A stretch of 64,000 nucleotides of DNA. Source: Nitzschia sp. DOCU1 (taxonomy: Eukaryota > Bacillariophyta > Bacillariophyceae > Bacillariales > Bacillariaceae). The stretch spans positions 992,001-1,056,000 of the forward strand of contig OX595990.1 in NCBI GenBank assembly GCA_951394045.1, written 5' to 3'. This document shows positions 1 to 64,000 of the stretch, piece by piece (position 1 is the first letter of the stretch; every line of letters begins with the position of its first letter). The position numbers and the translations under genes are program-made. The notes beneath the pieces are model-generated. The model made no database searches, had not been told where the DNA came from, and was given only the letters and a program-made list of their open reading frames with translations.

Positions 1-298
1 CGACGCCGAATAACAGACTACCACGAATGCTTCCTCCACTACAAAAAACTACCACTCAAAAGTCGAGGACATTTTCATGGTGACGGAAGGTTTCGTGAAA
101 TGAGAACGGGTTGGTGTCATTCTTCTTTTTCTTCGATACTGGATTATGAAACGAATGCTGAAAATGCGAACGATTCTTCGACATGCACACAAAACCAAAG
201 CGATGCCTGCCACTTTTATTTTCGCAACAAAAAGGGACAAAGAAGATAAAACCGTCAACGAAACTTAAATTGCGCCGTGTAGCAAGGAAGGACGAGGA

Positions 299-2800
299 AT
301 GGGCCAACGAGCACGAAAGAAATTTTCTAGAAAATCTGGAAGGGAAGATGATACTGCGGGATCTTCCCAACTGCCCTCCCCACACCGAGACGAACAACAA
401 GAGATTAGCGGGGAGGATGATAACAATGTGGACGTGGAAAGACAATTGGCGGATGAGGACGCTATGACGACTTCGGGGGTAGACGAGGAACAATCGACAG
501 TCCAGCTGCAAGTCGATGGCTATGTTGTGGGCGAATCAGCAAGAGAAGAAACAACAACGTCCCCACAATCCATAGAAGCAACTGTGCTCATGAATGAAAC
601 CCAGGTCGATGCTCGGGCTTGGCAGATTATTCGTTGGTTCCTTGTTCTTGCAGTGGTTGCACTGACATTGGGAATTACGTTGCCACTGAAGCTTCAAGAC
701 GATGATAATGAAGATGGCGGACTGGAAACTCAATCTCCAACCGCCGTGGCGCTTGACTTCTTTGACAAGTATCCCAACTGTACCGTGACCGATCCTTCTC
801 GGATTGAAAATGGAGAATGTGATGGTGGGACATACATGACAGAAGAGTGCGCCTATGACGGTGGTGACTGTCTCATGTTCATGGAGACTTACCCCGATTG
901 TACTGTAGAAGATCCATCACGGATTGGGGATGGAGAATGTGATGGTGGGCTATATATGATGAAGAGATGCGGCTATGATGGTGGCGACTGTCTCGTGTTC
1001 ATGGAGACGTATCCAGACTGTGATGTGAGCCGTCCATCTTTTATTGGCGACGGAGAATGTGATGGGGGTTTATTTATGACAGAGAGATGTGGCTACGACG
1101 GTGGCGACTGTCTAGAATTCATATCGACCTATCCAAACTGTAAAGTGACGGATCCGATTCGGATTGCGAATGGAATATGTGAAGGTGGACTATATATTTC
1201 AGAGGAATGTGACTTTGACGGGGGTGACTGCCTTGCGTTCCTGGATACGTATCCTAACTGTACTGCTGCCAATCCATCTTGGATTGGCAATGAAATATGC
1301 GATGGTGGGCTGTATATGACGAAGGAGTGCGGCTTTGACGGCGGCGACTGTCTCGTGTTCATGGAGACGTATCCCAACTGTAATGTGGACTATCCATCTT
1401 GGATTGGAAATGGAATATGTGATGGTTGGATATATATGAGGGAGGAGTGCGGCTATGATGGTGGCGACTGTCTCGTGTTCATGGAGACGTATCCCGACTG
1501 TAATGTGACCTTTCCATCTGCGATTGGAGATGGAGAATGTAATGGATGGGAATACATGACGGAAGAATGTGGCTTTGACAGCGGTGACTGTCTCGTGTTC
1601 ATGGAAACATATCCTGGCTGTAATGTGACCCAGCCATTTCGGATCGGGGATGGATATTGTGATGATGGGCCATTTATGATGGAAGAGTGTGGCTTTGATG
1701 GCGGTGACTGTCTGTTGTTTGAGATCTCTCCCAACTGTACTGTGACCGATCCATCTCGCATTGGAGATGGATATTGTGATGGAGGGCTCTACATGACGGA
1801 GGAGTGTGGCTATGACGGCGGCGACTGTCTTCTTCTCCTACAGTATCCCGACTGTACGAATGTGGCCTTTCCATCTTTTATTGGGGATGGATATTGTCAT
1901 GGATGGCCATACATGGCGGAAGAGTGTGGCTTTGATGGTGGCGACTGTCTCGTGTTCATGGAGACGTATCCTGGCTGTAATGTGACCGAGCCATATTTGA
2001 TTGGGGATGGAATTTGTAATGGTGGGCCATATATTACTGAAGAGTGTGGATTTGACGGCGGTGACTGTCTCATGTTCCTGGAGACTTATCCCGACTGTGA
2101 TGTGACCGATTTCTTCGCCTTCATCGGGGATGGATATTGTGATGAGGGGCCATATATGACGGAAGAGTGTGGTTTTGATGGTGGTGACTGTCTCGTGTTC
2201 ATGGAGACGTATCCCAACTGTAATGTTTCCGGGCCATCTTTGGTTGGAAATGGAATTTGTAATGGTGGGCAATACATAACAGAAGAGTGTGGCTTTGATG
2301 GCGGCGACTGTCTCGTGTTCATGGAGACGTATCCCGACTGTAATGTGACCTTTCCATCTGCGATTGGAGATGGAGAATGTAATGGATGGGAATACATGAC
2401 GGAAGAGTGTGGCTATGAAGGCGGTGACTGTCTTGTGCTCTCACAATATCCCGACTGTAATGTTACCGAGCCATCTAGGATTGGGAATGGATTTTGTGAT
2501 GGTGAGCAATTCATGACGGAAGCGTGTGGCTACGACGGCGGCGACTGTCTCGTGTTCATTGAGATGTATCCCAACTGTAATACTACCGAGCCATATTTAA
2601 TTGGGGATGGATGGTGTGATGGAGGGCAATACATGACGGAGGAGTGTGGTTTTGATGGCGGTGACTGTCTCGTGTTCATGGAGAGGTATCCCGACTGTAA
2701 TGTTACCGAGCCATCTAGGATTGGGAATGGATTTTGTGATGGTGGACAATACATGATGGAGGAGTGCGGCTATGATGGCGGGGACTGTCCAAGAACCTAA
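299..2800 (+). CDS. Type II membrane protein with 17 LNR (Lin-12/Notch) repeats
   Basis: Single-exon 833-residue protein. Residues 1-107 are hydrophilic, Glu/Asp/Ser-rich and carry no signal peptide. One hydrophobic segment (about 109-129) follows, then an ectodomain made only of about 40-residue Cys repeats from residue 158 to the end. I count 17 units of the pattern Y-P-x-C-x-V ... I-G-D/N-G-x-C-D/N-G ... M-T-E-E-C-G-F/Y-D-G-G-D-C, which is the LNR signature (C-D-G-G-D-C with a Ca-binding acidic cluster). In Notch, LNRs occur as three calcium-dependent modules; long LNR-only arrays occur in protist surface proteins. The orientation (cytosolic acidic N-terminus, external repeats) is inferred from the missing signal peptide and copies the design of the LRR proteins at 45.5-64 kb. 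Many N-x-T/S sequons support exposure to the secretory lumen. ATG 299 is the first in-frame Met. The ligand and role are unknown. Confidence 0.85.
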   Translation: MGQRARKKFSRKSGREDDTAGSSQLPSPHRDEQQEISGEDDNNVDVERQLADEDAMTTSGVDEEQSTVQLQVDGYVVGESAREETTTSPQSIEATVLMNETQVDARAWQIIRWFLVLAVVALTLGITLPLKLQDDDNEDGGLETQSPTAVALDFFDKYPNCTVTDPSRIENGECDGGTYMTEECAYDGGDCLMFMETYPDCTVEDPSRIGDGECDGGLYMMKRCGYDGGDCLVFMETYPDCDVSRPSFIGDGECDGGLFMTERCGYDGGDCLEFISTYPNCKVTDPIRIANGICEGGLYISEECDFDGGDCLAFLDTYPNCTAANPSWIGNEICDGGLYMTKECGFDGGDCLVFMETYPNCNVDYPSWIGNGICDGWIYMREECGYDGGDCLVFMETYPDCNVTFPSAIGDGECNGWEYMTEECGFDSGDCLVFMETYPGCNVTQPFRIGDGYCDDGPFMMEECGFDGGDCLLFEISPNCTVTDPSRIGDGYCDGGLYMTEECGYDGGDCLLLLQYPDCTNVAFPSFIGDGYCHGWPYMAEECGFDGGDCLVFMETYPGCNVTEPYLIGDGICNGGPYITEECGFDGGDCLMFLETYPDCDVTDFFAFIGDGYCDEGPYMTEECGFDGGDCLVFMETYPNCNVSGPSLVGNGICNGGQYITEECGFDGGDCLVFMETYPDCNVTFPSAIGDGECNGWEYMTEECGYEGGDCLVLSQYPDCNVTEPSRIGNGFCDGEQFMTEACGYDGGDCLVFIEMYPNCNTTEPYLIGDGWCDGGQYMTEECGFDGGDCLVFMERYPDCNVTEPSRIGNGFCDGGQYMMEECGYDGGDCPRT
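772..2790 (+). repeat. Tandem 120-nt coding repeat (17 LNR units)
   Basis: Head-to-tail units of about 114-126 nt encode the LNR modules. Most junctions carry the same F-M-E-T-Y-P linker. Units 7 and 14 are almost identical over their first 30 residues, and units 15 and 17 share the same first 19 residues, which points to recent unit copying or unequal exchange inside the array. Confidence 0.85.
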
Positions 2801-2963
2801 AATGGTGACTACCAGTAATAGATTCTGCCACTTATTAGCTACTAGTATGTGACTCCGGCTGCAGCTAATGAATAGATTCTTTGGTTCTAGTAACTGAAAG
2901 CTAGTTTGCAATGGCCAATAGAGTTATATATTCAAACATGCCAGTAAACGTTTTCGTGTTTCG

Positions 2964-4402
2964 TCACACGTGGGCACAACAAATAATACCTCGTGTCACA
3001 GAAAATTCTCGTCGTCCTTCATCACCAAGAAAGAGTCGAATTTCCTGGCCACTACCATCGACTACCAAACCTCCTGATTCTTGGACGCACAGTATGCCAG
3101 GTGCATGATCCCATACCTTGAGAGAGTCGTCTTGAAATTACACAAACCCTGCCACTTCACCCCAAGCCACGGCAAAGTATTTGACCAATGATCCACAACA
3201 CAATTCGCAAGGAGGACATTCGGGACCAAAGGGGAGTGGAGTGCCTTTAGTCATGGGACGTGACAGTAGATATGGAGGACAATCAACTCCAGGAACTTTC
3301 TTGTGGGTGTTATTGTTCGTGCCACCACACCAGAGTAGCAGTTTTCGTCTATTATTGTTGTCGTATTACTCGATGACGGCCGCAAAAAGTAGTGTTGTTG
3401 TCGTAGTTGGCCAATTGTGGAACGTCGATGGGAGCCCTGAGTACGAAGGATTGTCACGGATCATGGTGTCCTCGAGTGTCAACCAATGCAAGGTTGAAGA
3501 CGACGCACTCTTTGTATTGCTGCCACTATAAAATCGTATTCCACGTCCTCGTACGGCCACCGTGACGGGGTACTGCTGATGAGGCGACGGATTTCCCATT
3601 GCGCCCAGCAACAATTCGCCATTGGCAGAACACAACGCCAATCCCACACTATACCCTTGCCCTGTCAATAACCCCTTGGTACCATCAATAGGATCCAAAA
3701 TCCAAACTCGTTTGTAATCACGTTGCTGCTGATGGACGCCACCATCCAGCGCCCGAAGAATATCTTGGTGCGTAGGACACGTATTGTTGTGGGTTGTTGC
3801 ATTTCCGACGCTACCAGGAAGGGACTCCCATGCCATGATGGTATGGACCATATCTCTTACTTGATTGCACAATTCTTTATTGCCTTTTATCACCAAGGGA
3901 TCTTCTTCTCCCAATAGACAATCCCGGGGAAATCGTTTGCCAAGCCGAAGGGTCACAAAGGCTTGAATGGCAAGATCGGCCGCTGTGACGGGACTTGCGT
4001 CGCCTTTTCTTGACTTGATATTAGCAAAGATGCTTGAACACGACGACACAATTCCACTGCAACAGTTACTAAAGAGGCGGCGACGTGTGCTTCTTGACGA
4101 AACTCATCACCGGGCCAAGAACGTATTGCCAAAGGTGGCATTTGCCGCATCTGGATACGCTGCAGAAATGCCGCAGGGATGACGACGCAGGCACGGCATT
4201 CCCAAACCGTCAGTAGTAACAATATCAAACATGAACTTCTACCTGAAGTACGTTGTTCCCAGATCAGAGGTGGCATGGTGGGGAAAAGAAGTGACAACCA
4301 TGGTAGAATTGTTGTTGACACCATTCCAAACGATCCGATACGCCGTCGTTTCAAGAAAAAGAAGGATGACCGTAAAAAAAGATCTTTCGCTCGTCGACCC
4401 AC
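2964..4402 (-). pseudogene. 3'(2'),5'-bisphosphate nucleotidase (HAL2/BPNT1 family), broken
   Basis: The family removes the 3'-phosphate from PAP and PAPS in sulfur metabolism and uses Mg in an inositol-monophosphatase fold. The minus strand shows the family motifs in order: an N-terminal helix ending E-L-C-R-R-V-Q-A-S-L, then K-G-D-A-S-P-V-T-A-A-D, G-E-E-D, the metal site D-P-I-D-G-T-K-G (about 3670-3695), C-C-G-S-L-V-K-Y and K-V-W-D-H-A-P-G (about 3090-3120). They do not sit in one open frame. The N-terminal helix reads in the frame of 4402-3953, and the rest reads one base out from about 4049 down to a TGA at 2964. Within that long frame TAA codons interrupt at 3366-3368 and 3138-3140, with good homology on both sides. 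One frameshift and two nonsense codons argue for a recent pseudogene. GT-AG introns removing them would have to be 11-21 nt. The 5' start is uncertain (ATG 4402 or 4324). Confidence 0.75.
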
Positions 4403-4476
4403 CGGACTCGGTATATCGAGAAGCAGTGCGCGGGGTTTTTCAGTCGACTTCTTGGACCTTTAAAAATCGAGCCCAT

Positions 4477-4501
4477 GAGTCGAGTCGAGTCGAGTCGAGT
4501 C
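4477..4501. repeat. (GAGTC)5 microsatellite
   Basis: Five perfect copies of the pentamer GAGTC, about 230 bp upstream of the ASNSD1-like start codon. Each GAGTC overlaps the next through TCGA. Confidence 0.9.
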
Positions 4502-4731
4502 CGATCGCTGTGTTTTGCTTGCTTTTGCCTTCGTGGTCGACGATGGCGGCGGGTCCATTCATTTTTCCCTCTGCCGCCGTTCACCCTTCGCCAATGGGGA
4601 AACCATAATCTCTTGAAACTTGGCGTTGTCCCCAGTGTCAATGGAAGCCAAGTGGTGCAACTATAAAGAGGGAAGAAAGAATGATATGACAGCACGGAGG
4701 AGATTGAGGCCAATAATAAGTCAATAGTATC

Positions 4732-6399
4732 ATGTGCGGTATTCATTTGGCGGTTTGGGACAATTCTTGTTGCCGTCACTGCCAGTCACTACAGCAGCAA
4801 CGCGATGCCTCGTTGTACTTGAAACGACGTGGTCCTGATGCATATGATGAAATCAGCTTTTCCGTGCCTTTGAAGGACCACGACAATGCTTCTACTCGAT
4901 CCATTTCCTTGCAAGCGTCCGTTCTACAAATGCGTCAGGACCTGGTAGAACAACCCCTGGTGTTTGAAACATCCTCAAGCGACACATATTACTTGTGCTG
5001 GAATGGAGAAGTTTATCAAGCTACCCAAGACGATCAAGCGGGTGACTTTGGCACTTCGGATACTCGTCTGGTGGCGACTCGACTTGCTAAAGTTATGAGT
5101 ACTGCCAACGATAATGATGCCACTGCCATTCACATTGCTTCTGTGATGAGTGGCTTGTACAATGCCGAGTTTGCCTTTTTGCTCCTTCAAAGCAATGGCG
5201 ACATTTTCTTTGGGCGCGATGCCTGGGGACGACGATCTTTGCTGCGATGGGATTGCAAGGATTGTCAATCGTTTCAAATTGCTTCCACTGCCAATGGAGC
5301 GTGCCACCAGCTGGTAGAAGGAACAACACGGCAAGATGAAGAAGGTGTAACGACTGATAACATGTTATGGAATGAAATCCAACCCGGAAGAATCCATGCC
5401 ATGACAGTTGGACGACGCAATGGTCCATCAGTGGCCATTCCGGTAGTCGACCCACCAATGCCATCGTCATTAGTTTCGGACCCTCTTCCAACCCCATCCA
5501 ATGTCTCCGACGACTTGTGGAGGGCTTCCTTGGAGCTCGAATTTCACTTGTCCAATGCTGTAAAACGCCGCATGGGTCATAATGCCCCGACAGCTGTGCT
5601 ATTTTCCGGCGGCTTGGATTCGGCCGTTGTCGCTGCCTTGGCGGCACGACATTGTGATGCGGTATTGTATCTCTATAACGTATCCTTTGGTCCCTCGTTT
5701 GACAAGAGTGCAGATCGCCAAGCAGCGCTTGTGACGCACCAAATACTCCAAGGGCAGTATCCTGACAAGAAGATTATCTTTCAGGATATTGTCGTTGATT
5801 GGCAAGATATTTGTCGACACGAACAACATATACGGACGATCCTGCAACCAAAAGAAACATTGATGGATGTGAATATTGCCACGGCATTGTGGTTTGCAAG
5901 TGGTGGTGGAAGCGAAGTGATGGCTCCTACTAATTCTGTTGTGGAGGACAATGCCGAACGACCACGAGTGCTGCTATTGGGAATGGGAGCCGACGAGCTG
6001 CTTGGTGGATACGGTCGCCATCGAAAGGCTTTTGAACGAGGTGGATGGGACGAGCTTCAAAAGGAACTTAAACTGGATCAAGCCCGTTTCTGGGAACGCA
6101 ACCTAGGAAGGGATGATCGAATCGTTGCAGATCATGGCCGAGAAGCACGATTTCCGTTTTTGGATTCTCATGTAACACGTTATTTGCAAGGACTACCATT
6201 GTCTCTGATTTGCGACTTTGCATTGCCTCCAGGACAAGGCGACAAGCGGATTCTGCGATTAGTTGCCACGCGGCTTGGATTGGACCATGCCAGTGGGCTC
6301 GTGAAGCGTGCCATTCAGTTTGGTAGTCGAATTTCTCATTTGAGTGATGCTAAACGATTTGGAAGCAGACGTAAAGCAAAGGGAGAAGCAGCTGTCTAA
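4732..6399 (+). CDS. Asparagine synthetase domain-containing protein (ASNSD1-like)
   Basis: 555 residues, single exon. It starts M-C-G-I, so after Met removal Cys2 is the N-terminal nucleophile of a class II glutamine amidotransferase domain (about 1-230; a W-N-G-E-V-Y motif lies near residue 88). A PP-loop synthetase domain follows, with S-G-G-L-D-S near residue 292 and G-M-G-A-D-E-L-L-G-G-Y-G-R-H near residue 420. The G-A-D-E-x-L-x-G-Y-x-R-H form is typical of ASNSD1 rather than true AsnB/ASNS, where G-E-G-S-D-E is usual. Family knowledge predicts glutamine hydrolysis and ATP-dependent adenylation; the substrate of ASNSD1 proteins is not settled. The start is fixed because the catalytic Cys must be second. 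The neighbouring genes are unrelated. Confidence 0.85.
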   Translation: MCGIHLAVWDNSCCRHCQSLQQQRDASLYLKRRGPDAYDEISFSVPLKDHDNASTRSISLQASVLQMRQDLVEQPLVFETSSSDTYYLCWNGEVYQATQDDQAGDFGTSDTRLVATRLAKVMSTANDNDATAIHIASVMSGLYNAEFAFLLLQSNGDIFFGRDAWGRRSLLRWDCKDCQSFQIASTANGACHQLVEGTTRQDEEGVTTDNMLWNEIQPGRIHAMTVGRRNGPSVAIPVVDPPMPSSLVSDPLPTPSNVSDDLWRASLELEFHLSNAVKRRMGHNAPTAVLFSGGLDSAVVAALAARHCDAVLYLYNVSFGPSFDKSADRQAALVTHQILQGQYPDKKIIFQDIVVDWQDICRHEQHIRTILQPKETLMDVNIATALWFASGGGSEVMAPTNSVVEDNAERPRVLLLGMGADELLGGYGRHRKAFERGGWDELQKELKLDQARFWERNLGRDDRIVADHGREARFPFLDSHVTRYLQGLPLSLICDFALPPGQGDKRILRLVATRLGLDHASGLVKRAIQFGSRISHLSDAKRFGSRRKAKGEAAV

Positions 6400-6502
6400 A
6401 TGACGCCGATACCAGAAACGCAGACTACTTTTTAACGAGCCCTATCTAACAAAACTTGGGGCTTGTGTTCCAGTGACGAGGATTCCTTCTTCTTGTATGC
6501 CA

Positions 6503-8051
6503 CTAAGGCATCCAACCTGCAGCCCACGCCGACCTGGCCATGGATGCCATTGCAGGAGGAATCAAGACGCCGTCAATCTTGTGGATCACTCCGTTGGTAC
6601 CCACAATGTCTGTCTGAACCACCTGGGCATCATTCACGTATACCATGCCATTCTCCACACGAATGGTAACGGATTGCCCAGTCAAAGTTGTGGCAGACGT
6701 CAAGGTCACGACGTCAGCAGCCAGGAAATTGCCAGGAATTACGTGGTAAAGAAGAACTTGTTCCAAGGGAATGCTTCCAAGCGATGCACCATCAAGAGCC
6801 GCGAATGCGGCGTTGGTCGGGGCCAGAACTGTGAAGGGTCCAGCCGTATCCAGTGCGCTGACCAAATTAGCTTGAATCAATGCATCAACCAGAGAACTCA
6901 GGTCGGGGTCGGCGACAGCGAGATCAACAATGTCGGAAGGAAGCGTAATACCAGGTGGAAGCAGAATTTCTGGAATAGGACGATGAGTTCGAGCGAGGGC
7001 GTTAGTCAGTCTGTCCTAGACCTCGGCGGCAGGTTACAGCATGAGGAAAGATCTACTTACGGTCGATAACATGAACGATTCCGTTGGTTGTTTTGACGTC
7101 GGCTGCGATGACGGTGGCACCGTTCACAAAGACATTTGTACCGTCGGAAGTAACGCTGACAGTCTCGCCACTGACCATCGTTACATCAGTCGGCGAGCTA
7201 ATGGAACTTGATTCCACAGCTACACCATCCAAGACGTGGTACTGAAGAATATCGACCAGGAGGTTCACGTTCTCGGGCAACAACAGAGTGTCCAAGAATC
7301 CAGCCGGCAGGCTTTGCCACGCTTGTTCCGATGGCGCAAAGACTGTTTTGGGCTCTGGGTTACGAAGAAAGTCAACGAGGTTGCCTGCAGCTGCCGCCGC
7401 CACGAGAGTGTTCAAGCCTTGTGCAACTGCAGTGTCCACGATATCAAGCAGTACGAGACCAGGTGGCAATAGCACTTTGTCAATCACGTGAATGACACCA
7501 TTGCTCGCAGCAACATCCGGAGTCAAGACAGTTGCATCATTGATAGTAACAATTTCTTGACAGTGGACACCGATGCAACACAATTTACCAATGCGCTGTT
7601 TCTTTGCCACAACTTCTGCCCCAAGCAACGTTTGAACATAAACAGGACTAGTACCGATTGCGCTGGACGGAACAGCTCCATCCACAGCATGATACAACAG
7701 CACTTGGGCCAAGACAGCTGGGTTGGCTTGTAGATATGCGACGGTAGCAGCCGGTAGTGCTTGGAAGGCTGCATTGGTCGGGGCAAACACAGCTGATGTC
7801 GCAGTTGATAGAAGGCTGAGAACGACAAATCAAGGAAAATTCCGGATTGCGTGAAAACCATTTGACTTACTCGTAGGTTGACTTCCAGTAATCCTAGCTA
7901 GAACAGGCTCAATAGCAGGATCAGCTATGGTGACCAAGTCCACCAGAATACTGAAATCTGGGAGCGACGCAGCCACTTCCGCAATGTTCTGCGAGACGAC
8001 GCTCGTGGCCGAAAGAAAGAGGAATTGCAAGGCTAATAGGAGCTTCATCAT
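6503..8051 (-). CDS. Secreted fasciclin (FAS1) protein, paralog A
   Basis: Three exons on the minus strand: 8051-7871, 7792-7061 and 6969-6503, with GTAAGT donors and introns of 78 and 91 nt (459 aa). The exon 1/2 splice restores T-V-F-A-P-T-N-A-A-F, the FAS1 H1 motif, which fixes the acceptor. A signal peptide (M-M-K-L-L-L-A-L-Q-F-L-F-L...) is followed by three FAS1 domains. Each runs from a T-V-F/L-A-P motif to a Y-H ... G-V/I-V-H-V/K-I-D H2-type motif; the first contains an inserted Cys pair. FAS1 proteins are extracellular or cell-wall adhesion modules; an adhesive role in diatom mucilage is inference. It lies in tandem with paralog B (8854-10404), which has the same exon 1 and exon 2 lengths. 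The C-terminal tail differs from paralog B (Ala/Met/Trp-rich here). Confidence 0.87.
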
Positions 8052-8853
8052 GAGTACGCAACTTGATGGTCCAAACCCAAGGAATTGTGAGCGCAAGGAT
8101 GAGAAGAGAAGATGAGAATCTTTTGTATCCAGGTCAGGTAGATTGCTATCCGGACTTTCGTTTTCGCTGACGCTGGTGATGTGATGGTGATGGATGGTTT
8201 CGATCCATAAAATTCTACTTTTTAGAAACGTTATCGATGATATTACGGTGGGGAAAATTCCATAAATATCTACCGGTACTTAGGTCAAACGTGCAAGAAA
8301 GGAACGACTCCATCATCATAATTTAGACAAGGGTGCGTGCCGCATCTCATTCATCATCGAACGCGTCCGGAATGGCGCCTACTCAACTTAGAGTGGGGTT
8401 CTCGCTCTTCTTTCTTGTGGACTGACTCACTCCCCACGCCGTCAGTTGGAGGTCCTAAATTCTCCATGAAAGCTATCGTAGTTACGATGCAAGCACCAAA
8501 CTTTCGCGATCTCTAGCTAGAGAGTAGCACAGAGAAGGATTCGATTGCCATAGCATATTGAACTACCGGTATTCCGAGTGGGCAATCTCTTTGACGCACG
8601 CAATCGAGTCTGAGTTTTTCAAGTTATTTAAGTCCAACATAGAATGAGATGATGAAGAATGGTGTCATTTTTAGAGTCATGGGGTTCTCGCTCTTCTTTT
8701 CTCTGGACTGGCTCACTTCCCACGCCGTCACCTCTCTACTAGAGAGAGAAGGCCAACAATTTGGGGTTCTCTACTAGCTAGTAGTAGAAAGAAGAATACT
8801 GTAGCTACACAAGCCTTCGCGGTATGAAAGATTCGAAAATAAGTTGCATGCCA
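8052..8853. other. Spacer between the fasciclin paralogs
   Basis: No gene seen. It should hold the promoter of paralog A. An approximately 55-bp block containing GGGGTTCTCGCTCTTCTTT and CACGCCGTCA occurs twice (about 8394-8448 and 8680-8730), and CTAG/CTAGTA-rich patches are frequent. Two TACCGGTA palindromes lie at 8271 and 8564. Confidence 0.6.
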
Positions 8854-10404
8854 CTAAAAGATCCAATCTAACAACCAGCAAAGTAGATCGTTGCATTCTG
8901 ACTCTTCCATGGGAGGAGGAATCAAGACGCCGTCAATCTTGTGGATCACTCCGTTGGTACCCACAGTGTCTGTCTGAATGACCTGGGCATCATTCACATA
9001 GACCATGCCGTTCTCCACACGAAGGGCAATGGATTGCCCCGTTAAAGTTGTGGCAGAAGTCAGGGCCGAGACGTCAGCAGCCAGGAAATTGCCAGGAATT
9101 ACGTGGTAAAGAAGAACTTGTTCCAAGGGAATGCTTCCAAGCGATGCACCATCAAGAGCCGCAAAGGCGGCGTTGGTCGGGGCCAGAACTGTGAAGGGTC
9201 CAGCCGTATCCAGTGCGCTGACCAAATCTTCTTGCACCAATGCATCAACCAGAGAACTCAGGTCGGGGTCGGCGACGGCGAGATCGACAATGTCCGGAGG
9301 AAGAGAAACGCCAGACGGCAGAAGAATTTCTGGAATAGGACGATGAGTTCGAGCGAGGGCGTTAGTCAGTCTGTCCTAGACCTCGGCAGCAGGATACTTT
9401 AGAAGGAAAAGAAATACTTACGGTCGATGACGTGCACAATTCCATTGGTTGTTTTGACGTCGGCGGCGATGACGGTGGCACCGTTCACAAACACATTTGT
9501 ACCGTCGGAAGTAACGCTGACAGTCTCGCCACTGACCATCGTTACATCAGTCGGCGAACTAATGGAACGTGATTCCACAGCTACGCCATCCAAGACGTGG
9601 TACTGAAGAATATCGGTAAGAAGGTTCACGTTCTCTGGCAGCAACAAAGTTTCCAAGAAGCCAGCAGGCAGGCTTTGCCAAGCCTTTTCCGACGGCGCAA
9701 AGACTGTTTTGGGCCCTGGGCTACGAAGAAAATCAACGAGATTGCCTGCAGCCGCCACCGCCACGAGAGTGTCCAAGTGTTGTGCAATAGCAGTGTCCAC
9801 GATATCAAGCAATACGACATCCGGTGGCGTCAGCACTCTGTCAATCACGTGAACGACACCATTGCTCGCAGCAACGTCCGGAAGCAATACAACTGCATCA
9901 TTGATCGTTACAATTTCTTGACATAGGATACCGATGAAACACAATATGCCAATGTACTGTCGCTCTGCCACAACTTCTGCCCCAAGCAACGTTGGAACAG
10001 AAATAGGATCACTACCGATAGCGCCGGATTCAACAGCTCCATCAACGGCATGATACAACAGCACTTGGGCCAAAACATCTGGATTGGCTTGTAGATAGGC
10101 GATGGTAGCAGCCGGTAGTGCTTCAAAGGCTGCGTTGACTGGAGCAAATACAGCTGATATCGCAGTTGCAAGACGGCTGAGAACGATAGATCAAGGAAAC
10201 CTCCGCCTCGTGATTCGACTTACTCGTAGGTTGACTACCAGTAATCCTAGCTAGAACAGGCTCAATAACAGGATCATCTATGCTGACCAAGTCCACCAGA
10301 ATACTGAAATCAGGGAGCGAAGCAGCCAATTCCGCAATGCTCTGCGAGAGAACGCTCGTGGCCGAAAGAACCAGGAGTTGCAAGGCAATAAGAAGCTTCA
10401 TCAT
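8854..10404 (-). CDS. Secreted fasciclin (FAS1) protein, paralog B
   Basis: Exons 10404-10224, 10153-9422 and 9329-8854 with introns of 70 and 92 nt (462 aa). The architecture matches paralog A: signal peptide, then three FAS1 domains, with exons 1 and 2 of identical length (181 and 732 nt). Long stretches are nearly identical to paralog A, especially domain 3, so this is a recent tandem duplication. The second splice joins a G-I-V-H-V-I-D codon run to I-L-L-P, as in paralog A. The tail after L-I-P-P is diverged and ends in a hydrophobic stretch (L-L-C-W-L-L-D-W-I-F) that could be a weak membrane or GPI-type signal. An adhesion role is inferred from the family. Confidence 0.87.
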
Positions 10405-10912
10405 GAGCACGCAAGCAGATGGTCCGATGACGAACGAAGAAAGATTGTGGTGAACATAAGGATGGGGTGAAATGATAAGAAGCTCTTCTGTATTCAATGG
10501 AGAGGAGATTGCTATCCGGAAGGTAGTTTGGATGTGAACATGTTTTATGCTGACGCTGATGATGTGATGGAAAGTTCCATCAATCATGCGAAGTGACTGA
10601 CGCCACTAATTGTTTTGAAAAGATAGCGCGCCGTCCCTCTCTCATCTTTCTGTTGGGGACTCGCTCGCGGTTCGCCCGCCCGTCCACCCTCTTTTGGTCG
10701 AAGAGGTCTACCGTAGTATATAGTCGCAGGGAGACATGCTACGATACGAGTATGGTAAAAAGTCGGCAACATGGAAAGGAATTTTCTTCTGATATACCAA
10801 GACAAGGCAAAAGGTAATAGCTCATCTTGTTGTTTACCTCTCTACGTGTGAAGTAGGGACGTCTCCGATGCTTTTGTCAATGATATTCCTTCTTGCCAAA
10901 CAAAGCCTTCTA
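10405..10912. other. Intergenic, 5' of fasciclin B and 3' of PFK
   Basis: No coding signal recognised. It holds the fasciclin B upstream region and the PFK 3' end. Confidence 0.5.
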
Positions 10913-12307
10913 TTAGTGCGCGCAGGGTTCCAGGCCTGGAAACAACGGACTACTGCCATTTTCCTGGGTGCTGGCACCTTTTGACTTGATGGGAGGGCTT
11001 GGTTGTCCCGTCATGGCGAGTACTCGCTCCCAAATATCACCCTCAGGATTCAAGAATCTAGGACTGGTTGCCACCAGTAGCGGTATCGGGATGTAAACGA
11101 TCCGATTGTTGACCATTCCAACCGAAAATCCAGTCGACCCTGCCATTGCACCATAAACAGCCGCCTGTCCCAGTTGTGTGCAATACAAGGCATCTGCCGC
11201 ATTGGCTGGAATCGATCGAACCGAGTAGGAAGGATCGACGAATTTCATGCGGCATTCCATGCCCTGTCTTTTAAAGTAGGCCTTGATTTCGTCTCGGATA
11301 TATTCAGCGATAGGTGGGAGCTTTTTGTTTCCCGAACCAGCTTCAGTCTCCATCTCTTTTTCTAGCAACTCTTGCCCAGCTCCCTCGGCAACGACCACTA
11401 CCGCGTGTTGTTTTTCCAATACTCGTCGATGCAAAAAGGGCAAAATTCCCCCGGGACCTTCCAATACGATGGGTACCTCGGGAATTAGGACGGCATCCAC
11501 GTCTCCACCCGATCCTAACGCAGCAAACGCTGCTAGAAATCCGGCTTCTCGACCCATTAATTTGATGACTCCAATACCATTCGGTACGGTGCATCTGGCT
11601 TCAATCAAGGCCGTTCGAATCGACGCCTGCGCGGCTTCGACGGCAGAATAAAATCCAAAACTCCGATCCATATAGTCAATGTCATTATCGATCGTTTTGC
11701 CAACTCCCACGACGGCTACATTTAAATCCAATTCTCGACATTTTTGGTGAACTTTGTAAGCACCCCGGTGTGTACCGTCGCCTCCCAAAATGTAAAGATG
11801 CGAGATTTGATATTTTCGTAAAAACACAATCGTTTGATCGAGATCCAAACCTCCTCGACTCGTTCGCAAAAAGGAGCCTCCATTATGATGCACAGTATGA
11901 ACTGTTTCTGGAGTTAACAGGATGGGCGGCAGATCAGCACTATAAAACCCATGCCAACCTCCTTGAATGCCCCACACTTGATGGACTCGATACTGGCGAT
12001 GGAGCGTATTAGTAATTTCTCGAATTACATTGTTGAGACCAGGACAAAGACCCCCACACGTCACAATGGCGGCGTTGACTTCACTGGGTACAAAATACAA
12101 TTTTAAAGGCCGGACTGCCAAGGGAAAGGCACGCGAGACTTGCGTTTGTCCGGCAGACTGAACGCAATCCACCAAGACAATTTGATTAGTTTCGCCAGAC
12201 TTTATGTCGGCGCTTAAAAATTCAATTTCTGCCACAAAGACCTTGTCCACGCCAGTGCCAGAGGCTTCCCTGTACATGCATCTGGTTTCCTCATTTGGAG
12301 ACTCCAT
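10913..12307 (-). CDS. PFK: ATP-dependent 6-phosphofructokinase, plant/protist type
   Basis: 464 aa from ATG 12307; the reading frame stays open to 12358 but without an ATG. It phosphorylates fructose 6-phosphate in glycolysis. Visible motifs are G-G-L-C-P-G-L-N (nucleotide loop), G-G-D-G-T (Gly rather than Asp before T, the ATP-using form; PPi enzymes have G-G-D-D), K-T-I-D-N-D with the catalytic Asp, and M-G-R-E-A-G-F for substrate binding. The residue before K-T-I-D-N-D is Gly (V-G-V-G-K), where Pro is usual. No organelle leader is obvious, so a cytosolic location is likely. It is divergent to the sulfotransferase with about 400 bp between the starts. Confidence 0.88.
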   Translation of the reverse strand: MESPNEETRCMYREASGTGVDKVFVAEIEFLSADIKSGETNQIVLVDCVQSAGQTQVSRAFPLAVRPLKLYFVPSEVNAAIVTCGGLCPGLNNVIREITNTLHRQYRVHQVWGIQGGWHGFYSADLPPILLTPETVHTVHHNGGSFLRTSRGGLDLDQTIVFLRKYQISHLYILGGDGTHRGAYKVHQKCRELDLNVAVVGVGKTIDNDIDYMDRSFGFYSAVEAAQASIRTALIEARCTVPNGIGVIKLMGREAGFLAAFAALGSGGDVDAVLIPEVPIVLEGPGGILPFLHRRVLEKQHAVVVVAEGAGQELLEKEMETEAGSGNKKLPPIAEYIRDEIKAYFKRQGMECRMKFVDPSYSVRSIPANAADALYCTQLGQAAVYGAMAGSTGFSVGMVNNRIVYIPIPLLVATSPRFLNPEGDIWERVLAMTGQPSPPIKSKGASTQENGSSPLFPGLEPCAH

Positions 12308-12709
12308 GATGATTGTCTTTCTTGTGTGCTTGCAGTCAACCGACAATGAGCCATGCAAAGAAAAGGCGCCGTATCCTGAGAAAGGAAATGAGAGGTGCGA
12401 GCGAAAGAGGAAGCCTTCGTCGTTCTGTCGACGGCGGCCGATCTTTGCGAGTGCATCTTCGCCACCTTCCTTTCTGACCGTCCATCCGACGACAGAGTGA
12501 CTCGGCCACTACTATTTGGAATTTTGAATCCTGCGGGAATGACAGCCGAGAGCGAGATGGGATACCTGGTAATAGGAAAAGTGCCAATGGCGACAATGAC
12601 ATGTTGGATGATGGAACGCCCAGCACAACAGCAACAACAAAGTACGAAGGAAAGACTACTGACAGGCTGTTTGATTGCTTTGTAGTAACAAGGTGAGAAA
12701 AGAATAGGA
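12308..12709. promoter_or_regulatory. Divergent promoter region PFK / sulfotransferase
   Basis: About 400 bp separating two start codons on opposite strands, so it must contain both 5' regions. No specific factor site was recognised. Confidence 0.5.
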
Positions 12710-13935
12710 ATGAAAGGCCCACCACGACCCAAGAAGATCAGTACCAAAAAACTCTTTCAAGTTTCCGCACTGGCGCTGTTGTTGTCCTATTTTTGCATTG
12801 TCCACAAGACATTTCAACGCACTATACTTCTCGAAGACAAGGCCAACTTGCCAAATGTCAAAGCCACAATTGCAGAGGCCTTTTTGAAGAAAGACAATCG
12901 TCGGAACTCACGGCAAAACACAAGCCTGACTGCTCCCACATCCAAAGCACCACCGCCGCAAACCACCAGCCAAACGACGAAAAAATCCCCTGCACGACAT
13001 GTCAACGAACCGAAACATTCGAGAGCAAACACTACACTTTCACCGAAATTCAAACCAAAGGTATACAAAGGTGGAAATTGGGATTTGGCGCCGATTGTGG
13101 TGGAAAAATACAAATTGCTATTCTTTACACAAGGCAAGGTATGTAGTACTACTCATGAATGGAGGAGTATTCTGCTGCTGGAAATACAATGCTCTCGTAA
13201 CTTATTTCTAAAAACCGTTCTCATCTGTTCAACAAGGTGGCGTGTACTGAATTCAAAAAGCTCCTTCGACGGATGATGCACCTGAAAGATTGGAGACTTC
13301 ACAATGAACCCAAGATTCCTCATGATCCAAGGTATAATGGCCTCAAATACTTGTATTATTATCCACTACCCAAAGCTCTGGACATGTTGACAGACCCGAC
13401 ATGGACGCGGGCCATTTTTGTTCGAGATCCCAAAGAACGACTTTTGAGTGCCTATTTAGACAAGGCGGCCAAGAAAAATGGACTCTATGTCGATCGTCAC
13501 TGCTGTCCAAAGCAACTGCAAGATGCCGATTCGTGCGGGAAACGAGCGTCACGATCTCTGTTGGATTTTGTTCACGTGATTCGCAAGGAATGCTGTTGCG
13601 ATGCACATTGGAAGCCACAATCTCAGAGAATTGACGAGGAACTTTGGGACCAAGTCAATTTTGTGGGATATTTTGAATCCTTGGCAGAAGATGCCCGGAA
13701 AATGTTGGGGCGACTCGGGGTTTGGGAAGAGTTTGGGGCTTCTGGCTGGGGAAAGTATCAGAATGAAAGTATTTTTACAGAATCTAGTCAAGCCAAACAT
13801 CGAACCGGTGCGGGAACTAAATTGTCGAAATACTTCAATGATAGCGTCGTGGAAGACCTGGTATTCGACTTTTATTCGGGGGACTACAAACGTTTCGCGT
13901 ATGAGCCGAACAAGCTTGTCGGAAAAGTCAAGTGA
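12710..13935 (+). CDS. Golgi-type sulfotransferase (Sulfotransfer_2 family)
   Basis: Two exons, 12710-13138 and 13237-13935, separated by a 98-nt GTATGT...AACAAG intron (375 aa). A short basic N-terminus and one membrane segment (about residues 17-33) give a type II Golgi topology. Around the splice junction the 5'-phosphosulfate loop reads T-Q-G-K-V-A-C-T-E-F-K-K-L-L-R-R. The 3'-phosphate motif is F-V-R-D-P-K-E-R-L-L-S-A-Y. A Cys cluster (about 13498-13605) is typical of lumenal disulfides. It probably transfers sulfate from PAPS to a carbohydrate; diatom extracellular polysaccharides are often sulfated (general knowledge). Its last 200 bp are duplicated as a fragment at 15884-16090. Confidence 0.82.
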
Positions 13936-13995
13936 ATGCATTGAGGTGTTTTGGTATCAGGGCCTTATCGCTCCTGGGAGTGCTCAGCTCATGGA

Positions 13996-14165
13996 TCACG
14001 AAAGTCCCAGTTTCACCTTGGCAGCGTTGACATCATCGGGCAGCGGGAGCCCAAGGTACGAATCGATAGCTTGAAGTGTGGACGCTAGATAGGCTAGACA
14101 ATCATTTTCTTCGTCTTGGATGAATTTCAGCTTGGACAAAAAGTTGTCCCAAGCGATCCATGCGT
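13996..14165 (-). pseudogene. 3' fragment of the plastid-lumen-like gene (copy of 16145-16885)
   Basis: The minus-strand reading A-W-I-A-W-D-N-F-L-S-K-L-K-F-I-Q-D-E-E-N ... D-D-V-N-A-A-K matches the C-terminal ~55 residues of the intact gene at 16145-16885. Similarity stops abruptly near 14165, after CATTCCGT, and the open frame that continues to 14259 has no ATG. It lies tail to tail with the intact sulfotransferase, mirroring the arrangement at 15884-16885. Confidence 0.8.
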
Positions 14166-14504
14166 CATTCCGTGATATCTCTACCGGTAATGCGGTGGTC
14201 GCACACCTCTTGATCGGCGATGATGGTGCATCATTCCCCCTACTCCCTGAATGAATCAATCGAAAAGCATTGCAGTGGCCGGCCGGCGGACGAGAAGTTC
14301 GCGACTACACACAGGCACGCCCATAGCACAAGTACCAGGGTATGACATCATAGCGTTTCCGTTACCGTTGACGACAACGAACGACAAGGCAAAATTCCTT
14401 CACTCATTCTTCTATCACAGCATCCTCATCAAAGCCCATCTTTTTTGTTTGGATCACAAGTTTGATTGCAGTTCAATTCTAATCGAGGATCGAGGACAAG
14501 CACC

Positions 14505-15146
14505 ATGCTGAAAACGACACCATTAACGAAGTTCTTCTTCGTCTCACTTGTCCTCAGCGGTATCCACCGTACTTCAGCGTGTGTTATAGGAGGATGGTTT
14601 CTTTTGGAAAGTTGCGGACGAGTTAATCAGACAACATCCATTCGAGCTTATGAGATCTACGATCAGCTATACATGTACGAGTTCTATGTATATTGGGGTG
14701 ACAATACTGTTGATTACTACGAGTTCCATGGCACAGACTCTCCTGCTGCTTCCGATGAAGGACGAAACGTGAATTTCACTCATGTGTACGAAAAAGTTGG
14801 CAACTATGCTATCTCGATACGGGCCATTGGGCACCACGACACAAGTGGGAATAGCCCATGCATCGAGGTAACACAAGGAGATCGAGGAGATTGGGTACTC
14901 AAGGTCAGGCAAAATTCATGCAGCGAAACCGGCGATGTCGCCGGGTCAAGCAAATTGAATATCATGGCGGTGGCCGCTGTCTCTCTTTTGATAGGGGTGG
15001 GATTAGTTTGTTACGCAAAATACAGAATGATCTCGCGTGATGAATGGGCCACGAGAGAGAAATTTTGCGGTGGCAAGCATGAGATTTCGTACGGACAATT
15101 CAAATCTGCAGAGGTGCGCGACTACAGTACAGGCATCCACGCTTAG
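14505..15146 (+). CDS. Small secreted/anchored PKD-like protein, copy 1
   Basis: 213 aa from ATG 14505, which sits in the same A-C-C-A-T-G context as copy 2. It has a signal peptide (to about residue 24, ending T-S-A-C), a beta-rich ectodomain, then a hydrophobic segment (about 155-172). The ectodomain contains Y-M-Y-E-F-Y-V-x-W-G and V-N-F-T-H-V-Y-E-K-V-G-N-Y-A-I-S-I, which follows the PKD-type consensus (H-x-Y ... G-x-Y-x-V). Several N-x-T sequons and four or more conserved Cys fit secretion. Unlike copies 2 and 3 it continues about 45 residues past the membrane segment. That tail (ending R-D-Y-S-T-G-I-H-A) reads into DNA matching the upstream flank of a repeat unit. The function is unknown. 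Confidence 0.7.
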   Translation: MLKTTPLTKFFFVSLVLSGIHRTSACVIGGWFLLESCGRVNQTTSIRAYEIYDQLYMYEFYVYWGDNTVDYYEFHGTDSPAASDEGRNVNFTHVYEKVGNYAISIRAIGHHDTSGNSPCIEVTQGDRGDWVLKVRQNSCSETGDVAGSSKLNIMAVAAVSLLIGVGLVCYAKYRMISRDEWATREKFCGGKHEISYGQFKSAEVRDYSTGIHA

Positions 15147-15273
15147 CACACGTAGTTTCCGTGACGACAACGACTGCCAAAAATCCTCGCGTAACTCACA
15201 TAATCCCCATCTCGCAGCCCATATTTTCTTGTTTGGATCACAATTTTGATTGCAGTTCTAATCGACAAGCACC

Positions 15274-15768
15274 ATGCTGAAAACTACTTTAACGTTGTTG
15301 GTCTCGCTTGTCCTCAGTATCCACCGTACTTCAGCGTGTGTTGTGGGATCGTTCCTTTTGGACAGTTGCGGAGTGGTTAATCAGACAACAACCATTCGAG
15401 CTTATGCCGTCTACGATCACGTATACATGTACGAGTTCTATGTAAATTGGGGTGAGGATGCTATTGATTACTACGCCTTCAATGGCACAGACTCTCCTGC
15501 TTCGAATGACGGACGAGACGTGAATTTCACGCATGTTTACGACAAGGCTGGCGACTATGATATCTCGATAACGGCCATCGGGCATCACAACACAAGTGGG
15601 AACAGCCCATGCATCAAGGTGACACAAGGAGAGGAAGGAGATTGGGTACTCCAAATCAGGCAAAATTATTGCAGCGAATTAAAAGGTAGCGGTGCCGCCG
15701 GGGAAAACAAACTGAAGGTCATGGCGGTGGCCGCTTTCTCTCTCTTGATCTCTGGACTTTTCCTTTAA
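15274..15768 (+). CDS. Small secreted/anchored PKD-like protein, copy 2
   Basis: 164 aa. The signal peptide ends at ...R-T-S-A-C, followed by the same PKD-like ectodomain as copy 1 (V-N-F-T-H-V-Y-D-K-A-G-D-Y-D-I-S-I). The protein stops right after a hydrophobic tail (A-V-A-A-F-S-L-L-I-S-G-L-F-L) preceded by a G-S-G-A-A-G linker. That is a good GPI-attachment-like C-terminus, so the protein is probably lipid-anchored or released. From about 15410 onward it is nearly identical to copy 3 (22234-22742). Confidence 0.72.
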   Translation: MLKTTLTLLVSLVLSIHRTSACVVGSFLLDSCGVVNQTTTIRAYAVYDHVYMYEFYVNWGEDAIDYYAFNGTDSPASNDGRDVNFTHVYDKAGDYDISITAIGHHNTSGNSPCIKVTQGEEGDWVLQIRQNYCSELKGSGAAGENKLKVMAVAAFSLLISGLFL

Positions 15769-15883
15769 TTCTCCTGTCAAGACAGTACCAGATAGATGTA
15801 GCTGAGTAAATCATGGACTCAATTGTTGAAGACTTGATAAACCGTACACTCTCATCCTCTGGACGCGAAGCCAGCGGCGTGCA

Positions 15884-16090
15884 TAGTTTGGGGCTTCCGG
15901 CAGAATGAAACTATTCTTGCAGAATCTAGTTGAGCCAAACATCGAGCCGGCGCGGGAACAAACTTGTCGAAATGCTTCAATGATAGCGTTCTCGAAGACC
16001 TGGTATTCGACTTTTATTGGGGGGGCTACGAACGTTTCGTTTCGCGTATGAGCCGAACCGGCTTCTCGGAAAAGCTAATTGAAGCCATTG
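15884..16090 (+). pseudogene. 3' fragment of the sulfotransferase gene
   Basis: About 200 bp align with 13733-13935 (the last part of the intact sulfotransferase), including G-T-A-T-T-C-G-A-C-T-T-T-T-A-T-T and the G-T-A-T-G-A-G-C-C-G-A-A-C block. It has a 13-nt deletion near 15900, a 5-nt tandem insertion (CGTTTCGTTTCG) near 16035 and frame breaks. No catalytic motifs remain. It is followed by the intact lumen-like gene. Confidence 0.8.
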
Positions 16091-16144
16091 ACACGCATTG
16101 GTATCAAGGCTGTATCGCTCCTTGGAGGGTGCTCCACCGATGGA

Positions 16145-16885
16145 TCACCACGAAACTCCGAGTTTCTTCTTGGCAGCTTTCACATCATCAGGCGGCGCGA
16201 GCGCAAGGTACGAATCGATAGCTTGCAGTGTCGAAGCTAGATAGGCTAGACAATCATTGTCTTCGTCTTGGATGAATTTCAGCTCGGACAAAAAGTTGTC
16301 CCAAGCGATCCATGCTTCATTCCGTAGGCCGAATTGTTGAGTTTGGCGCTCGTTGATATCGGCCTCGATATTGGCTCGTCCTGGACCATCAAATCCTTTG
16401 GTGTAGTAGACTAGAAAAGCATTTTGGTCAAGAAATTTTTGCTTGTACGACACTGGATCTGAATAGGCGTCAAAGATCCGTTTGAATTCAACTTCGCTCT
16501 TTGGAAGAGTCCCATCCACCTGTAGTATTGTGCCACCAGGTTTGGCGATGGCCGACTGCAATTTGACCAATGATGACCAAAGTGCAACAATTGGAACCAG
16601 CGCCTCGACCGTCCCCACCTTGGAAATATCGGCCCCTGTCGACTCGGGCAGATTGCTTGCCAGGCCAGCGGAAGCATCCGCGGAGAGTACAAGTCCAAAG
16701 ATAGAGGGTCGGACTAACACATGGCAAAGCATCCTTCGACGACTCATCTGTGGCCTGACTGGGTCAAAAGTGTCAATGGCGGGACTCTTTGGATGGGCAC
16801 TCCAGCCGAAACCGAAATAGGAACAACTCGTTGCATGAAGAATGATGTAAAAGATCCATTTGGATCTTTTGGCGCCAGAAGACAT
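16145..16885 (-). CDS. Plastid-targeted, lumen-like helical protein (possible PsbQ-like fold)
   Basis: 246 aa. An N-terminal hydrophobic segment (about 10-27, W-I-F-Y-I-I-L-H-A-T-S-C) is followed by a Ser/Pro/Arg stretch. Next comes S-R-R-R-M-L-C before a second hydrophobic region ending A-D-A-S-A-G, which resembles a bipartite plastid leader plus a twin-Arg thylakoid signal. The mature part is mostly helical, with the region K-R-I-F-D-A-Y-S-D-P-V-S-Y-K-Q-K-F and a C-terminal helix containing A-W-I-A-W-D-N-F-L. It looks like the four-helix PsbQ-like lumen proteins of diatom photosystem II, but I cannot assign it firmly. It is divergent from the prolyl-hydroxylase gene. A truncated copy lies at 13996-14165. 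Confidence 0.6.
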   Translation of the reverse strand: MSSGAKRSKWIFYIILHATSCSYFGFGWSAHPKSPAIDTFDPVRPQMSRRRMLCHVLVRPSIFGLVLSADASAGLASNLPESTGADISKVGTVEALVPIVALWSSLVKLQSAIAKPGGTILQVDGTLPKSEVEFKRIFDAYSDPVSYKQKFLDQNAFLVYYTKGFDGPGRANIEADINERQTQQFGLRNEAWIAWDNFLSELKFIQDEDNDCLAYLASTLQAIDSYLALAPPDDVKAAKKKLGVSW

Positions 16886-17464
16886 TGTAAAGAATCGACA
16901 ACTGCCCCCGATCTTTCGGAGACTTTGCGTATGATTAAAATTGAAGCCAAACTGTGGTCAAAGTCGCCACGGGCCTGAGTCGGAGGGTAGAAAAAGGAAT
17001 GACACCAAAGCTTTGGCAGAACGATGACGTGTCGCTTCGGCTGAAACGAGATTTGGCGACAACAAACAAATGAGACGTCCTTATTTCAACGACGAGGAAG
17101 GAAAAGGTATGGTGGCTTTCATCCCAACCCAAAATCGGTCAACGAATAGCTACAACAGTGTATTGTTTGTTGCTCCGATAAAGGCCATTGTTATTCGAAT
17201 GAATCCAAGATCTTCGCTCATCGCTCATGCGTCATCAGGCATACCAGGTATCATACGATGATCGACGTGGAAGGATCGCGGATGATTCAGTCGAATAAAT
17301 CAATTATTTGCGGCTGCATGATGCATGCATAAAATGCCGGGCGCGCCTTTTTTGGATCGGGAAAAATCTCTGGCATCTCACGATGACAGTTTCCAAGGTC
17401 ATGACCAAAAACAACATCTCACCCGACGACAGCATGCACCAGCAGCAGGATAGATCCTATATCA
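16886..17464. promoter_or_regulatory. Divergent intergenic region, lumen-like gene / P4H gene
   Basis: 579 bp between two divergent starts. A G-A-T-C-G rich patch and GGGCGCGCC at about 17340 are visible, but no known element was recognised. Confidence 0.4.
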
Positions 17465-19303
17465 ATGAGTGAGGCCAAACATGTTCCAAAAGGCACATTA
17501 CTACAGACATGGCGTCCTTTTGCAGTCATTCCCTTTTGGAAGAGTGGTGGTGGCAGGACGACCCATGACGACGACGATGACGCAGCTTTCGCCAGTGTCC
17601 TTCCCGGATATCCGTCATGCCCCATTCTGTCGTTGAGCTGGACATTGTCCATAGACGAATATACGGACTCTGCTGCGGATATGAAACGATTTATCGATAA
17701 GCTTTATGAGGAAGACTCCTTTGAAGCGCTGGCCATGCTGACCACCATTCATATCGTTCAGCGCAATTTCGACGCAATGAAGATTGCCGAGTTGGCACCC
17801 CCATCCGACCAAGACTACGATGATTCCTTGCTAGTCGAAAGCTGGCCCTTGCTACAAAAACGAATTTCCTGGGACGCTTGTTCCTTGTTGTTTCGGTGCA
17901 TTTACTCCAGACTACACATGGTGACTCTGCCACATCCCCTGACGGCATTTGCCCAGGATCGCCTGTTACATCTTCCCAGCGAAGACTTTGAAAAAGCTAT
18001 ACAAGGTGCCTTGAGAATGAAATGGATAGACACAGCTACAGAGAATCGATTGAGGGCATCGCAGTTATTTTTGGATTACGTGGCGTCTCTGCCACCTCGG
18101 CGAGTGGGCGTTTTGCTCGACGATCAGTTTCACAACAACTCTGAAATGCCGACAAGACTTTCTCAATCCTGTCTACCGTCAGCCACACTCGAACTTTCTG
18201 TCGTTTCCAATGAGATACAATGTTTCTTGATTTCTCTGTATGATTCCTCGGAAGAATCATCAATGACTGTTTCGACACGTCCGCCGAAACGATGTTGTAC
18301 TTGTGCTTCATGTCAATACAATCGCAATCCTGCAAAATTTCGCAAAACGATCCAAACAAGACAAGGCTTGGAGCAAGCGCAACAGCTAGCTCACCATTTG
18401 TTTCAACAAGAACGGTATGATGAAGCTATGGGGTTGTATCAACTCTGCCATGAAGCGATACCGCCAAAGGAACGATCCGCCAAGGCGGATTTGTGGCATG
18501 CCATGGGAGCGGTGCAATTGACACGGCACGAGTTTGTCAAGGCGCAAAGCCATTGGAGAGACGGCAAGGAGTACGCCGACATTCATCCTGGGATTGCGTT
18601 GCAAGTAGAAAAACAAAGAGCGTACCGTTATTTTGATCTGCTAATCCAGATGGAAGAACAAGGTTGCGACGATTTCGACTTTGAGACCCTATCACCTCGA
18701 CGACTCTTTGTCACTCCGAACTTTGTGCCAACCGAGACTTGTCAGCAACTCATTCAATGGGCGGAAGAAATCGGGTCCAACACTGGAGGATGGACTACAG
18801 GTCGGCATTACGCTGTCCCGACCCACGATGTTCCAATTCATGGGGCCCCGAAACTATTGGAATGGTTTCAAGAATGGATGAACCAGGGAGTACAGGGATT
18901 GCTGCGAGCGCAATTTCAAACGACCCGGCGATTCTATGTTCACGATGCCTTTTTGGTGCGATACTCGGCATCTGCCAAGAGCCGCTTTCTACCACTCCAC
19001 TACGATGAGTCTACCCACAGTATGGTATTAGCTTTGAATGACGACTTTCAAGGCGGCGGAACATACTTTTACGACCAAGACAGAACCATTTCTGCTTGCC
19101 CGACTGGGGCGCTAGTAAGCTTTCGGGGGAATCAATTGCTTCATGGATGGAACGTCGTTACCAAGGGAGTCCGGTACATACTTGCTGTGTTTCTCTATCT
19201 CGATAATGATATTTGTGGGGCCACTCTAGCGGATCCGCCCTCTAAACGACAAAAGGTTTTACCGGGCGGTGTTGGCGGGGGGTTTTCGTTTGACTTCTTT
19301 TGA
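17465..19303 (+). CDS. TPR-containing 2-oxoglutarate/Fe(II) prolyl 4-hydroxylase-like protein
   Basis: 612 aa, single exon. The N-terminal half is helical. A Cys patch (R-C-C-T-C-A-S-C) lies near residue 280, and a TPR-like segment follows (Q-L-A-H-H-L-F-Q-Q-E-R-Y-D-E-A-M-G-L-Y). The C-terminal P4Hc domain (about 415-580) carries the iron triad H512-x-D514 ... H560 and the 2-oxoglutarate-binding Arg570 (K-G-V-R-Y-I-L), all in the expected spacing. The family hydroxylates proline in target proteins; the substrate here is unknown. No signal peptide is visible, so a cytosolic or nuclear role is as likely as an ER role. Confidence 0.82.
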   Translation: MSEAKHVPKGTLLQTWRPFAVIPFWKSGGGRTTHDDDDDAAFASVLPGYPSCPILSLSWTLSIDEYTDSAADMKRFIDKLYEEDSFEALAMLTTIHIVQRNFDAMKIAELAPPSDQDYDDSLLVESWPLLQKRISWDACSLLFRCIYSRLHMVTLPHPLTAFAQDRLLHLPSEDFEKAIQGALRMKWIDTATENRLRASQLFLDYVASLPPRRVGVLLDDQFHNNSEMPTRLSQSCLPSATLELSVVSNEIQCFLISLYDSSEESSMTVSTRPPKRCCTCASCQYNRNPAKFRKTIQTRQGLEQAQQLAHHLFQQERYDEAMGLYQLCHEAIPPKERSAKADLWHAMGAVQLTRHEFVKAQSHWRDGKEYADIHPGIALQVEKQRAYRYFDLLIQMEEQGCDDFDFETLSPRRLFVTPNFVPTETCQQLIQWAEEIGSNTGGWTTGRHYAVPTHDVPIHGAPKLLEWFQEWMNQGVQGLLRAQFQTTRRFYVHDAFLVRYSASAKSRFLPLHYDESTHSMVLALNDDFQGGGTYFYDQDRTISACPTGALVSFRGNQLLHGWNVVTKGVRYILAVFLYLDNDICGATLADPPSKRQKVLPGGVGGGFSFDFF

Positions 19304-19501
19304 TTTACACTTAATCTTACTGGATACTGGAGACAGCTGCGGTGTTGTTATACCTTTGGGCTCGCCAGTCGCCTTCCAACTTCGGAGCATCTCAATGGCG
19401 TCGCTTGTTGGAACTCTTGCAAACACACCTCCATTGGTTTTAGACTGCTTTTGACCCTTGAGCAATCGCCACTTGGAAGATGATGCCTTGCTTGAAGCGG
19501 A

Positions 19502-19930
19502 TCATTCGCCTCGATTCTTTTGGATCTGCGCCATATTCATGATCGTTTCAGCGATTGTATTCAAATCGCTTCCACTGGCCAGGGCACTGCGAGTCGTCGG
19601 AAAGGATGAGATGTGCTTGTGTTCCGGGGCGAGTGATTTATTTTTAAGAGGATGCAAGACTTACATATCCATTTGTTGCTTCCCTGTCAGCTTCGTGGGT
19701 CGTCGACATGGGAAAAGCACTTCGTCGACACTGTATGGATCGACATAGTATTCATCCTCATGTTTCTGTGCTGACGGCCCAGCAGGCGTCTTGTTGACGA
19801 TCCTGGGCTTCGAAAGATCATGGCGATAATGATGGCTTAGTAGACCACAGTTTGGCACGCCATGGACAAAAGGTGCTGCTGTGTGGACTAAAGTAGAAGT
19901 TCGATGGGCTGCGAATTCTTGAAACAACAT
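19502..19930 (-). CDS. Small hypothetical protein, two exons, possible readthrough extension
   Basis: Exons 19930-19665 and 19574-19502, with a 90-nt GTAAGT...GCCAG intron (112 aa). The N-terminus (M-L-F-Q-E-F-A-A-H-R-T-S) could be a mitochondrial leader. Acidic E-D-E-Y-Y-V-D-P-Y-S-V-D-E follows, and exon 2 gives a helix (D-L-N-T-I-A-E-T-I-M-N-M-A-Q-I-Q-K-N-R-G-E) ending in TGA. The same frame stays open beyond that TGA for about 80 codons to 19259, with protein-like composition (T-N-G-G-V-F-A-R-V-P-T-S-D-A-I-E-M-L-R-S-W), overlapping the 3' end of the P4H gene. Either the TGA is a nonsense mutation (CGA to TGA) or it is read through. The family is not recognised. Confidence 0.45.
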
Positions 19931-20473
19931 TGTGGTTTAGTTTTGCTGTTGATCATGGTGGTGGTGCAAGACGAAAGACAGACCTCAACTGAGAACCATG
20001 CATGCGCACAACGACCGACGAAGTTATTGGAAAGTAGAATGCCCGTAGTATGAGGAGCCCGCAGTGGAAAGTCGATCCCATCGATCCTTTACGTGGTTTG
20101 TGAAAGTACTATCATAGCGCGCACTTTTTGCTGGTGCTTTAATATAAGTAGTAATAGTAGTTCCTACTAACAACTGCTGGATATCATTGCGTCATACCAG
20201 CATACGATGATGTTTTTACCATACTACTGCTACAGGCCGTAGGAGTACTCGTGGCAGATCCCAATTTCGATACTAGAAGAGAACTAGAAAGCTGGGATCA
20301 AAACTTTGTCTATTTGGTTTCTTCTTGAGCCGTATTCGGCTTTAGAAGAAACTGTACGTATCTACTACGTGTATTCTAGTATATTGTTTGACCAGCACAT
20401 CATCATCATCATTGCTGGCTGGTGGTCCTCGTCGCCGTTGTTGAAGAGGAACAGCAGGAGCTCCTATTACCGT
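19931..20473. other. Intergenic, CTAGTA-rich
   Basis: No gene seen. It has repeated AGTAGT/TACTA/CTAGAA words and a short CATCATCATCATCAT run at about 20398-20412. Confidence 0.5.
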
Positions 20474-20941
20474 TCATCGTGGAGCTTGAGGGCTTTCATT
20501 CAAAGCAGCAGTGTTGCCTGTTACGCGTTCGATCACCAACGCGCGCAGCGCAAGCGACAACAAGAAGATCTGAATGATGAGTTCGTCGCTGTTAATAGTA
20601 TGATCTGGTAAGTAGTCAGCTGAGATGACAAACAGTCTTCCGATGACAGCCAAGAGTCTCATCATAAAGCTCCTCGACGGGCTAAAAAGGCCAGTAAAGT
20701 CCAATGCGACATGTGCCATTGTTGAGCACAACTCCGCTTCCACCATGGGATCCAACGGATCGGCAGATAGTACATTCAGTTCACTACCGCGAGATGATCT
20801 TTGTCCAGCATTCCTCACTACTCTTCGTGGCAGAGCATTCTTGAATGCACCAGCATTTTGGTGTCCAGCAAAGCCGTGCGATAGTGAGCCCAACGAGATG
20901 ATGAAACCGAAGATTAAAGTGTAGAGAATTGACGCCTTCAT
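20474..20941 (-). CDS. Hypothetical plastid- or secretory-targeted protein
   Basis: 155 aa. A clear signal peptide (M-K-A-S-I-L-Y-T-L-I-F-G-F-I-I-S-L-G) runs into S-H-G-F-A-G-H-Q, an A-F/F-A-type cleavage context seen in diatom plastid leaders, followed by an Arg/Ser-rich transit-like stretch (P-R-R-V-V-R-N-A-G-Q-R-S-S-R-G). The mature part has a conserved-looking helix and a second hydrophobic segment (E-L-I-I-Q-I-F-L-L-S-L-A-L-R-A-L), so it may be membrane-bound in the plastid. The family is not recognised. Confidence 0.6.
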   Translation of the reverse strand: MKASILYTLIFGFIISLGSLSHGFAGHQNAGAFKNALPRRVVRNAGQRSSRGSELNVLSADPLDPMVEAELCSTMAHVALDFTGLFSPSRSFMMRLLAVIGRLFVISADYLPDHTINSDELIIQIFLLSLALRALVIERVTGNTAALNESPQAPR

Positions 20942-21610
20942 TGTTGTTGTTGTTGTTCGTCCAAAAAGTGAGTGGTAAGTTTGAGTTATGTGATGGGCGA
21001 TGACGACGGAGTGTTATGTCGTCATCTCTGGGAACGAGTAGCTAATCGCTTATCATCGTCGCTAGAACCTCCGGAGCAATAGGGCTTATGTCTGATGATG
21101 ATGTCATCGTTGGAAACTAATTCACAAAACTGTGATCTTGGCTTCTTTGAAACGCGAAGCCACATGAGAACTCGGATTCGGGCTACGAACTTCTTATTGT
21201 CGCCGTTGGTGAAACATCCCGCGGCTGACTTCCTACAAAAAGTCGGCCAAAAAGCAATATATTGTGAAGCGAAATCACAACGGCGAGGGTCCGATAGCAA
21301 GATATATGAAAGTCGAAACTCCGAATTCTCCGCCAGCAACGAAACGAAAACGGAGCAAGAATGCACTCATCATAGTAAGAACTTACTCAAAGAGGAATAC
21401 AACTTGTTTTCTTTAAGTAACCAGTGGTATGGGGGTGAATATTGTCCAATGTTTGCTAATGACGGAATATCCAATGTAACGGCAAAGGACGTGAAATATG
21501 GAAACAAAGGAAAAACGATCCTCCGAAATGACCAAAATCTACCGGTATGGCAGGGAGAACCCCTCATTTAACAAAAGCTACGTGCATGCAGCAACGAAAA
21601 ACGCTTCCGT
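20942..21610. other. Region without a supported gene
   Basis: A 158-codon open frame (21095-21571, +) is present, but its composition is not convincing and it shows no domain. TACCGGTA occurs at 21540. I do not call a gene. Confidence 0.4.
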
Positions 21611-22087
21611 GTGGTGAAAACATACCGGTCGATGTCGTTTGTGGTTTTGTTCTCACATCATACAGGGCCTCTCCCTGACGATTGGAGTAATTGGACCAAC
21701 GTGGGGGGAGATTACCTTGGGAACAACTATCTGACAACATGGGGGGCGCTCTTGGGTGTGCTGGACCTTTCTACTACTACTAGACACCTTTTGACACCAG
21801 GCATGACGCGTCCCCGAGTCGTGGGGGGGGGGGGGGGTCAATGGACGTTTCTGGGTGAGCTAGACCTATCTAGAAACCACTTGACAGGAGGTACTCTCCT
21901 TGACGCTTGGAGCCAGCAATGGCCCTATGTGTCGTATCTTCATCTCAACGAGGACAAGAACTTTCTAGCTACTAATCGGCACACTTCCAGAATCGTGGAG
22001 CGAGTTTTGGACAGACGACGAATGATGGCGGCCTTTCTGCTGGAACACAAACCAATGCTGCTGCTGACCTATTCAATCTTGCCATAG
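21611..22087 (+). pseudogene. Remnant of an LRR protein gene
   Basis: The plus-strand frame contains G-P-L-P-D-D-W-S-N-W-T-N-V and L-G-E-L-D-L-S-R-N-H-L-T-G-G-T-L, fragments of the plant/diatom-type LRR consensus (L-x-x-L-D-L-S-x-N-x-L-T-G). The spacing is disturbed, a 15-G run sits between the two pieces, and neither a start context nor the Cys-rich end is present. It is unrelated in frame to the PKD-like copy that follows. Confidence 0.5.
21823..21837. repeat. Homopolymer G15
   Basis: Fifteen consecutive G on the plus strand inside the LRR remnant. The length is prone to replication slippage and to sequencing or assembly error. Confidence 0.85.
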
Positions 22088-22233
22088 GCTCGTTTTGCAA
22101 AGGCACCTCATCCCCCGGCTTGTGGAATTCCTCGGCAACAATCCTTGCAGTATCACACATAATCCTGATCAAAACCCATCGTTTCTTGTTTGGATTACAA
22201 TTTTGATTGCAGTTCTAATCAAGGACAAGCACC

Positions 22234-22742
22234 ATGCTGAAACCACACCATTAACGACGTTCTTCTTCGTCGTCCAACTTATCCTCAGCAGTATCCACCG
22301 TACTTCAGCGTGTCCTCTTGGACCGATCTTTTTGGAAAGCTGTGGACGAGTTAATAAGACAACAACCATTCTAGCTGGCGTCTACGATCACCTATACATG
22401 TATGAGTTCTATGTAAATTGGGGTGAGGATGCTATTGATTACTACGCCTTCAATGGCACAGACTCTCCTGCTTCGAATGACGGACGAGACGTGAATTTCA
22501 CGCATGTTTACGACAAGGCTGGCAACTATGATATCTCGATAACGGCCATCGGGCATCACAACACAAGTGGGAACAGCCCATGCATTAAGGTGACACAAGG
22601 AGAGGAAGGAGATTGGGTACTCCAAATCAGGCAAAATTATTGCAGCGAATTAAAAGGTAGCGGTGCCGCCGGGGGGGAAAGCAAACTGAAGGTCATGGCG
22701 GTGGCCACGTTCTCTCTCTTGATCTCTGGACTTTTCCTTTAA
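22234..22742 (+). pseudogene. PKD-like secreted protein, copy 3 with shifted start
   Basis: The A-C-C-A-T-G-C-T-G-A-A-A start context of copies 1 and 2 is kept at 22234, but one base is missing in the following codons, so the ATG frame stops after seven codons. The body frame (signal peptide F-F-F-V-V-Q-L-I-L-S-S, PKD-like domain, hydrophobic tail) is intact and open upstream to 22095 without any ATG. From about 22390 to 22742 it is almost base-identical to copy 2, while the 5' part (T-P-L-T-x-F-F-F-V) resembles copy 1. The copy is therefore a mosaic, most simply explained by gene conversion after the start was lost. Confidence 0.7.
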
Positions 22743-22914
22743 TTCTCCTGTATTAGAGACGGTACCAGAATAGATGTAGCAGAGTAAAACATAGACTCAA
22801 ATTTCTTAAGACTTGAACTTCGTACAATCTCATCCTCTGGACGCCGAAGCGGCGGTGTGCCGAGCGACAACGAATATGCTGGCAAGCGACCGAGGTGCAC
22901 ACATGTTCATGAAA

Positions 22915-23478
22915 TTACTTGCTTGCTACCTCATCCTCTACACCTTCATGGTCCGCCGAAGGGTCAGGATTGTACTCAACATGAACGTCGGAATCTTCAA
23001 TATGCTCCCACAAGCGCTCCTTCAAGTACATTTCCAGAACCTCCATTTCATCCTTCGCCTGCTCGATCAATTCTTCCACTTGACCACATTGGCATAAGTC
23101 CTCAACCAAATCGGGGTCATCGGGGTTCTCCTGTGCGACCTTGATTCTGTAATTTGCAATTTTCTCAAGGTCCACCCGGTACTGAGCCGTTTCAGGCAGG
23201 TCGCTAGCAGCCATCCGATCGAGCAGCGCTTGATAGTGAACAATAACATTCGACACCGCATTTGGATCTACCGGTAATCCCACCTGAAACGATCACAATT
23301 CAAAGTAAATTAGAGGCAGCGATAAAAGGTTCAATAGATCAAACGAGTACCAATCGCTTACAATTCCCGTCGATGTCTTTCCCTTGCCGTATCCTGGAAC
23401 AGCCGAAAACGAGGCAATATTTACGCTCTTCATGGGCAGAGCCCGCTTGACCGCTTGCTGAGCAAATCGAGACAACAT
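22915..23478 (-). CDS. NADH:ubiquinone oxidoreductase subunit NDUFA5 homolog (complex I)
   Basis: Two exons, 23478-23362 and 23283-22915, with a 78-nt intron (161 aa). Exon 1 encodes an Arg/Lys/Ala mitochondrial presequence (M-L-S-R-F-A-Q-Q-A-V-K-R-A-L). The splice joins T-G-I to V-G-L-P-V-D-P, giving the T-G-L/I-V-G-L start of the ETC_C1_NDUFA5 domain. The family helices follow: A-Q-Y-R-V-D-L-E-K-I-A-N-Y-R, then D-L-C-Q-C-G-Q-V-E-E-L-I-E-Q-A-K-D-E-M and K-E-R-L-W-E. NDUFA5 is an accessory subunit of the matrix arm. The C-terminal acidic tail is longer than in animals. Confidence 0.85.
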
Positions 23479-24105
23479 CGTCAGAAATGGCTTTAGAACA
23501 AAATCTGGAAGTGTGGGGAGTGCTTTTGCCTACGTTATTCCCGACAAACTGCTCTACGCTTCGCACCTCCAACGCCCGTCGTCATCGTCGGCACACAGAT
23601 CGTGTGCTTGCAGCCAACGCGCCCAAGCGCACCCGCATCTCTCGTCCGTGCGGCGACGGGCGCCATCCCGCGTGCAATAACTTTGAGTCCAACTAATCGA
23701 ACAGCTATGTTGAAGAATGGAATATGAATGGAGCTGGTAGGCAATATCGTGGGTTCAAAGAAATCGATATCTTCACTATTCTTTTCAAAGCTCCCAGCTC
23801 GGAACTCATATTGTACCCCCACTGGTCTTTCATTCTTGCCATGAGGAGACACTCGTAGTAGTTCCAACAGGAGGAGTAACTATTGAGATGAGAACGACTA
23901 ATTCAACAGACTTCGTCGCCTCCCATCGTTTCAACTTCACGTCGTGAAGCAGGTAATATCAACAACAGATGCACACTCAAACGTCAAGCTAGTAGGAACT
24001 ATCGGCAAATAAAAAATGTAGCTAGTATTACTTCTCGAGTATAGAAAAATGAATCATGGAAGCTCTGATGATACAAAAGAACATCAGCAGGCTTTGTGGC
24101 GGCGT
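23479..24105. other. Intergenic, NDUFA5 5' and F-box gene 3'
   Basis: Open frames exist on both strands near 23487-23867, but none shows a recognisable domain or splice-consistent extension, so I do not call a gene. A CATCGT/CGTCG-rich 5' patch precedes NDUFA5. Confidence 0.4.
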
Positions 24106-25801
24106 CTAGTTTTCCGCAAGACCAGAGCGAGAACGGGGCAACCCAATCGCCGCCAAAGTGTTGTTGTTTGTGCTGCTTCGCGCATGGGCGGCCGTCCCCA
24201 CAGGCGGCATTTCCAGCTGGAAAGATCCATTCGACACGAGTTCCGACTGTTCCAAGGTCAAAATAGCGTTGTCAGGGCTGACGGCCGAAATGCCAGTCAA
24301 CGAGTTTTGGGAAATATTGCAGTCCACAATGCTAGCGTGACCTTGCTCCAAATAGACTCCGGAATGACCTCTGGCGATACCTCTTCGATGGGTTGTATTT
24401 CCGTTTCCATTTCGTACAACGTCGGTTCTCTCAATCTGGGCTCGGCTTCCCGAACCACCGACGTAAATACCCGTGGCAGCACAATCATGGACATAGCAAT
24501 TTCGAATGGTCACCTGGCCACCATCAATGTTGACAATTCCGCGTCCCGAGGCAGAACTGATTTCGACGTGTTCCATGATAGCAGTAGGCGCAGGAACGAC
24601 CATCATCGGTTGGTCATCGGGGCCGTTGGGAGGTTGAATTTGAACGGCAGCATTTCCATTCCAAATGTCTGTAATGGAAGTCAGATATTAGACGCGATCG
24701 AATCAACAGTAAGGAAAATTAAAAATACACCTGAGTACTCACCAATACCATGGCTGACATGCCTGAGTTCTAGATTTCTCAGAACAGCGGTTCCCTGACG
24801 AATACGAATAATAGGTTCGTTGTGGCGACGAGTGCGCAGAACCAGGGTAGCTCGCTTTCTTCCCAACGGACTTGGCGTGCCCGACGTTTCAGTCGAAGAT
24901 GCGTTAAACATTGATGGCTCAAAAAATTCCAACGTGCCCATGTCCTCCTCCATATCCTCAACATCAACCGTTCTGCACGCCAAAATATTCCTCAAAGACT
25001 GCGACGACTTTCGCTTGCGCACCGGTTCTACGTCTTGTGCTAAAGTCTGATCGATGGGAAGAAACGAGTTTGGCATCTGCATTGTTTCCATTTCCACTCG
25101 CACAGCACGTGGAGCCTGGACAGTGATGGCCTCTCGAAGAACATAGCGACCAGGGCGCAGAAGAACGCGGATGGAGTGCGTTTGCTCTAGGCGAGCACTC
25201 TTTACCACCGCAAAGGCTCCTGTGACTGTGGAAAAGTCCACTGGAACGCATGGATTGAACTTGTAATATTCAAACCACGACTCTGGTACTTCATCACCTT
25301 CCTTCCACTGCAAATGACATGGATGTTTCGGTGAGACTTTCGCACCCGACGAGTGTCATTCGTTTGGACAAGTTGACGTACCTTATAAAGTTCTTCACAC
25401 ATCGTTCTCCAAGTAGACTCCTTGTCGATCACATTCTTCCAGAATCGGCAAGTCCTCGACAAGGCGGCTGCCGTTTGAGGCCCAGCAAAGGCCAGCACTC
25501 GAGGAATCAGATCTTGAGGACATTCATTTTCCATCCAGTTCATAATTCCGGTCGAATTCGGCGAAGCAATTGCAGGAGTCTGGCGACGCCGGAACGACCT
25601 GGAAGAGGGCTTTCTAGTCAATGTTACTGGACTGCTAGACATTGCCGAGGTCACACTGGCATTCTCGTCAATGGACACCGAGTTCGCAGCACGAGGGGAT
25701 CGCTTCAATGTGAGCTTTCGCAGCAAGGAACCGATTTTCTTGGTTTCTCGCTCGTGAGTCGGCCGAGATTGATCGGCAGTTGCGGCAGGGTGGAGTGACA
25801 T
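24106..25801 (-). CDS. F-box protein with right-handed beta-helix repeats
   Basis: Three exons, 25801-25382, 25307-24743 and 24668-24106, with 74-nt introns (515 aa). Residues 1-90 are Ser/Arg-rich. An F-box follows (about 94-140: C-P-Q-D-L-I-P-R-V-L-A-F-A-G ... W-R-T-M-C-E-E-L-Y-K), extended by W-K-E-G-D-E-V-P-E-S-W-F-E-Y-Y. The rest has pectin-lyase-like parallel beta-helix turns (V-E-I-S-S-A-S-G-R-G-I-V-N-I-D-G-G, C-Y-V-H-D-C-A-A-T-G-I-Y-V, C-N-I-S-Q-N-S-L-T-G-I-S). This order resembles FBXO11/FBXO10-type proteins, in which SCF adaptors use the beta-helix to bind substrate. A role as an SCF ubiquitin-ligase adaptor is inferred. Confidence 0.78.
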
Positions 25802-27138
25802 GATCTCGTTTGTGTGAATGAAACTTTTTTGTTTCTTGAACCCGCGGCAGTGGAGTTTGAATCAAATTTCGATTTTTGCGGTGAAGTTCGGGTTGACAAC
25901 GGATGGAGGCGAAAGTGTGACGACTCCACAAAAATGACTGCACAGCTAAGAACAGAGAACAAATCCCGGACGATGCTCAACTCTCTTTCACTCAAGGTGC
26001 AACTATTCTGTCTGATCAACAAAGAAGGAGATCTTCTTTGACGGAAAAGTGGAAAAGGAATGAAAGGATCAGCAAGTTTGAAGATGTGTTGCTATTCGAA
26101 GCCAGAACTTCGCAAAAGGAACGGAAGCATCATGAGATCGCCTTCAGCGTGGCGACCCATCGACTTCATGGTGGGACGCAGAACTTCTCGCGCCACTACT
26201 TCTCTCCATCCAACAGAAAACTCACAGTCAGTCGCACTGGAGTGACGGGCGCGAACAAATTTAATTCATAGTATTCAGTGGTGGATATGTCGCGAATGAT
26301 GGAAATCTTGCGAAGCGCCGTGTGACCGTTGAAGGTTCACTATCCAAGATCGCCGTCATGACGTAATGCGACACAATCTATATCCAAACTTTTCGCATAC
26401 CTCATTTTTTCCCTTCGCCCCGTTCGCCGTCATTCGTATGTTCAACCTTTCTATTTCTGTAGACCTTGGTACAATTTCTACAAGTGTCCAGCCGGTGGTC
26501 ATCACCCAATGCCGGGTATCTTCTTACCCCATTCGCATTTATGAGGTTGTGCAAGAAAGCGACGACCCTTTCGCGAGAATGCCAGAAAGCATCATACGTA
26601 CGTCATCCCGCTGTCGTTACCGTCGCAGTGCGATCAGTCAATCATCACCATTGACATGGGTCGTCAGGGTAGACAAGGTAGTTGGTAAACTATCCATGAG
26701 TTTGAAACTCGTGGCGGATAGTTGCGCTCCCATGATGTGGTTTCTCAAAGTGGGAAAGAACAGAAGCATCGACCATTACGATACCACTTTCATAGCTGTG
26801 TGTCATGGGGATTACAGTTCGTTGTCGATAAAATGTTATAGCATGCCGTGCAATAACAGTCAGCGTTATTGACGCTGAAGGTACAAAGCCTTACGATACT
26901 ACCGGTAGTATTACTATGGCAAGCAAGCCAGCGTGTCTTTTACTGATTACCAGTTGTAGACCTTGCGTGCAGCAACAGCTAACTCGCAAGTTACTTCTGT
27001 GATGAATGAGGATCTAAGTCCTACAAACTATAATGATGATTGTATTTTCTAAGACAGGTGTCTAAACGATTAGCAAAACTGTAGGATGTGATGGCATCAA
27101 AACGCAGCCACGGCCGCTGCGAGGTTCAAGGGAGTTAT
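25802..27138. other. Long intergenic region
   Basis: 1.3 kb without a supported gene. A 168-codon plus-strand frame (26366-26872) lacks domains and typical composition. At 26896-26911 lies a perfect 16-bp palindrome centred on TACCGGTA (ATACTACC/GGTAGTAT). Confidence 0.5.
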
Positions 27139-28116
27139 TTACAACTTGATAGCATTGAGATGTCGACTGGTAGCTAACATCTTGAGCAAGATATCCGAAG
27201 CGTCTTGCGATGTAGTTCGTTTCACAGGGGCCGGAGGGTCCACACTGGAACGGCGAGACTTCTTGGGGTCTTTCTTGGACTTTTTGTGCTTGCTATCTCT
27301 GGATTTGCTTCGCTTGTCCTTGGAAGACTTGCTCTTGCATGAATCATCATCGGAAACAGCAGGGACTTGCGTGTTTTCCTCCGGTGTTTCGCTAGTTCGC
27401 TTCTTGGACTTGCTGGAAGATCGACGCTTGAGCACACAAAATCTTTCCTTGCGAGCGTTCGCAGGAACGTCCAAAGAGTTGCTCGAGTGCATCGAAGTGA
27501 CACTCATATCTTCCATAGTCTCCCAGGCAGACTTGGCTTCCTTTTCGTCTTGCACGGCGATTTCGCGGGCAAGCTCGGCGCTACCACTAGTGGCAACAGA
27601 GCTGACTTTAGCGATAAGCTCGAAATCATCGTTGTTCTCGGCCCATTGACGGTCTTGCTCATCCATTACGGCGTCAACAACGCGAGCAATGTTTGCGTCG
27701 AGTTCTTCTCCGCCGGCGGTTGTCCAGCATTCGAGCCCACGGTACGTCATGTCGCCCTTGAGCGGCTTGCCGGCTTCCATGCGAGCCACCAGCTTGTCCT
27801 TCGAGTGATTCATTTTCTCCTTTTCTTCAGGAGAGTACCAGCATCTGCGAATCTCCTTCTCAGAGTAATCTTCCAAGCTCATGATTTCGAAAAGCTTGTT
27901 GGTAATAGCAAATGTGACCGCACGCTGAGGTCCGGAACTGGAGGATGGCGACTCAGAATCGTTCTCATCCGAGTCAAGTTCACCATCCATGATGCGCGTA
28001 GCCTCATCGATAATCTCTGAAAGAGATTCCTTTTCGTGGCTTTTCGAGATGAAACTACAAGATGTCATGGTCGTTCGGGAGAGTGGAGCCATGGTTTGCT
28101 GATCTGAGAGCTTCAT
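27139..28116 (-). CDS. Acidic/Ser-rich hypothetical protein with basic tail
   Basis: 325 aa from ATG 28116. The frame is open further upstream but with unconvincing composition; ATG 28092 (M-A-P-L-S-R) is an alternative. The order is: a Ser/Asp/Glu-rich N-terminus (D-S-D-E-N-D-S-E-S-P-S-S-S-S), a conserved-looking core (L-E-D-Y-S-E-K-E-I-R-R-C-W-Y-S-P-E-E-K, R-G-L-E-C-W-T-T-A-G-G), a helical part, and a Lys/Ser/Arg-rich C-terminus (K-S-K-S-S-K-D-K-R-S-K-S-R-D-S-K) that could be a nuclear signal. The core with two Trp pairs resembles a protein family expanded in diatoms, but I cannot assign a function. Confidence 0.6.
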   Translation of the reverse strand: MKLSDQQTMAPLSRTTMTSCSFISKSHEKESLSEIIDEATRIMDGELDSDENDSESPSSSSGPQRAVTFAITNKLFEIMSLEDYSEKEIRRCWYSPEEKEKMNHSKDKLVARMEAGKPLKGDMTYRGLECWTTAGGEELDANIARVVDAVMDEQDRQWAENNDDFELIAKVSSVATSGSAELAREIAVQDEKEAKSAWETMEDMSVTSMHSSNSLDVPANARKERFCVLKRRSSSKSKKRTSETPEENTQVPAVSDDDSCKSKSSKDKRSKSRDSKHKKSKKDPKKSRRSSVDPPAPVKRTTSQDASDILLKMLATSRHLNAIKL

Positions 28117-29483
28117 TGAATGATAGTGAGTCAAACAACAAAAGTTTGCAAGAGCGGATAATTGTGAGAAGAGCAAAAAAATATCACCAAGATCCGTCGA
28201 GATGCCGGGATTCGGAGGATTTCCGGCGCAGTTAACATTTGGTGGAAAATCAGTCAGGAGCATCCCGGGGCGCAAGTAAGTGGTAATTAGGTGGCACAAT
28301 CCTTCGCGAACCCATAAATGGAGGATGAAGTTAAGGTCAGAATCCGAAAAGAATGAAACACTTAATAAAAACTCTATGCAGGATTGTAGTCGTTTGAAAT
28401 TGTTAATTACATTCACGAGTCTATAGTCGGGACGGTCAGAATGGAAACAGTGGTCCATAAATAATAATGATGCTGGGCTTAGATATGCAGTCACTGGCAA
28501 CTATCGACACCTCCTTTTCCAGTCACGAAGTATGTTCTATGTTCTCCTAAAGTCGAAATTCTTATTTGCAAACCGCCACATTAGTCTTGTTTGAATAGTG
28601 TGTCCCAGATTTCGTTATTTGGGACAGAAGCTTGCGTCCGGCCGGCTCGATCGCAAACTTCCGTCCCAAACAGCAATCACATGTGACAGAAATTTGGGAC
28701 AAATAACGTTATTTGCGTTCGAAGTCCCAAGTTGTGCCACAAATACAGCATGTAGAATTCTACGACATAAATTCTAGTAGGAAACCTAAAACATATGCCT
28801 TCGGACTGGCCATGCGACATTCGCCAGCGTCATCAAAACGAGTTGGCGAGTCTCCAATTCTGGCGCGGACCTGCATCCATCGCCGATGTTTCGCAAGAGA
28901 CAAGTAGCAAGTGTTGGTGGCTCTTGACCGTCTGTCCGTTTGTCCTATCCTTTTCTACCATAAACGGGGTTTTGGGGCAATAAGAAGAGCTACCGGGTCT
29001 TTGATGTTGATATTTTGTATCCTAAATGTGCAGTCACGAGAGACATTTTTCTCCTCTTTGTCACATGCCAGGTATTCGTATTCCTGCCAGGTGTATTCGG
29101 ATTCCAACCAGCCATAAACGCCTACCGGTACTCCGAACTTTAGGGTAAGTAACGACTGGAGTTGGTCCGTTCGCTGGCGCCTCCATCGTCAGACACACTC
29201 GTTGAGGAATTCGTGTTTGGAGCTCAACAGGGCAATAATAACTGCTACAGCTCCCAGCAACATCAAGCTTAAATGTTTCCAAGATTGTGCCTCTGTCTGC
29301 CCGTTAATAGAACATTGAGCTCCGGTCAAGCTTAAATGTTTCCAATATATAGGGCATCTCTGAAAATTTGGCAAAGCGTTTTTGCTACCCCAAATTGTCA
29401 AAGGTTGTCGAACCCACCGGTAACGCTGCTGAGAAGGATGTCCTACAAATGATAAATTTAAAACCAAATACTTAACACCAAAT
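28117..29483. other. Intergenic before the first mobile element
   Basis: No gene seen. It holds the fold-back at 28618-28670, a TACCGGTA at 29123 and a duplicated AAGCTTAAATGTTTCCAA (29265-29282 and 29328-29345). Confidence 0.5.
28618..28670. repeat. Inverted repeat (fold-back), 19-bp arms
   Basis: Arms 28618-28636 and 28652-28670 pair at 17 of 19 positions around a 15-nt loop (TCCGGCCGGCTCGAT). Extra copies of G-T-C-C-C-A / T-G-G-G-A-C nearby (28601-28730) suggest a larger fold-back or MITE-like piece. Confidence 0.65.
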
Positions 29484-29689
29484 TACCTTCTCAATTCTGA
29501 TTGGTTCTGGACAACGGGGGCAATAATATCCAAACAGTCATCGTTCGCTCAAATGATCATCCTTCCTTTCACGGGCGAAACTCGGGTATCAGGAACTTCC
29601 AATTTCGCGCGTCGGCCGCGCGATAACGGAATTCCGTTACCGCACGACTTGACGTTTCTATTTGGCATGCCACGCGCGCCGAGGCCAAA

Positions 29690-29818
29690 GTTCTTGGCCT
29701 CAGGCCTAAGTTCTTGGCCTGCGCCAAAGTTCTTGGCCTCAGGCCAAAGTTCTTGGCCTATGAGGCCAAAGTCATTGGCCTCAGGCCAAAGTTCTTGGCC
29801 TGCGCCAAAGTTCTTGGG
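29690..29818. repeat. Palindromic unit array, left copy
   Basis: Six or so units of about 22 nt built on GGCCAAAGTTCTTGGCC (arms GGCCAA/TTGGCC), joined by TCAGG, TGC or TATGA linkers. It is in direct orientation relative to the right copy at 32374-32512. Confidence 0.8.
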
Positions 29819-30109
29819 ATGAAAACGGGATTGATGCCAAGGCGGGATTCACATGGCCGTTGCATCGGTTCGCCCAATGAACGAACCCGGCTCCACTTTT
29901 CACGATGCTGCACAAAACTCAAAAAATGGTGCGCACCCATTTGACCACATTCTTTGTGACTTTCAACTTTCTCCTTCCTACCATGGAATCTTTCACTCAA
30001 GGGGGTTGCGGTCGTGGTCGTGGTCGTCATTGTTATGGTGGCCATGGGGGACGTGGTGGTGGTGGTGGACGTGTTGTTGTTGGAAGAGCCACCAGCCCTC
30101 CTCATCACC

Positions 30110-30938
30110 ATGTCTTCCAAAATGCCAAAGCGCCAAAAGGGCGAGGGCGAAGTGGACGAGGTGGACGAGGAGGGCCAACGAATCCTCGACGCAGCATCTT
30201 CGCTCCTGTGGGACGGAAGTATTTCTGAGGTATGAGGAGTCAGGTGACATTGTCCCAGCAACCGTTGTCGCAGAGGCCACCGCCCCTAGCTACCTCTACA
30301 AGCTTCATCTTCATGACAGGCATGAGGTGACTGCGAAAAGAAACGAGGTCTTCTCCGCAGATGATGTCCCACCAACCACAACGGTGGACAAAAAGAAGAC
30401 AAAGTTGGATGCCAAAAACAGGGATCTTTCGCCATGGCAACATTCCCAAGGCCGGGCTCTACTTCGTGAAATGCTACTCGATCCAGATTCAGAGATCCAT
30501 TCAAAAGATCTCGCAACAATCCACCGAGAAACAGAGGAATTTTGCCGGCGTCCATTCAAAAAGTTTGTGGAATACTACGATACTTTAGTGGAGAAGATCA
30601 AAGTGGAAAAGGAACTGGTCAACCTTGACCATGCGAACTTTTTGAATGATCATGCCCTATACCCACGTGGGGATCGGGATATCACTGGTGAGCCATTCTA
30701 TGACACCCACCAGTCGAAGTTTCTGCTAAAAGCAGAAGCAAAAGCGAAGACTGGGCGAAAGCCACGAGAGATCTTCCAGGATGATAGTTGTCATTCTGAG
30801 TTTTCTCCCAAGGCCCTCCGAAATCACCTCTACCAAGAGAAAAGGAGGGATAGGGAGAGACCAGCCTGGCAATTCAGGCGAAACAAGACGGGACGCCGCC
30901 AACATGACCAAGAGGATGAAAATGTTCGTCCAAACTAG
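30110..30938 (+). pseudogene. Element-borne hypothetical protein, frameshifted
   Basis: From ATG 30110 the frame reads M-S-S-K-M-P-K-R-Q-K-G-E-G-E-V-D-E and stops at about 30235. The continuation (G-T-E-V-F-L-R-Y-E-E-S-G-D-I-V-P-A-T-V-V-A) lies in the next frame and runs to 30938. The segment from V-F-L-R-Y to E-V-F-S-A-D-D-V resembles a small Tudor-like beta-barrel. The rest is helical and Lys/Arg-rich, ending in a basic tail. One indel separates the two halves, so this copy is probably dead. The family is not recognised. Confidence 0.5.
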
Positions 30939-31196
30939 TAATAGTTGGCGTAATATCTAGGAACTACATCAAGATGAATTCCTCTATTCTTTTAGTCAAA
31001 CAACACATCACAGCGAGTCAATAGAGGCCTAATACATTAGAATACAATGCTACAGAATGGACGAATGCCACCTTGAATGCCACCTTGGATGCCAAAACCC
31101 TTGAACATCATCCAAACCACATTCGCATCATGGCAGAGGTGCTGCTGGCAAAAAAGGCCGTCCCACCCAGCACCCCCGTCCCATCCAATGTAAATC

Positions 31197-32100
31197 TCAG
31201 CTGATTGTTGAATAATGTAAGAAGTACCAAAGCTTGTGCCCGCACTCTTTCCTCCTCCAATTGTTTCGTAGCGCCTGCTTCCCAGCTTTTTGTTGCAAGA
31301 CTTCTTTCATAAAGGCCACCTTTTTGCTGTTCGGCTTCTTTGACTTGGTTTCCCTAACAAGATTCCCAAGATCCGCAATAGAATTGAGGTTACTGCCCTC
31401 TTCTCGCATAAGACGTTTCTTCTCCTTCTTTTCTTTGCATGTTGTTTGCAATCGAACCATGGCATCTTCTTCATACTTGGTCTTCTCAGCTTCTCGTTCG
31501 GCCAGGCGACGAGCCGCGGCCTTCTGCTTACCATAGTCACTGCCGCCATGAATATCTTCTTGTTCAGGAGCTTCTCCGTATTGTGCACGTAATGTCTGTG
31601 CCAATTTGGTAGCACACAGTCGTTGTCATTCTCACTTTTCTTTTTCCTTTTGCTTCTGTTCTTGGTCAAAGGCATACAGGACGGCCGTGGTGCGAGGAGC
31701 TCGATAGATTCCTTCATTTTCCTCTTCCTTTTCCTTGCGAGTATTCTTCTTGGACTTTGCAATCACAATGGTGGCTCTAGCAGCTTCCAGATCATCATCG
31801 GCGCCGTCATTCGCCACGGCTTTGCCATTGTTTGCATCCGAATCGACCGAGCTATCGCCGTCGTCATCGTTCTCTTCCTTGTCAGACGAATCATCGCTGT
31901 CACCATCGTCGTCGTCAAGTGCTTCTGGATCTGGTCGAAACTGCAAAGGATCTTCCGATACACCGTTCTTGCTATTGTTGCCACCCGCGGCATACACTGC
32001 TGCCGTGGTATTCGCTACGAGCCACTTATCAATTTGATATCGCAACTTCTTGTCAACGCCGCGGATTTTGTCCTCCACAACCGACGTTTTCCTTGGGAAG
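31197..32100 (-). pseudogene. Neuroguidin/LCP5 (Sas10/C1D family) fragment
   Basis: The minus strand reads E-D-K-I-R-G-V-D-K-K-L-R-Y-Q-I-D-K-W-L, the core helix of the Sas10/Utp3/C1D domain (P-I-D-K-K-L-x-Y-Q-I-D-K). An Asp/Glu region, Y-R-A-P-R-T-T-A-V-L-Y, and later L-A-Q-T-L-R-A-Q-Y-G-E-A-P-E and K-Y-E-E-D-A-M-V-R-L follow, which match the C-terminal half of neuroguidin. The host protein works in 18S rRNA processing in the nucleolus. Two TGA codons (around 31626-31634) interrupt the frame between the halves, both one C-to-T step from CGA, and the N-terminal third is missing or out of frame. It lies inside the TIR element, so I read it as captured host sequence. Confidence 0.7.
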
Positions 32101-32373
32101 CCCGTTCAAGTAGACGCCCCATGACAATCTCGCAAACGCCGCCTTCCACGGTACCAGCGCCGACCATTCCGATGCATAGCGGTCGCATGATATCCCCACC
32201 ATGACTGAGGTTTCGGCATTTCATGTGACAACGATGCCTTGGATGAAGTGAAAGAGAGGGAGGCGAAACGCTGTGGATTGACAAGGCGGAACGACGAGGC
32301 ATGGGCGAAGGTACGAAGAGCTAATCGGCGAACTCATTGATCCGTTGAGCCGAGTACTCCAATCACGAATCAA

Positions 32374-32512
32374 TGTCAAAGTTCTTGGCCTGCGCCAAAA
32401 ATCTTGGCGAATCATCCCAAAGTTCTTGGCCTCAGGCCAAAGTTCTTGGCCTGCGCCAAAGTTCTTGGCCTCAGGCCAAAGTTCTTGGCCTATGAGGCCA
32501 AAGTCATTGGCA
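32374..32512. repeat. Palindromic unit array, right copy
   Basis: The same AAAGTTCTTGGCC units as at 29690-29818, in the same order of linkers for the last four units (TCAGG, TGC, TCAGG, TATGAGG). One unit has decayed to AAAAATCTTGGCG. Confidence 0.8.
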
Positions 32513-33287
32513 TCCGTTGACCGAATTACCGCGAAACACAGTTTAACGCGCTAAAAAACTTCTCGCGCCGGCCGGTCATCGCGCCAGTCGGGCCCCATTG
32601 GAAGTTCCAGGTGGTGGCCAAAAGTTTTTGATTTACCCGAGAGCGTAGACCAAGCAACGGCCCAACAATACTCCGAGCGAAAAAGCTTCTCTTCGCTCGA
32701 CGAAGAGGGACCTCAAGAGTACTACTATGGCTGGGCGGAGATTCCGAATACCCCGCGTAGAATTCTACAGCAGCCTACCAGGTGACGTCAAATCGAGCCT
32801 GCCCGCCATGGCGCGCGCAAAACTAGCGCGACGAAATTCTAATAGAACAGACAGTTGAGAAGGTAGATTCCAATAAAAATTTATTATCCAGGACATGGTT
32901 CTCGTTATCCACAGGCTGTGGTATACAATCTACCAAGGACCACATACAGTGACTCGTGGTACGTACTTTACAGCGCTACACAATTTCCTACCACGTTGTA
33001 TTTTGGGCAAGCGGGAGTTCGACCACGAAACATGCAAATCGGCGCATGTCGGCGGCAGCTCATTCTAAATACTCTTCTAAATACTCGTCGCAACATCGAC
33101 AAGATCACATTTCCCGCTTCGTTGCTCCAACTTCACTCTATGGAAGCAACCACTCAACAATCAGTCAGTCCTCACTCAACAATCAATGGGCCTCTCATAA
33201 ATTACAGGAAGTGTAAAATCTTCTGCAGTTGCTACTGCTGAGAGGAGTCCCAGCTACTGCTGACAGTCGCAGTTTCTACGAGCAAAA

Positions 33288-33737
33288 ATGGATGAATTCA
33301 AGGTGGAAGATGTGGTGTTGGCCTGGAACCAAACAATGGGGTCGCCAGACGAAGTGTCCTTGACCATCAAAGGACCCCCTGGTGTGCAGAATGGTTGGAA
33401 GATGGCCCATCGTGGCATGAGGAGCAAGCCGGTCATCTACGACCCAAGGAAGGCAATGAAAAGCACCCTTCGTTCTGCCATTCGCAATGCTTTAAGGCAG
33501 CTCGGGGAGAGAGTCTTTCCTTTCTTCAGGGACGGGCCCTTGAAAATGTGCATCATATTCGGCATGAACAATATTCTTAGCAAGGATATTGATAACATGG
33601 CCAAATTCCTCCTAGACTCATTGCAAGGAGCACTCTACAGCAATGACCGGTTCGTGGTTTCAACTCTAATTTCAAAGGTACCATCGCATGGAGAAGAGTA
33701 CACTATTGTGAGCATTTCAAAACTTCACATCAATTAA
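33288..33737 (+). CDS. RusA-like Holliday junction resolvase
   Basis: 149 aa, intact, single exon. Signature: an early I-K-G-P-P (P-P substrate loop of RusA), then a helical part with basic residues, and the catalytic block K-D-I-D-N-M-A-K-F-L-L-D-S-L-Q-G-A-L with the Asp-x-Asp-Asn-x-x-Lys-x-x-x-Asp arrangement typical of RusA (D of D-I-D-N plus the following D coordinate Mg). N-D-R-F-V-V-S follows as the strand after the active site. RusA resolves four-way DNA junctions and is mostly phage or bacterial; an element-borne or virus-derived copy is likely here. It is convergent with the recombinase gene. No intron or leader is seen. Confidence 0.8.
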   Translation: MDEFKVEDVVLAWNQTMGSPDEVSLTIKGPPGVQNGWKMAHRGMRSKPVIYDPRKAMKSTLRSAIRNALRQLGERVFPFFRDGPLKMCIIFGMNNILSKDIDNMAKFLLDSLQGALYSNDRFVVSTLISKVPSHGEEYTIVSISKLHIN

Positions 33738-33748
33738 CAATCTACATT

Positions 33749-33802
33749 ATAGTTACATGTTTCTATTAGTCGTCATTAACAAAATATAATAGTTACATGT
33801 TT
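33749..33802. repeat. Direct repeat between the convergent element genes
   Basis: ATAGTTACATGTTT occurs at 33749-33762 and 33789-33802, 40 bp apart, in the 80-bp gap between the two stop codons. It may be a transcription-end signal or a recombination site. Confidence 0.7.
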
Positions 33803-33816
33803 GTATTCATTAAATA

Positions 33817-36357
33817 TTAGAGTCGCTGTCTCAACTCAAGTATTGCGCGATCATGTTGCATCTTTCTCATGCCCTCTATTGCTCTCCTTTCATTTAGAAA
33901 TGTAGGATTATCAGCTAGAGCATGCATTTGCTCTGCTTCTGACAGATGCTGTAGCCCAAATGATGCTGCTACCCTTCGGATCATTGAAGCCATTGCCCTG
34001 TTGTAGTCCCTCTCAATTTCCTCCCTCTTCGGAGCCAAGGCTAGATCCAAAGCCCGTAGAGGTGGCCTATATTGTGCTGGTCGCCCTGGTGGTGGAGGAT
34101 GAGGAGGCATTTGCTGGGGGACTAGTCGTGGCTGCTCTGGTCATCTTCTTTGTGCTGGTGGTGGCTGCACCACTGCTCGTTGTCGCCTTTGTGGGGGTGC
34201 TGGAGGCTGTTGTTGCCGCAGTGTTCTTGTTGCTGGTGCTTGTCGTCTCCTTGTTGTGTGCCTTTCATCATCATTATTATCTTCTTCAATCTCTTCAGCA
34301 GCTCGCTTTCTAGGACGGAAATCTGCTGCCATCTTCCTCTTCTGCTCTGCAAATGCACGGGGTGACAGTTTTTTGGGAACGCCCTTGGAATCCAAAACTA
34401 TCTGGCCATTATCATCCCGAACTACTGCTTCTTGCTCCAGTGCTTGAATTGCATTCTCATGATCTTTGCCACTGCTTCGCTGCTTTGCATATAGGTCCAC
34501 CAGGAACTTGCGCCTACTGTACTGCAGGGCAACTTTTGCGCCCCAGATTCGCGAGGCATTCGCAACTTGGCGGAAGTTGTCCAAATTATTGGTCGACCAC
34601 TCCTGTAGCAGCTCTTCAAAAGACGATGGGAATTTTATTCCCATGACAGGCTTGTTTGGCCTAGCACTGTCTCGAAGGACTGTCAGTGCATTTGTCCTTA
34701 TTGTTGTTGTTGTTGTGGGAATGAGGGCGGAAGCTGCTGGGGGCACTGAGCGTTGTGGTGGGGGGGTCACTGCCATCACTTGAGCCTGGTTTTGCGCTTG
34801 CAGGGTTTCCACAAGACGGGAGATTTGTTTCTCCAAAGAATCAACACGGCGTTGCAGGCCCTCGAATGCAGTCCGTGCAGCAGCATTGAGGGCCACAATC
34901 GCCTCGGGTCGATGGTTGCCATGTGCAGCTTTCACCTCGTTTTGACTCATGCTTGCCCATTGCTCGTATCCGGGAATGCCGAGCAATAATTGGGTGAAAG
35001 GGTGATTTGGGAAGTCCTGTATAAAGTAGATTCCGCATTGAACTGCCACTTCCACAAGGAACGGTATTACCTTGTTCAGAAAGTTGTGTGCGCACTCTGT
35101 CTTATCCCCGTTCCTGCCGACAGCCTGACCCCGCCAATTCTCGATTTCGGGGAGAAAATGTTTCTCCAATGCTTTTAGAGCATGGGGAAGTTCTAAATTT
35201 GTTTCAGGGACGAAGTAGGCCTCTTTCTTCGAGAAGCCTGACTGGACGTGGCATGCTTCACTGTCGGCTTCTGCTTGGTACGAAGCATTTATCTTGTGCT
35301 CCACGATGTGCTTGGTGAACGAGGAGATTTGGTGGGGATTCAGCGCGCCAAAGTTCTGAATCGCTATGCTTCGCTGGTGGGTTATTTTCCAGCTCTTAAC
35401 ACCCGCACTACGATAAATAGCAGTAAAGGCGCTTTTATGCTCTAAGTAGGGAGTGTGAGATAACAGGCGAATTCAACAATGATAACATGCTGCTTCAGAA
35501 CTTACGACTGTACGTGGTCCAATCAATTAGCTTCTCGTCCCACCACTTAGGGCGTCCTCCGCCACGGGCTTTCTGGAACTTCAAGCGCCTGCCCATGTGG
35601 CGCAGTTTCCAAAGCAGTAAAAGAGCAGTGGAGAAATTAGGGCATAACAAGTAGTCCCGGTGTCGCCAGGTACATACTTGTTTCACTGAGGTAAAGCGGT
35701 CCTTGTGTACTGCCCCCGAGCGAAGAATAAGCATAAGGGCGCAGCTTTGTTCCCCACCTTCTACGTATCCATCGGGCCCAAAACCATCGGAAATTCTTAA
35801 ATCTTTAAGTGTCATGTTGCGCATGGATGCGCCACGAACAGCCGCATTCTGACCCCAATTAAGGGCCATTGAGGCAGTGGCCCAATCAGGATGGAGATAG
35901 GCGGCTCTAAGTAATTTCTTCCGTTCGCTGGGCGGCATCATGTCCTTGCAGAACCTATGGGGGCACTTATCATCCGTGTCTGCATTCTGCTTGTTGGCCC
36001 AATTGATCTGCTGGACCCTAATTGCCTGTTTGACATCGTTTGAGTCAACCTCAAAACCACCACGAGGGTACTCTACATACCTAGCATACCACTCCAATGC
36101 TGAAACAATACGACGAATGGAGTTCTGTTGACCATCACGGTGAATGACCGCAGCAGAAAAGTATGCATCCACATTCCACCTGGTCAAGTAGGGGATGGCT
36201 CATCAAGCCCCAACTCTTCCAAATTCTCATCAACCCACTTTTTGAAACGATTCCATTCATTTTGGTATGATTGATTTGACTGCTCATTTTGGAGGATGTT
36301 TGCAGCATCCTCCTGCAACCGCTCTTGTTGTTGTTGTTGTTGGTTGCCTCGCGTCAT
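33817..36357 (-). pseudogene. Crypton-type tyrosine recombinase with GCR1_C-like domain, decayed
   Basis: From ATG 36357 (M-T-R-G-N-Q-Q-Q-Q-Q-Q) an N-terminal SAM-like core-binding domain runs (W-N-R-F-K-K-W-V ... R-I-V-S-A-L-E-W-Y-A-R-Y). One missing base near 36184 shifts the frame before L-T-R-W-N-V-D-A-Y-F. The catalytic domain has the box I Arg (V-R-G-A-S-M-R-N-M-T-L-K-D-L). A 64-nt intron (35505-35442) brings in T-H-Q-R-S-I-A (box II; H-x-R where H-x-x-R is usual) and a candidate Tyr in N-A-S-Y-Q-A-E. A coiled coil and a GCR1_C-like block follow (F-E-E-L-L-Q-E-W ... Y-S-R-R-K-F-L-V). An in-frame TGA at 34141 interrupts a Pro/Gln stretch before a last helical segment. It would give about 825 aa if whole. 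Confidence 0.75.
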
Positions 36358-38524
36358 TTTTTCCGATCTATGAGGAGAGCGGCGCGAGAACTTGCCTCCA
36401 ACAACGGCCAAAAATATTTTGCACCTCCCGTAGCTCGTGCGTCCGTTATCTTTCTGCCAACTGGAGACTCCTGATAGCAAGCGTGCCCCGCCGCGACACT
36501 ATCCGGGACATTTATCCAGTGCAGTTTCTCTATGTTTGCGACTTTTCTGGATGCACGTTTTGGAGCCATTTCTCCTATCTAATTTTGAATCCTCGCGTTG
36601 TTGTCCATTCTTTATCGTTTATCCAGTCTTATCCAGGCGCCGCTGCCGACGCTGGCCTCTCTTTGCACATATACCGAACCGCCTAACAAAATCTCATAGT
36701 GTGGGTCGGGCTCTGGATTACTATGGGGAGGCAGGGCATATGTTATCTAAGCTACATAGGAAGTCCCGAATCCTTATCCAGATGATAGAGAAGGAAGTCG
36801 AGAAACTGAGCTTGGATGATGTTCCCAGGATTCCGTAGAGCAACTTTTCATCCAATGACACTCTCAACAATCCAAAACTTGTTCTACGGTATCCTGGGAA
36901 TCTTATTCTGTTGCAGCAATGTCTCCCAACAATGGCAGTAGTAGTAGTCGAGTATGATAGCAGCAGAGGGAAGCAAAGTGACGCCTTCGCCGTCTCTCCT
37001 TGAGATCGCTTGCTAGCAGTACCATCGGATAGCAAAATAGACTAGTATTTTAAGCTTTGTGGTTGGCGATACCCCGTCATAGTTACCAAGAAGTCCGGCC
37101 AAGGAGCAAGTTTCTTGGCGCAGCACCACCGGCAGTAGTACTTTCTCCACGAGAGCAAGGAAAACTGCCGCCCTTCGTACTGAAAAAGAAGAGCTCAGAT
37201 ATCAAATTCAAACCTTGGTAAAAAGCTTGTGTCTCTTTGGGCAACGAAGGCTTGTACACGTCAGAGATCTTCATCGATTGGTGGAGTGATCAGCAAATAC
37301 TGGTGATAGGCATGTGCTTTTGGAATCCGAAATTGCTCAATCACATGTTGAAGTACGCAATGCCACTGCACTTAGCTGAGCCTATCAAAGCCAGATTGAA
37401 GACCAGAAAGTGGAACTTTCACCATGCAAGGCAGAGAAGAAAATTGGCGCCGGGAATCATATGTTGGAGTGGAAACTTTTGGCAATAAAAGTCAATGGCA
37501 AAGACACAATGGTTTTCCCTTGAGACGGAGCTTGATCATAAGAGAAGAGAGTATATTTCAATCGTTATGATGGTTTCAAACCTGGAAAGCATGAATTAAA
37601 AGTTGCGTCAAGAGCTTTTCCAAAGCAAAGCTGGACTCAACATGAAGAGCTTATCCGAGGTATACAATCCGAGAATGAACACTTCATCTTGAAGCCGAAG
37701 GCAGTTGCGTTGTCGGTTGGTTAGTTGGCTAACGGGATAAATGAAGCAGCCGGTCGAAGGACTTGAACGGCAAAAGAATAAAATAGCCAACGACGGTTGT
37801 CCCGCCAAGATGGGTTGGTTGTAGAGTTGTAAAGCTGTCTCCGAGTGAAGCAGCATCATTGAAATATTCCTTTCCGGCTGCCACAACATCAAAGTGTTCT
37901 TCCTTTGTTCCATGGGAGGGGTAGGAGTAGTGGTGGCATCAGGTTCAGCGATGATTGAATTGAATGTGTCAAAATGAAATGATCATGTTGCGTCGTTGCG
38001 GGTTGGAATGAAAAAGTCGTGGTTTGTGAGAGGTGGAGGCAGGCTACGAGGCCTCTGGTACATTTTTTACAAGTGGTACTTAATTCTACGCCAGGTAAGA
38101 CGTAAATCCACCCAGCTATACTAGTACTTTTGGCTCCACCAACCAACCAACAAGAACTTCTTGTTGGAGCTAGGGAGTACTAGTACAAACTCTATATAAC
38201 TTTATCATCAGCATGACGTTGAAAGAACAACTACTAGCTACTAGAAGCAGCAACCTCGTGTTTATCTACTTAGTATGCCAAATCGCATGGAGACGATGTA
38301 GCGAGACCTTGCGCATGCGTCGTGGAAATGATTGGTCGACTGATTCGATTGCGCGGGGGCGAGTCGAAATGGACGAATGAGGGACGGCCGCCAACGGCAG
38401 CAACGAACGCCCACCGCAGGATATTCCCATGGCTGCCAATGCCATTTTCTCATTGCATTGTTGCCTATCGCTTGTCTCTTGTTCACGTCCACACAGTTTT
38501 CTCTTTCTTATTCTAACAGATACC
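36358..38524. other. Long non-coding region before CCT8
   Basis: 2.2 kb. The left part holds the recombinase upstream region and TTATCCA words. At 37080-37620 short open pieces on the plus strand look like decayed coding DNA, but I recognise no family. The fold-back at 38119-38185 and the CCT8 promoter occupy the right end. Confidence 0.45.
38119..38185. repeat. Nested inverted repeat upstream of CCT8
   Basis: The outer 10-bp arms TACTAGTACT (38119-38128) and AGTACTAGTA (38176-38185) enclose a perfect 21-nt palindrome, CCAACAAGAA-C-TTCTTGTTGG (38147-38167). It could form a stem of two blocks about 340 bp upstream of the start codon. Confidence 0.75.
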
Positions 38525-40156
38525 ATGTCCCGCCCTTCTATGAATTACAATGCGGCTTCGGGTCTCGGTGGCATGCTCAAAGATGGTCACGAGCATTACT
38601 TTGATGACAATGAAGGTGGTGCCGTAGTAGCACGTAGCATTGCTGCCGCTTGTGAACTTTCGCGCATGTTATCGTCCAGTCTAGGACCGCAAGGTCGTTG
38701 CAAGTTGGTCGTGAACCATTTAGAGAAAATGATGGTGACTTCGGATTGTGCGGCCATTTTAAGTGAAGTAGGAGTCGAACATCCGGCCGCACGCTTGTTA
38801 GAAAAAGCCGTGCATCAACAAGAACAAGAATGTGGAGATGCCACTAATTTGACACTCTTGTTTGCCGGTGAACTCTTGAGAAATACATTGGAGCTGATGA
38901 GAACCATGGGGTGGAAACATTCGACCGACATTTTGGAAGGATATCATTTGGCTTCTCAAAAGTTGTTGGAAGATTTACTTCCGCATCATTGTGTCGCGCA
39001 AACCATTGGACATCCTGCCAAGGATTTGGAAGGAATGCGTCGCGTCATTTTGCCTGTATTAGCCTCCAAGCAATATGGTACGCAAGACAAACTCAGCGAA
39101 CTGGTAGCCGAAGCTTGTCAAATTGTCTTGCAAGAAGGCTTTGTATTGCAGCCGGAAACGATTCGGACCGTCAAAATTTTGGGTGGCCACCTGGGGCAAA
39201 GTGTGTGCATTCAAGGATTTGTCGCACAACGGGGTGTAGAAAGTACAAAGACTGAAGTCCAAAATGCCAAAATTGGAGTCTTTGCCACCGCCATTGAAGC
39301 GAGTGGGACCGAAGCCAAGGGCACGGTCTTGATGAAGACGGCGGATGATTTGAAAAACTACAACAAAACGGAAGAAGCCAAAATGGAAGAAATCATTCAA
39401 GGCATTGCCGAAAGTGGTGTCCAAGTTGTAGTAACGGGTGGAAACATTTCCGACATGGCCATGCACTTTATGGAAAAGTATGGTTTGGTAGTACTCAAAA
39501 TTTCCAGCAAGTGGGAATTGCGTCGCTTGTGTCAAGCGACGGGGGCGACCGCTTTGGTGAGACTCGGAGCACCGACTCCGGATGAAATGGGGCATGCAAA
39601 TGTCAAACAACAAGCTGTAGGTGGAAGGACTGTAACTGTCTTTGAAAATGATGAAACGAGCAAAATTGCGACGCTAGTCTTGCGAGCGTCGACGAATTCC
39701 GTCTTGAATGATTTGGAACGGGCCGTGGACGATGCGGTACATGCCGTACAAATGGCTTGTAAAGATGGTCGACTGGTCTATGGAGGAGGTGCGGCCGAAA
39801 TGGAATGTGCCGTGCAGTTGGATCAATTTGCCGATTCTCATCCTGGGTTGGAACAATATGCGATTCGGGCCTTTGCCAAATCGCTCGAGTGTGTCGCACG
39901 GATTTTGGCAGACAATGCCGGATGGGATGCCCTTCAAGTAGTGGCAGATCTACGAGCGGCACATGTCACGGGCAAGTCGGATATGGGAGTGGACATTGAA
40001 CAACCACCCGGCGTCAAATCCATGAAGGATGCGGACTTGTATGATTTGATGGCGGTCAAAAAGTCGGCACTCAAATTGGCAATTGAAGCGGCAACGACTG
40101 TCTTGAAGGTGGATCAAATTATCATGTCCAAGCAAGCGGGTGGTGGACCCAAATAG
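38525..40156 (+). CDS. CCT8: CCT chaperonin subunit theta
   Basis: 543 aa from ATG 38525 (context G-A-T-A-C-C-A-T-G); the frame is open further up to 38429. It is a cytosolic group II chaperonin subunit that folds actin and tubulin in the hetero-oligomeric TRiC ring. The group I/II ATP-site motifs are present in order: S-S-L-G-P-Q-G-R, then G-D-A-T-N (normally G-D-G-T), later V-T-G-G-N-I-S-D-M and C-terminal G-W-D-A-L-Q-V. Theta-specific runs include E-A-K-G-T-V-L-M-K and N-Y-N-K-T-E-E-A-K. The G-D-A-T and L-G-P-Q changes soften the ATPase motif, as known for weakly hydrolysing CCT subunits. Confidence 0.9.
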   Translation: MSRPSMNYNAASGLGGMLKDGHEHYFDDNEGGAVVARSIAAACELSRMLSSSLGPQGRCKLVVNHLEKMMVTSDCAAILSEVGVEHPAARLLEKAVHQQEQECGDATNLTLLFAGELLRNTLELMRTMGWKHSTDILEGYHLASQKLLEDLLPHHCVAQTIGHPAKDLEGMRRVILPVLASKQYGTQDKLSELVAEACQIVLQEGFVLQPETIRTVKILGGHLGQSVCIQGFVAQRGVESTKTEVQNAKIGVFATAIEASGTEAKGTVLMKTADDLKNYNKTEEAKMEEIIQGIAESGVQVVVTGGNISDMAMHFMEKYGLVVLKISSKWELRRLCQATGATALVRLGAPTPDEMGHANVKQQAVGGRTVTVFENDETSKIATLVLRASTNSVLNDLERAVDDAVHAVQMACKDGRLVYGGGAAEMECAVQLDQFADSHPGLEQYAIRAFAKSLECVARILADNAGWDALQVVADLRAAHVTGKSDMGVDIEQPPGVKSMKDADLYDLMAVKKSALKLAIEAATTVLKVDQIIMSKQAGGGPK

Positions 40157-40217
40157 TTATAATACTAATAATAATAATATCATGCTTCTAGAGCCAATGA
40201 AAAGAAATAGTCAAGTT

Positions 40218-41237
40218 CTATTGTAGGAGTTCTAGTCCTTTCAAAATGCATTGGGCTAGTTCGCTCCATGGGTTGTAGTCGTGTGGCCAGGCATTGTTGG
40301 GATCCGACACTTTGATGGGTAACGTCGAGAGTAGATTCAAGTCAAAGTACAGACGCACGTCGTCGCCGCTGCTTGTCAAAGAACAAAGATATTCGACACT
40401 TCCACACAAGGCATCGGGCAACAAGGGTAAGAGTTGCGATTCGATTTCGGCACGAACCTCGTTGGGTACGACAAACGCCTCCAACGCAGGCGGTCGAATG
40501 GAACAAGTAGTACCACCAGCACAGGCACCTGTAAACTCGGATGCTTCATCTTGCACAGTACGTTCTACTGCGCATTGTATTTTTCCATTCAAGAACCAGA
40601 CGCGATATAATTTGTGATTCTTGGGTGGGACATAGTGCTGCACCAAAGTAATGCCATCGTCAAAGATGGGTGGATGCTGGGGAAGTGCGTCAAGTTTGGT
40701 TATGCCAGCTCCAAAACCACCCGAATTTGGTTTTACCAGTACCGAAAAGGAACTGTCGTCTTGACCAACAACAGCAACACCAAGCCAATCTCGAGTATCA
40801 TCCTCATCCACGTCTAAACTTACTGGATGTTCGGCAGTATTGTAAAAGGCTTTGGTCGGCGGTGACTTTAATCCAGCTTGCTGAAATAGTACATGTTGAC
40901 ACCATTTGTTGGCACACAAGCTATACGAGTTGGGACCGTTCACGACTGGAATGCCCAGGGATTGTGCTACTGTCAAAATGGCGACGCAAGCCTTGAAGAG
41001 TGCTGGTGGTGCCGCATCCGAGACGCGATTGACAATCCCGGTAATGTCCGAAAAAAAGGTGGCCGAGGCAACCTCGAATCCTTGTCCCATCCAAATTTCT
41101 AGCGATCGAACCTCCACAGTAGTCGATGGATGACCGACGCTGCTGCAGGAAAGAATCGTGTTCAATTCTTCTACAAGTCTTCGAATCCAAATCCCGTCCT
41201 GATGTCGTTCCAACGTTAGAATCACAATGCAACCCAT
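40218..41237 (-). CDS. ATP-grasp domain protein (RimK-like)
   Basis: 339 aa. It shows the ATP-grasp layout: V-N-G-P-N-S-Y-S-L-C-A-N-K-W near residue 100, S-V-L-V-K-P-N-S-G-G-F-G-A-G-I near residue 190 (Gly-rich ATP loop), H-K-L-Y-R-V-W-F-L-N-G-K, and Y-F-D-L-N-L-L-S-T-L-P near the end (the metal-binding D/N pair of the family). The family joins a carboxylate to an amine or thiol using ATP; the substrate here is unknown. It is convergent with CCT8, with 61 bp between the stop codons. No leader peptide. Confidence 0.7.
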   Translation of the reverse strand: MGCIVILTLERHQDGIWIRRLVEELNTILSCSSVGHPSTTVEVRSLEIWMGQGFEVASATFFSDITGIVNRVSDAAPPALFKACVAILTVAQSLGIPVVNGPNSYSLCANKWCQHVLFQQAGLKSPPTKAFYNTAEHPVSLDVDEDDTRDWLGVAVVGQDDSSFSVLVKPNSGGFGAGITKLDALPQHPPIFDDGITLVQHYVPPKNHKLYRVWFLNGKIQCAVERTVQDEASEFTGACAGGTTCSIRPPALEAFVVPNEVRAEIESQLLPLLPDALCGSVEYLCSLTSSGDDVRLYFDLNLLSTLPIKVSDPNNAWPHDYNPWSELAQCILKGLELLQ

Positions 41238-41684
41238 TTCTTACGGAATCCAAAGGTTGATTTTTGCCACCGACAATCAATCGTCCCTCATGGTCCCATT
41301 TCCTGCAAAAAATGACGTGTACCTCTTGACATACGAAGTACAGCAATGCAGTTTGTCGGTCGTTAACTCGTTGTGCTGCAAGACAGTGGCAGCTCAAGGG
41401 GTGAACTATGCTGGTGCTCGTCGCCGACAAACCACATAGACGTCATGGTCGCGACGTCAGTGTGATGCGATCTTTTCCAATCAATGTAGTCACATTGCTG
41501 ACTAACTGGACTTGGTTCCACGTCTAGTAGAAGCCAAAGTATGGATGAGAGCCCTACGAAAACATGTCGAATGATCGACTGGTGGCCCGAACCATTTCTA
41601 ATGACACGATGAACAATGCGACTTACTATTATACTGCGTTCGACAGTCCTCCAAACGGAGGATATGCTTCGCAAGCTTGTGTAG
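41238..41684. other. Intergenic between two minus-strand genes
   Basis: No gene seen. It holds the upstream region of the ATP-grasp gene and the 3' end of the SGNH-like gene. Confidence 0.45.
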
Positions 41685-43787
41685 CTAGCTGCAAATAGCC
41701 AGCCCCATAATTTTAAACATGGCGCCGCCGGCAAGTTTGGCTTGAACTTGTAACGTTGTTCCCACCGGAATCGCCTCTCGCAATTCCATGGCCTCGGTAT
41801 ACATTTCACTCGTTTCCTTGTCGTGAACGCCAACGACCGACATTGCATTGAGCAAAGTGGGTAATGCTGCTGCCGCATCATTGCCCTTCTTCCATGTCGA
41901 AAGTTCCAGTCGACTATCTTTCCATCTAGGACCATAGGACTTCATGTAAAACAACGTGACCGATCGAATAGTTTGGCGAAAGTTAAACTCCAGTACCATG
42001 CTGTACGTGGAGTTGGTGGCGGCACGCAACCTTGACGTACCACCCCCACCCGTGGGAGTAAAGCCAAGCTTGCCACCGTCATTGCCCAAATTCCATCCAT
42101 CCCAGACGGTAGCATGATTTCGAAAGTATTCTTGAATCCAAGTCTCATTGTTTTGTTGCAACGACAGGCCACTGACCCATGAAAACGGACACTTGACATG
42201 ATGGTGTGGTGCAGCATCACTCCCCTTTTCGGCATCACAAGGTTCCATTTTCGCTGCCGATTCTTGCCATAATCTCGTAACATCTTCAATCAACAAATCC
42301 TTGGTCAAAACTGGTGGCAATCCTTTCGGATGACTCTGAGGTTTGTATTTAGCTTGAGCAACATCATTGTGTAAGGCTGGTAGTCCCAAATACCCCGCCT
42401 GGTACTCGTGAATTTTATAGTCTCGTGGCACGGGAGGTAGGCTGCAATAGGTCGTTGCTAAATTCAAGAGATTGTAGGCAATGACCCAAGTAGATGCAAT
42501 GTGCATACCCATACCCGGATGAATCTCTCGTTCAAACTTGCCAGTTTCCCACCAGTTTGCCGATAGCCAGGCTTCTTTGGTATCGCCATAGACCAATTCT
42601 CGCACTACATCGGCATAGGAAAAGCTGGCAAAGCCATAATAATTCGCCAAGACTTGAATTCCCTGCGCCAATTCGGTCGTATCCCAAATAGTACGCTGTT
42701 CATTTCCCAAATAGTCATCGACATGCAACAACAAGGGTGGTGGTCGATCCGTATCACAGGTATGCAAAATGTTGCGTACAAATTCTTGTGTCATGTCAAA
42801 GACTTTATCACGCAATGTGACATTGGATGATTGGGCTTCCAAAATTGTCAAAATGTGCATATCATTGGTCGAATACGCATTCAACACTATATCGGGATGT
42901 TGTGCTTCTTCTGGAATGAGATCATATTGCCAAATGACATTGCCCGTCGCTGTGTTGGTGCCACCCATGGCTACTTTGGTAACTTGAACAATGTCCGAAT
43001 CTGCATAGGCATTGAGAAATTCTCCTAGTCGATTGCTCCATGTACATTCTCGTTTTGGTAAACGAAATTGCAAATTGAGTTCCGTCAAGAGTTTTCGACA
43101 ATTCGTTCCTACCAAGAGGGATCCTCCCATGACAAGTACCTTGAGGGGTCTTGGTGGCACTTTGACTTTTTGACGTTCGGTAGGTGACAATTGCAAATAG
43201 TGATATCGTTCCCACGCTATGGTGAGAGCTCGTTCTACCGAAGCCCAATCGTGGGGTATGGATTTGACGGATCGTGGTAACCTGGGTGTAATCAGTTGCA
43301 ATAGCTGGGTAGTAAAATCATGAAATTTGTACTTTGCGTCATTGGGAAGTCGTGTGGCTTGCAAAATGGCGGGAAGGTGTTGCATCCAAAGACTCAGGGC
43401 GGTCGGTGTGGGATATGGCATGAGCTTTTGACAGACGGGGTGTGGATGGATATTGCCTTGCATCTTTTCTAGCTTGTCCTGATGGGGATGACGATTGGCA
43501 GGATTCGAAATGTCTTCCTCTTCCTCCTGACAATTTTCATGGCGTTCCTCGAGCTTGTGAACTTGATTAATGGCGGCAGCGTAATCATGTTCCAGCATGT
43601 TGGCTTTGGATTTCCATAATTCCACTTGAGCTTGTGCACTTTGTAAATCGGCTTGGAGCCGTTCTGCCATGTCGTTGACAGTATTAGGAGGATGAATGCC
43701 CGACAGGTTAATTCCCATGTAAAGTCCCACAAAGAGTGCTAGCAGTATGTGAAGTACATTTTTGCGGGGGAATATGACTGCCGGCAT
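41685..43787 (-). CDS. Type II membrane protein with SGNH-hydrolase-like domain
   Basis: 700 aa, single exon. A signal anchor (about residues 9-30, L-H-I-L-L-A-L-F-V-G-L-Y-M-G-I) is followed by a coiled-coil stalk (about 35-80). The middle domain carries SGNH blocks: K-V-L-V-M-G-G-S-L-L-V-G (nucleophile Ser), K-V-A-M-G-G-T-N (Gly), N-A-Y-S-T-N-D (Asn), and E-I-H-P-G-M-G-M-H (the His block). A Cys-rich beta-type C-terminal part follows (V-K-C-P-F-S-W-V-S-G-L). SGNH enzymes are mostly esterases; a Golgi role on polysaccharides is inference. Confidence 0.7.
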   Translation of the reverse strand: MPAVIFPRKNVLHILLALFVGLYMGINLSGIHPPNTVNDMAERLQADLQSAQAQVELWKSKANMLEHDYAAAINQVHKLEERHENCQEEEEDISNPANRHPHQDKLEKMQGNIHPHPVCQKLMPYPTPTALSLWMQHLPAILQATRLPNDAKYKFHDFTTQLLQLITPRLPRSVKSIPHDWASVERALTIAWERYHYLQLSPTERQKVKVPPRPLKVLVMGGSLLVGTNCRKLLTELNLQFRLPKRECTWSNRLGEFLNAYADSDIVQVTKVAMGGTNTATGNVIWQYDLIPEEAQHPDIVLNAYSTNDMHILTILEAQSSNVTLRDKVFDMTQEFVRNILHTCDTDRPPPLLLHVDDYLGNEQRTIWDTTELAQGIQVLANYYGFASFSYADVVRELVYGDTKEAWLSANWWETGKFEREIHPGMGMHIASTWVIAYNLLNLATTYCSLPPVPRDYKIHEYQAGYLGLPALHNDVAQAKYKPQSHPKGLPPVLTKDLLIEDVTRLWQESAAKMEPCDAEKGSDAAPHHHVKCPFSWVSGLSLQQNNETWIQEYFRNHATVWDGWNLGNDGGKLGFTPTGGGGTSRLRAATNSTYSMVLEFNFRQTIRSVTLFYMKSYGPRWKDSRLELSTWKKGNDAAAALPTLLNAMSVVGVHDKETSEMYTEAMELREAIPVGTTLQVQAKLAGGAMFKIMGLAICS

Positions 43788-44244
43788 GTTGTACTAGGGG
43801 GATCTGATGACAATCGACGGCAAAGTACGAGGCATTGCAAAAAGGTCATTGGCAGAGGAGAGAGTCTTTGATGGCAACCATCATGGTCGCAAAAAATGCA
43901 ACACAAATTTTGAAGGCAGTCGACTTGTTCGATTTCATTTCTGCCCTGACGCACGGTCGTACTGACTTTGTAGTCCATGGAGTCATTCCGTCAAGGTCAT
44001 TTTCTTTGGAATGACGCCACCATCTCCGTAGAGTTGTCGTAGAAACTGTACTGCGAGAAAATTCGTGACAGCCTCTTCGATGATGCTTGCGAACAGAGAT
44101 GTGCATCACCCCTTCGTTCGATTTGAAAAAGGCAAGTGGACTGACTCTTGGCATTCATCTCTCATTCAATGCATTGCATCCGATCCACTCATTATTATTA
44201 GAGACGTGAGTCACTCACTGATTCACTCCAGTTAGCAGTAAACC
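43788..44244. promoter_or_regulatory. Divergent intergenic region SGNH gene / carrier gene
   Basis: 457 bp between divergent starts. Overlapping short frames on the minus strand have no domain. No known motif is recognised. Confidence 0.4.
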
Positions 44245-45198
44245 ATGGCACAACACAAGGACACGATTCTTTCCGAGGTTCTTTCCGCCTCGATTGGTGG
44301 TGCCGTATCGGCTTCGATTTTGTATCCTCTCGAGGTACTCAAAACTCGCATGCAAGCCGACAATAATGACGATGACGAAGACGACGACAACAAGGCGGTA
44401 GGCATGGTGGACTATGCCAAACGATTGTACCAAAAGGAAGGCTTTGGAGTCTACATTAATGGCATTGAAACGTCCGCCTTTCAATCGTCCATGGAAAAAG
44501 CCTTTTACTTTTTTGCGTACACGGCCCTCAAAAATGCTCATGCTGCCTGCCAACGAATGCTGGGCCTACGAGGCGAAATGTCGGCTTCGACGAATTTGTT
44601 CTTGGGGTGTCTCGCAGAATGGGCACATTTGCCAGTCACCATGCCGATTGATTGTCTTACTACGGCGATTCAAACCTCGCAAAAACAAAATGCCTTCAAG
44701 CTCATGTTGACTATTTTAAAAGAAGGAAACATGTACAAGGGCATTCAAGCATATTGGGTCTTGTGTTTTAAACCAGCCTTGCAATATACCGTCTTTGAAC
44801 AAGTCAAGGCGGCCGTCTTGAAATCTCGTAAAAACAACAAGACTTTGAGTGCCTCGGAATCCTTTTTGTTGGGCATGGTCGCCAGGACCGTGGCCACGGT
44901 GGCGGTCTTTCCGTTTGTGAGAGCCAAGGTAGTCATGCAGAGTCGTAAAACGACAAAAACTACAGAAGATGGTGAGAACAACAAAAAGTCCGAGCCGGGT
45001 GTCTTGAGTTTGCTGGGCGATGTCTACCAGACGGATGGTTTGGGTGGTCTCTATAAGGGATTAGGACCGGAATTGACCCGGGGTGTCTTTTCGGCGGCGC
45101 TCATGCTCATGATTAAAGAACAATTGAATGGGGGCATCAAAACGCTCTTGTATGGACCACCTAGTACTACTACTTCTACTCGACGGACGGGAATGTAA
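44245..45198 (+). CDS. Mitochondrial carrier family protein (PMP34/PNC-like)
   Basis: 317 aa with the three-fold carrier repeat. Carrier signatures are P-L-E-V-L-K-T-R (repeat 1), P-I-D-C-L-T-T-A (repeat 2, missing the usual Lys/Arg) and P-F-V-R-A-K-V-V (repeat 3, degenerate). Six membrane helices can be placed. The degenerate second and third P-x-D/E-x-x-K/R motifs and the overall order resemble peroxisomal adenine-nucleotide carriers (PMP34/PNC1), which exchange ATP for AMP; the organelle is inferred. An acidic insert (D-D-D-E-D-D-D-N) lies in the first matrix loop. Confidence 0.75.
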   Translation: MAQHKDTILSEVLSASIGGAVSASILYPLEVLKTRMQADNNDDDEDDDNKAVGMVDYAKRLYQKEGFGVYINGIETSAFQSSMEKAFYFFAYTALKNAHAACQRMLGLRGEMSASTNLFLGCLAEWAHLPVTMPIDCLTTAIQTSQKQNAFKLMLTILKEGNMYKGIQAYWVLCFKPALQYTVFEQVKAAVLKSRKNNKTLSASESFLLGMVARTVATVAVFPFVRAKVVMQSRKTTKTTEDGENNKKSEPGVLSLLGDVYQTDGLGGLYKGLGPELTRGVFSAALMLMIKEQLNGGIKTLLYGPPSTTTSTRRTGM

Positions 45199-45508
45199 AA
45201 TGAGTAGTAGACCGTGGGGGATCCTGTTTTCTGTTTCATTTAATGTTTTGCTACTTTACAAACTCCACTTTTGCCATGTCTAGTTTATCGCTTACTATTC
45301 TAGCTAGAAGCAGAACCGGTTGCGTGAAGCTAACGTTTCTATACTGGGTGTAGTTATGTATGTAGTGTGACATTTACGTTTTTCGTAGAGCGTTCTGGTA
45401 CGATAGTAGTGCATTGACATGAAATCAGAGTTTTTTCGACACGTAGTGTGTATCACAACGATGATACACGCACGAGTCCTTGTTGTGGCGCACAGCAAAA
45501 GTGCATGT
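45199..45508. other. Convergent 3' gap carrier / LRR protein 1
   Basis: 310 bp between two convergent stop codons. No gene or repeat is seen. Confidence 0.45.
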
Positions 45509-48500
45509 TTAGGATCCTTGACAACGAATGGGGTCCTCGCTCTCCACAACGCAGGTACATCCTTGACCGTCGACACAGCAATGGCTGCAACACGGACACG
45601 AAATTTCGTCACAGTCCGCGTAGGCCACGGGCTGGGTCAAGTCAAAGATGGAACACAGAGCGTTCGGGACGGCGCCTGTCAAGTCGTTTTCGTCTATTCG
45701 AAAGACACGAAGTTGACTCAAGGCGGATATTTGCTGGGGCAGTTCACCGGCAAAAAAGTTGCCCTCCAAGCGAAGTTGACCTGTATTTACAAAGAATGAA
45801 TCAATGATTAGAATGGAAGCACGAAGGAAACGATAAAATGTCATTGGAAATCAGACTTACGGAGGGCGGTGAGAGATCCAATCTCGCTAGGGACGGATCC
45901 GATGAGTTGGTTACTGGAAACGTCAAACCCATCTCGGAGGCGAGTCAACCGTCCAATCTCCGACGGAATGCGGAAGCCAAATTGGTTACCACCCAAGTAG
46001 AGTCCTTGCAGGTTGACAAGCAAACCAAGTTCGGTGTGGATAGTTCCACCAATGTTGTTGTTGGACAGGGACAAACTTTCCAAATTGGCCAATCGGCTTA
46101 TCTCGCGAGGCATCTCTGAAAACTGGTTGTCGTCCAGGTCCAGCGTCACTAATGAGGTCAAGCGAGAAATCTCCGACGGAATGGCCCCAGTCAATTGATT
46201 GTTCTCCAAAAGAAGATCGTTCAGTTGAGTCAAGTCTCCAACATCAGTTGGAAGAGCACCAGCCAATTCGTTGTCGCCCATGTCCACAAAGGTAAGGCTG
46301 CCCAGGTCTCTCAAGACCGCAACCGGGACCTCTCCCGTGATGGCATTTCCGTTGAGGTCAAGTGTCTCCAGTTCTGCCAGCGTTCGGTAAGCCAGTGGGA
46401 CATTTCCAGAGATACCGTTACCTCGGAGGTTTAATTCCTTCAGCTGAGTCAAGAATCCCAACTGCGAGGGCAGCGAACCGGACAGAGACCCGGTAGAGAA
46501 GAAACCTCGAATGTTGATGCGCTCTAGACTGTTGGAGAGTAATCCAAGCTCGGGAGGTAGTGTTCCCGCTACATTGTTGGTGCCAAGCACCAAGTTTGCA
46601 AACAAACGATCAGAGTCGCAAGAAGGTCCTCCCGCTGCATACCAGGTGCATTCATCAAGGTCACTCAGCCAGTTGTTGTTGTCGGTCCAATCGTCTCCAT
46701 TCGTAGAGTAGTAAAAGACTGCCAACACCCATCGGATAATCATCTTCTGTGCGTCGTAGAAGTCAATGTTGGCATTCCCTTCCAGCCATGTCAACGCTAC
46801 AGACTGGACCGATTCCGGGTCATCAAAAACAACTGGGGGTGTTGTTGGTTCGGAACCGCGGATAATGACGGCACGAACATCTTCAGCAGGAATAGCGGTA
46901 GGAGTATCTGGGTCCAGAGGAGGAGTAGGAGCTACTGTTGGACTTCCGCCCGGAGGAGTGGGGGTGGTTGGCGTGGGTGGCCCGACGGGAGCAGATGTTT
47001 CCTCATCGTCAAGATTCAAAACACCAATGCCAATTCCAATTCCACCACCAATTCCGATCAAAATCAGAAGGCACATTAGCAAAATGCACCCACATCTTCT
47101 TCGGTTTCGCTTCTCAGCTGTAGCATAGGCCGGGGCATGAGTGCGCACGATCTTTGTCTTCTTCGGTTTTGGTTTTGGCTTGGGTTTCGGGGGCGGTGTC
47201 GCCTTCATTGGTTTCGGAGGAGGTTTCTCTTTGGTCTTCACCTCCTTCTTCTGCTTCTTGTCTTCCTTGGGAACAGCTTGGGCAGCTTGGGCCTCAAGAT
47301 CTGGCTCCTCATCTTTGTCTGCTACCGCTACAAAGCCAAAAAGTCCTTTCTTTTTCTTCTTGCTCTTGGTATCCTCAGCCTTGGGGACGTCGTCAGACCC
47401 CTTGGCCGCCAGCTCGACAGACTGAGTGGATGGATCTCTCTTCGGCTTCTTGCTCGACGAGACGGAACTCCTGCTTGAACTGTCGCTGGAGCTACTGCTA
47501 TCGCTGGAGCTGCTGCTACCACTAGAACTGCTCGAACTTTCGCTCTTCTTTTTCTTGGTGATGTAATCAAATTCACCCTTCTTCTCGGCATCCGTCTTCT
47601 CGGTGATGTACGAGAAGTCCTCCTTGGAATCAGTCGCCGAAGACTTCGTTTGTGAGTCGCTTACCGTAACCTCCTCGGCGTCGCTATCCGATTCGACAGT
47701 TTCGGCCACAACCGATTCAACAACAACTGCCTTCGCGGCAGTTTTCTCCTTCTTATCCTTTTTCTTCTTATCTTTTTTAGCTTTCTTCTTGTCCTCATTG
47801 CTACTCTTGGAGGAGGAGGTGCTGCCCTTGCTCTTAGCGCTGGAAGGCTTCGCTTCAGTGGCGAGCGTCGGCGACGCTGCAGCCTTTTCAGCTACAGCCT
47901 TCTTTTCTTCCGAGCTCGATTTGCTCGATTCCATCTCCTTCTCTGCATCCTTGGCAATGGATTCCAAGAGACTTTCTGCGTCAAAAGAGCTGTCATCGTC
48001 ACCCGAACCGCTACTACCACTACCCGTGGCGTCCTCGTCAAAAACAGCATTCGATTTTTGTTTCTCGATCTTCTGTTCACCCGGCGGAGGCGCCTGCATG
48101 GCTGCAGACTCTGCGCCAACTAAAAGCTCCTTCAGCTTGCTATCCTTTGGAGCCAGTGCCTCGTCAGCTGCTTGAGAATTCTCATCGTCCTCACCAAGCA
48201 ACGTCGCCTTCTTTCGTCCTTGCTCGATAGTGGATTCCAGGGTACTGTTGTTGCTACTTTCAGGCTCTTCTGAAGATTCTTCTGTTGACGCGTCTGAGCT
48301 GTCATCTCCAGATGTAGACGTGTCCTCTGTTGACGCTTCTTCTGAGCTTTCCTCCTCGGAGGTGTCGTCTGAGGTGTCGTCGCTCGTCTCTTCGTCCGAA
48401 TCTGAAGAGTCAGATTTTGAAGTGGTTTCTTCTTTGCTCGTGGTGTCCTCAGTGGTCTCTTCAGTGGTATCTTCCTCACTACCACTCTCCGAAGTGGCAT

Positions 48501-49332
48501 CGGATGATTCTTCTCCCGACGAACTATCGTCTGAAGTTCCATCAGATGTTTCCTCGTCATCGTCGGAACTTTCATCATCTTTCGATGTTCCAGTTTCTTG
48601 AGTGGACTCCTCTTCCGAGGCTTCTGAAGAACTGTCTTCGGTTGTCTCAGCGTCAGAAGATTCTTCCTCGGAACTGTCCTCTTCAGTAGTACCACTCTTC
48701 TTTGTTGATTCCTCGGCCTTGGAAGAATCCTCGGTGGTCTCTTCAGCATCGGAGGATTCCTCTTCAGATCCACTCTCATCTTTAGACTCGGAGGCTTCCG
48801 ATGACTCATCCTCCTTCGACTCGGATTCCTCTTCGGATGACTCATCCTCCTTTGATTCTGATTCGTCTTCAGATTCGCTTTCATCTTTAGACTCAGAGGC
48901 TTCAGATGATTCATCATCCTTAGACTCGGCCTCAGATGATTCTTCTTCATCCTTTGAGTCGGAGGCATCGGAGGATTCTTCCTCTCCAGATTCAGAGGCA
49001 TCAGACGACTCTTCTTCTCCCGATCCAGATCCAGATGCCTCTGAAGATTCTCCTGACTCGGATGTTGCTTCTGACCCCGATCCGGACTCCTCGCCGTCCG
49101 ATGTCTCGTCGTCTTCGCTGCTTTCGGCGCTGCCGGATTCCTCTTCCGACCCCTCTTCGCTTTCTCCAGACTCAGAAGTAGCATCAGAATCGGAGGTGGC
49201 CTCTGAGCCTGACTCCGAAGTACCATCGGAATCAGAAGTAGCCTCGGATCCGGATCCGGATCCGCTTTCTTCGTCGCTGTCGCTACTGCCCGACGTGGTG
49301 GTCGACTCGTCTCTTTGTCTACGTCGGCCCAT
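45509..49332 (-). CDS. LRR membrane protein 1, acidic Ser/Glu/Asp-rich N-terminus
   Basis: Two exons, 49332-45861 and 45780-45509, with an 80-nt GTAAGT intron (1247 aa). Residues 1-380 are almost only Ser, Glu, Asp, Thr and Gly. A Lys/Ser region follows, then one membrane segment (about 748-775, I-L-L-M-C-L-L-I-L-I-G-I-G-G-G-I-G) and a Pro/Thr stalk. Next is the cap V-L-A-V-F-Y-Y-S-T-N-G-D-D-W ... W-L-S-D-L-D-E-C-T-W-Y, about ten LRRs (L-x-x-L-D-L-x-x-N-x-L-T-G) and a Cys-rich tail (S-C-P-C-C-S-H-C-C-V-D). There is no kinase. With no signal peptide the acidic part should be cytosolic and the LRRs outside. The function is unknown; a surface receptor or adhesion role is inference. Confidence 0.85.
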
Positions 49333-50448
49333 GGTGTTATTGTTTTATCTAACCATTAACTCCCTTTGTTGTTATTGGAAGGAAGAAGATGGACTCCTCC
49401 AGTGACCGCCGTAGCAACGGCTTGTTTTTTCCTATGGCGCTGAGGCAAGAGATCCTTGCGGCAGGTCGCCTAAAATGCAAAGTTTTCGATTGCCTTTTTT
49501 AGCGTGCAAAAGCCTTGATGGCGCCAAATTCTTCGTTGTTTTTGGTGACTTGCCTCCACAAAATTACGCGAAATTTCGTACCGACCAAAAGGCAAAATGA
49601 GCTTGTGTCGTGCGAGACCCCCAAGAATTCAATGACCCTAGGATGTCACATAGAAAGAACATATGAGTTTTTCGAGTCTTATGACACACCTGGGACACTT
49701 GTAGTATCTTGAAAACCACTTGATTCCCGAACGGCCGCCAAATAGTCGACAACAGCTTCCGAGTTACGATGGTATGGATAGCTACTGAGTATCGCACTAC
49801 AGATGAGCAGGAAAAATCCCTTTTCTTTTTGCTTCTTCACGATACGGTCCTTCCGAAAGATATCAGTGGTTGCCCTAATAGTGCTACTCCGGAGCAATAG
49901 TGCATCGTACGGTAGCTACTGACTCTAACAGCTATTCAGAGTGATGTATTCCGGCTTTCGGGCAACTTTCTTCTAGCGGATCTCAACTAGTCTAATAGGT
50001 AAAAGCAGCGAAGACTGGTGGTTGAGATTCAAAGCCACCCTTGACCGCTCGAAAGCGGCCGGAACAACTACTGCACCACGACGTAGTTAACCCGATGGAT
50101 CTCCCTGCATCATTGGGAGGGCCGAGGCGATCACCACACAACTCTGCCAGCCGTCCAGTATCGTACTGGGGAAGACTTATCGACATTTTTCACCCTGGTG
50201 GGATAGTAAAGGGTAACAGCAGGCGATAGTAGTACTAGATCGGCTTGGAAAAGGGCCATCTATTTCAACTTCAATTTGTACTAGAAAGAACGCCACTAAC
50301 CTTACCAGCAGAAAAACTAAAAGGCTGACATCTGGTAGGGAGTATAAATAGGCTTGGGTCCATCTTCCTATTCGTTAACGATTCCAATCATGTCGTTTTC
50401 AGGTTGTCGCGACACATTTCTAGTAGCCGTAGGTCAAACAGCCTCCAG
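49333..50448. other. Intergenic between LRR proteins 1 and 2
   Basis: 1.1 kb. It holds the promoter of LRR protein 1 and the 3' side of LRR protein 2. No supported gene; short open frames on both strands have no domain. Confidence 0.5.
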
Positions 50449-53400
50449 TTAGAGTGCCTTCTTTTGTTGGTAGCAAAGAAACTCGTGTGGAGTACCCAGG
50501 TACCTGCAATCACAACCTTCGTCGTCGACGCAGCAACTCGTGCAGCAAGGACAATTATCCAAAAACTCACCACAGTCGGCGTAGAATGCAGGGAAAGTTC
50601 GGTTGAACGTTGTGCATACTGAGAGAGGAATCGTCCCTATCAAATCGTTCGAATCGACGCGGACAGTGGTTGTGCGGATAAGGAGAGAAAATTCGTCAGG
50701 TATCGTCCCAGACAATTTGTTATGTTGTAGCTCGAGCATACGCAAGCGATTCAGATTGCCGAGTTCTGTTGGTATTTGGCCAGTCAAATGGTTGTATGAT
50801 AGGTCGATCCTGTCTCTCATATCAAAGAGACTGCCAAGTTGAGAAGGGATTGGTCCCGTCAGTGCATTGTCGGAGAGCTCAAGAACGATCAGGCGACGCA
50901 TCCGGCTCAGCTCGCCAGGGATAGTCCCCACAATAGTATTCTCGAAGAGTGATAGTGTATCGAGAAAGGTCAAAAGTCCAAGTTCCGTCGGTAAGGTGGC
51001 AAGCATGTTCAATCCACCATGAAATGACTGGAGCCGTCTCATCAATCCAATTTCCGACGGAATAGGACCTGTCAGCAAGTTGTTCTCGACCGAAAACCGC
51101 AAGCACCTTTCCCAATTCCCAATCTCGGTAGGGATTTGTCCGCTTAGGCTATTAGCACTGGCGTCCATAAGAGTCAATCCACCGAGTCTGGAAACGGGCG
51201 CGCAAGATCGCTGTGAGTTATCACCATTTTTTAGTCGTCGGCTGAAATTCAAGGTTACTTACCTTCCAAGCTCCGTTGGAATGGGTCCCGTAAGGCTATT
51301 CGTCGACACATCGAATTGACTCATAGCGGTCCATTGACCAAGTTCAGTTGGAATGGAGCCAGAATAGGCGTTTCCCCGTATAACAAAGATTTCCAAATTC
51401 GTCAGATAACCGAGCTCAGACGGAATGGTCCCCTCCGTGAAAGAGACAGGGCCACCTGACAGGACCAGTCGCTCTAGGGAGTTGGAGAGCAAGCCTAGTT
51501 CTGGTGGTAATTGTCCGTTGACATTGTTGTATTCCAGTTCCAGATTCTGCAAATTTCCGGCACGACTGCACGGCAGTCCAGGACTTCGACTGTACCAGAG
51601 GCATTCGTCCGTTCCAGAAAGCCATAACGTTTTGAAGAACCAGTCATCGCCGTGGGTACTGTAGTAAAACGTTGCCATTGCATATCGCTGCAGCAAACGG
51701 TCCCCAGTATAGTTCTTCCCTATCGCATCGTTTGATAGCCACAGGTACGCCTGGTGCTGAGGCGTCTCCGGTTCCATGAGCGCTTGCCCGCCGTCAAACG
51801 ATTGGGCGGCGAGGAATGCCATTAGATTGAAATCCGTGGGACCGGCAGTGCCGACATAGCTGGGGCTAGTAGTGGGCCCTGGGCTCAGAGAGACGGTTGG
51901 TATCAAAATTGTTGGCGACGGAGACGGTGGATCAGGGATTAAATCAATGATGTCAACTGGAGACTCGGGGTTGACGCTGTCGAGCTCGGACTGCAGTTGA
52001 CCAGTCTGAATCGCCAGGTCTAGAACAAGCTTGAAATCCGCCCAGTCATTTTTGGCATCCTGAAGTGTAATGTACGCAAACACTTGCTCGCATTGGTCTC
52101 GATCGTTTGGCTGCGGGCACGCCGTTTCTTGGAACCGATTGATCGTCGACGGTAACAAGACTTCTGCCAATCGCCTTCTCGTTCCCCCCGAACGGGCGAT
52201 ATTCAGATTGGTCTCCACTACTTGTAAAAGTCGATTCATACTTTCAATGAGATCGCTCTCGTAATCCTCTGGCGAAATATCCTGTGTTTGCCCATTCCGG
52301 ACGACAATCTGATAGACACTTTCGAACGATATCGTGAAGATGGTCGGACTAGGACTTGGAGCACTCGACGGGGTACCTGTTGGCGTTGGCGTCGTTGGAG
52401 CTGGTGTCTTAGTTGGTGACAGAGACGGTGAAGCTGATACAGTTGGGCCCGGTGTCGCAATGGTAGGAGTTGCAGTAGGCATGGGAGATGTGGTGGGCGA
52501 CGGCGTTGACGGATCCCTTAGATTCAATACGCCAGACAACAAAAGGCCGAGGACCACCGCAGTCCCAACGAACACAGCGAAAAGCAGACAGCAAAAATTT
52601 CTTCTGCTACATCGAGCAGCCTTGTCGAAACTCGTTGAGTTGTCTTTATCGCCGGTGCCCTCCGAGTTCGAAGCTGGAGATTTGACGGGATCCATGACAA
52701 ACGTTCCATCGTCCTCGGAGAAGAGCATTTTAGAAGGAGAACCCGACGGTGAATACGAAATACCATTGCCTCTTTCGGGGTCGTCATCTTCATGGACGAT
52801 GGGAGACAGCGTTTCACCACCTGCACTGCCAATGGATCCAATCGTTTGTAGGAGCCAATTGGTGTCCTTCACCTTGGAATTTTTGGTTTCGGGAGTTGTG
52901 GCCACTTGCGTGCCCGAGTTGGTGGCTACTTGCGTGCCCGAGTTGGTGGCTTTACCATGCGGGCTATTCTTGGCTTCAAGGTTGGTTTTCTTGCCGTTTA
53001 CAGCGGAAACGTTTGGCGAACTTCTCTCATCGGTCGGAAACGCCGATGAACCGATGGACGACTGAGAACTAGATCGTTTTCCACTTTTGGGAGGCCGCAA
53101 AAATCCACCACCAATCCAAGACTGCGATTTGGGCCGTCCAGTCGCAGGGACCTTGGGTGACGGACGACTTTGTTGTTGTTGAAGAGCAAAGTCTAATTCG
53201 TCACTACTTTGCAAGGCCATGGAAACTGTAGTAGAAGCCGGCATTGGAACAGCAGCCGGTAACAAATTGCCCTTGTTGCGATACAATGGAGGCAGATTCT
53301 CGCGGGGAAATTCACGCTCATCACTCGGAAAGACCAGCGAAGAAGTGGTGCCGATGGACGACATGGTATCGGACCGTTGCGCCGTTGCAGCCTTGGGGAT

Positions 53401-55665
53401 GGAAGGAGTGTTGTTGTTGTCGATTTTCGACTTTGCGTCCCCTGTAGAGGGAAACAATAAACCATCCAACGAGTCCAGCAAGCCTTGGGCCCGTAGCTTA
53501 CCAACGTGCTCTATCTTTGGCGGCTCGAATGGCTGATTTTGTTGCACCTGATTCGTTTGCTGCTGCTGCTGCTGCTGCTGCTTGACTCTGACTTTGCTGC
53601 TATCCGCTGCTGGAGGTTCCGGAGCCAGTTGCCGTCGAAACACTCGCGGTGATTTGGAGGACGCATTTGCATATTTTTCGGGCGAGTCTAATTGCTCTTC
53701 CAATCGTCGAATCGTTTGCGCCTGTGCCGAAACTGGCTGAATTCGTTGGCCGCCGCCGCTGCTCTCCTTGCTGGGCGTACTATTCTTGGATGACGACAAT
53801 AACGTCTTGTTGTCCTTACGGTTCGACGAATCCCCCATGCCGCTGCTACTATCTTCGGACGCGGACGTGGATACAATGTCGTCCTGACTTCTCATGCTAA
53901 CCATGGAACTGGAGGAATCATCCTCTCGTTCACCACCTACCAAGTTGACTGCTTCAGTTATTCCCTGCATTGTTTCTCCCGTGGCCTGTTTTCGAAAGCC
54001 AAATCGTTCCAATAAGGATTTGGAATGTCCCGACGAACCAGAACTCGTCGTTTCGTGCGATACTTCGGTGGGGGCATCCTGTTGTTGTTGTTGTTGTTGT
54101 TGTTGTCGACGAATCGCACTGAAGGTTGATGCAGATACCTTTCGTTCCTGGCTAGCGGTAGTCCTCTGTTGTTGCTGAGCCGACTTGGGACTCGAAACGT
54201 GGGTAGGTGGCGAGACTTTTCTCCCTTGCTGCTGCTGCCGCTGTTGTTGAGTGGGCGGTGTGGCCACGGGTACCAGAGGCGATCGAGTAGTAGAAGGATG
54301 AGGAGGAGTGACTTTGTGCTGCTGCTGCTGTTGCTTTGGAGGTGTCGTCGTCGCCAAAGGTGGAGACGACGGAGACATTGCCACACTGGAACTGCTAATA
54401 CTGCTGTGGGATGGAGATGACAAGTAAACTTCGGAATGCTGGGATTTATCGGCAGACGATGATAGGAATGGATTCCATGGAGAAGACCCCAGGACATTGC
54501 GCCGTTGTGGAGGTTGCAGTTTAGGACTGGGTTTGGGAGGCTTTTCGTCGTCGGTGCTTGCCATTGCTTTTTGTGGCGTCGCCACACCCGTACCAGTACT
54601 TTGACGACTGGGTGTCGAATAGGGTGAGGATCGTATAGGACTGGGTTCATCGTCTGGAAACTCAAATCCTCGTTCTCCTCCGCCTCCTCCTTCGGAAAAG
54701 TGGTGCCGGCTCCTGATGCTACTGCTACGACTCGGCGTACTCCCTGGAGACGACTTGAGGACACTATAATCGACCATGGACAATTCTTCTTGTAATTGTC
54801 GTCGAATTTCTTCCAAATCTTCTTCTTCTTGTGTCAAATCATCATTGTCCTTGTCCAGAGGACTAAAACTGGTATGACCCAGTGGCCCGAGTCGTTTTCC
54901 TGTCGAGAGTAAAAGTGTATTAAGCGTCTTGACTTGATCCGAAAACCGTTCCTTGACACTGGAATCACTGTCGGATGCTGAATCGTCATAGTCGGGCGTC
55001 ATGACTACGACATTGCCAGTAGGGGATGGTGTTCCCATTTGAATCGGATCCACGCTGCCGACCGAAGATTGTCCCGTTCTAGGGGCTCCTGGTGTGCGCA
55101 ACGCTTGCACTGCCATGGGACTCGCAAACGCACTGGGTCGAAAACTGGGCGTAAAGTGACGAGTCGTAGAAGGAGAAGCACTCGAGAGGGTCGGTGACAC
55201 CCAGGATCGAAGAGGATTCGATGGTGGTTGTGGTTGATTTTGCCATCGCGGTGGTCGAGTGACGGCAGACGGCGGCATGTCCTCCATGGGCGGAGAGTAC
55301 TCTGTGTTGCCTACTAATTGATTCGCAAAGTTTGCATTGGACGCATCCGGAGGCGTCGGTCGATAAAGATTCAATGATGGAGATGTTTCTTCCGATTCTT
55401 CCGAGGACATGGTCAAAACAGGAGGTGGGGGTGGGGGTGACTCGAGGTCGGCCAATGCTTGCACATTGTAATTTTGTCCCGAAGCTGGACTATCCTCTTG
55501 ATCCAACAAATTCCGTTGCTGAATTTCTTCTTCTTCTGGTCCAGCAACATCGGTCAATTCCATGCCCATGGGAGACCCAAACCCATGACGAGCGGCTGCT
55601 GCCTTGGTGGCTCGTCGATGAGGCGCAGCGGGAGTTTCATCATCTTCGTCCATGTGCCGTCTCAT
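50449..55665 (-). CDS. LRR membrane protein 2, poly-Q-rich
   Basis: Two exons, 55665-51263 and 51187-50449, with a 75-nt intron (1713 aa). The long N-terminus (1-1020) is low-complexity with several Gln runs (CAA/CAG tracts, for example at 53560, 54080 and 54310), Ser/Pro regions and a doubled T-N-S-G-T-Q-V-A. One membrane segment lies at about 1022-1046 (F-C-C-L-L-F-A-V-F-V-G-T-A-V-V-L). A Thr/Pro stalk, a cap with W-L-S-G-T-D-E-C-L-W-Y, about 12 LRRs and the Cys tail D-N-C-P-C-C-T-S-C-C-V-D-D follow. It shares the architecture of LRR protein 1; the splice lies inside an LRR (E-L-G-R / L-G-G-L). Confidence 0.85.
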
Positions 55666-56111
55666 GATGATGATTGTGGCAAATTACTAACAATGGAACA
55701 CAGGGTTGTGTGTAGACAAGCAGTTGTGTGTGCTGAGATGGATTTCAGGAAAGTTTGTAACAGGGCCGAAAGAGAATTGAATGATTGACTCTACGCTAAC
55801 TACAGATGCAACACACAACCATACACTACATTCGGGATGGTCGATCATTGATGTGCGCCACGCCATTGGCCAAAATTTATCCCGTGGGGGTCCACAAAAA
55901 TAGTTGGAGATCAAAGGATTCAAATTCAATGACTCCTAAGTAACCAAAGTATACTATCTTCAGAATGTTATAAGACATTCAAATCAGTAATCTCTCATCA
56001 AAAGTCGTTTTATCTGGGAAGACAAACACGCAATGCGTGGATAACTAGCCAATAAATTCCGATCACTCGGGAGATTTTAGAGCCGGTGGGTCGGACGCAG
56101 CTCGGCAGCAG

Positions 56112-56600
56112 ATGAGAGACGGTTCAGCGCCGAACCGCTCCAAGAAAATGCCGCGCGCCGCGGACGTCAACAAGGATGAGACCGTCTGCACGTCTCAAAC
56201 GAGCCAGCCAGCCATAAATCAACACATGAACAACACGAGCCAAGGCGGGAAATGCATGTCATGTGGTAGCCATGATGCAACGTCGAATGGAAGCATTGAA
56301 ACGTGTTGTTGTTGTGGACCATGGAGGGATACCGTCGAAAATCTCAACTTGCACGCACGGACTAGACAAAAGAAAGTCTTCCTAGATCGAGAAAGGAGAC
56401 GACGAGACAAAAGTGCTTGGCTTACAAAGGACCGTACTGTTTGTCTTGCCTGCTCTCTACCGGTAGTTGGTTGCTGCTGCGATGGATGCAAGGACTGCTA
56501 CGACCACCAGCACCACGCGCTGATGTCCCCCTTGCTTCTTGTTCTTGCTCCTCTGCTGTTGGGGTATACTAGTATTTCGACCGGCCCGAAATTTTTTTAA
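56112..56600 (+). CDS. Possible Cys-rich hypothetical protein
   Basis: 162 codons from an ATG. Cys patches include C-M-S-C-G-S, E-T-C-C-C-C-G-P-W and C-L-A-C-S-L-P-V-V-G-C-C-C-D-G-C, with a basic helix (D-R-E-R-R-R-R-D-K) between them and a hydrophobic C-terminus. Metal binding is possible. Nothing else supports it, and it lies within intergenic DNA between two LRR genes, so I keep it at low confidence. Confidence 0.3.
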   Translation: MRDGSAPNRSKKMPRAADVNKDETVCTSQTSQPAINQHMNNTSQGGKCMSCGSHDATSNGSIETCCCCGPWRDTVENLNLHARTRQKKVFLDRERRRRDKSAWLTKDRTVCLACSLPVVGCCCDGCKDCYDHQHHALMSPLLLVLAPLLLGYTSISTGPKFF

Positions 56601-57401
56601 TTATCGAGTGAATGCTATTTCGAATAGTAGCCGGGTCGCTTTCTTGCCCTCGCGCTGCTACTAGCAGCCGCCGTCGTTGCGTGCTGTGTGCCTACCATTA
56701 CCGGTAGCTATAGAGTAATACCTACCTCACCAGTGCACTGTGCTACAAAATGATACTACTAGATCTAGTGATTACCTTGTAGTCGTACTAGAAAGTCCTA
56801 GAGCTGGTGAAGTATGTACCGGTAGTTGCTCGTAGCCGAGAACTACTACCTGGTAGGTGTATACCGATGCCACAAAACGTAGCGAACAGACGTCGGTGAC
56901 AGATCACCACGTATTTCAAGTATCGTACTTTTTCCGGCGTCATCCGAGCCGAAAAAAGGTGGCGAAACTGAGGCGGGAAATTTCTTCTCCCTAAGTAATT
57001 GTGGTGATGACAGCTCAAAGACACGAAATTGGGTTTAAGTACCATAACAGGGCTTATTCTTCTAGTCGAAGCGAAAGCTAGTGGTGAGCATGAAACCACG
57101 CAATATTATTATTTTGTTGTGTCGTAAGACCCAATCGCCGGATTTGCCTACCGGTAAGACCGACGGCAGACAACGATCGCTCGAGACATCCCCATCCGGC
57201 CTGTTTCGTCACGAAAATCTCGCTCGGAACGACGAAACCAAGTGCGACGAGAATTGGGTTGGTGTGTGAAACTGGGATCAAGCTGTGTCAAGGTTCCGAG
57301 TTTCAGACGAGTTGCAAGGTGTATTAACTCTATATCCTTACTACTAGTCGTACCTCTAATTGAAAGATTTGGTCGATATTGGTGACGTTTGACTACCGGT
57401 A
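56458..57401. repeat. Cluster of five TACCGGTA palindromes
   Basis: Positions 56458, 56699, 56817, 57149 and 57394. The last is the centre of a perfect 12-bp palindrome ACTACCGGTAGT; the first extends to CTACCGGTAG. Eight further copies are scattered over the window. Confidence 0.85.
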
Positions 57402-57461
57402 GTGGTTTGAGAATTCGAAGATTTTCAGGGGTACTCCAACTTGGAATCGACAGTCCCCATC

Positions 57462-60400
57462 ATGGCCGACTACAGTTTCTCCAGCGCGGCTATGCGAAGG
57501 AAAAAGCCAAATATCAAGACAAAAATGGGGGATGGGGAAGATACAGATGCTAAAGAGTCAGCTCCCTTGGGTCCTGCCCATTCCACAGTGAAATCGGCGG
57601 CGCCATCGGCTCCAGGGTCCCCACTCTCCTCATCTCGGCGACAGTCCAAGGAAGAGTCAAAAGAACCACTATCTCTGTCTGCTCGGTCATCCGCTTCTGG
57701 TGGTAGCAAAGTGCAGAATTATATTGCCAATCTCAATAAATCGAAAGGGCCTACACCTGCCGTTTCCGAGGGGTCCTCCGACAATTCCAAGGGGTGGAAG
57801 AAATCGGCGCCAACATCGAACGGGGGGAGTTCTAAAGACAATTGGCTACAGAAGGGAACAAAGGAGGAAAAAATGACGAGGGAAACATCAATGTCTTCTA
57901 GCAGCGGTTCGTCTGATGACTCGGAGCTGGGTTCAAAGACCATTGACAAGTACCGAAAGAAGTACCTGGATGGTGAAAAGACAAACGGGAAGGGCAGCAA
58001 GGGTACTAATTTGAAGACTTCGTCATTTGAAAGCACTGGGGACGACTCAAATAAGGATACCTATAACAAGTATCGGAAGCAGCTGACGGAAAATAAGGAC
58101 TCTGGGGACAAGTGGGCGGCACCAAAAAAGAAAATCGGGGCGCCACCCCCTCTGGAATATAACTATCGTTATTCGTCCGCTCCGAATGCATCAAATGCGA
58201 AGGAGAAACCAAAGCCTGTTGTACCCACGCCAGAGACGAAACCCAAAATGGAGAAGGTCAAACTCAAGTCCAATAAAATCGCCAAGGATGATTTGGGAAT
58301 TCTGGCGAGCATGTTAGGGGCGGACGACTCTGACTCCGAAAGTGAAGCATCTCGTGGGATATTTTCTGCTAGTTCTGAAGATGAAGGTCCTTATATGGAC
58401 GGACAAAGCTCTGTGGACGATGACCCTGTGCTTTCTGAGAAAAGTGATCGCCAAGACCAGGACAAAGTTGAACATTCTGAGGCATTTGAAGAAGTTTCGG
58501 TGAAATCCGAATCGTCGTACGAGGAGGAGGTCGTGGACGAAGTTGAAGAAGAAATCGTAGAGGACGAGGTCGTGGACGAAGTTGAAGAAGAACTCATAGA
58601 GGAGGTTATCGAGGAAAGTCCAGCTCAAAAGCCGAAACCCTCCCTTTCTTCCCGACTGGCAAAGTTGCACAGTCTCAAGAAGGCCAATGAATTGGACAAA
58701 GGCGGAAGTAATTCCATTCAACCGAATATACGAGAGGATCAAGTAGAGGAGGAAGGTCTTGGGAATTTCCTGGACAATCGGATCAACACGAATAAGTTGG
58801 GCAAAGACAAGTCAGAACGATCGGGATCGAGCGGTCTTGACGGCGACGATTTTTCGGCGCTCTGGGCACAAAGTGTTGACTCTCAGTCGCGACGAAACAC
58901 AACGGAGCGAGATGAAGACTCAACAAGTAGCGCGGAGCTTTCCAAAGAGATTCATGATGCCCCAAGTCCTCTTGCGTTGGGAGCTTCGAAGTCTGGGATA
59001 CCTGACGATCAAAGCCTGGAGTCCTCGGACAGTACCCTCGAAGCATCTGGAAACATTGAATCGTCTTTTCGTTTAGATGTTTCTGAATTAAGTGGCGACG
59101 ATGTGTTTCCCAAGACCACAGCGGCGCCCAAAGCAACTAAGGCTCAAAAGCCGGTGGAGTCATCGTCCGACAGTGATAGTGAAGGCTCCTTGGACTTCGA
59201 CAAGTTGACTGGCCTGGAACAATACACTATGCAAGACTCCAAAAATTCTTCTGGAAAACAGTTTGAGACGCAAACGCCCGTCATGTCTAACAAGAAAACT
59301 CCCAATGGAAAGGCGCCGCCAAAAGAGTTGAAAAGGGGGCCTGATGGAAATAACGAGAAGTTGTTGGCGGTCGCAAGGGAGGAGGAGAGCGACGGGTCTT
59401 TGGATGCATTCGATTTGGGCGGAAAGCCTCCAAAACAGCCAGAGAAAAAGACCGACTCACGAGGCGGTGGTGGCGGCGACGACGATGACGGGTCGATGAG
59501 TGATTTTTCGCTGAACCCGGCAAAGGATTTAATGGACGACAAAAGTTTATCTGAGTTTGATAAGCCGGAGTATCAGCCTCAGCGACTGTCAGAGTCGATT
59601 GACCTCAATTCAGCATTTGTTGGTCTTGACGCGGGCAGTTTGGCTGATATTGAAAATCCCTACGTCAAAAAGTCCCAGAATTCGAAATCAGCTTCTGAGA
59701 AGAGTTCAATTGTCCCAGCGGCACAAACGGTCTTTATTCCTCCACGGAAATCCATGTATCCAACTGGATATGTTCGCCATATTGGTAAAGCGTGGGTCGC
59801 ACTGGCTGTTTTGGCTGCAATTGGATTGCCAATTTACTTTTTCCTTTTCCATGGCGACAACATTGTCGATGAGACACCCCCTCTCGATCTGTTCCCAACT
59901 CCACCAACTTTTGCTCCGACAGCGGCACCAGTGGCATCTCCGACTTTGGTCCCGATTCCAACCGAGCAGCCTTTCTCGTCAGCACCTGTTCCTACCCGTC
60001 GGCCAACACCACCTCCCACTACTGTGGCTCCTACTGTCTCTCCTACTCGCAGCCGAATAAGTCTGCTACGGGAATTTCTAATCTCAGTTTGGCCCAGCCT
60101 AGAGGACGACTTCGTTGGTTTCCGTACTCCGCAGTATTTTGCTCTTGAGTGGTTGGCTAATAATGCGAACTACGAGGACTATTCCGATGACCAACTCGTT
60201 CAGAGATTTGCATTGGCGACCTTTTATTTCAGCACGTCTGGTGAGAGATGGAGGAACAACACCCTCTGGTTGTCCGACGAAGATGAATGCAGTTGGTACT
60301 CCAGCGGGAGTGTTTCTCCGTGTAATCAAGATGGTTTCTACACAAGCTTGGACCTCGATCTCAACGATCTATCGGGTACGATTCCTGCGGAACTAGGCCT

Positions 60401-61397
60401 CTTGTCGAATCTGTCCCAGCTGGACCTGTCCAAAGCGGGCTCTGCTGTATCGCTGTCGAGTACAATCCCCTCTGAGATTGGTCTACTAGTAAATCTTGGG
60501 TCTCTAAGTTTCCGAGGCAATGATCTGAATGGAACCATTCCCTCCGAAATCGGTAATTTGGTCAATCTTCAGAGCCTGGATCTAAGCACCAATAAAATAT
60601 CTGGTGTGATCCCCGAGTCAGTTGGAAGCTTGGGTGGCTTGCAGCTTTTGGATCTCTCACGAAACGACTTCACTGGTCAGCTGCCTTTGACGTTTGGACA
60701 ACTGGTGAAGCTCGAACAGCTGCAACTTGCGGAAAACAGTATTTCAGGTGCCATCCCTACCGGCATGGGGCAGATGTCGCTTCTTGAACGTGTGAATCTC
60801 GACGACAACCAGTTTTCGAGCCTGCCCACGGAGATTGGTAATTTGGTCTTGCTACAACGATTTTCAGCAGCCAACAACTTGATTCGGGGAGTTCTTCCGA
60901 GTCAGATTGGCAACTTGATGCTACTAGTGAGCCTTCGGCTAAATGACAACAGTTTGACGGGGACTATCCCGTCCGAACTGGGAAACTTGATTGAGCTCAG
61001 GGATGAGCTTGACTTATCCGGGAATCAACTTTCGGGGCCCCTTCCAGCAACGCTCAGTCAACTTGTCTTTCTGCGCAACATGTTACTTTATGACAACTTA
61101 CTGACCGGATCAGTTCCCGATGCGTTTTCCGCGCTGCGTCGGCTCGGCGTCCTTCGCTTGGAATCGAACAGTTTGACCGGCGTCGTCGGCGACCCAGTGT
61201 GCGCCGTCTTCAACACGACCTACCCAGTATTTGTTGCCGACTGCGCTGCTCCTGCAGAGATAGAATGTTCCTGCTGCATGTATTGCTGCGTAGACATGGG
61301 CGATTGCTTTTGCGAGTACGCCAACACAGACTTGGATTTCCTGTGCGCCGGCTTCAAACGGTCTCCTGGCCTCGAAGAGAGAGTTGTAGACGCATAA
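57462..61397 (+). CDS. LRR membrane protein 3
   Basis: Single exon, 1311 aa from ATG 57462 (context A-T-C-A-T-G-G; the frame is open to 57441 without an ATG). The N-terminus (1-775) is Ser/Lys/Asp/Glu-rich with an acidic coiled stretch (V-V-D-E-V-E-E-E-I-V-E-D-E). A membrane segment lies at about 777-796 (W-V-A-L-A-V-L-A-A-I-G-L-P-I-Y-F-F). A Pro/Thr stalk, the cap A-L-A-T-F-Y-F-S-T-S-G-E-R-W ... W-L-S-D-E-D-E-C-S-W-Y, about 12 LRRs and the tail E-C-S-C-C-M-Y-C-C-V-D-M follow. Unlike LRR proteins 1 and 2 it has no intron in the LRR region. Confidence 0.87.
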   Translation: MADYSFSSAAMRRKKPNIKTKMGDGEDTDAKESAPLGPAHSTVKSAAPSAPGSPLSSSRRQSKEESKEPLSLSARSSASGGSKVQNYIANLNKSKGPTPAVSEGSSDNSKGWKKSAPTSNGGSSKDNWLQKGTKEEKMTRETSMSSSSGSSDDSELGSKTIDKYRKKYLDGEKTNGKGSKGTNLKTSSFESTGDDSNKDTYNKYRKQLTENKDSGDKWAAPKKKIGAPPPLEYNYRYSSAPNASNAKEKPKPVVPTPETKPKMEKVKLKSNKIAKDDLGILASMLGADDSDSESEASRGIFSASSEDEGPYMDGQSSVDDDPVLSEKSDRQDQDKVEHSEAFEEVSVKSESSYEEEVVDEVEEEIVEDEVVDEVEEELIEEVIEESPAQKPKPSLSSRLAKLHSLKKANELDKGGSNSIQPNIREDQVEEEGLGNFLDNRINTNKLGKDKSERSGSSGLDGDDFSALWAQSVDSQSRRNTTERDEDSTSSAELSKEIHDAPSPLALGASKSGIPDDQSLESSDSTLEASGNIESSFRLDVSELSGDDVFPKTTAAPKATKAQKPVESSSDSDSEGSLDFDKLTGLEQYTMQDSKNSSGKQFETQTPVMSNKKTPNGKAPPKELKRGPDGNNEKLLAVAREEESDGSLDAFDLGGKPPKQPEKKTDSRGGGGGDDDDGSMSDFSLNPAKDLMDDKSLSEFDKPEYQPQRLSESIDLNSAFVGLDAGSLADIENPYVKKSQNSKSASEKSSIVPAAQTVFIPPRKSMYPTGYVRHIGKAWVALAVLAAIGLPIYFFLFHGDNIVDETPPLDLFPTPPTFAPTAAPVASPTLVPIPTEQPFSSAPVPTRRPTPPPTTVAPTVSPTRSRISLLREFLISVWPSLEDDFVGFRTPQYFALEWLANNANYEDYSDDQLVQRFALATFYFSTSGERWRNNTLWLSDEDECSWYSSGSVSPCNQDGFYTSLDLDLNDLSGTIPAELGLLSNLSQLDLSKAGSAVSLSSTIPSEIGLLVNLGSLSFRGNDLNGTIPSEIGNLVNLQSLDLSTNKISGVIPESVGSLGGLQLLDLSRNDFTGQLPLTFGQLVKLEQLQLAENSISGAIPTGMGQMSLLERVNLDDNQFSSLPTEIGNLVLLQRFSAANNLIRGVLPSQIGNLMLLVSLRLNDNSLTGTIPSELGNLIELRDELDLSGNQLSGPLPATLSQLVFLRNMLLYDNLLTGSVPDAFSALRRLGVLRLESNSLTGVVGDPVCAVFNTTYPVFVADCAAPAEIECSCCMYCCVDMGDCFCEYANTDLDFLCAGFKRSPGLEERVVDA

Positions 61398-61853
61398 TGC
61401 CGCTCTGGTAAATGGCTCTAGCTAAGGAAATGCTATAGTTGCTTTCTTGAATCCATCTTCTTCCTCTTTGTAGGCGGAAAAGATGACTCGGCACGTATGA
61501 TAGCAATGGCATTCATTTTATCGTACCTGGTAGATCTCGTACGTACGTACCAAGTATCGTACATATACTATAGGATATTGGCCGCGGGGCGGGCGCGCGC
61601 CGGACGAAATTTGCTCTCCGTTGGGACATTGTGACCTACCTTTATCTGGTAGGCCCGCCCGCTACCTATTTTCGCCGCCGGAGAAACTAGGCAATAGTGT
61701 GGAGAGACACCATCGTCAGCGGCGCGATTTTGGATTTGCATCTCTATCGCGGCTTTTGGGCATGAAGTATGAAGGTTTCATCCGACACATGCCATAAAGC
61801 GCTTCCGAGTTGAACAAGGTTGCAGAAAAGACCCCACTCCTCCTTCTACAGTA
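61398..61853. other. Intergenic between LRR proteins 3 and 4
   Basis: 456 bp. It holds the promoter of LRR protein 4 and repeated TACGTACGTAC words near 61540. No gene is seen. Confidence 0.5.
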
Positions 61854-64000
61854 ATGTCTAGCGGTGTTACTAGGGAACCAGTGTCAGCTAAGTTGGAGGA
61901 CAAGACGTCTCGTCGCGACGAACCCCCATTTCAAAACGTCGAGATCCGCGGCGACGACAATCCGACCAATTTCTTCGATATTCTCCTCGACTCGATGACA
62001 AAAATGGACCATCACCGCGAGAAACAGGATGCATCTTTTTCCTCTATACATTCCTCAACGAGCACAGCGAGTAGTCGAAGACGGAATAGACCCTTACGAG
62101 TAAAGCGTTACACAGACGGGGGCGACGAAGTTGACACAATCGATATCCCTGAATCTGCACCTTCTTTTGAAGGTATGGGATCAACGTCGTCGTTCTCATC
62201 TTTGAATGCATCAGGACGTAGCCTGCAAAGATCTTACGAAGGGGGAGCAGTCAATCGATCTGGGAGAATAAAGCGCTACCAGCCAGCCACCATTGATTCG
62301 TCTGGGTCAGAATCGGGATCGGATGGTGACAAGGAGGATACAGTTGAGCCTCCTGCAGCACTTCACGCCATGTCAAAGAATGAGATAAATGGCACTGACG
62401 GCCATGGCGAAGTCTCACCCGATATGTCAAAATCTTTGGAAGGGGGTGGCAAACCATCGATTAAGGAAGGCAATAGAGGGACAGCTTCTTCCGGGCGATC
62501 TACCGAATTGAAACAAAGCGACGGCGACAAAAGTTCGTTGAACAATTCTAGCACGAATAAGGTACCATCGCCAAAACATACCGTCTATTTTTCTCAGACG
62601 GAGCAGACTTCCAAATCCAACGAAACCTCCGAGGAATTTTCCGCTCCACCACCTACCGATCTAATGAGGGCGAGATCGACTACCACCGAGAGGAACATGG
62701 GTCTAGCAGTATCCGTTCGAGTGGCGGAAGGCAGCGACGAGGACAGTGAGCAAGAGGAAGAGGATGTCATCACCTCAACCAAACGTGCTAGACAGAGCAT
62801 TTTGAAGCGAAGGAACAATGCAGTGGCGGCAGTAGTAGCGGGGATCCGATTGAAATCCGGGGGCGATGGTTCTTCCGACAACGCCGATCCCGCCGCACGA
62901 GCAACTCGACGTGTTCAGATGAGCACAGTCGCCGAAGGAGGACGATCTCCAGACCGGACTTTAAGCACGGAAGAGGAAGACAAAGTACGACACCAACGAA
63001 TCGAGGAACTTGAACAACGAAAACGGAAACTCGAGGCCCTGGCAAAGGCTGCTGCAGCTAAGCGGAGGGGGGATCCTGATATTTCCCTGAGTATATCGGC
63101 GAGCTCATCGAGTCTGCGGCAAAAAGCTCCGCGCACAGTCAACATTGATGTTTACACTGGAGAGGTTATTGGAGAAATGCCCAACATCAAATCTATCTTG
63201 AGACATTCTGGCATCTCAAAGGACGACGAGGAAGACGATTCTTCCTCTGGCTACTCATCAACCGAGTATGATTTGCCGGTCCCGAAAGAACAAAAGCACA
63301 AACAATTACTTTGCATGATCCTCCTCATTTTGATCGGAACTGGACTAGGAGTATATTTTGGAGTCTACTACGACAGCAACAAAAGCAACAACCAAAAGGA
63401 AATTCCCATTATATTAGCACCGAGTCCTGCTCCAAGCAGCGTTGCACCCGGAGATTCCACAGGCATGACTACAACACAGCCCTCGCCCCTGCTGCGTCGC
63501 ACGCCTCAGCCATCGCTCCTGGTTCCGTCAGCTCCGACTTTGCGTCCTGCACTTTCGCCATCTGGCACAGCGCCCCCCTCGACAACAATCGTGCCTGCTG
63601 GGACCACACTCGAGCCATCTGCGATCAACAGCGCATTCAGCTCGACTGGAACACCAACTACCGGTACGACTATTGAGGCGACATCGAATCCAGCTGGCCA
63701 GACCCTGACACCATCCATGACCCCTCTTAACAGAACCATAACTCCGACCGCGATTCTTGCTAATGTCGATCCAGCCCTTCTCGAACTTTTGGCAGAAGAA
63801 TGGCCACCATTGTTGGGATCCCTTTCCCCGGAATCTCCTCAGCTTCAAGCATTGGAATGGTTGTCATCGGACCAGGGGCTCCCTTCATACTCCACAGACC
63901 GCAAGAAGCAGCGATTCGCTCTAGCCACATTCTTCTACAGCACGGATGGACAAGGTTGGTCGAGAAATCGTTTGTGGCTGACAGATTCAAATGAGTGCCG
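61854..64000 (+). CDS. LRR membrane protein 4 (partial, runs off the window)
   Basis: Open from ATG 61854 to the window end with no stop (715 codons). The N-terminus is Ser/Arg/Asp/Glu-rich with a coiled coil (R-H-Q-R-I-E-E-L-E-Q-R-K-R-K-L-E). A membrane segment lies at about 484-505 (L-L-C-M-I-L-L-I-L-I-G-T-G-L-G-V-Y). A Pro/Thr/Ser stalk follows, then L-Q-A-L-E-W-L-S and the cap R-F-A-L-A-T-F-F-Y-S-T-D-G-Q-G-W ... L-W-L-T-D-S-N-E-C. The LRRs should follow outside the window. It is the fourth member of the cluster, in the same direction as LRR protein 3, 456 bp downstream. Confidence 0.85.
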   Translation, partial: MSSGVTREPVSAKLEDKTSRRDEPPFQNVEIRGDDNPTNFFDILLDSMTKMDHHREKQDASFSSIHSSTSTASSRRRNRPLRVKRYTDGGDEVDTIDIPESAPSFEGMGSTSSFSSLNASGRSLQRSYEGGAVNRSGRIKRYQPATIDSSGSESGSDGDKEDTVEPPAALHAMSKNEINGTDGHGEVSPDMSKSLEGGGKPSIKEGNRGTASSGRSTELKQSDGDKSSLNNSSTNKVPSPKHTVYFSQTEQTSKSNETSEEFSAPPPTDLMRARSTTTERNMGLAVSVRVAEGSDEDSEQEEEDVITSTKRARQSILKRRNNAVAAVVAGIRLKSGGDGSSDNADPAARATRRVQMSTVAEGGRSPDRTLSTEEEDKVRHQRIEELEQRKRKLEALAKAAAAKRRGDPDISLSISASSSSLRQKAPRTVNIDVYTGEVIGEMPNIKSILRHSGISKDDEEDDSSSGYSSTEYDLPVPKEQKHKQLLCMILLILIGTGLGVYFGVYYDSNKSNNQKEIPIILAPSPAPSSVAPGDSTGMTTTQPSPLLRRTPQPSLLVPSAPTLRPALSPSGTAPPSTTIVPAGTTLEPSAINSAFSSTGTPTTGTTIEATSNPAGQTLTPSMTPLNRTITPTAILANVDPALLELLAEEWPPLLGSLSPESPQLQALEWLSSDQGLPSYSTDRKKQRFALATFFYSTDGQGWSRNRLWLTDSNEC

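Follow-up and report, generated by a model that had tools for sequence, protein, structure and literature searches.

The stretch of DNA that we analysed (hereafter the window, 64 kb in length) is C6:992001-1056000 (OX595990.1) of Nitzschia sp. DOCU1, whose genome comprises 52.1 Mb in 63 contigs. It contains two convergent genes enclosed in one unit that we call element 1, namely a RusA-type resolvase gene (RusA1) and a gene of the tyrosine recombinase (YR) type (YR1). The features are collected in Table 1.

Table 1. Features of element 1, in positions of the window
Feature	Positions	Strand	Remarks
Element 1, whole mobile unit	32859..36794		3,936 bp, both terminal repeats counted in; from the C5 copy and the C9 empty site
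Left terminal direct repeat GAAGG	32859..32863		C5 and C9 comparison
TTATCCAG iteron, left end	32884..32891	+	
RusA1, RusA-type Holliday-junction resolvase gene	33288..33737	+	149 aa, intact; PF05866, PHROG 140
YR1 frame remainder, ending at the C5 stop	33817..34140	-	
YR1 exon 2	34141..35441	-	box II (THQRS), TKH, Tyr (NASYQ), GCR1_C-like; ends in premature stop
YR1 intron, predicted GT-AG, 64 nt	35442..35505	-	joining raises NDC10_II; P0013 insertion at equivalent place
YR1 exon 1 after frameshift	35506..36199	-	core-binding part and box I (NAAVRGAS)
YR1 5' part from probable start Met	36187..36357	-	frame differs from the rest in the window copy
TTATCCAG iteron, right end	36512..36519	+	
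TTATCCAG iteron, right end	36619..36626	+	
TTATCCAG iteron, right end	36629..36636	+	
TTATCCAG iteron, right end	36774..36781	+	
Right terminal direct repeat GAAGG	36790..36794		GAGAAGG in the window insertion; C5 and C9 comparison

Element 1 measures 3,936 bp and has the structure of a mobile unit bounded by direct repeats of 5 bp. A DNA search of the genome, using window 32600-36900 as the query, returned one further copy on contig C5, a place on C9 where both flanks are joined and the element is absent, and three other short matches (76-82% identity, ~90-125 bp). The C5 copy matches window 32859-35292 at 99.1% and 35289-36794 at 98.5% identity, and a 5.3-kb insertion separates the two matching parts. 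On C9 the left flank corresponds to window 32726-32866 (92.9% identity over 141 bp) and the right flank to the window from 36788 onwards (96.6% identity over 1,337 bp). A single GAGAAGG stands at this junction and the same word is found on both sides of element 1 in the window, while the C5 copy has GGGAAGG at its left and GAGAAGG at its right; the core common to all the sites is GAAGG. The C9 place is paralogous, and hence gives the pre-insertion structure rather than the insertion event itself. No terminal inverted repeat of 7 bp or longer was found between the outer 160 bp. Element 1 therefore has the ends that are characteristic of Cryptons, i.e. short direct repeats, no inverted repeats and one repeat in the empty site, and both genes lie inside the same ends in its two copies. 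The preliminary description of this DNA had put the limits at 32884 and 36780, which is roughly right and all but coincides with the outermost TTATCCAG words; aligning the copies, as it proposed, fixed the slightly wider limits of Table 1 through the C5 sibling and the C9 empty site.

Several other observations were made in and around the window. Antisense open frames (139 and 133 aa; 36267-36838, + strand) overlap the right end of element 1, and the same region of the C5 copy is a 189-aa frame. A tract of AAAGTTCTTGGCC-type word repeats occupies 32370-32520, ~340 bp outside the left end. By eye, 45841-61397 holds a row of three long frames with leucine-rich repeats, whose N-terminal parts are of low complexity, and tandem fasciclin-like frames form two similar sets at 6503-10587.

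RusA1 is a RusA-type protein as judged by its PF05866 match above the cut-off and its catalytic Asp/Lys block. The match to PF05866 has E 5.7e-9 and 37.1 bits (cut-off 22.8), and that to PHROG 140 has 48 bits. The frame has no internal stop and carries DIDNMAKFLLD followed by a later D. In an alignment of four of the RusA proteins of the genome D100, D102, N103, K106 and D120 are invariant. The RusA1 protein of the C5 copy is identical, with two silent and no amino-acid changes between the two genes, and the YR1 parts compared between the copies have 7 silent and 20 amino-acid changes. These small numbers suggest that RusA1 is under stronger constraint than YR1.

YR1 carries the residues of an R-H-R-Y type tyrosine recombinase, as read from its motifs, i.e. 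box I NAAVRGAS, box II KITHQRS, TKH and a Tyr in NASYQ. Splicing raises the score against NDC10_II (PF16787) from 11.7 bits for exon 1 alone to 32.3 bits (cut-off 26.3), and the YR1 relative P0013 has an insertion at the intron position. The distance from the box II Arg to the Tyr is 31 and that from the second His to the Tyr is 10, which is close to the 32 and 9 of Cre. The box II His stands two, not three, places before the Arg. A protein search returned relatives that are 37-45% identical to YR1 in alignment, at least six in number since scoring was limited to the 7,999 candidates with the most words in common. Both box I and box II are covered by five of the six, with RGAS in all five, T-H-x-R in four and T-Y-x-R in one, and TKH and the Tyr do not vary across YR1 and the six relatives. 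NDC10_II is above the cut-off in three of the six, below it in one and absent from two. The H-x-R form of box II, being common to four of the five covering relatives, is a family trait.

The tail of YR1 appears GCR1_C-like, on a profile comparison only and with the Pfam cut-off missed. A cut-out piece matches GCR1_C with 18.8 bits (cut-off 23), and a Pfam scan of the whole 664-aa reading gave no GCR1_C match. When the profile of the YR1 family (4 members) was aligned with a GCR1_C profile from seven domains of the genome, the score was 34.2 with a probability of 73%, and the best score among 30 column-shuffled controls was 16.9.

In both copies of element 1 the YR gene is broken. The window YR1 differs from the C5 copy in a frameshift near 36190 and a premature stop codon (34143-34141); the C5 YR1 is open at both places, but the nested insertion breaks it immediately ahead of its Tyr codon. 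The stop of RusA1 is at 33737 and that of YR1, in the C5 frame, at 33819-33817, leaving 79 bp between the convergent genes. The gene structures given in the preliminary description hold in most points. The intact RusA-like gene with its D-x-D-N-x-x-K-x-x-x-D block was recovered, and so were the core-binding domain, the box I Arg and the candidate Tyr of the recombinase. The convergence was also right, with 80 bp given for the gap between stops. Of the intron-split box II only the intron stands (35505-35442, between box I and box II), as box II itself is whole in exon 2, and its GCR1_C-like domain is backed by the profile comparison but not by the Pfam cut-off.

The 5.3-kb insertion in the C5 sibling (~2000090-2005400; L021, L022) has YR-like frames of its own, and we regard it as a Crypton-like element nested in another one, immediately before the YR1 Tyr codon. 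Its YR gave 28 match rows, seven of them very short; the long ones have 30-46% identity and fall at 14 other places, five of which adjoin GCR1_C matches. A BLAST comparison of the insertion with most of the other loci gave no match.

A second family of RusA-carrying elements (element 2) is encoded in the same genome. It has six copies of a RusA gene (RusA2), each of them convergent with a 783-aa recombinase, YR2. YR2 is uninterrupted at three places, and two of these elements are 99.97% identical with common ends and different flanks. CGGAAAA lies within 3 bp of both ends of element 2, and inverted CGAAACTT-type words are found near the ends. The YR2 residues R209, K238, K322, R325 and Y361 are invariant over 11 sequences, and for its predicted structure model the best VIA rows are Cre and XerA. 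RusA1 and RusA2 are 26% identical, and the profiles of YR1 and YR2 gave no match to each other. Three YR2 fragments have no RusA match. A truncated tandem piece (L031, C14:78000-87900; 2983-3206 and 4495-6450) lies beside a larger copy of element 2, and the left 224 bp of the element are present there twice, ~1.5 kb apart; RusA2 rows involving this piece, which has 10 stops, were left out of the counts of silent and amino-acid changes. In the C8 copy YR2 is split by a ~5.4-kb insertion (C8:1686632-1692030).

The ends of both families are rich in short repeated words. All five occurrences of TTATCCAG in the 64-kb window are in element 1 and in a single orientation; a lone word stands near the left end, and the other four are confined to the ~285 bp next to the right end. 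Matching places in the C5 copy also carry five, and there is one occurrence elsewhere in 76,106 bases from nine other loci. The commonest 7-mer in the outer 200 bp of each side occurs five times in element 1 and seven times in element 2; over 500 base shuffles, five was reached once for element 1 and a count above four was never reached for element 2. The word CGAAACTT of element 2 is found five times plus once inverted in the C11 and C4 copies, and four times in the C7 copy. We consider the end iterons of both families to be candidate binding sites of the recombinases.

RusA is a trait of these two families and not of Cryptons in general, as most of the Crypton-like YRs have no RusA. Eight of the ten RusA matches in the genome lie inside RusA-YR elements, two in the element 1 family and six in the second family, and the other two, on C3 and C16, lie outside such elements. 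The genome has 23 GCR1_C matches, and the one nearest to any RusA is on C4, 9.8 kb away and ~7 kb beyond the end of the C4 copy of element 2. No RusA was found within 20 kb of the 14 relatives of the nested YR. Our data support that RusA travels with the YR as a unit, and its recurrence in the second family makes the pairing real. The two-gene element of the preliminary description is thus confirmed, as the C5 sibling holds both genes and the whole 3.9-kb unit is missing from the C9 empty site. The genome-wide co-occurrence in convergent order that it proposed to test holds for eight of the ten RusA matches, while the pairing is not exclusive, given the C3 and C16 matches, the three YR2 fragments and most of the YRs. 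Its idea that RusA makes up for a decaying YR is not supported, given the H-x-R box II in four of the five relatives and the uninterrupted YR2 of the second family.

The two RusA matches outside the elements differ from each other. The one on C3 is a 290-aa frame with a long N-terminal extension, found at a single place (L025, C3:2338000-2344000; 2771-3640, - strand; 53.7 bits). Standing away from any recognised YR, it is probably a host gene and, by eye, possibly organelle-targeted. The one on C16 is divergent (26.8 bits) and near the contig end (L024, C16:1-6000; 1802-2257, - strand). An orphan 484-aa frame beside it (3106-4416, + strand) gave no Pfam or PHROG match, and C9 has relics of this frame near 135 kb and at about 183-190 kb. 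Protease- and reverse-transcriptase-like frames of an LTR element lie downstream in L024, as seen by eye.

We searched for relatives of these genes outside the genome. Scans of viral contigs with YR1, YR2 and RusA2 gave no relative, and one scan of prokaryote genome contigs with YR2 gave no match. The alignment of four RusA proteins of the genome led to 35 viral loci with RusA relatives. In a large protein search (8 candidates) the sole match of RusA1 was RusA1 itself, with no relative from outside the genome, and tblastn of RusA1 against phages gave 10 records with best E 6e-3 and 27-36% identity at the best place. A tree of 26 rows was built from 22 hand-chosen loci of the 35 and the four genome proteins; all four are long branches, and none of the 200 bootstrap trees (0%) separated RusA1 plus RusA2 from the other two. 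In sequence searches against solved structures RusA1 had no match, RusA2 had one weak match (E. coli RusA, 1q8r, E 0.49) and the YR2 family had two rows with E above 1. The 17 rows of the YR1 family (best E 0.0067) are Huntingtin fusions and similar entries, which we took for low-complexity matches and rejected as relatives. The structure model predicted for the YR1 family is poor (pLDDT 40), and PHROGs gave no match for YR1 or YR2 relatives.

Among the known systems, element 1 appears to be CryptonF-like, judging from its NDC10_II and GCR1_C-like domains and its ends. The CryptonF elements of fungi and oomycetes, in the account of Kojima and Jurka (2011; PMC3212892) as far as it was available to us, similarly have a YR with a GCR1_C-type tail, low copy number, short terminal direct repeats (6 bp in most) and no terminal inverted repeats. 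The same account describes yeast Ndc10/Cbf2 as CryptonF-derived, and YR1 matches NDC10_II. The differences are that the accessory genes named in that part of the account are a C48 peptidase and a mariner fusion, with RusA unmentioned there, and that GCR1_C in element 1 misses the Pfam cut-off. According to the same text, CryptonS elements, described from oomycetes and the diatom Phaeodactylum, share stramenopile hosts, terminal direct repeats of 5-6 bp, a conserved C-terminal region that, as in YR2, is not GCR1_C, and sometimes a second protein-coding gene, which is a C48 peptidase and not RusA (PMC3212892). Most CryptonS elements are described there as ending in TATGG, whereas the ends here are GAAGG and CGGAAAA. 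We did not assign either element to CryptonS, given the GCR1_C-like tail and GAAGG ends of element 1 and the CGGAAAA ends of element 2.

The resolvases themselves resemble the phage (PHROG 140, 34) and bacterial (PF05866) RusA proteins in scoring above the profile cut-off and in having the D-x-D-N-x-x-K block plus one more D, but RusA1 is distant from the phage RusA-like resolvases, as its identity and E value indicate. The Tec1 and Tec2 transposons of ciliates likewise combine two DNA-strand-processing enzymes in one transposon, but the YR is taken there to resolve the intermediates of a DDE transposase (PMC3212892); in element 1 it is presumably the YR that moves the element and RusA that resolves. 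Accessory genes on Cryptons, i.e. the C48 peptidase and the mariner fusion, are already known (PMC3212892). What appears to be new is RusA paired with a Crypton-type YR, and this pair recurs in two families that have one layout in common, defined ends and recent copies. The preliminary description knew of no account of a RusA partner for a Crypton, and our literature search, for which supplements, most subscription journals and Repbase were outside the scope, also found none.

In general, YRs exchange strands in two steps via a Holliday junction, and RusA cleaves Holliday junctions. Cryptons are thought to excise as circles by using 4-6-bp repeats, which the part of PMC3212892 available to us presents as proposals only, and the usual spacer of YR sites is given there as 6-8 bp. 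We infer that element 1 would move through such a circle, that its YR would bind the iterons near both ends, and that RusA would be active and serve a step of the process. The YR would excise the element by recombining the 5-bp GAAGG repeats, and the circle would integrate at another GAAGG. RusA would then cut the leftover branched intermediates, most plausibly a Holliday junction stalled before the second strand exchange because the matching core is too short (5 bp in element 1 and about 7 bp in element 2). Since a 5-bp core is shorter than the usual spacer, the second exchange would meet mismatches in most targets, and an element-borne resolvase could finish the stalled junctions.

We are highly confident that element 1 is a two-gene mobile unit of a Crypton-type YR and a RusA-type resolvase. 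That RusA resolves the Holliday junction left by the short core is a plausible reading to which we give somewhat less than an even chance. As we are far surer of what the unit is than of the RusA step, the whole statement, i.e. a CryptonF-like two-gene transposon with RusA-assisted integration, is one that we favour only slightly. It is rather doubtful, though worth stating, that the YR does only the first strand exchange, at a very short core, and leaves the completion to the resolvase of the element, a system that two Crypton-like lineages with non-matching YR profiles would have reached separately or by swapping.

RusA could instead serve replication or copy number, with the excised circle replicating briefly, perhaps from the iterons, RusA resolving forks, dimers or concatemers, and the YR doing all of the integration chemistry. 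Both families have iteron clusters at their ends, and phages, where RusA-like resolvases belong to a replication and recombination setting, carry such enzymes, as the PHROG match reflects. However, no replication gene was recognised in either unit and the terminal position of the iterons is the one expected of YR sites, so we hold this role to be a minority possibility. RusA may also be a passenger or have another role, e.g. in counter-defence or excision-gap repair, without acting on the products of the recombinase. Cryptons do acquire accessory genes, such as the C48 peptidase of oomycete CryptonF and CryptonS (PMC3212892), but the same enzyme class in the same convergent layout is found in two families with YR profiles that gave no match to each other, and the 2 silent and 0 amino-acid changes of RusA1, against 7 and 20 in YR1, argue in the same direction though the numbers are small; we find it improbable. 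The rest of the probability on the role of RusA goes to other roles.

The unit itself might have been explained in two other ways. It could conceivably have been left behind by a larger virus-like element, such as a polinton-like virus, a virophage or a giant virus, since some polinton-like viruses and virophages have YR integrases (PMC12220804). This is very improbable, given the complete ends around just two genes in both families and the lack of relatives in the viral contig scans with YR1, YR2 and RusA2, and we saw no full-length relatives with distant ends enclosing capsid or polymerase genes. An accidental neighbourhood, in which a host or phage-derived RusA came to lie beside a dead YR element, could draw on the probable host RusA on C3 (290 aa, one place). 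It is already contradicted by a RusA that lies inside the ends common to both copies and is absent at the empty site, and by a layout repeated in all six RusA2 copies, and we give it next to no credence.

The defined ends, the empty site and the near-identical copies turn the completion of Crypton-type integration into a testable question, namely whether RusA acts on the junctions made by the recombinase itself. If it does, a eukaryotic transposon would have taken up a phage-type junction resolvase, in parallel to the C48 peptidase in oomycete CryptonF and CryptonS. A resolvase of its own would free the element from the need for a long matching target, and the pairing may show how such elements finish their integration.
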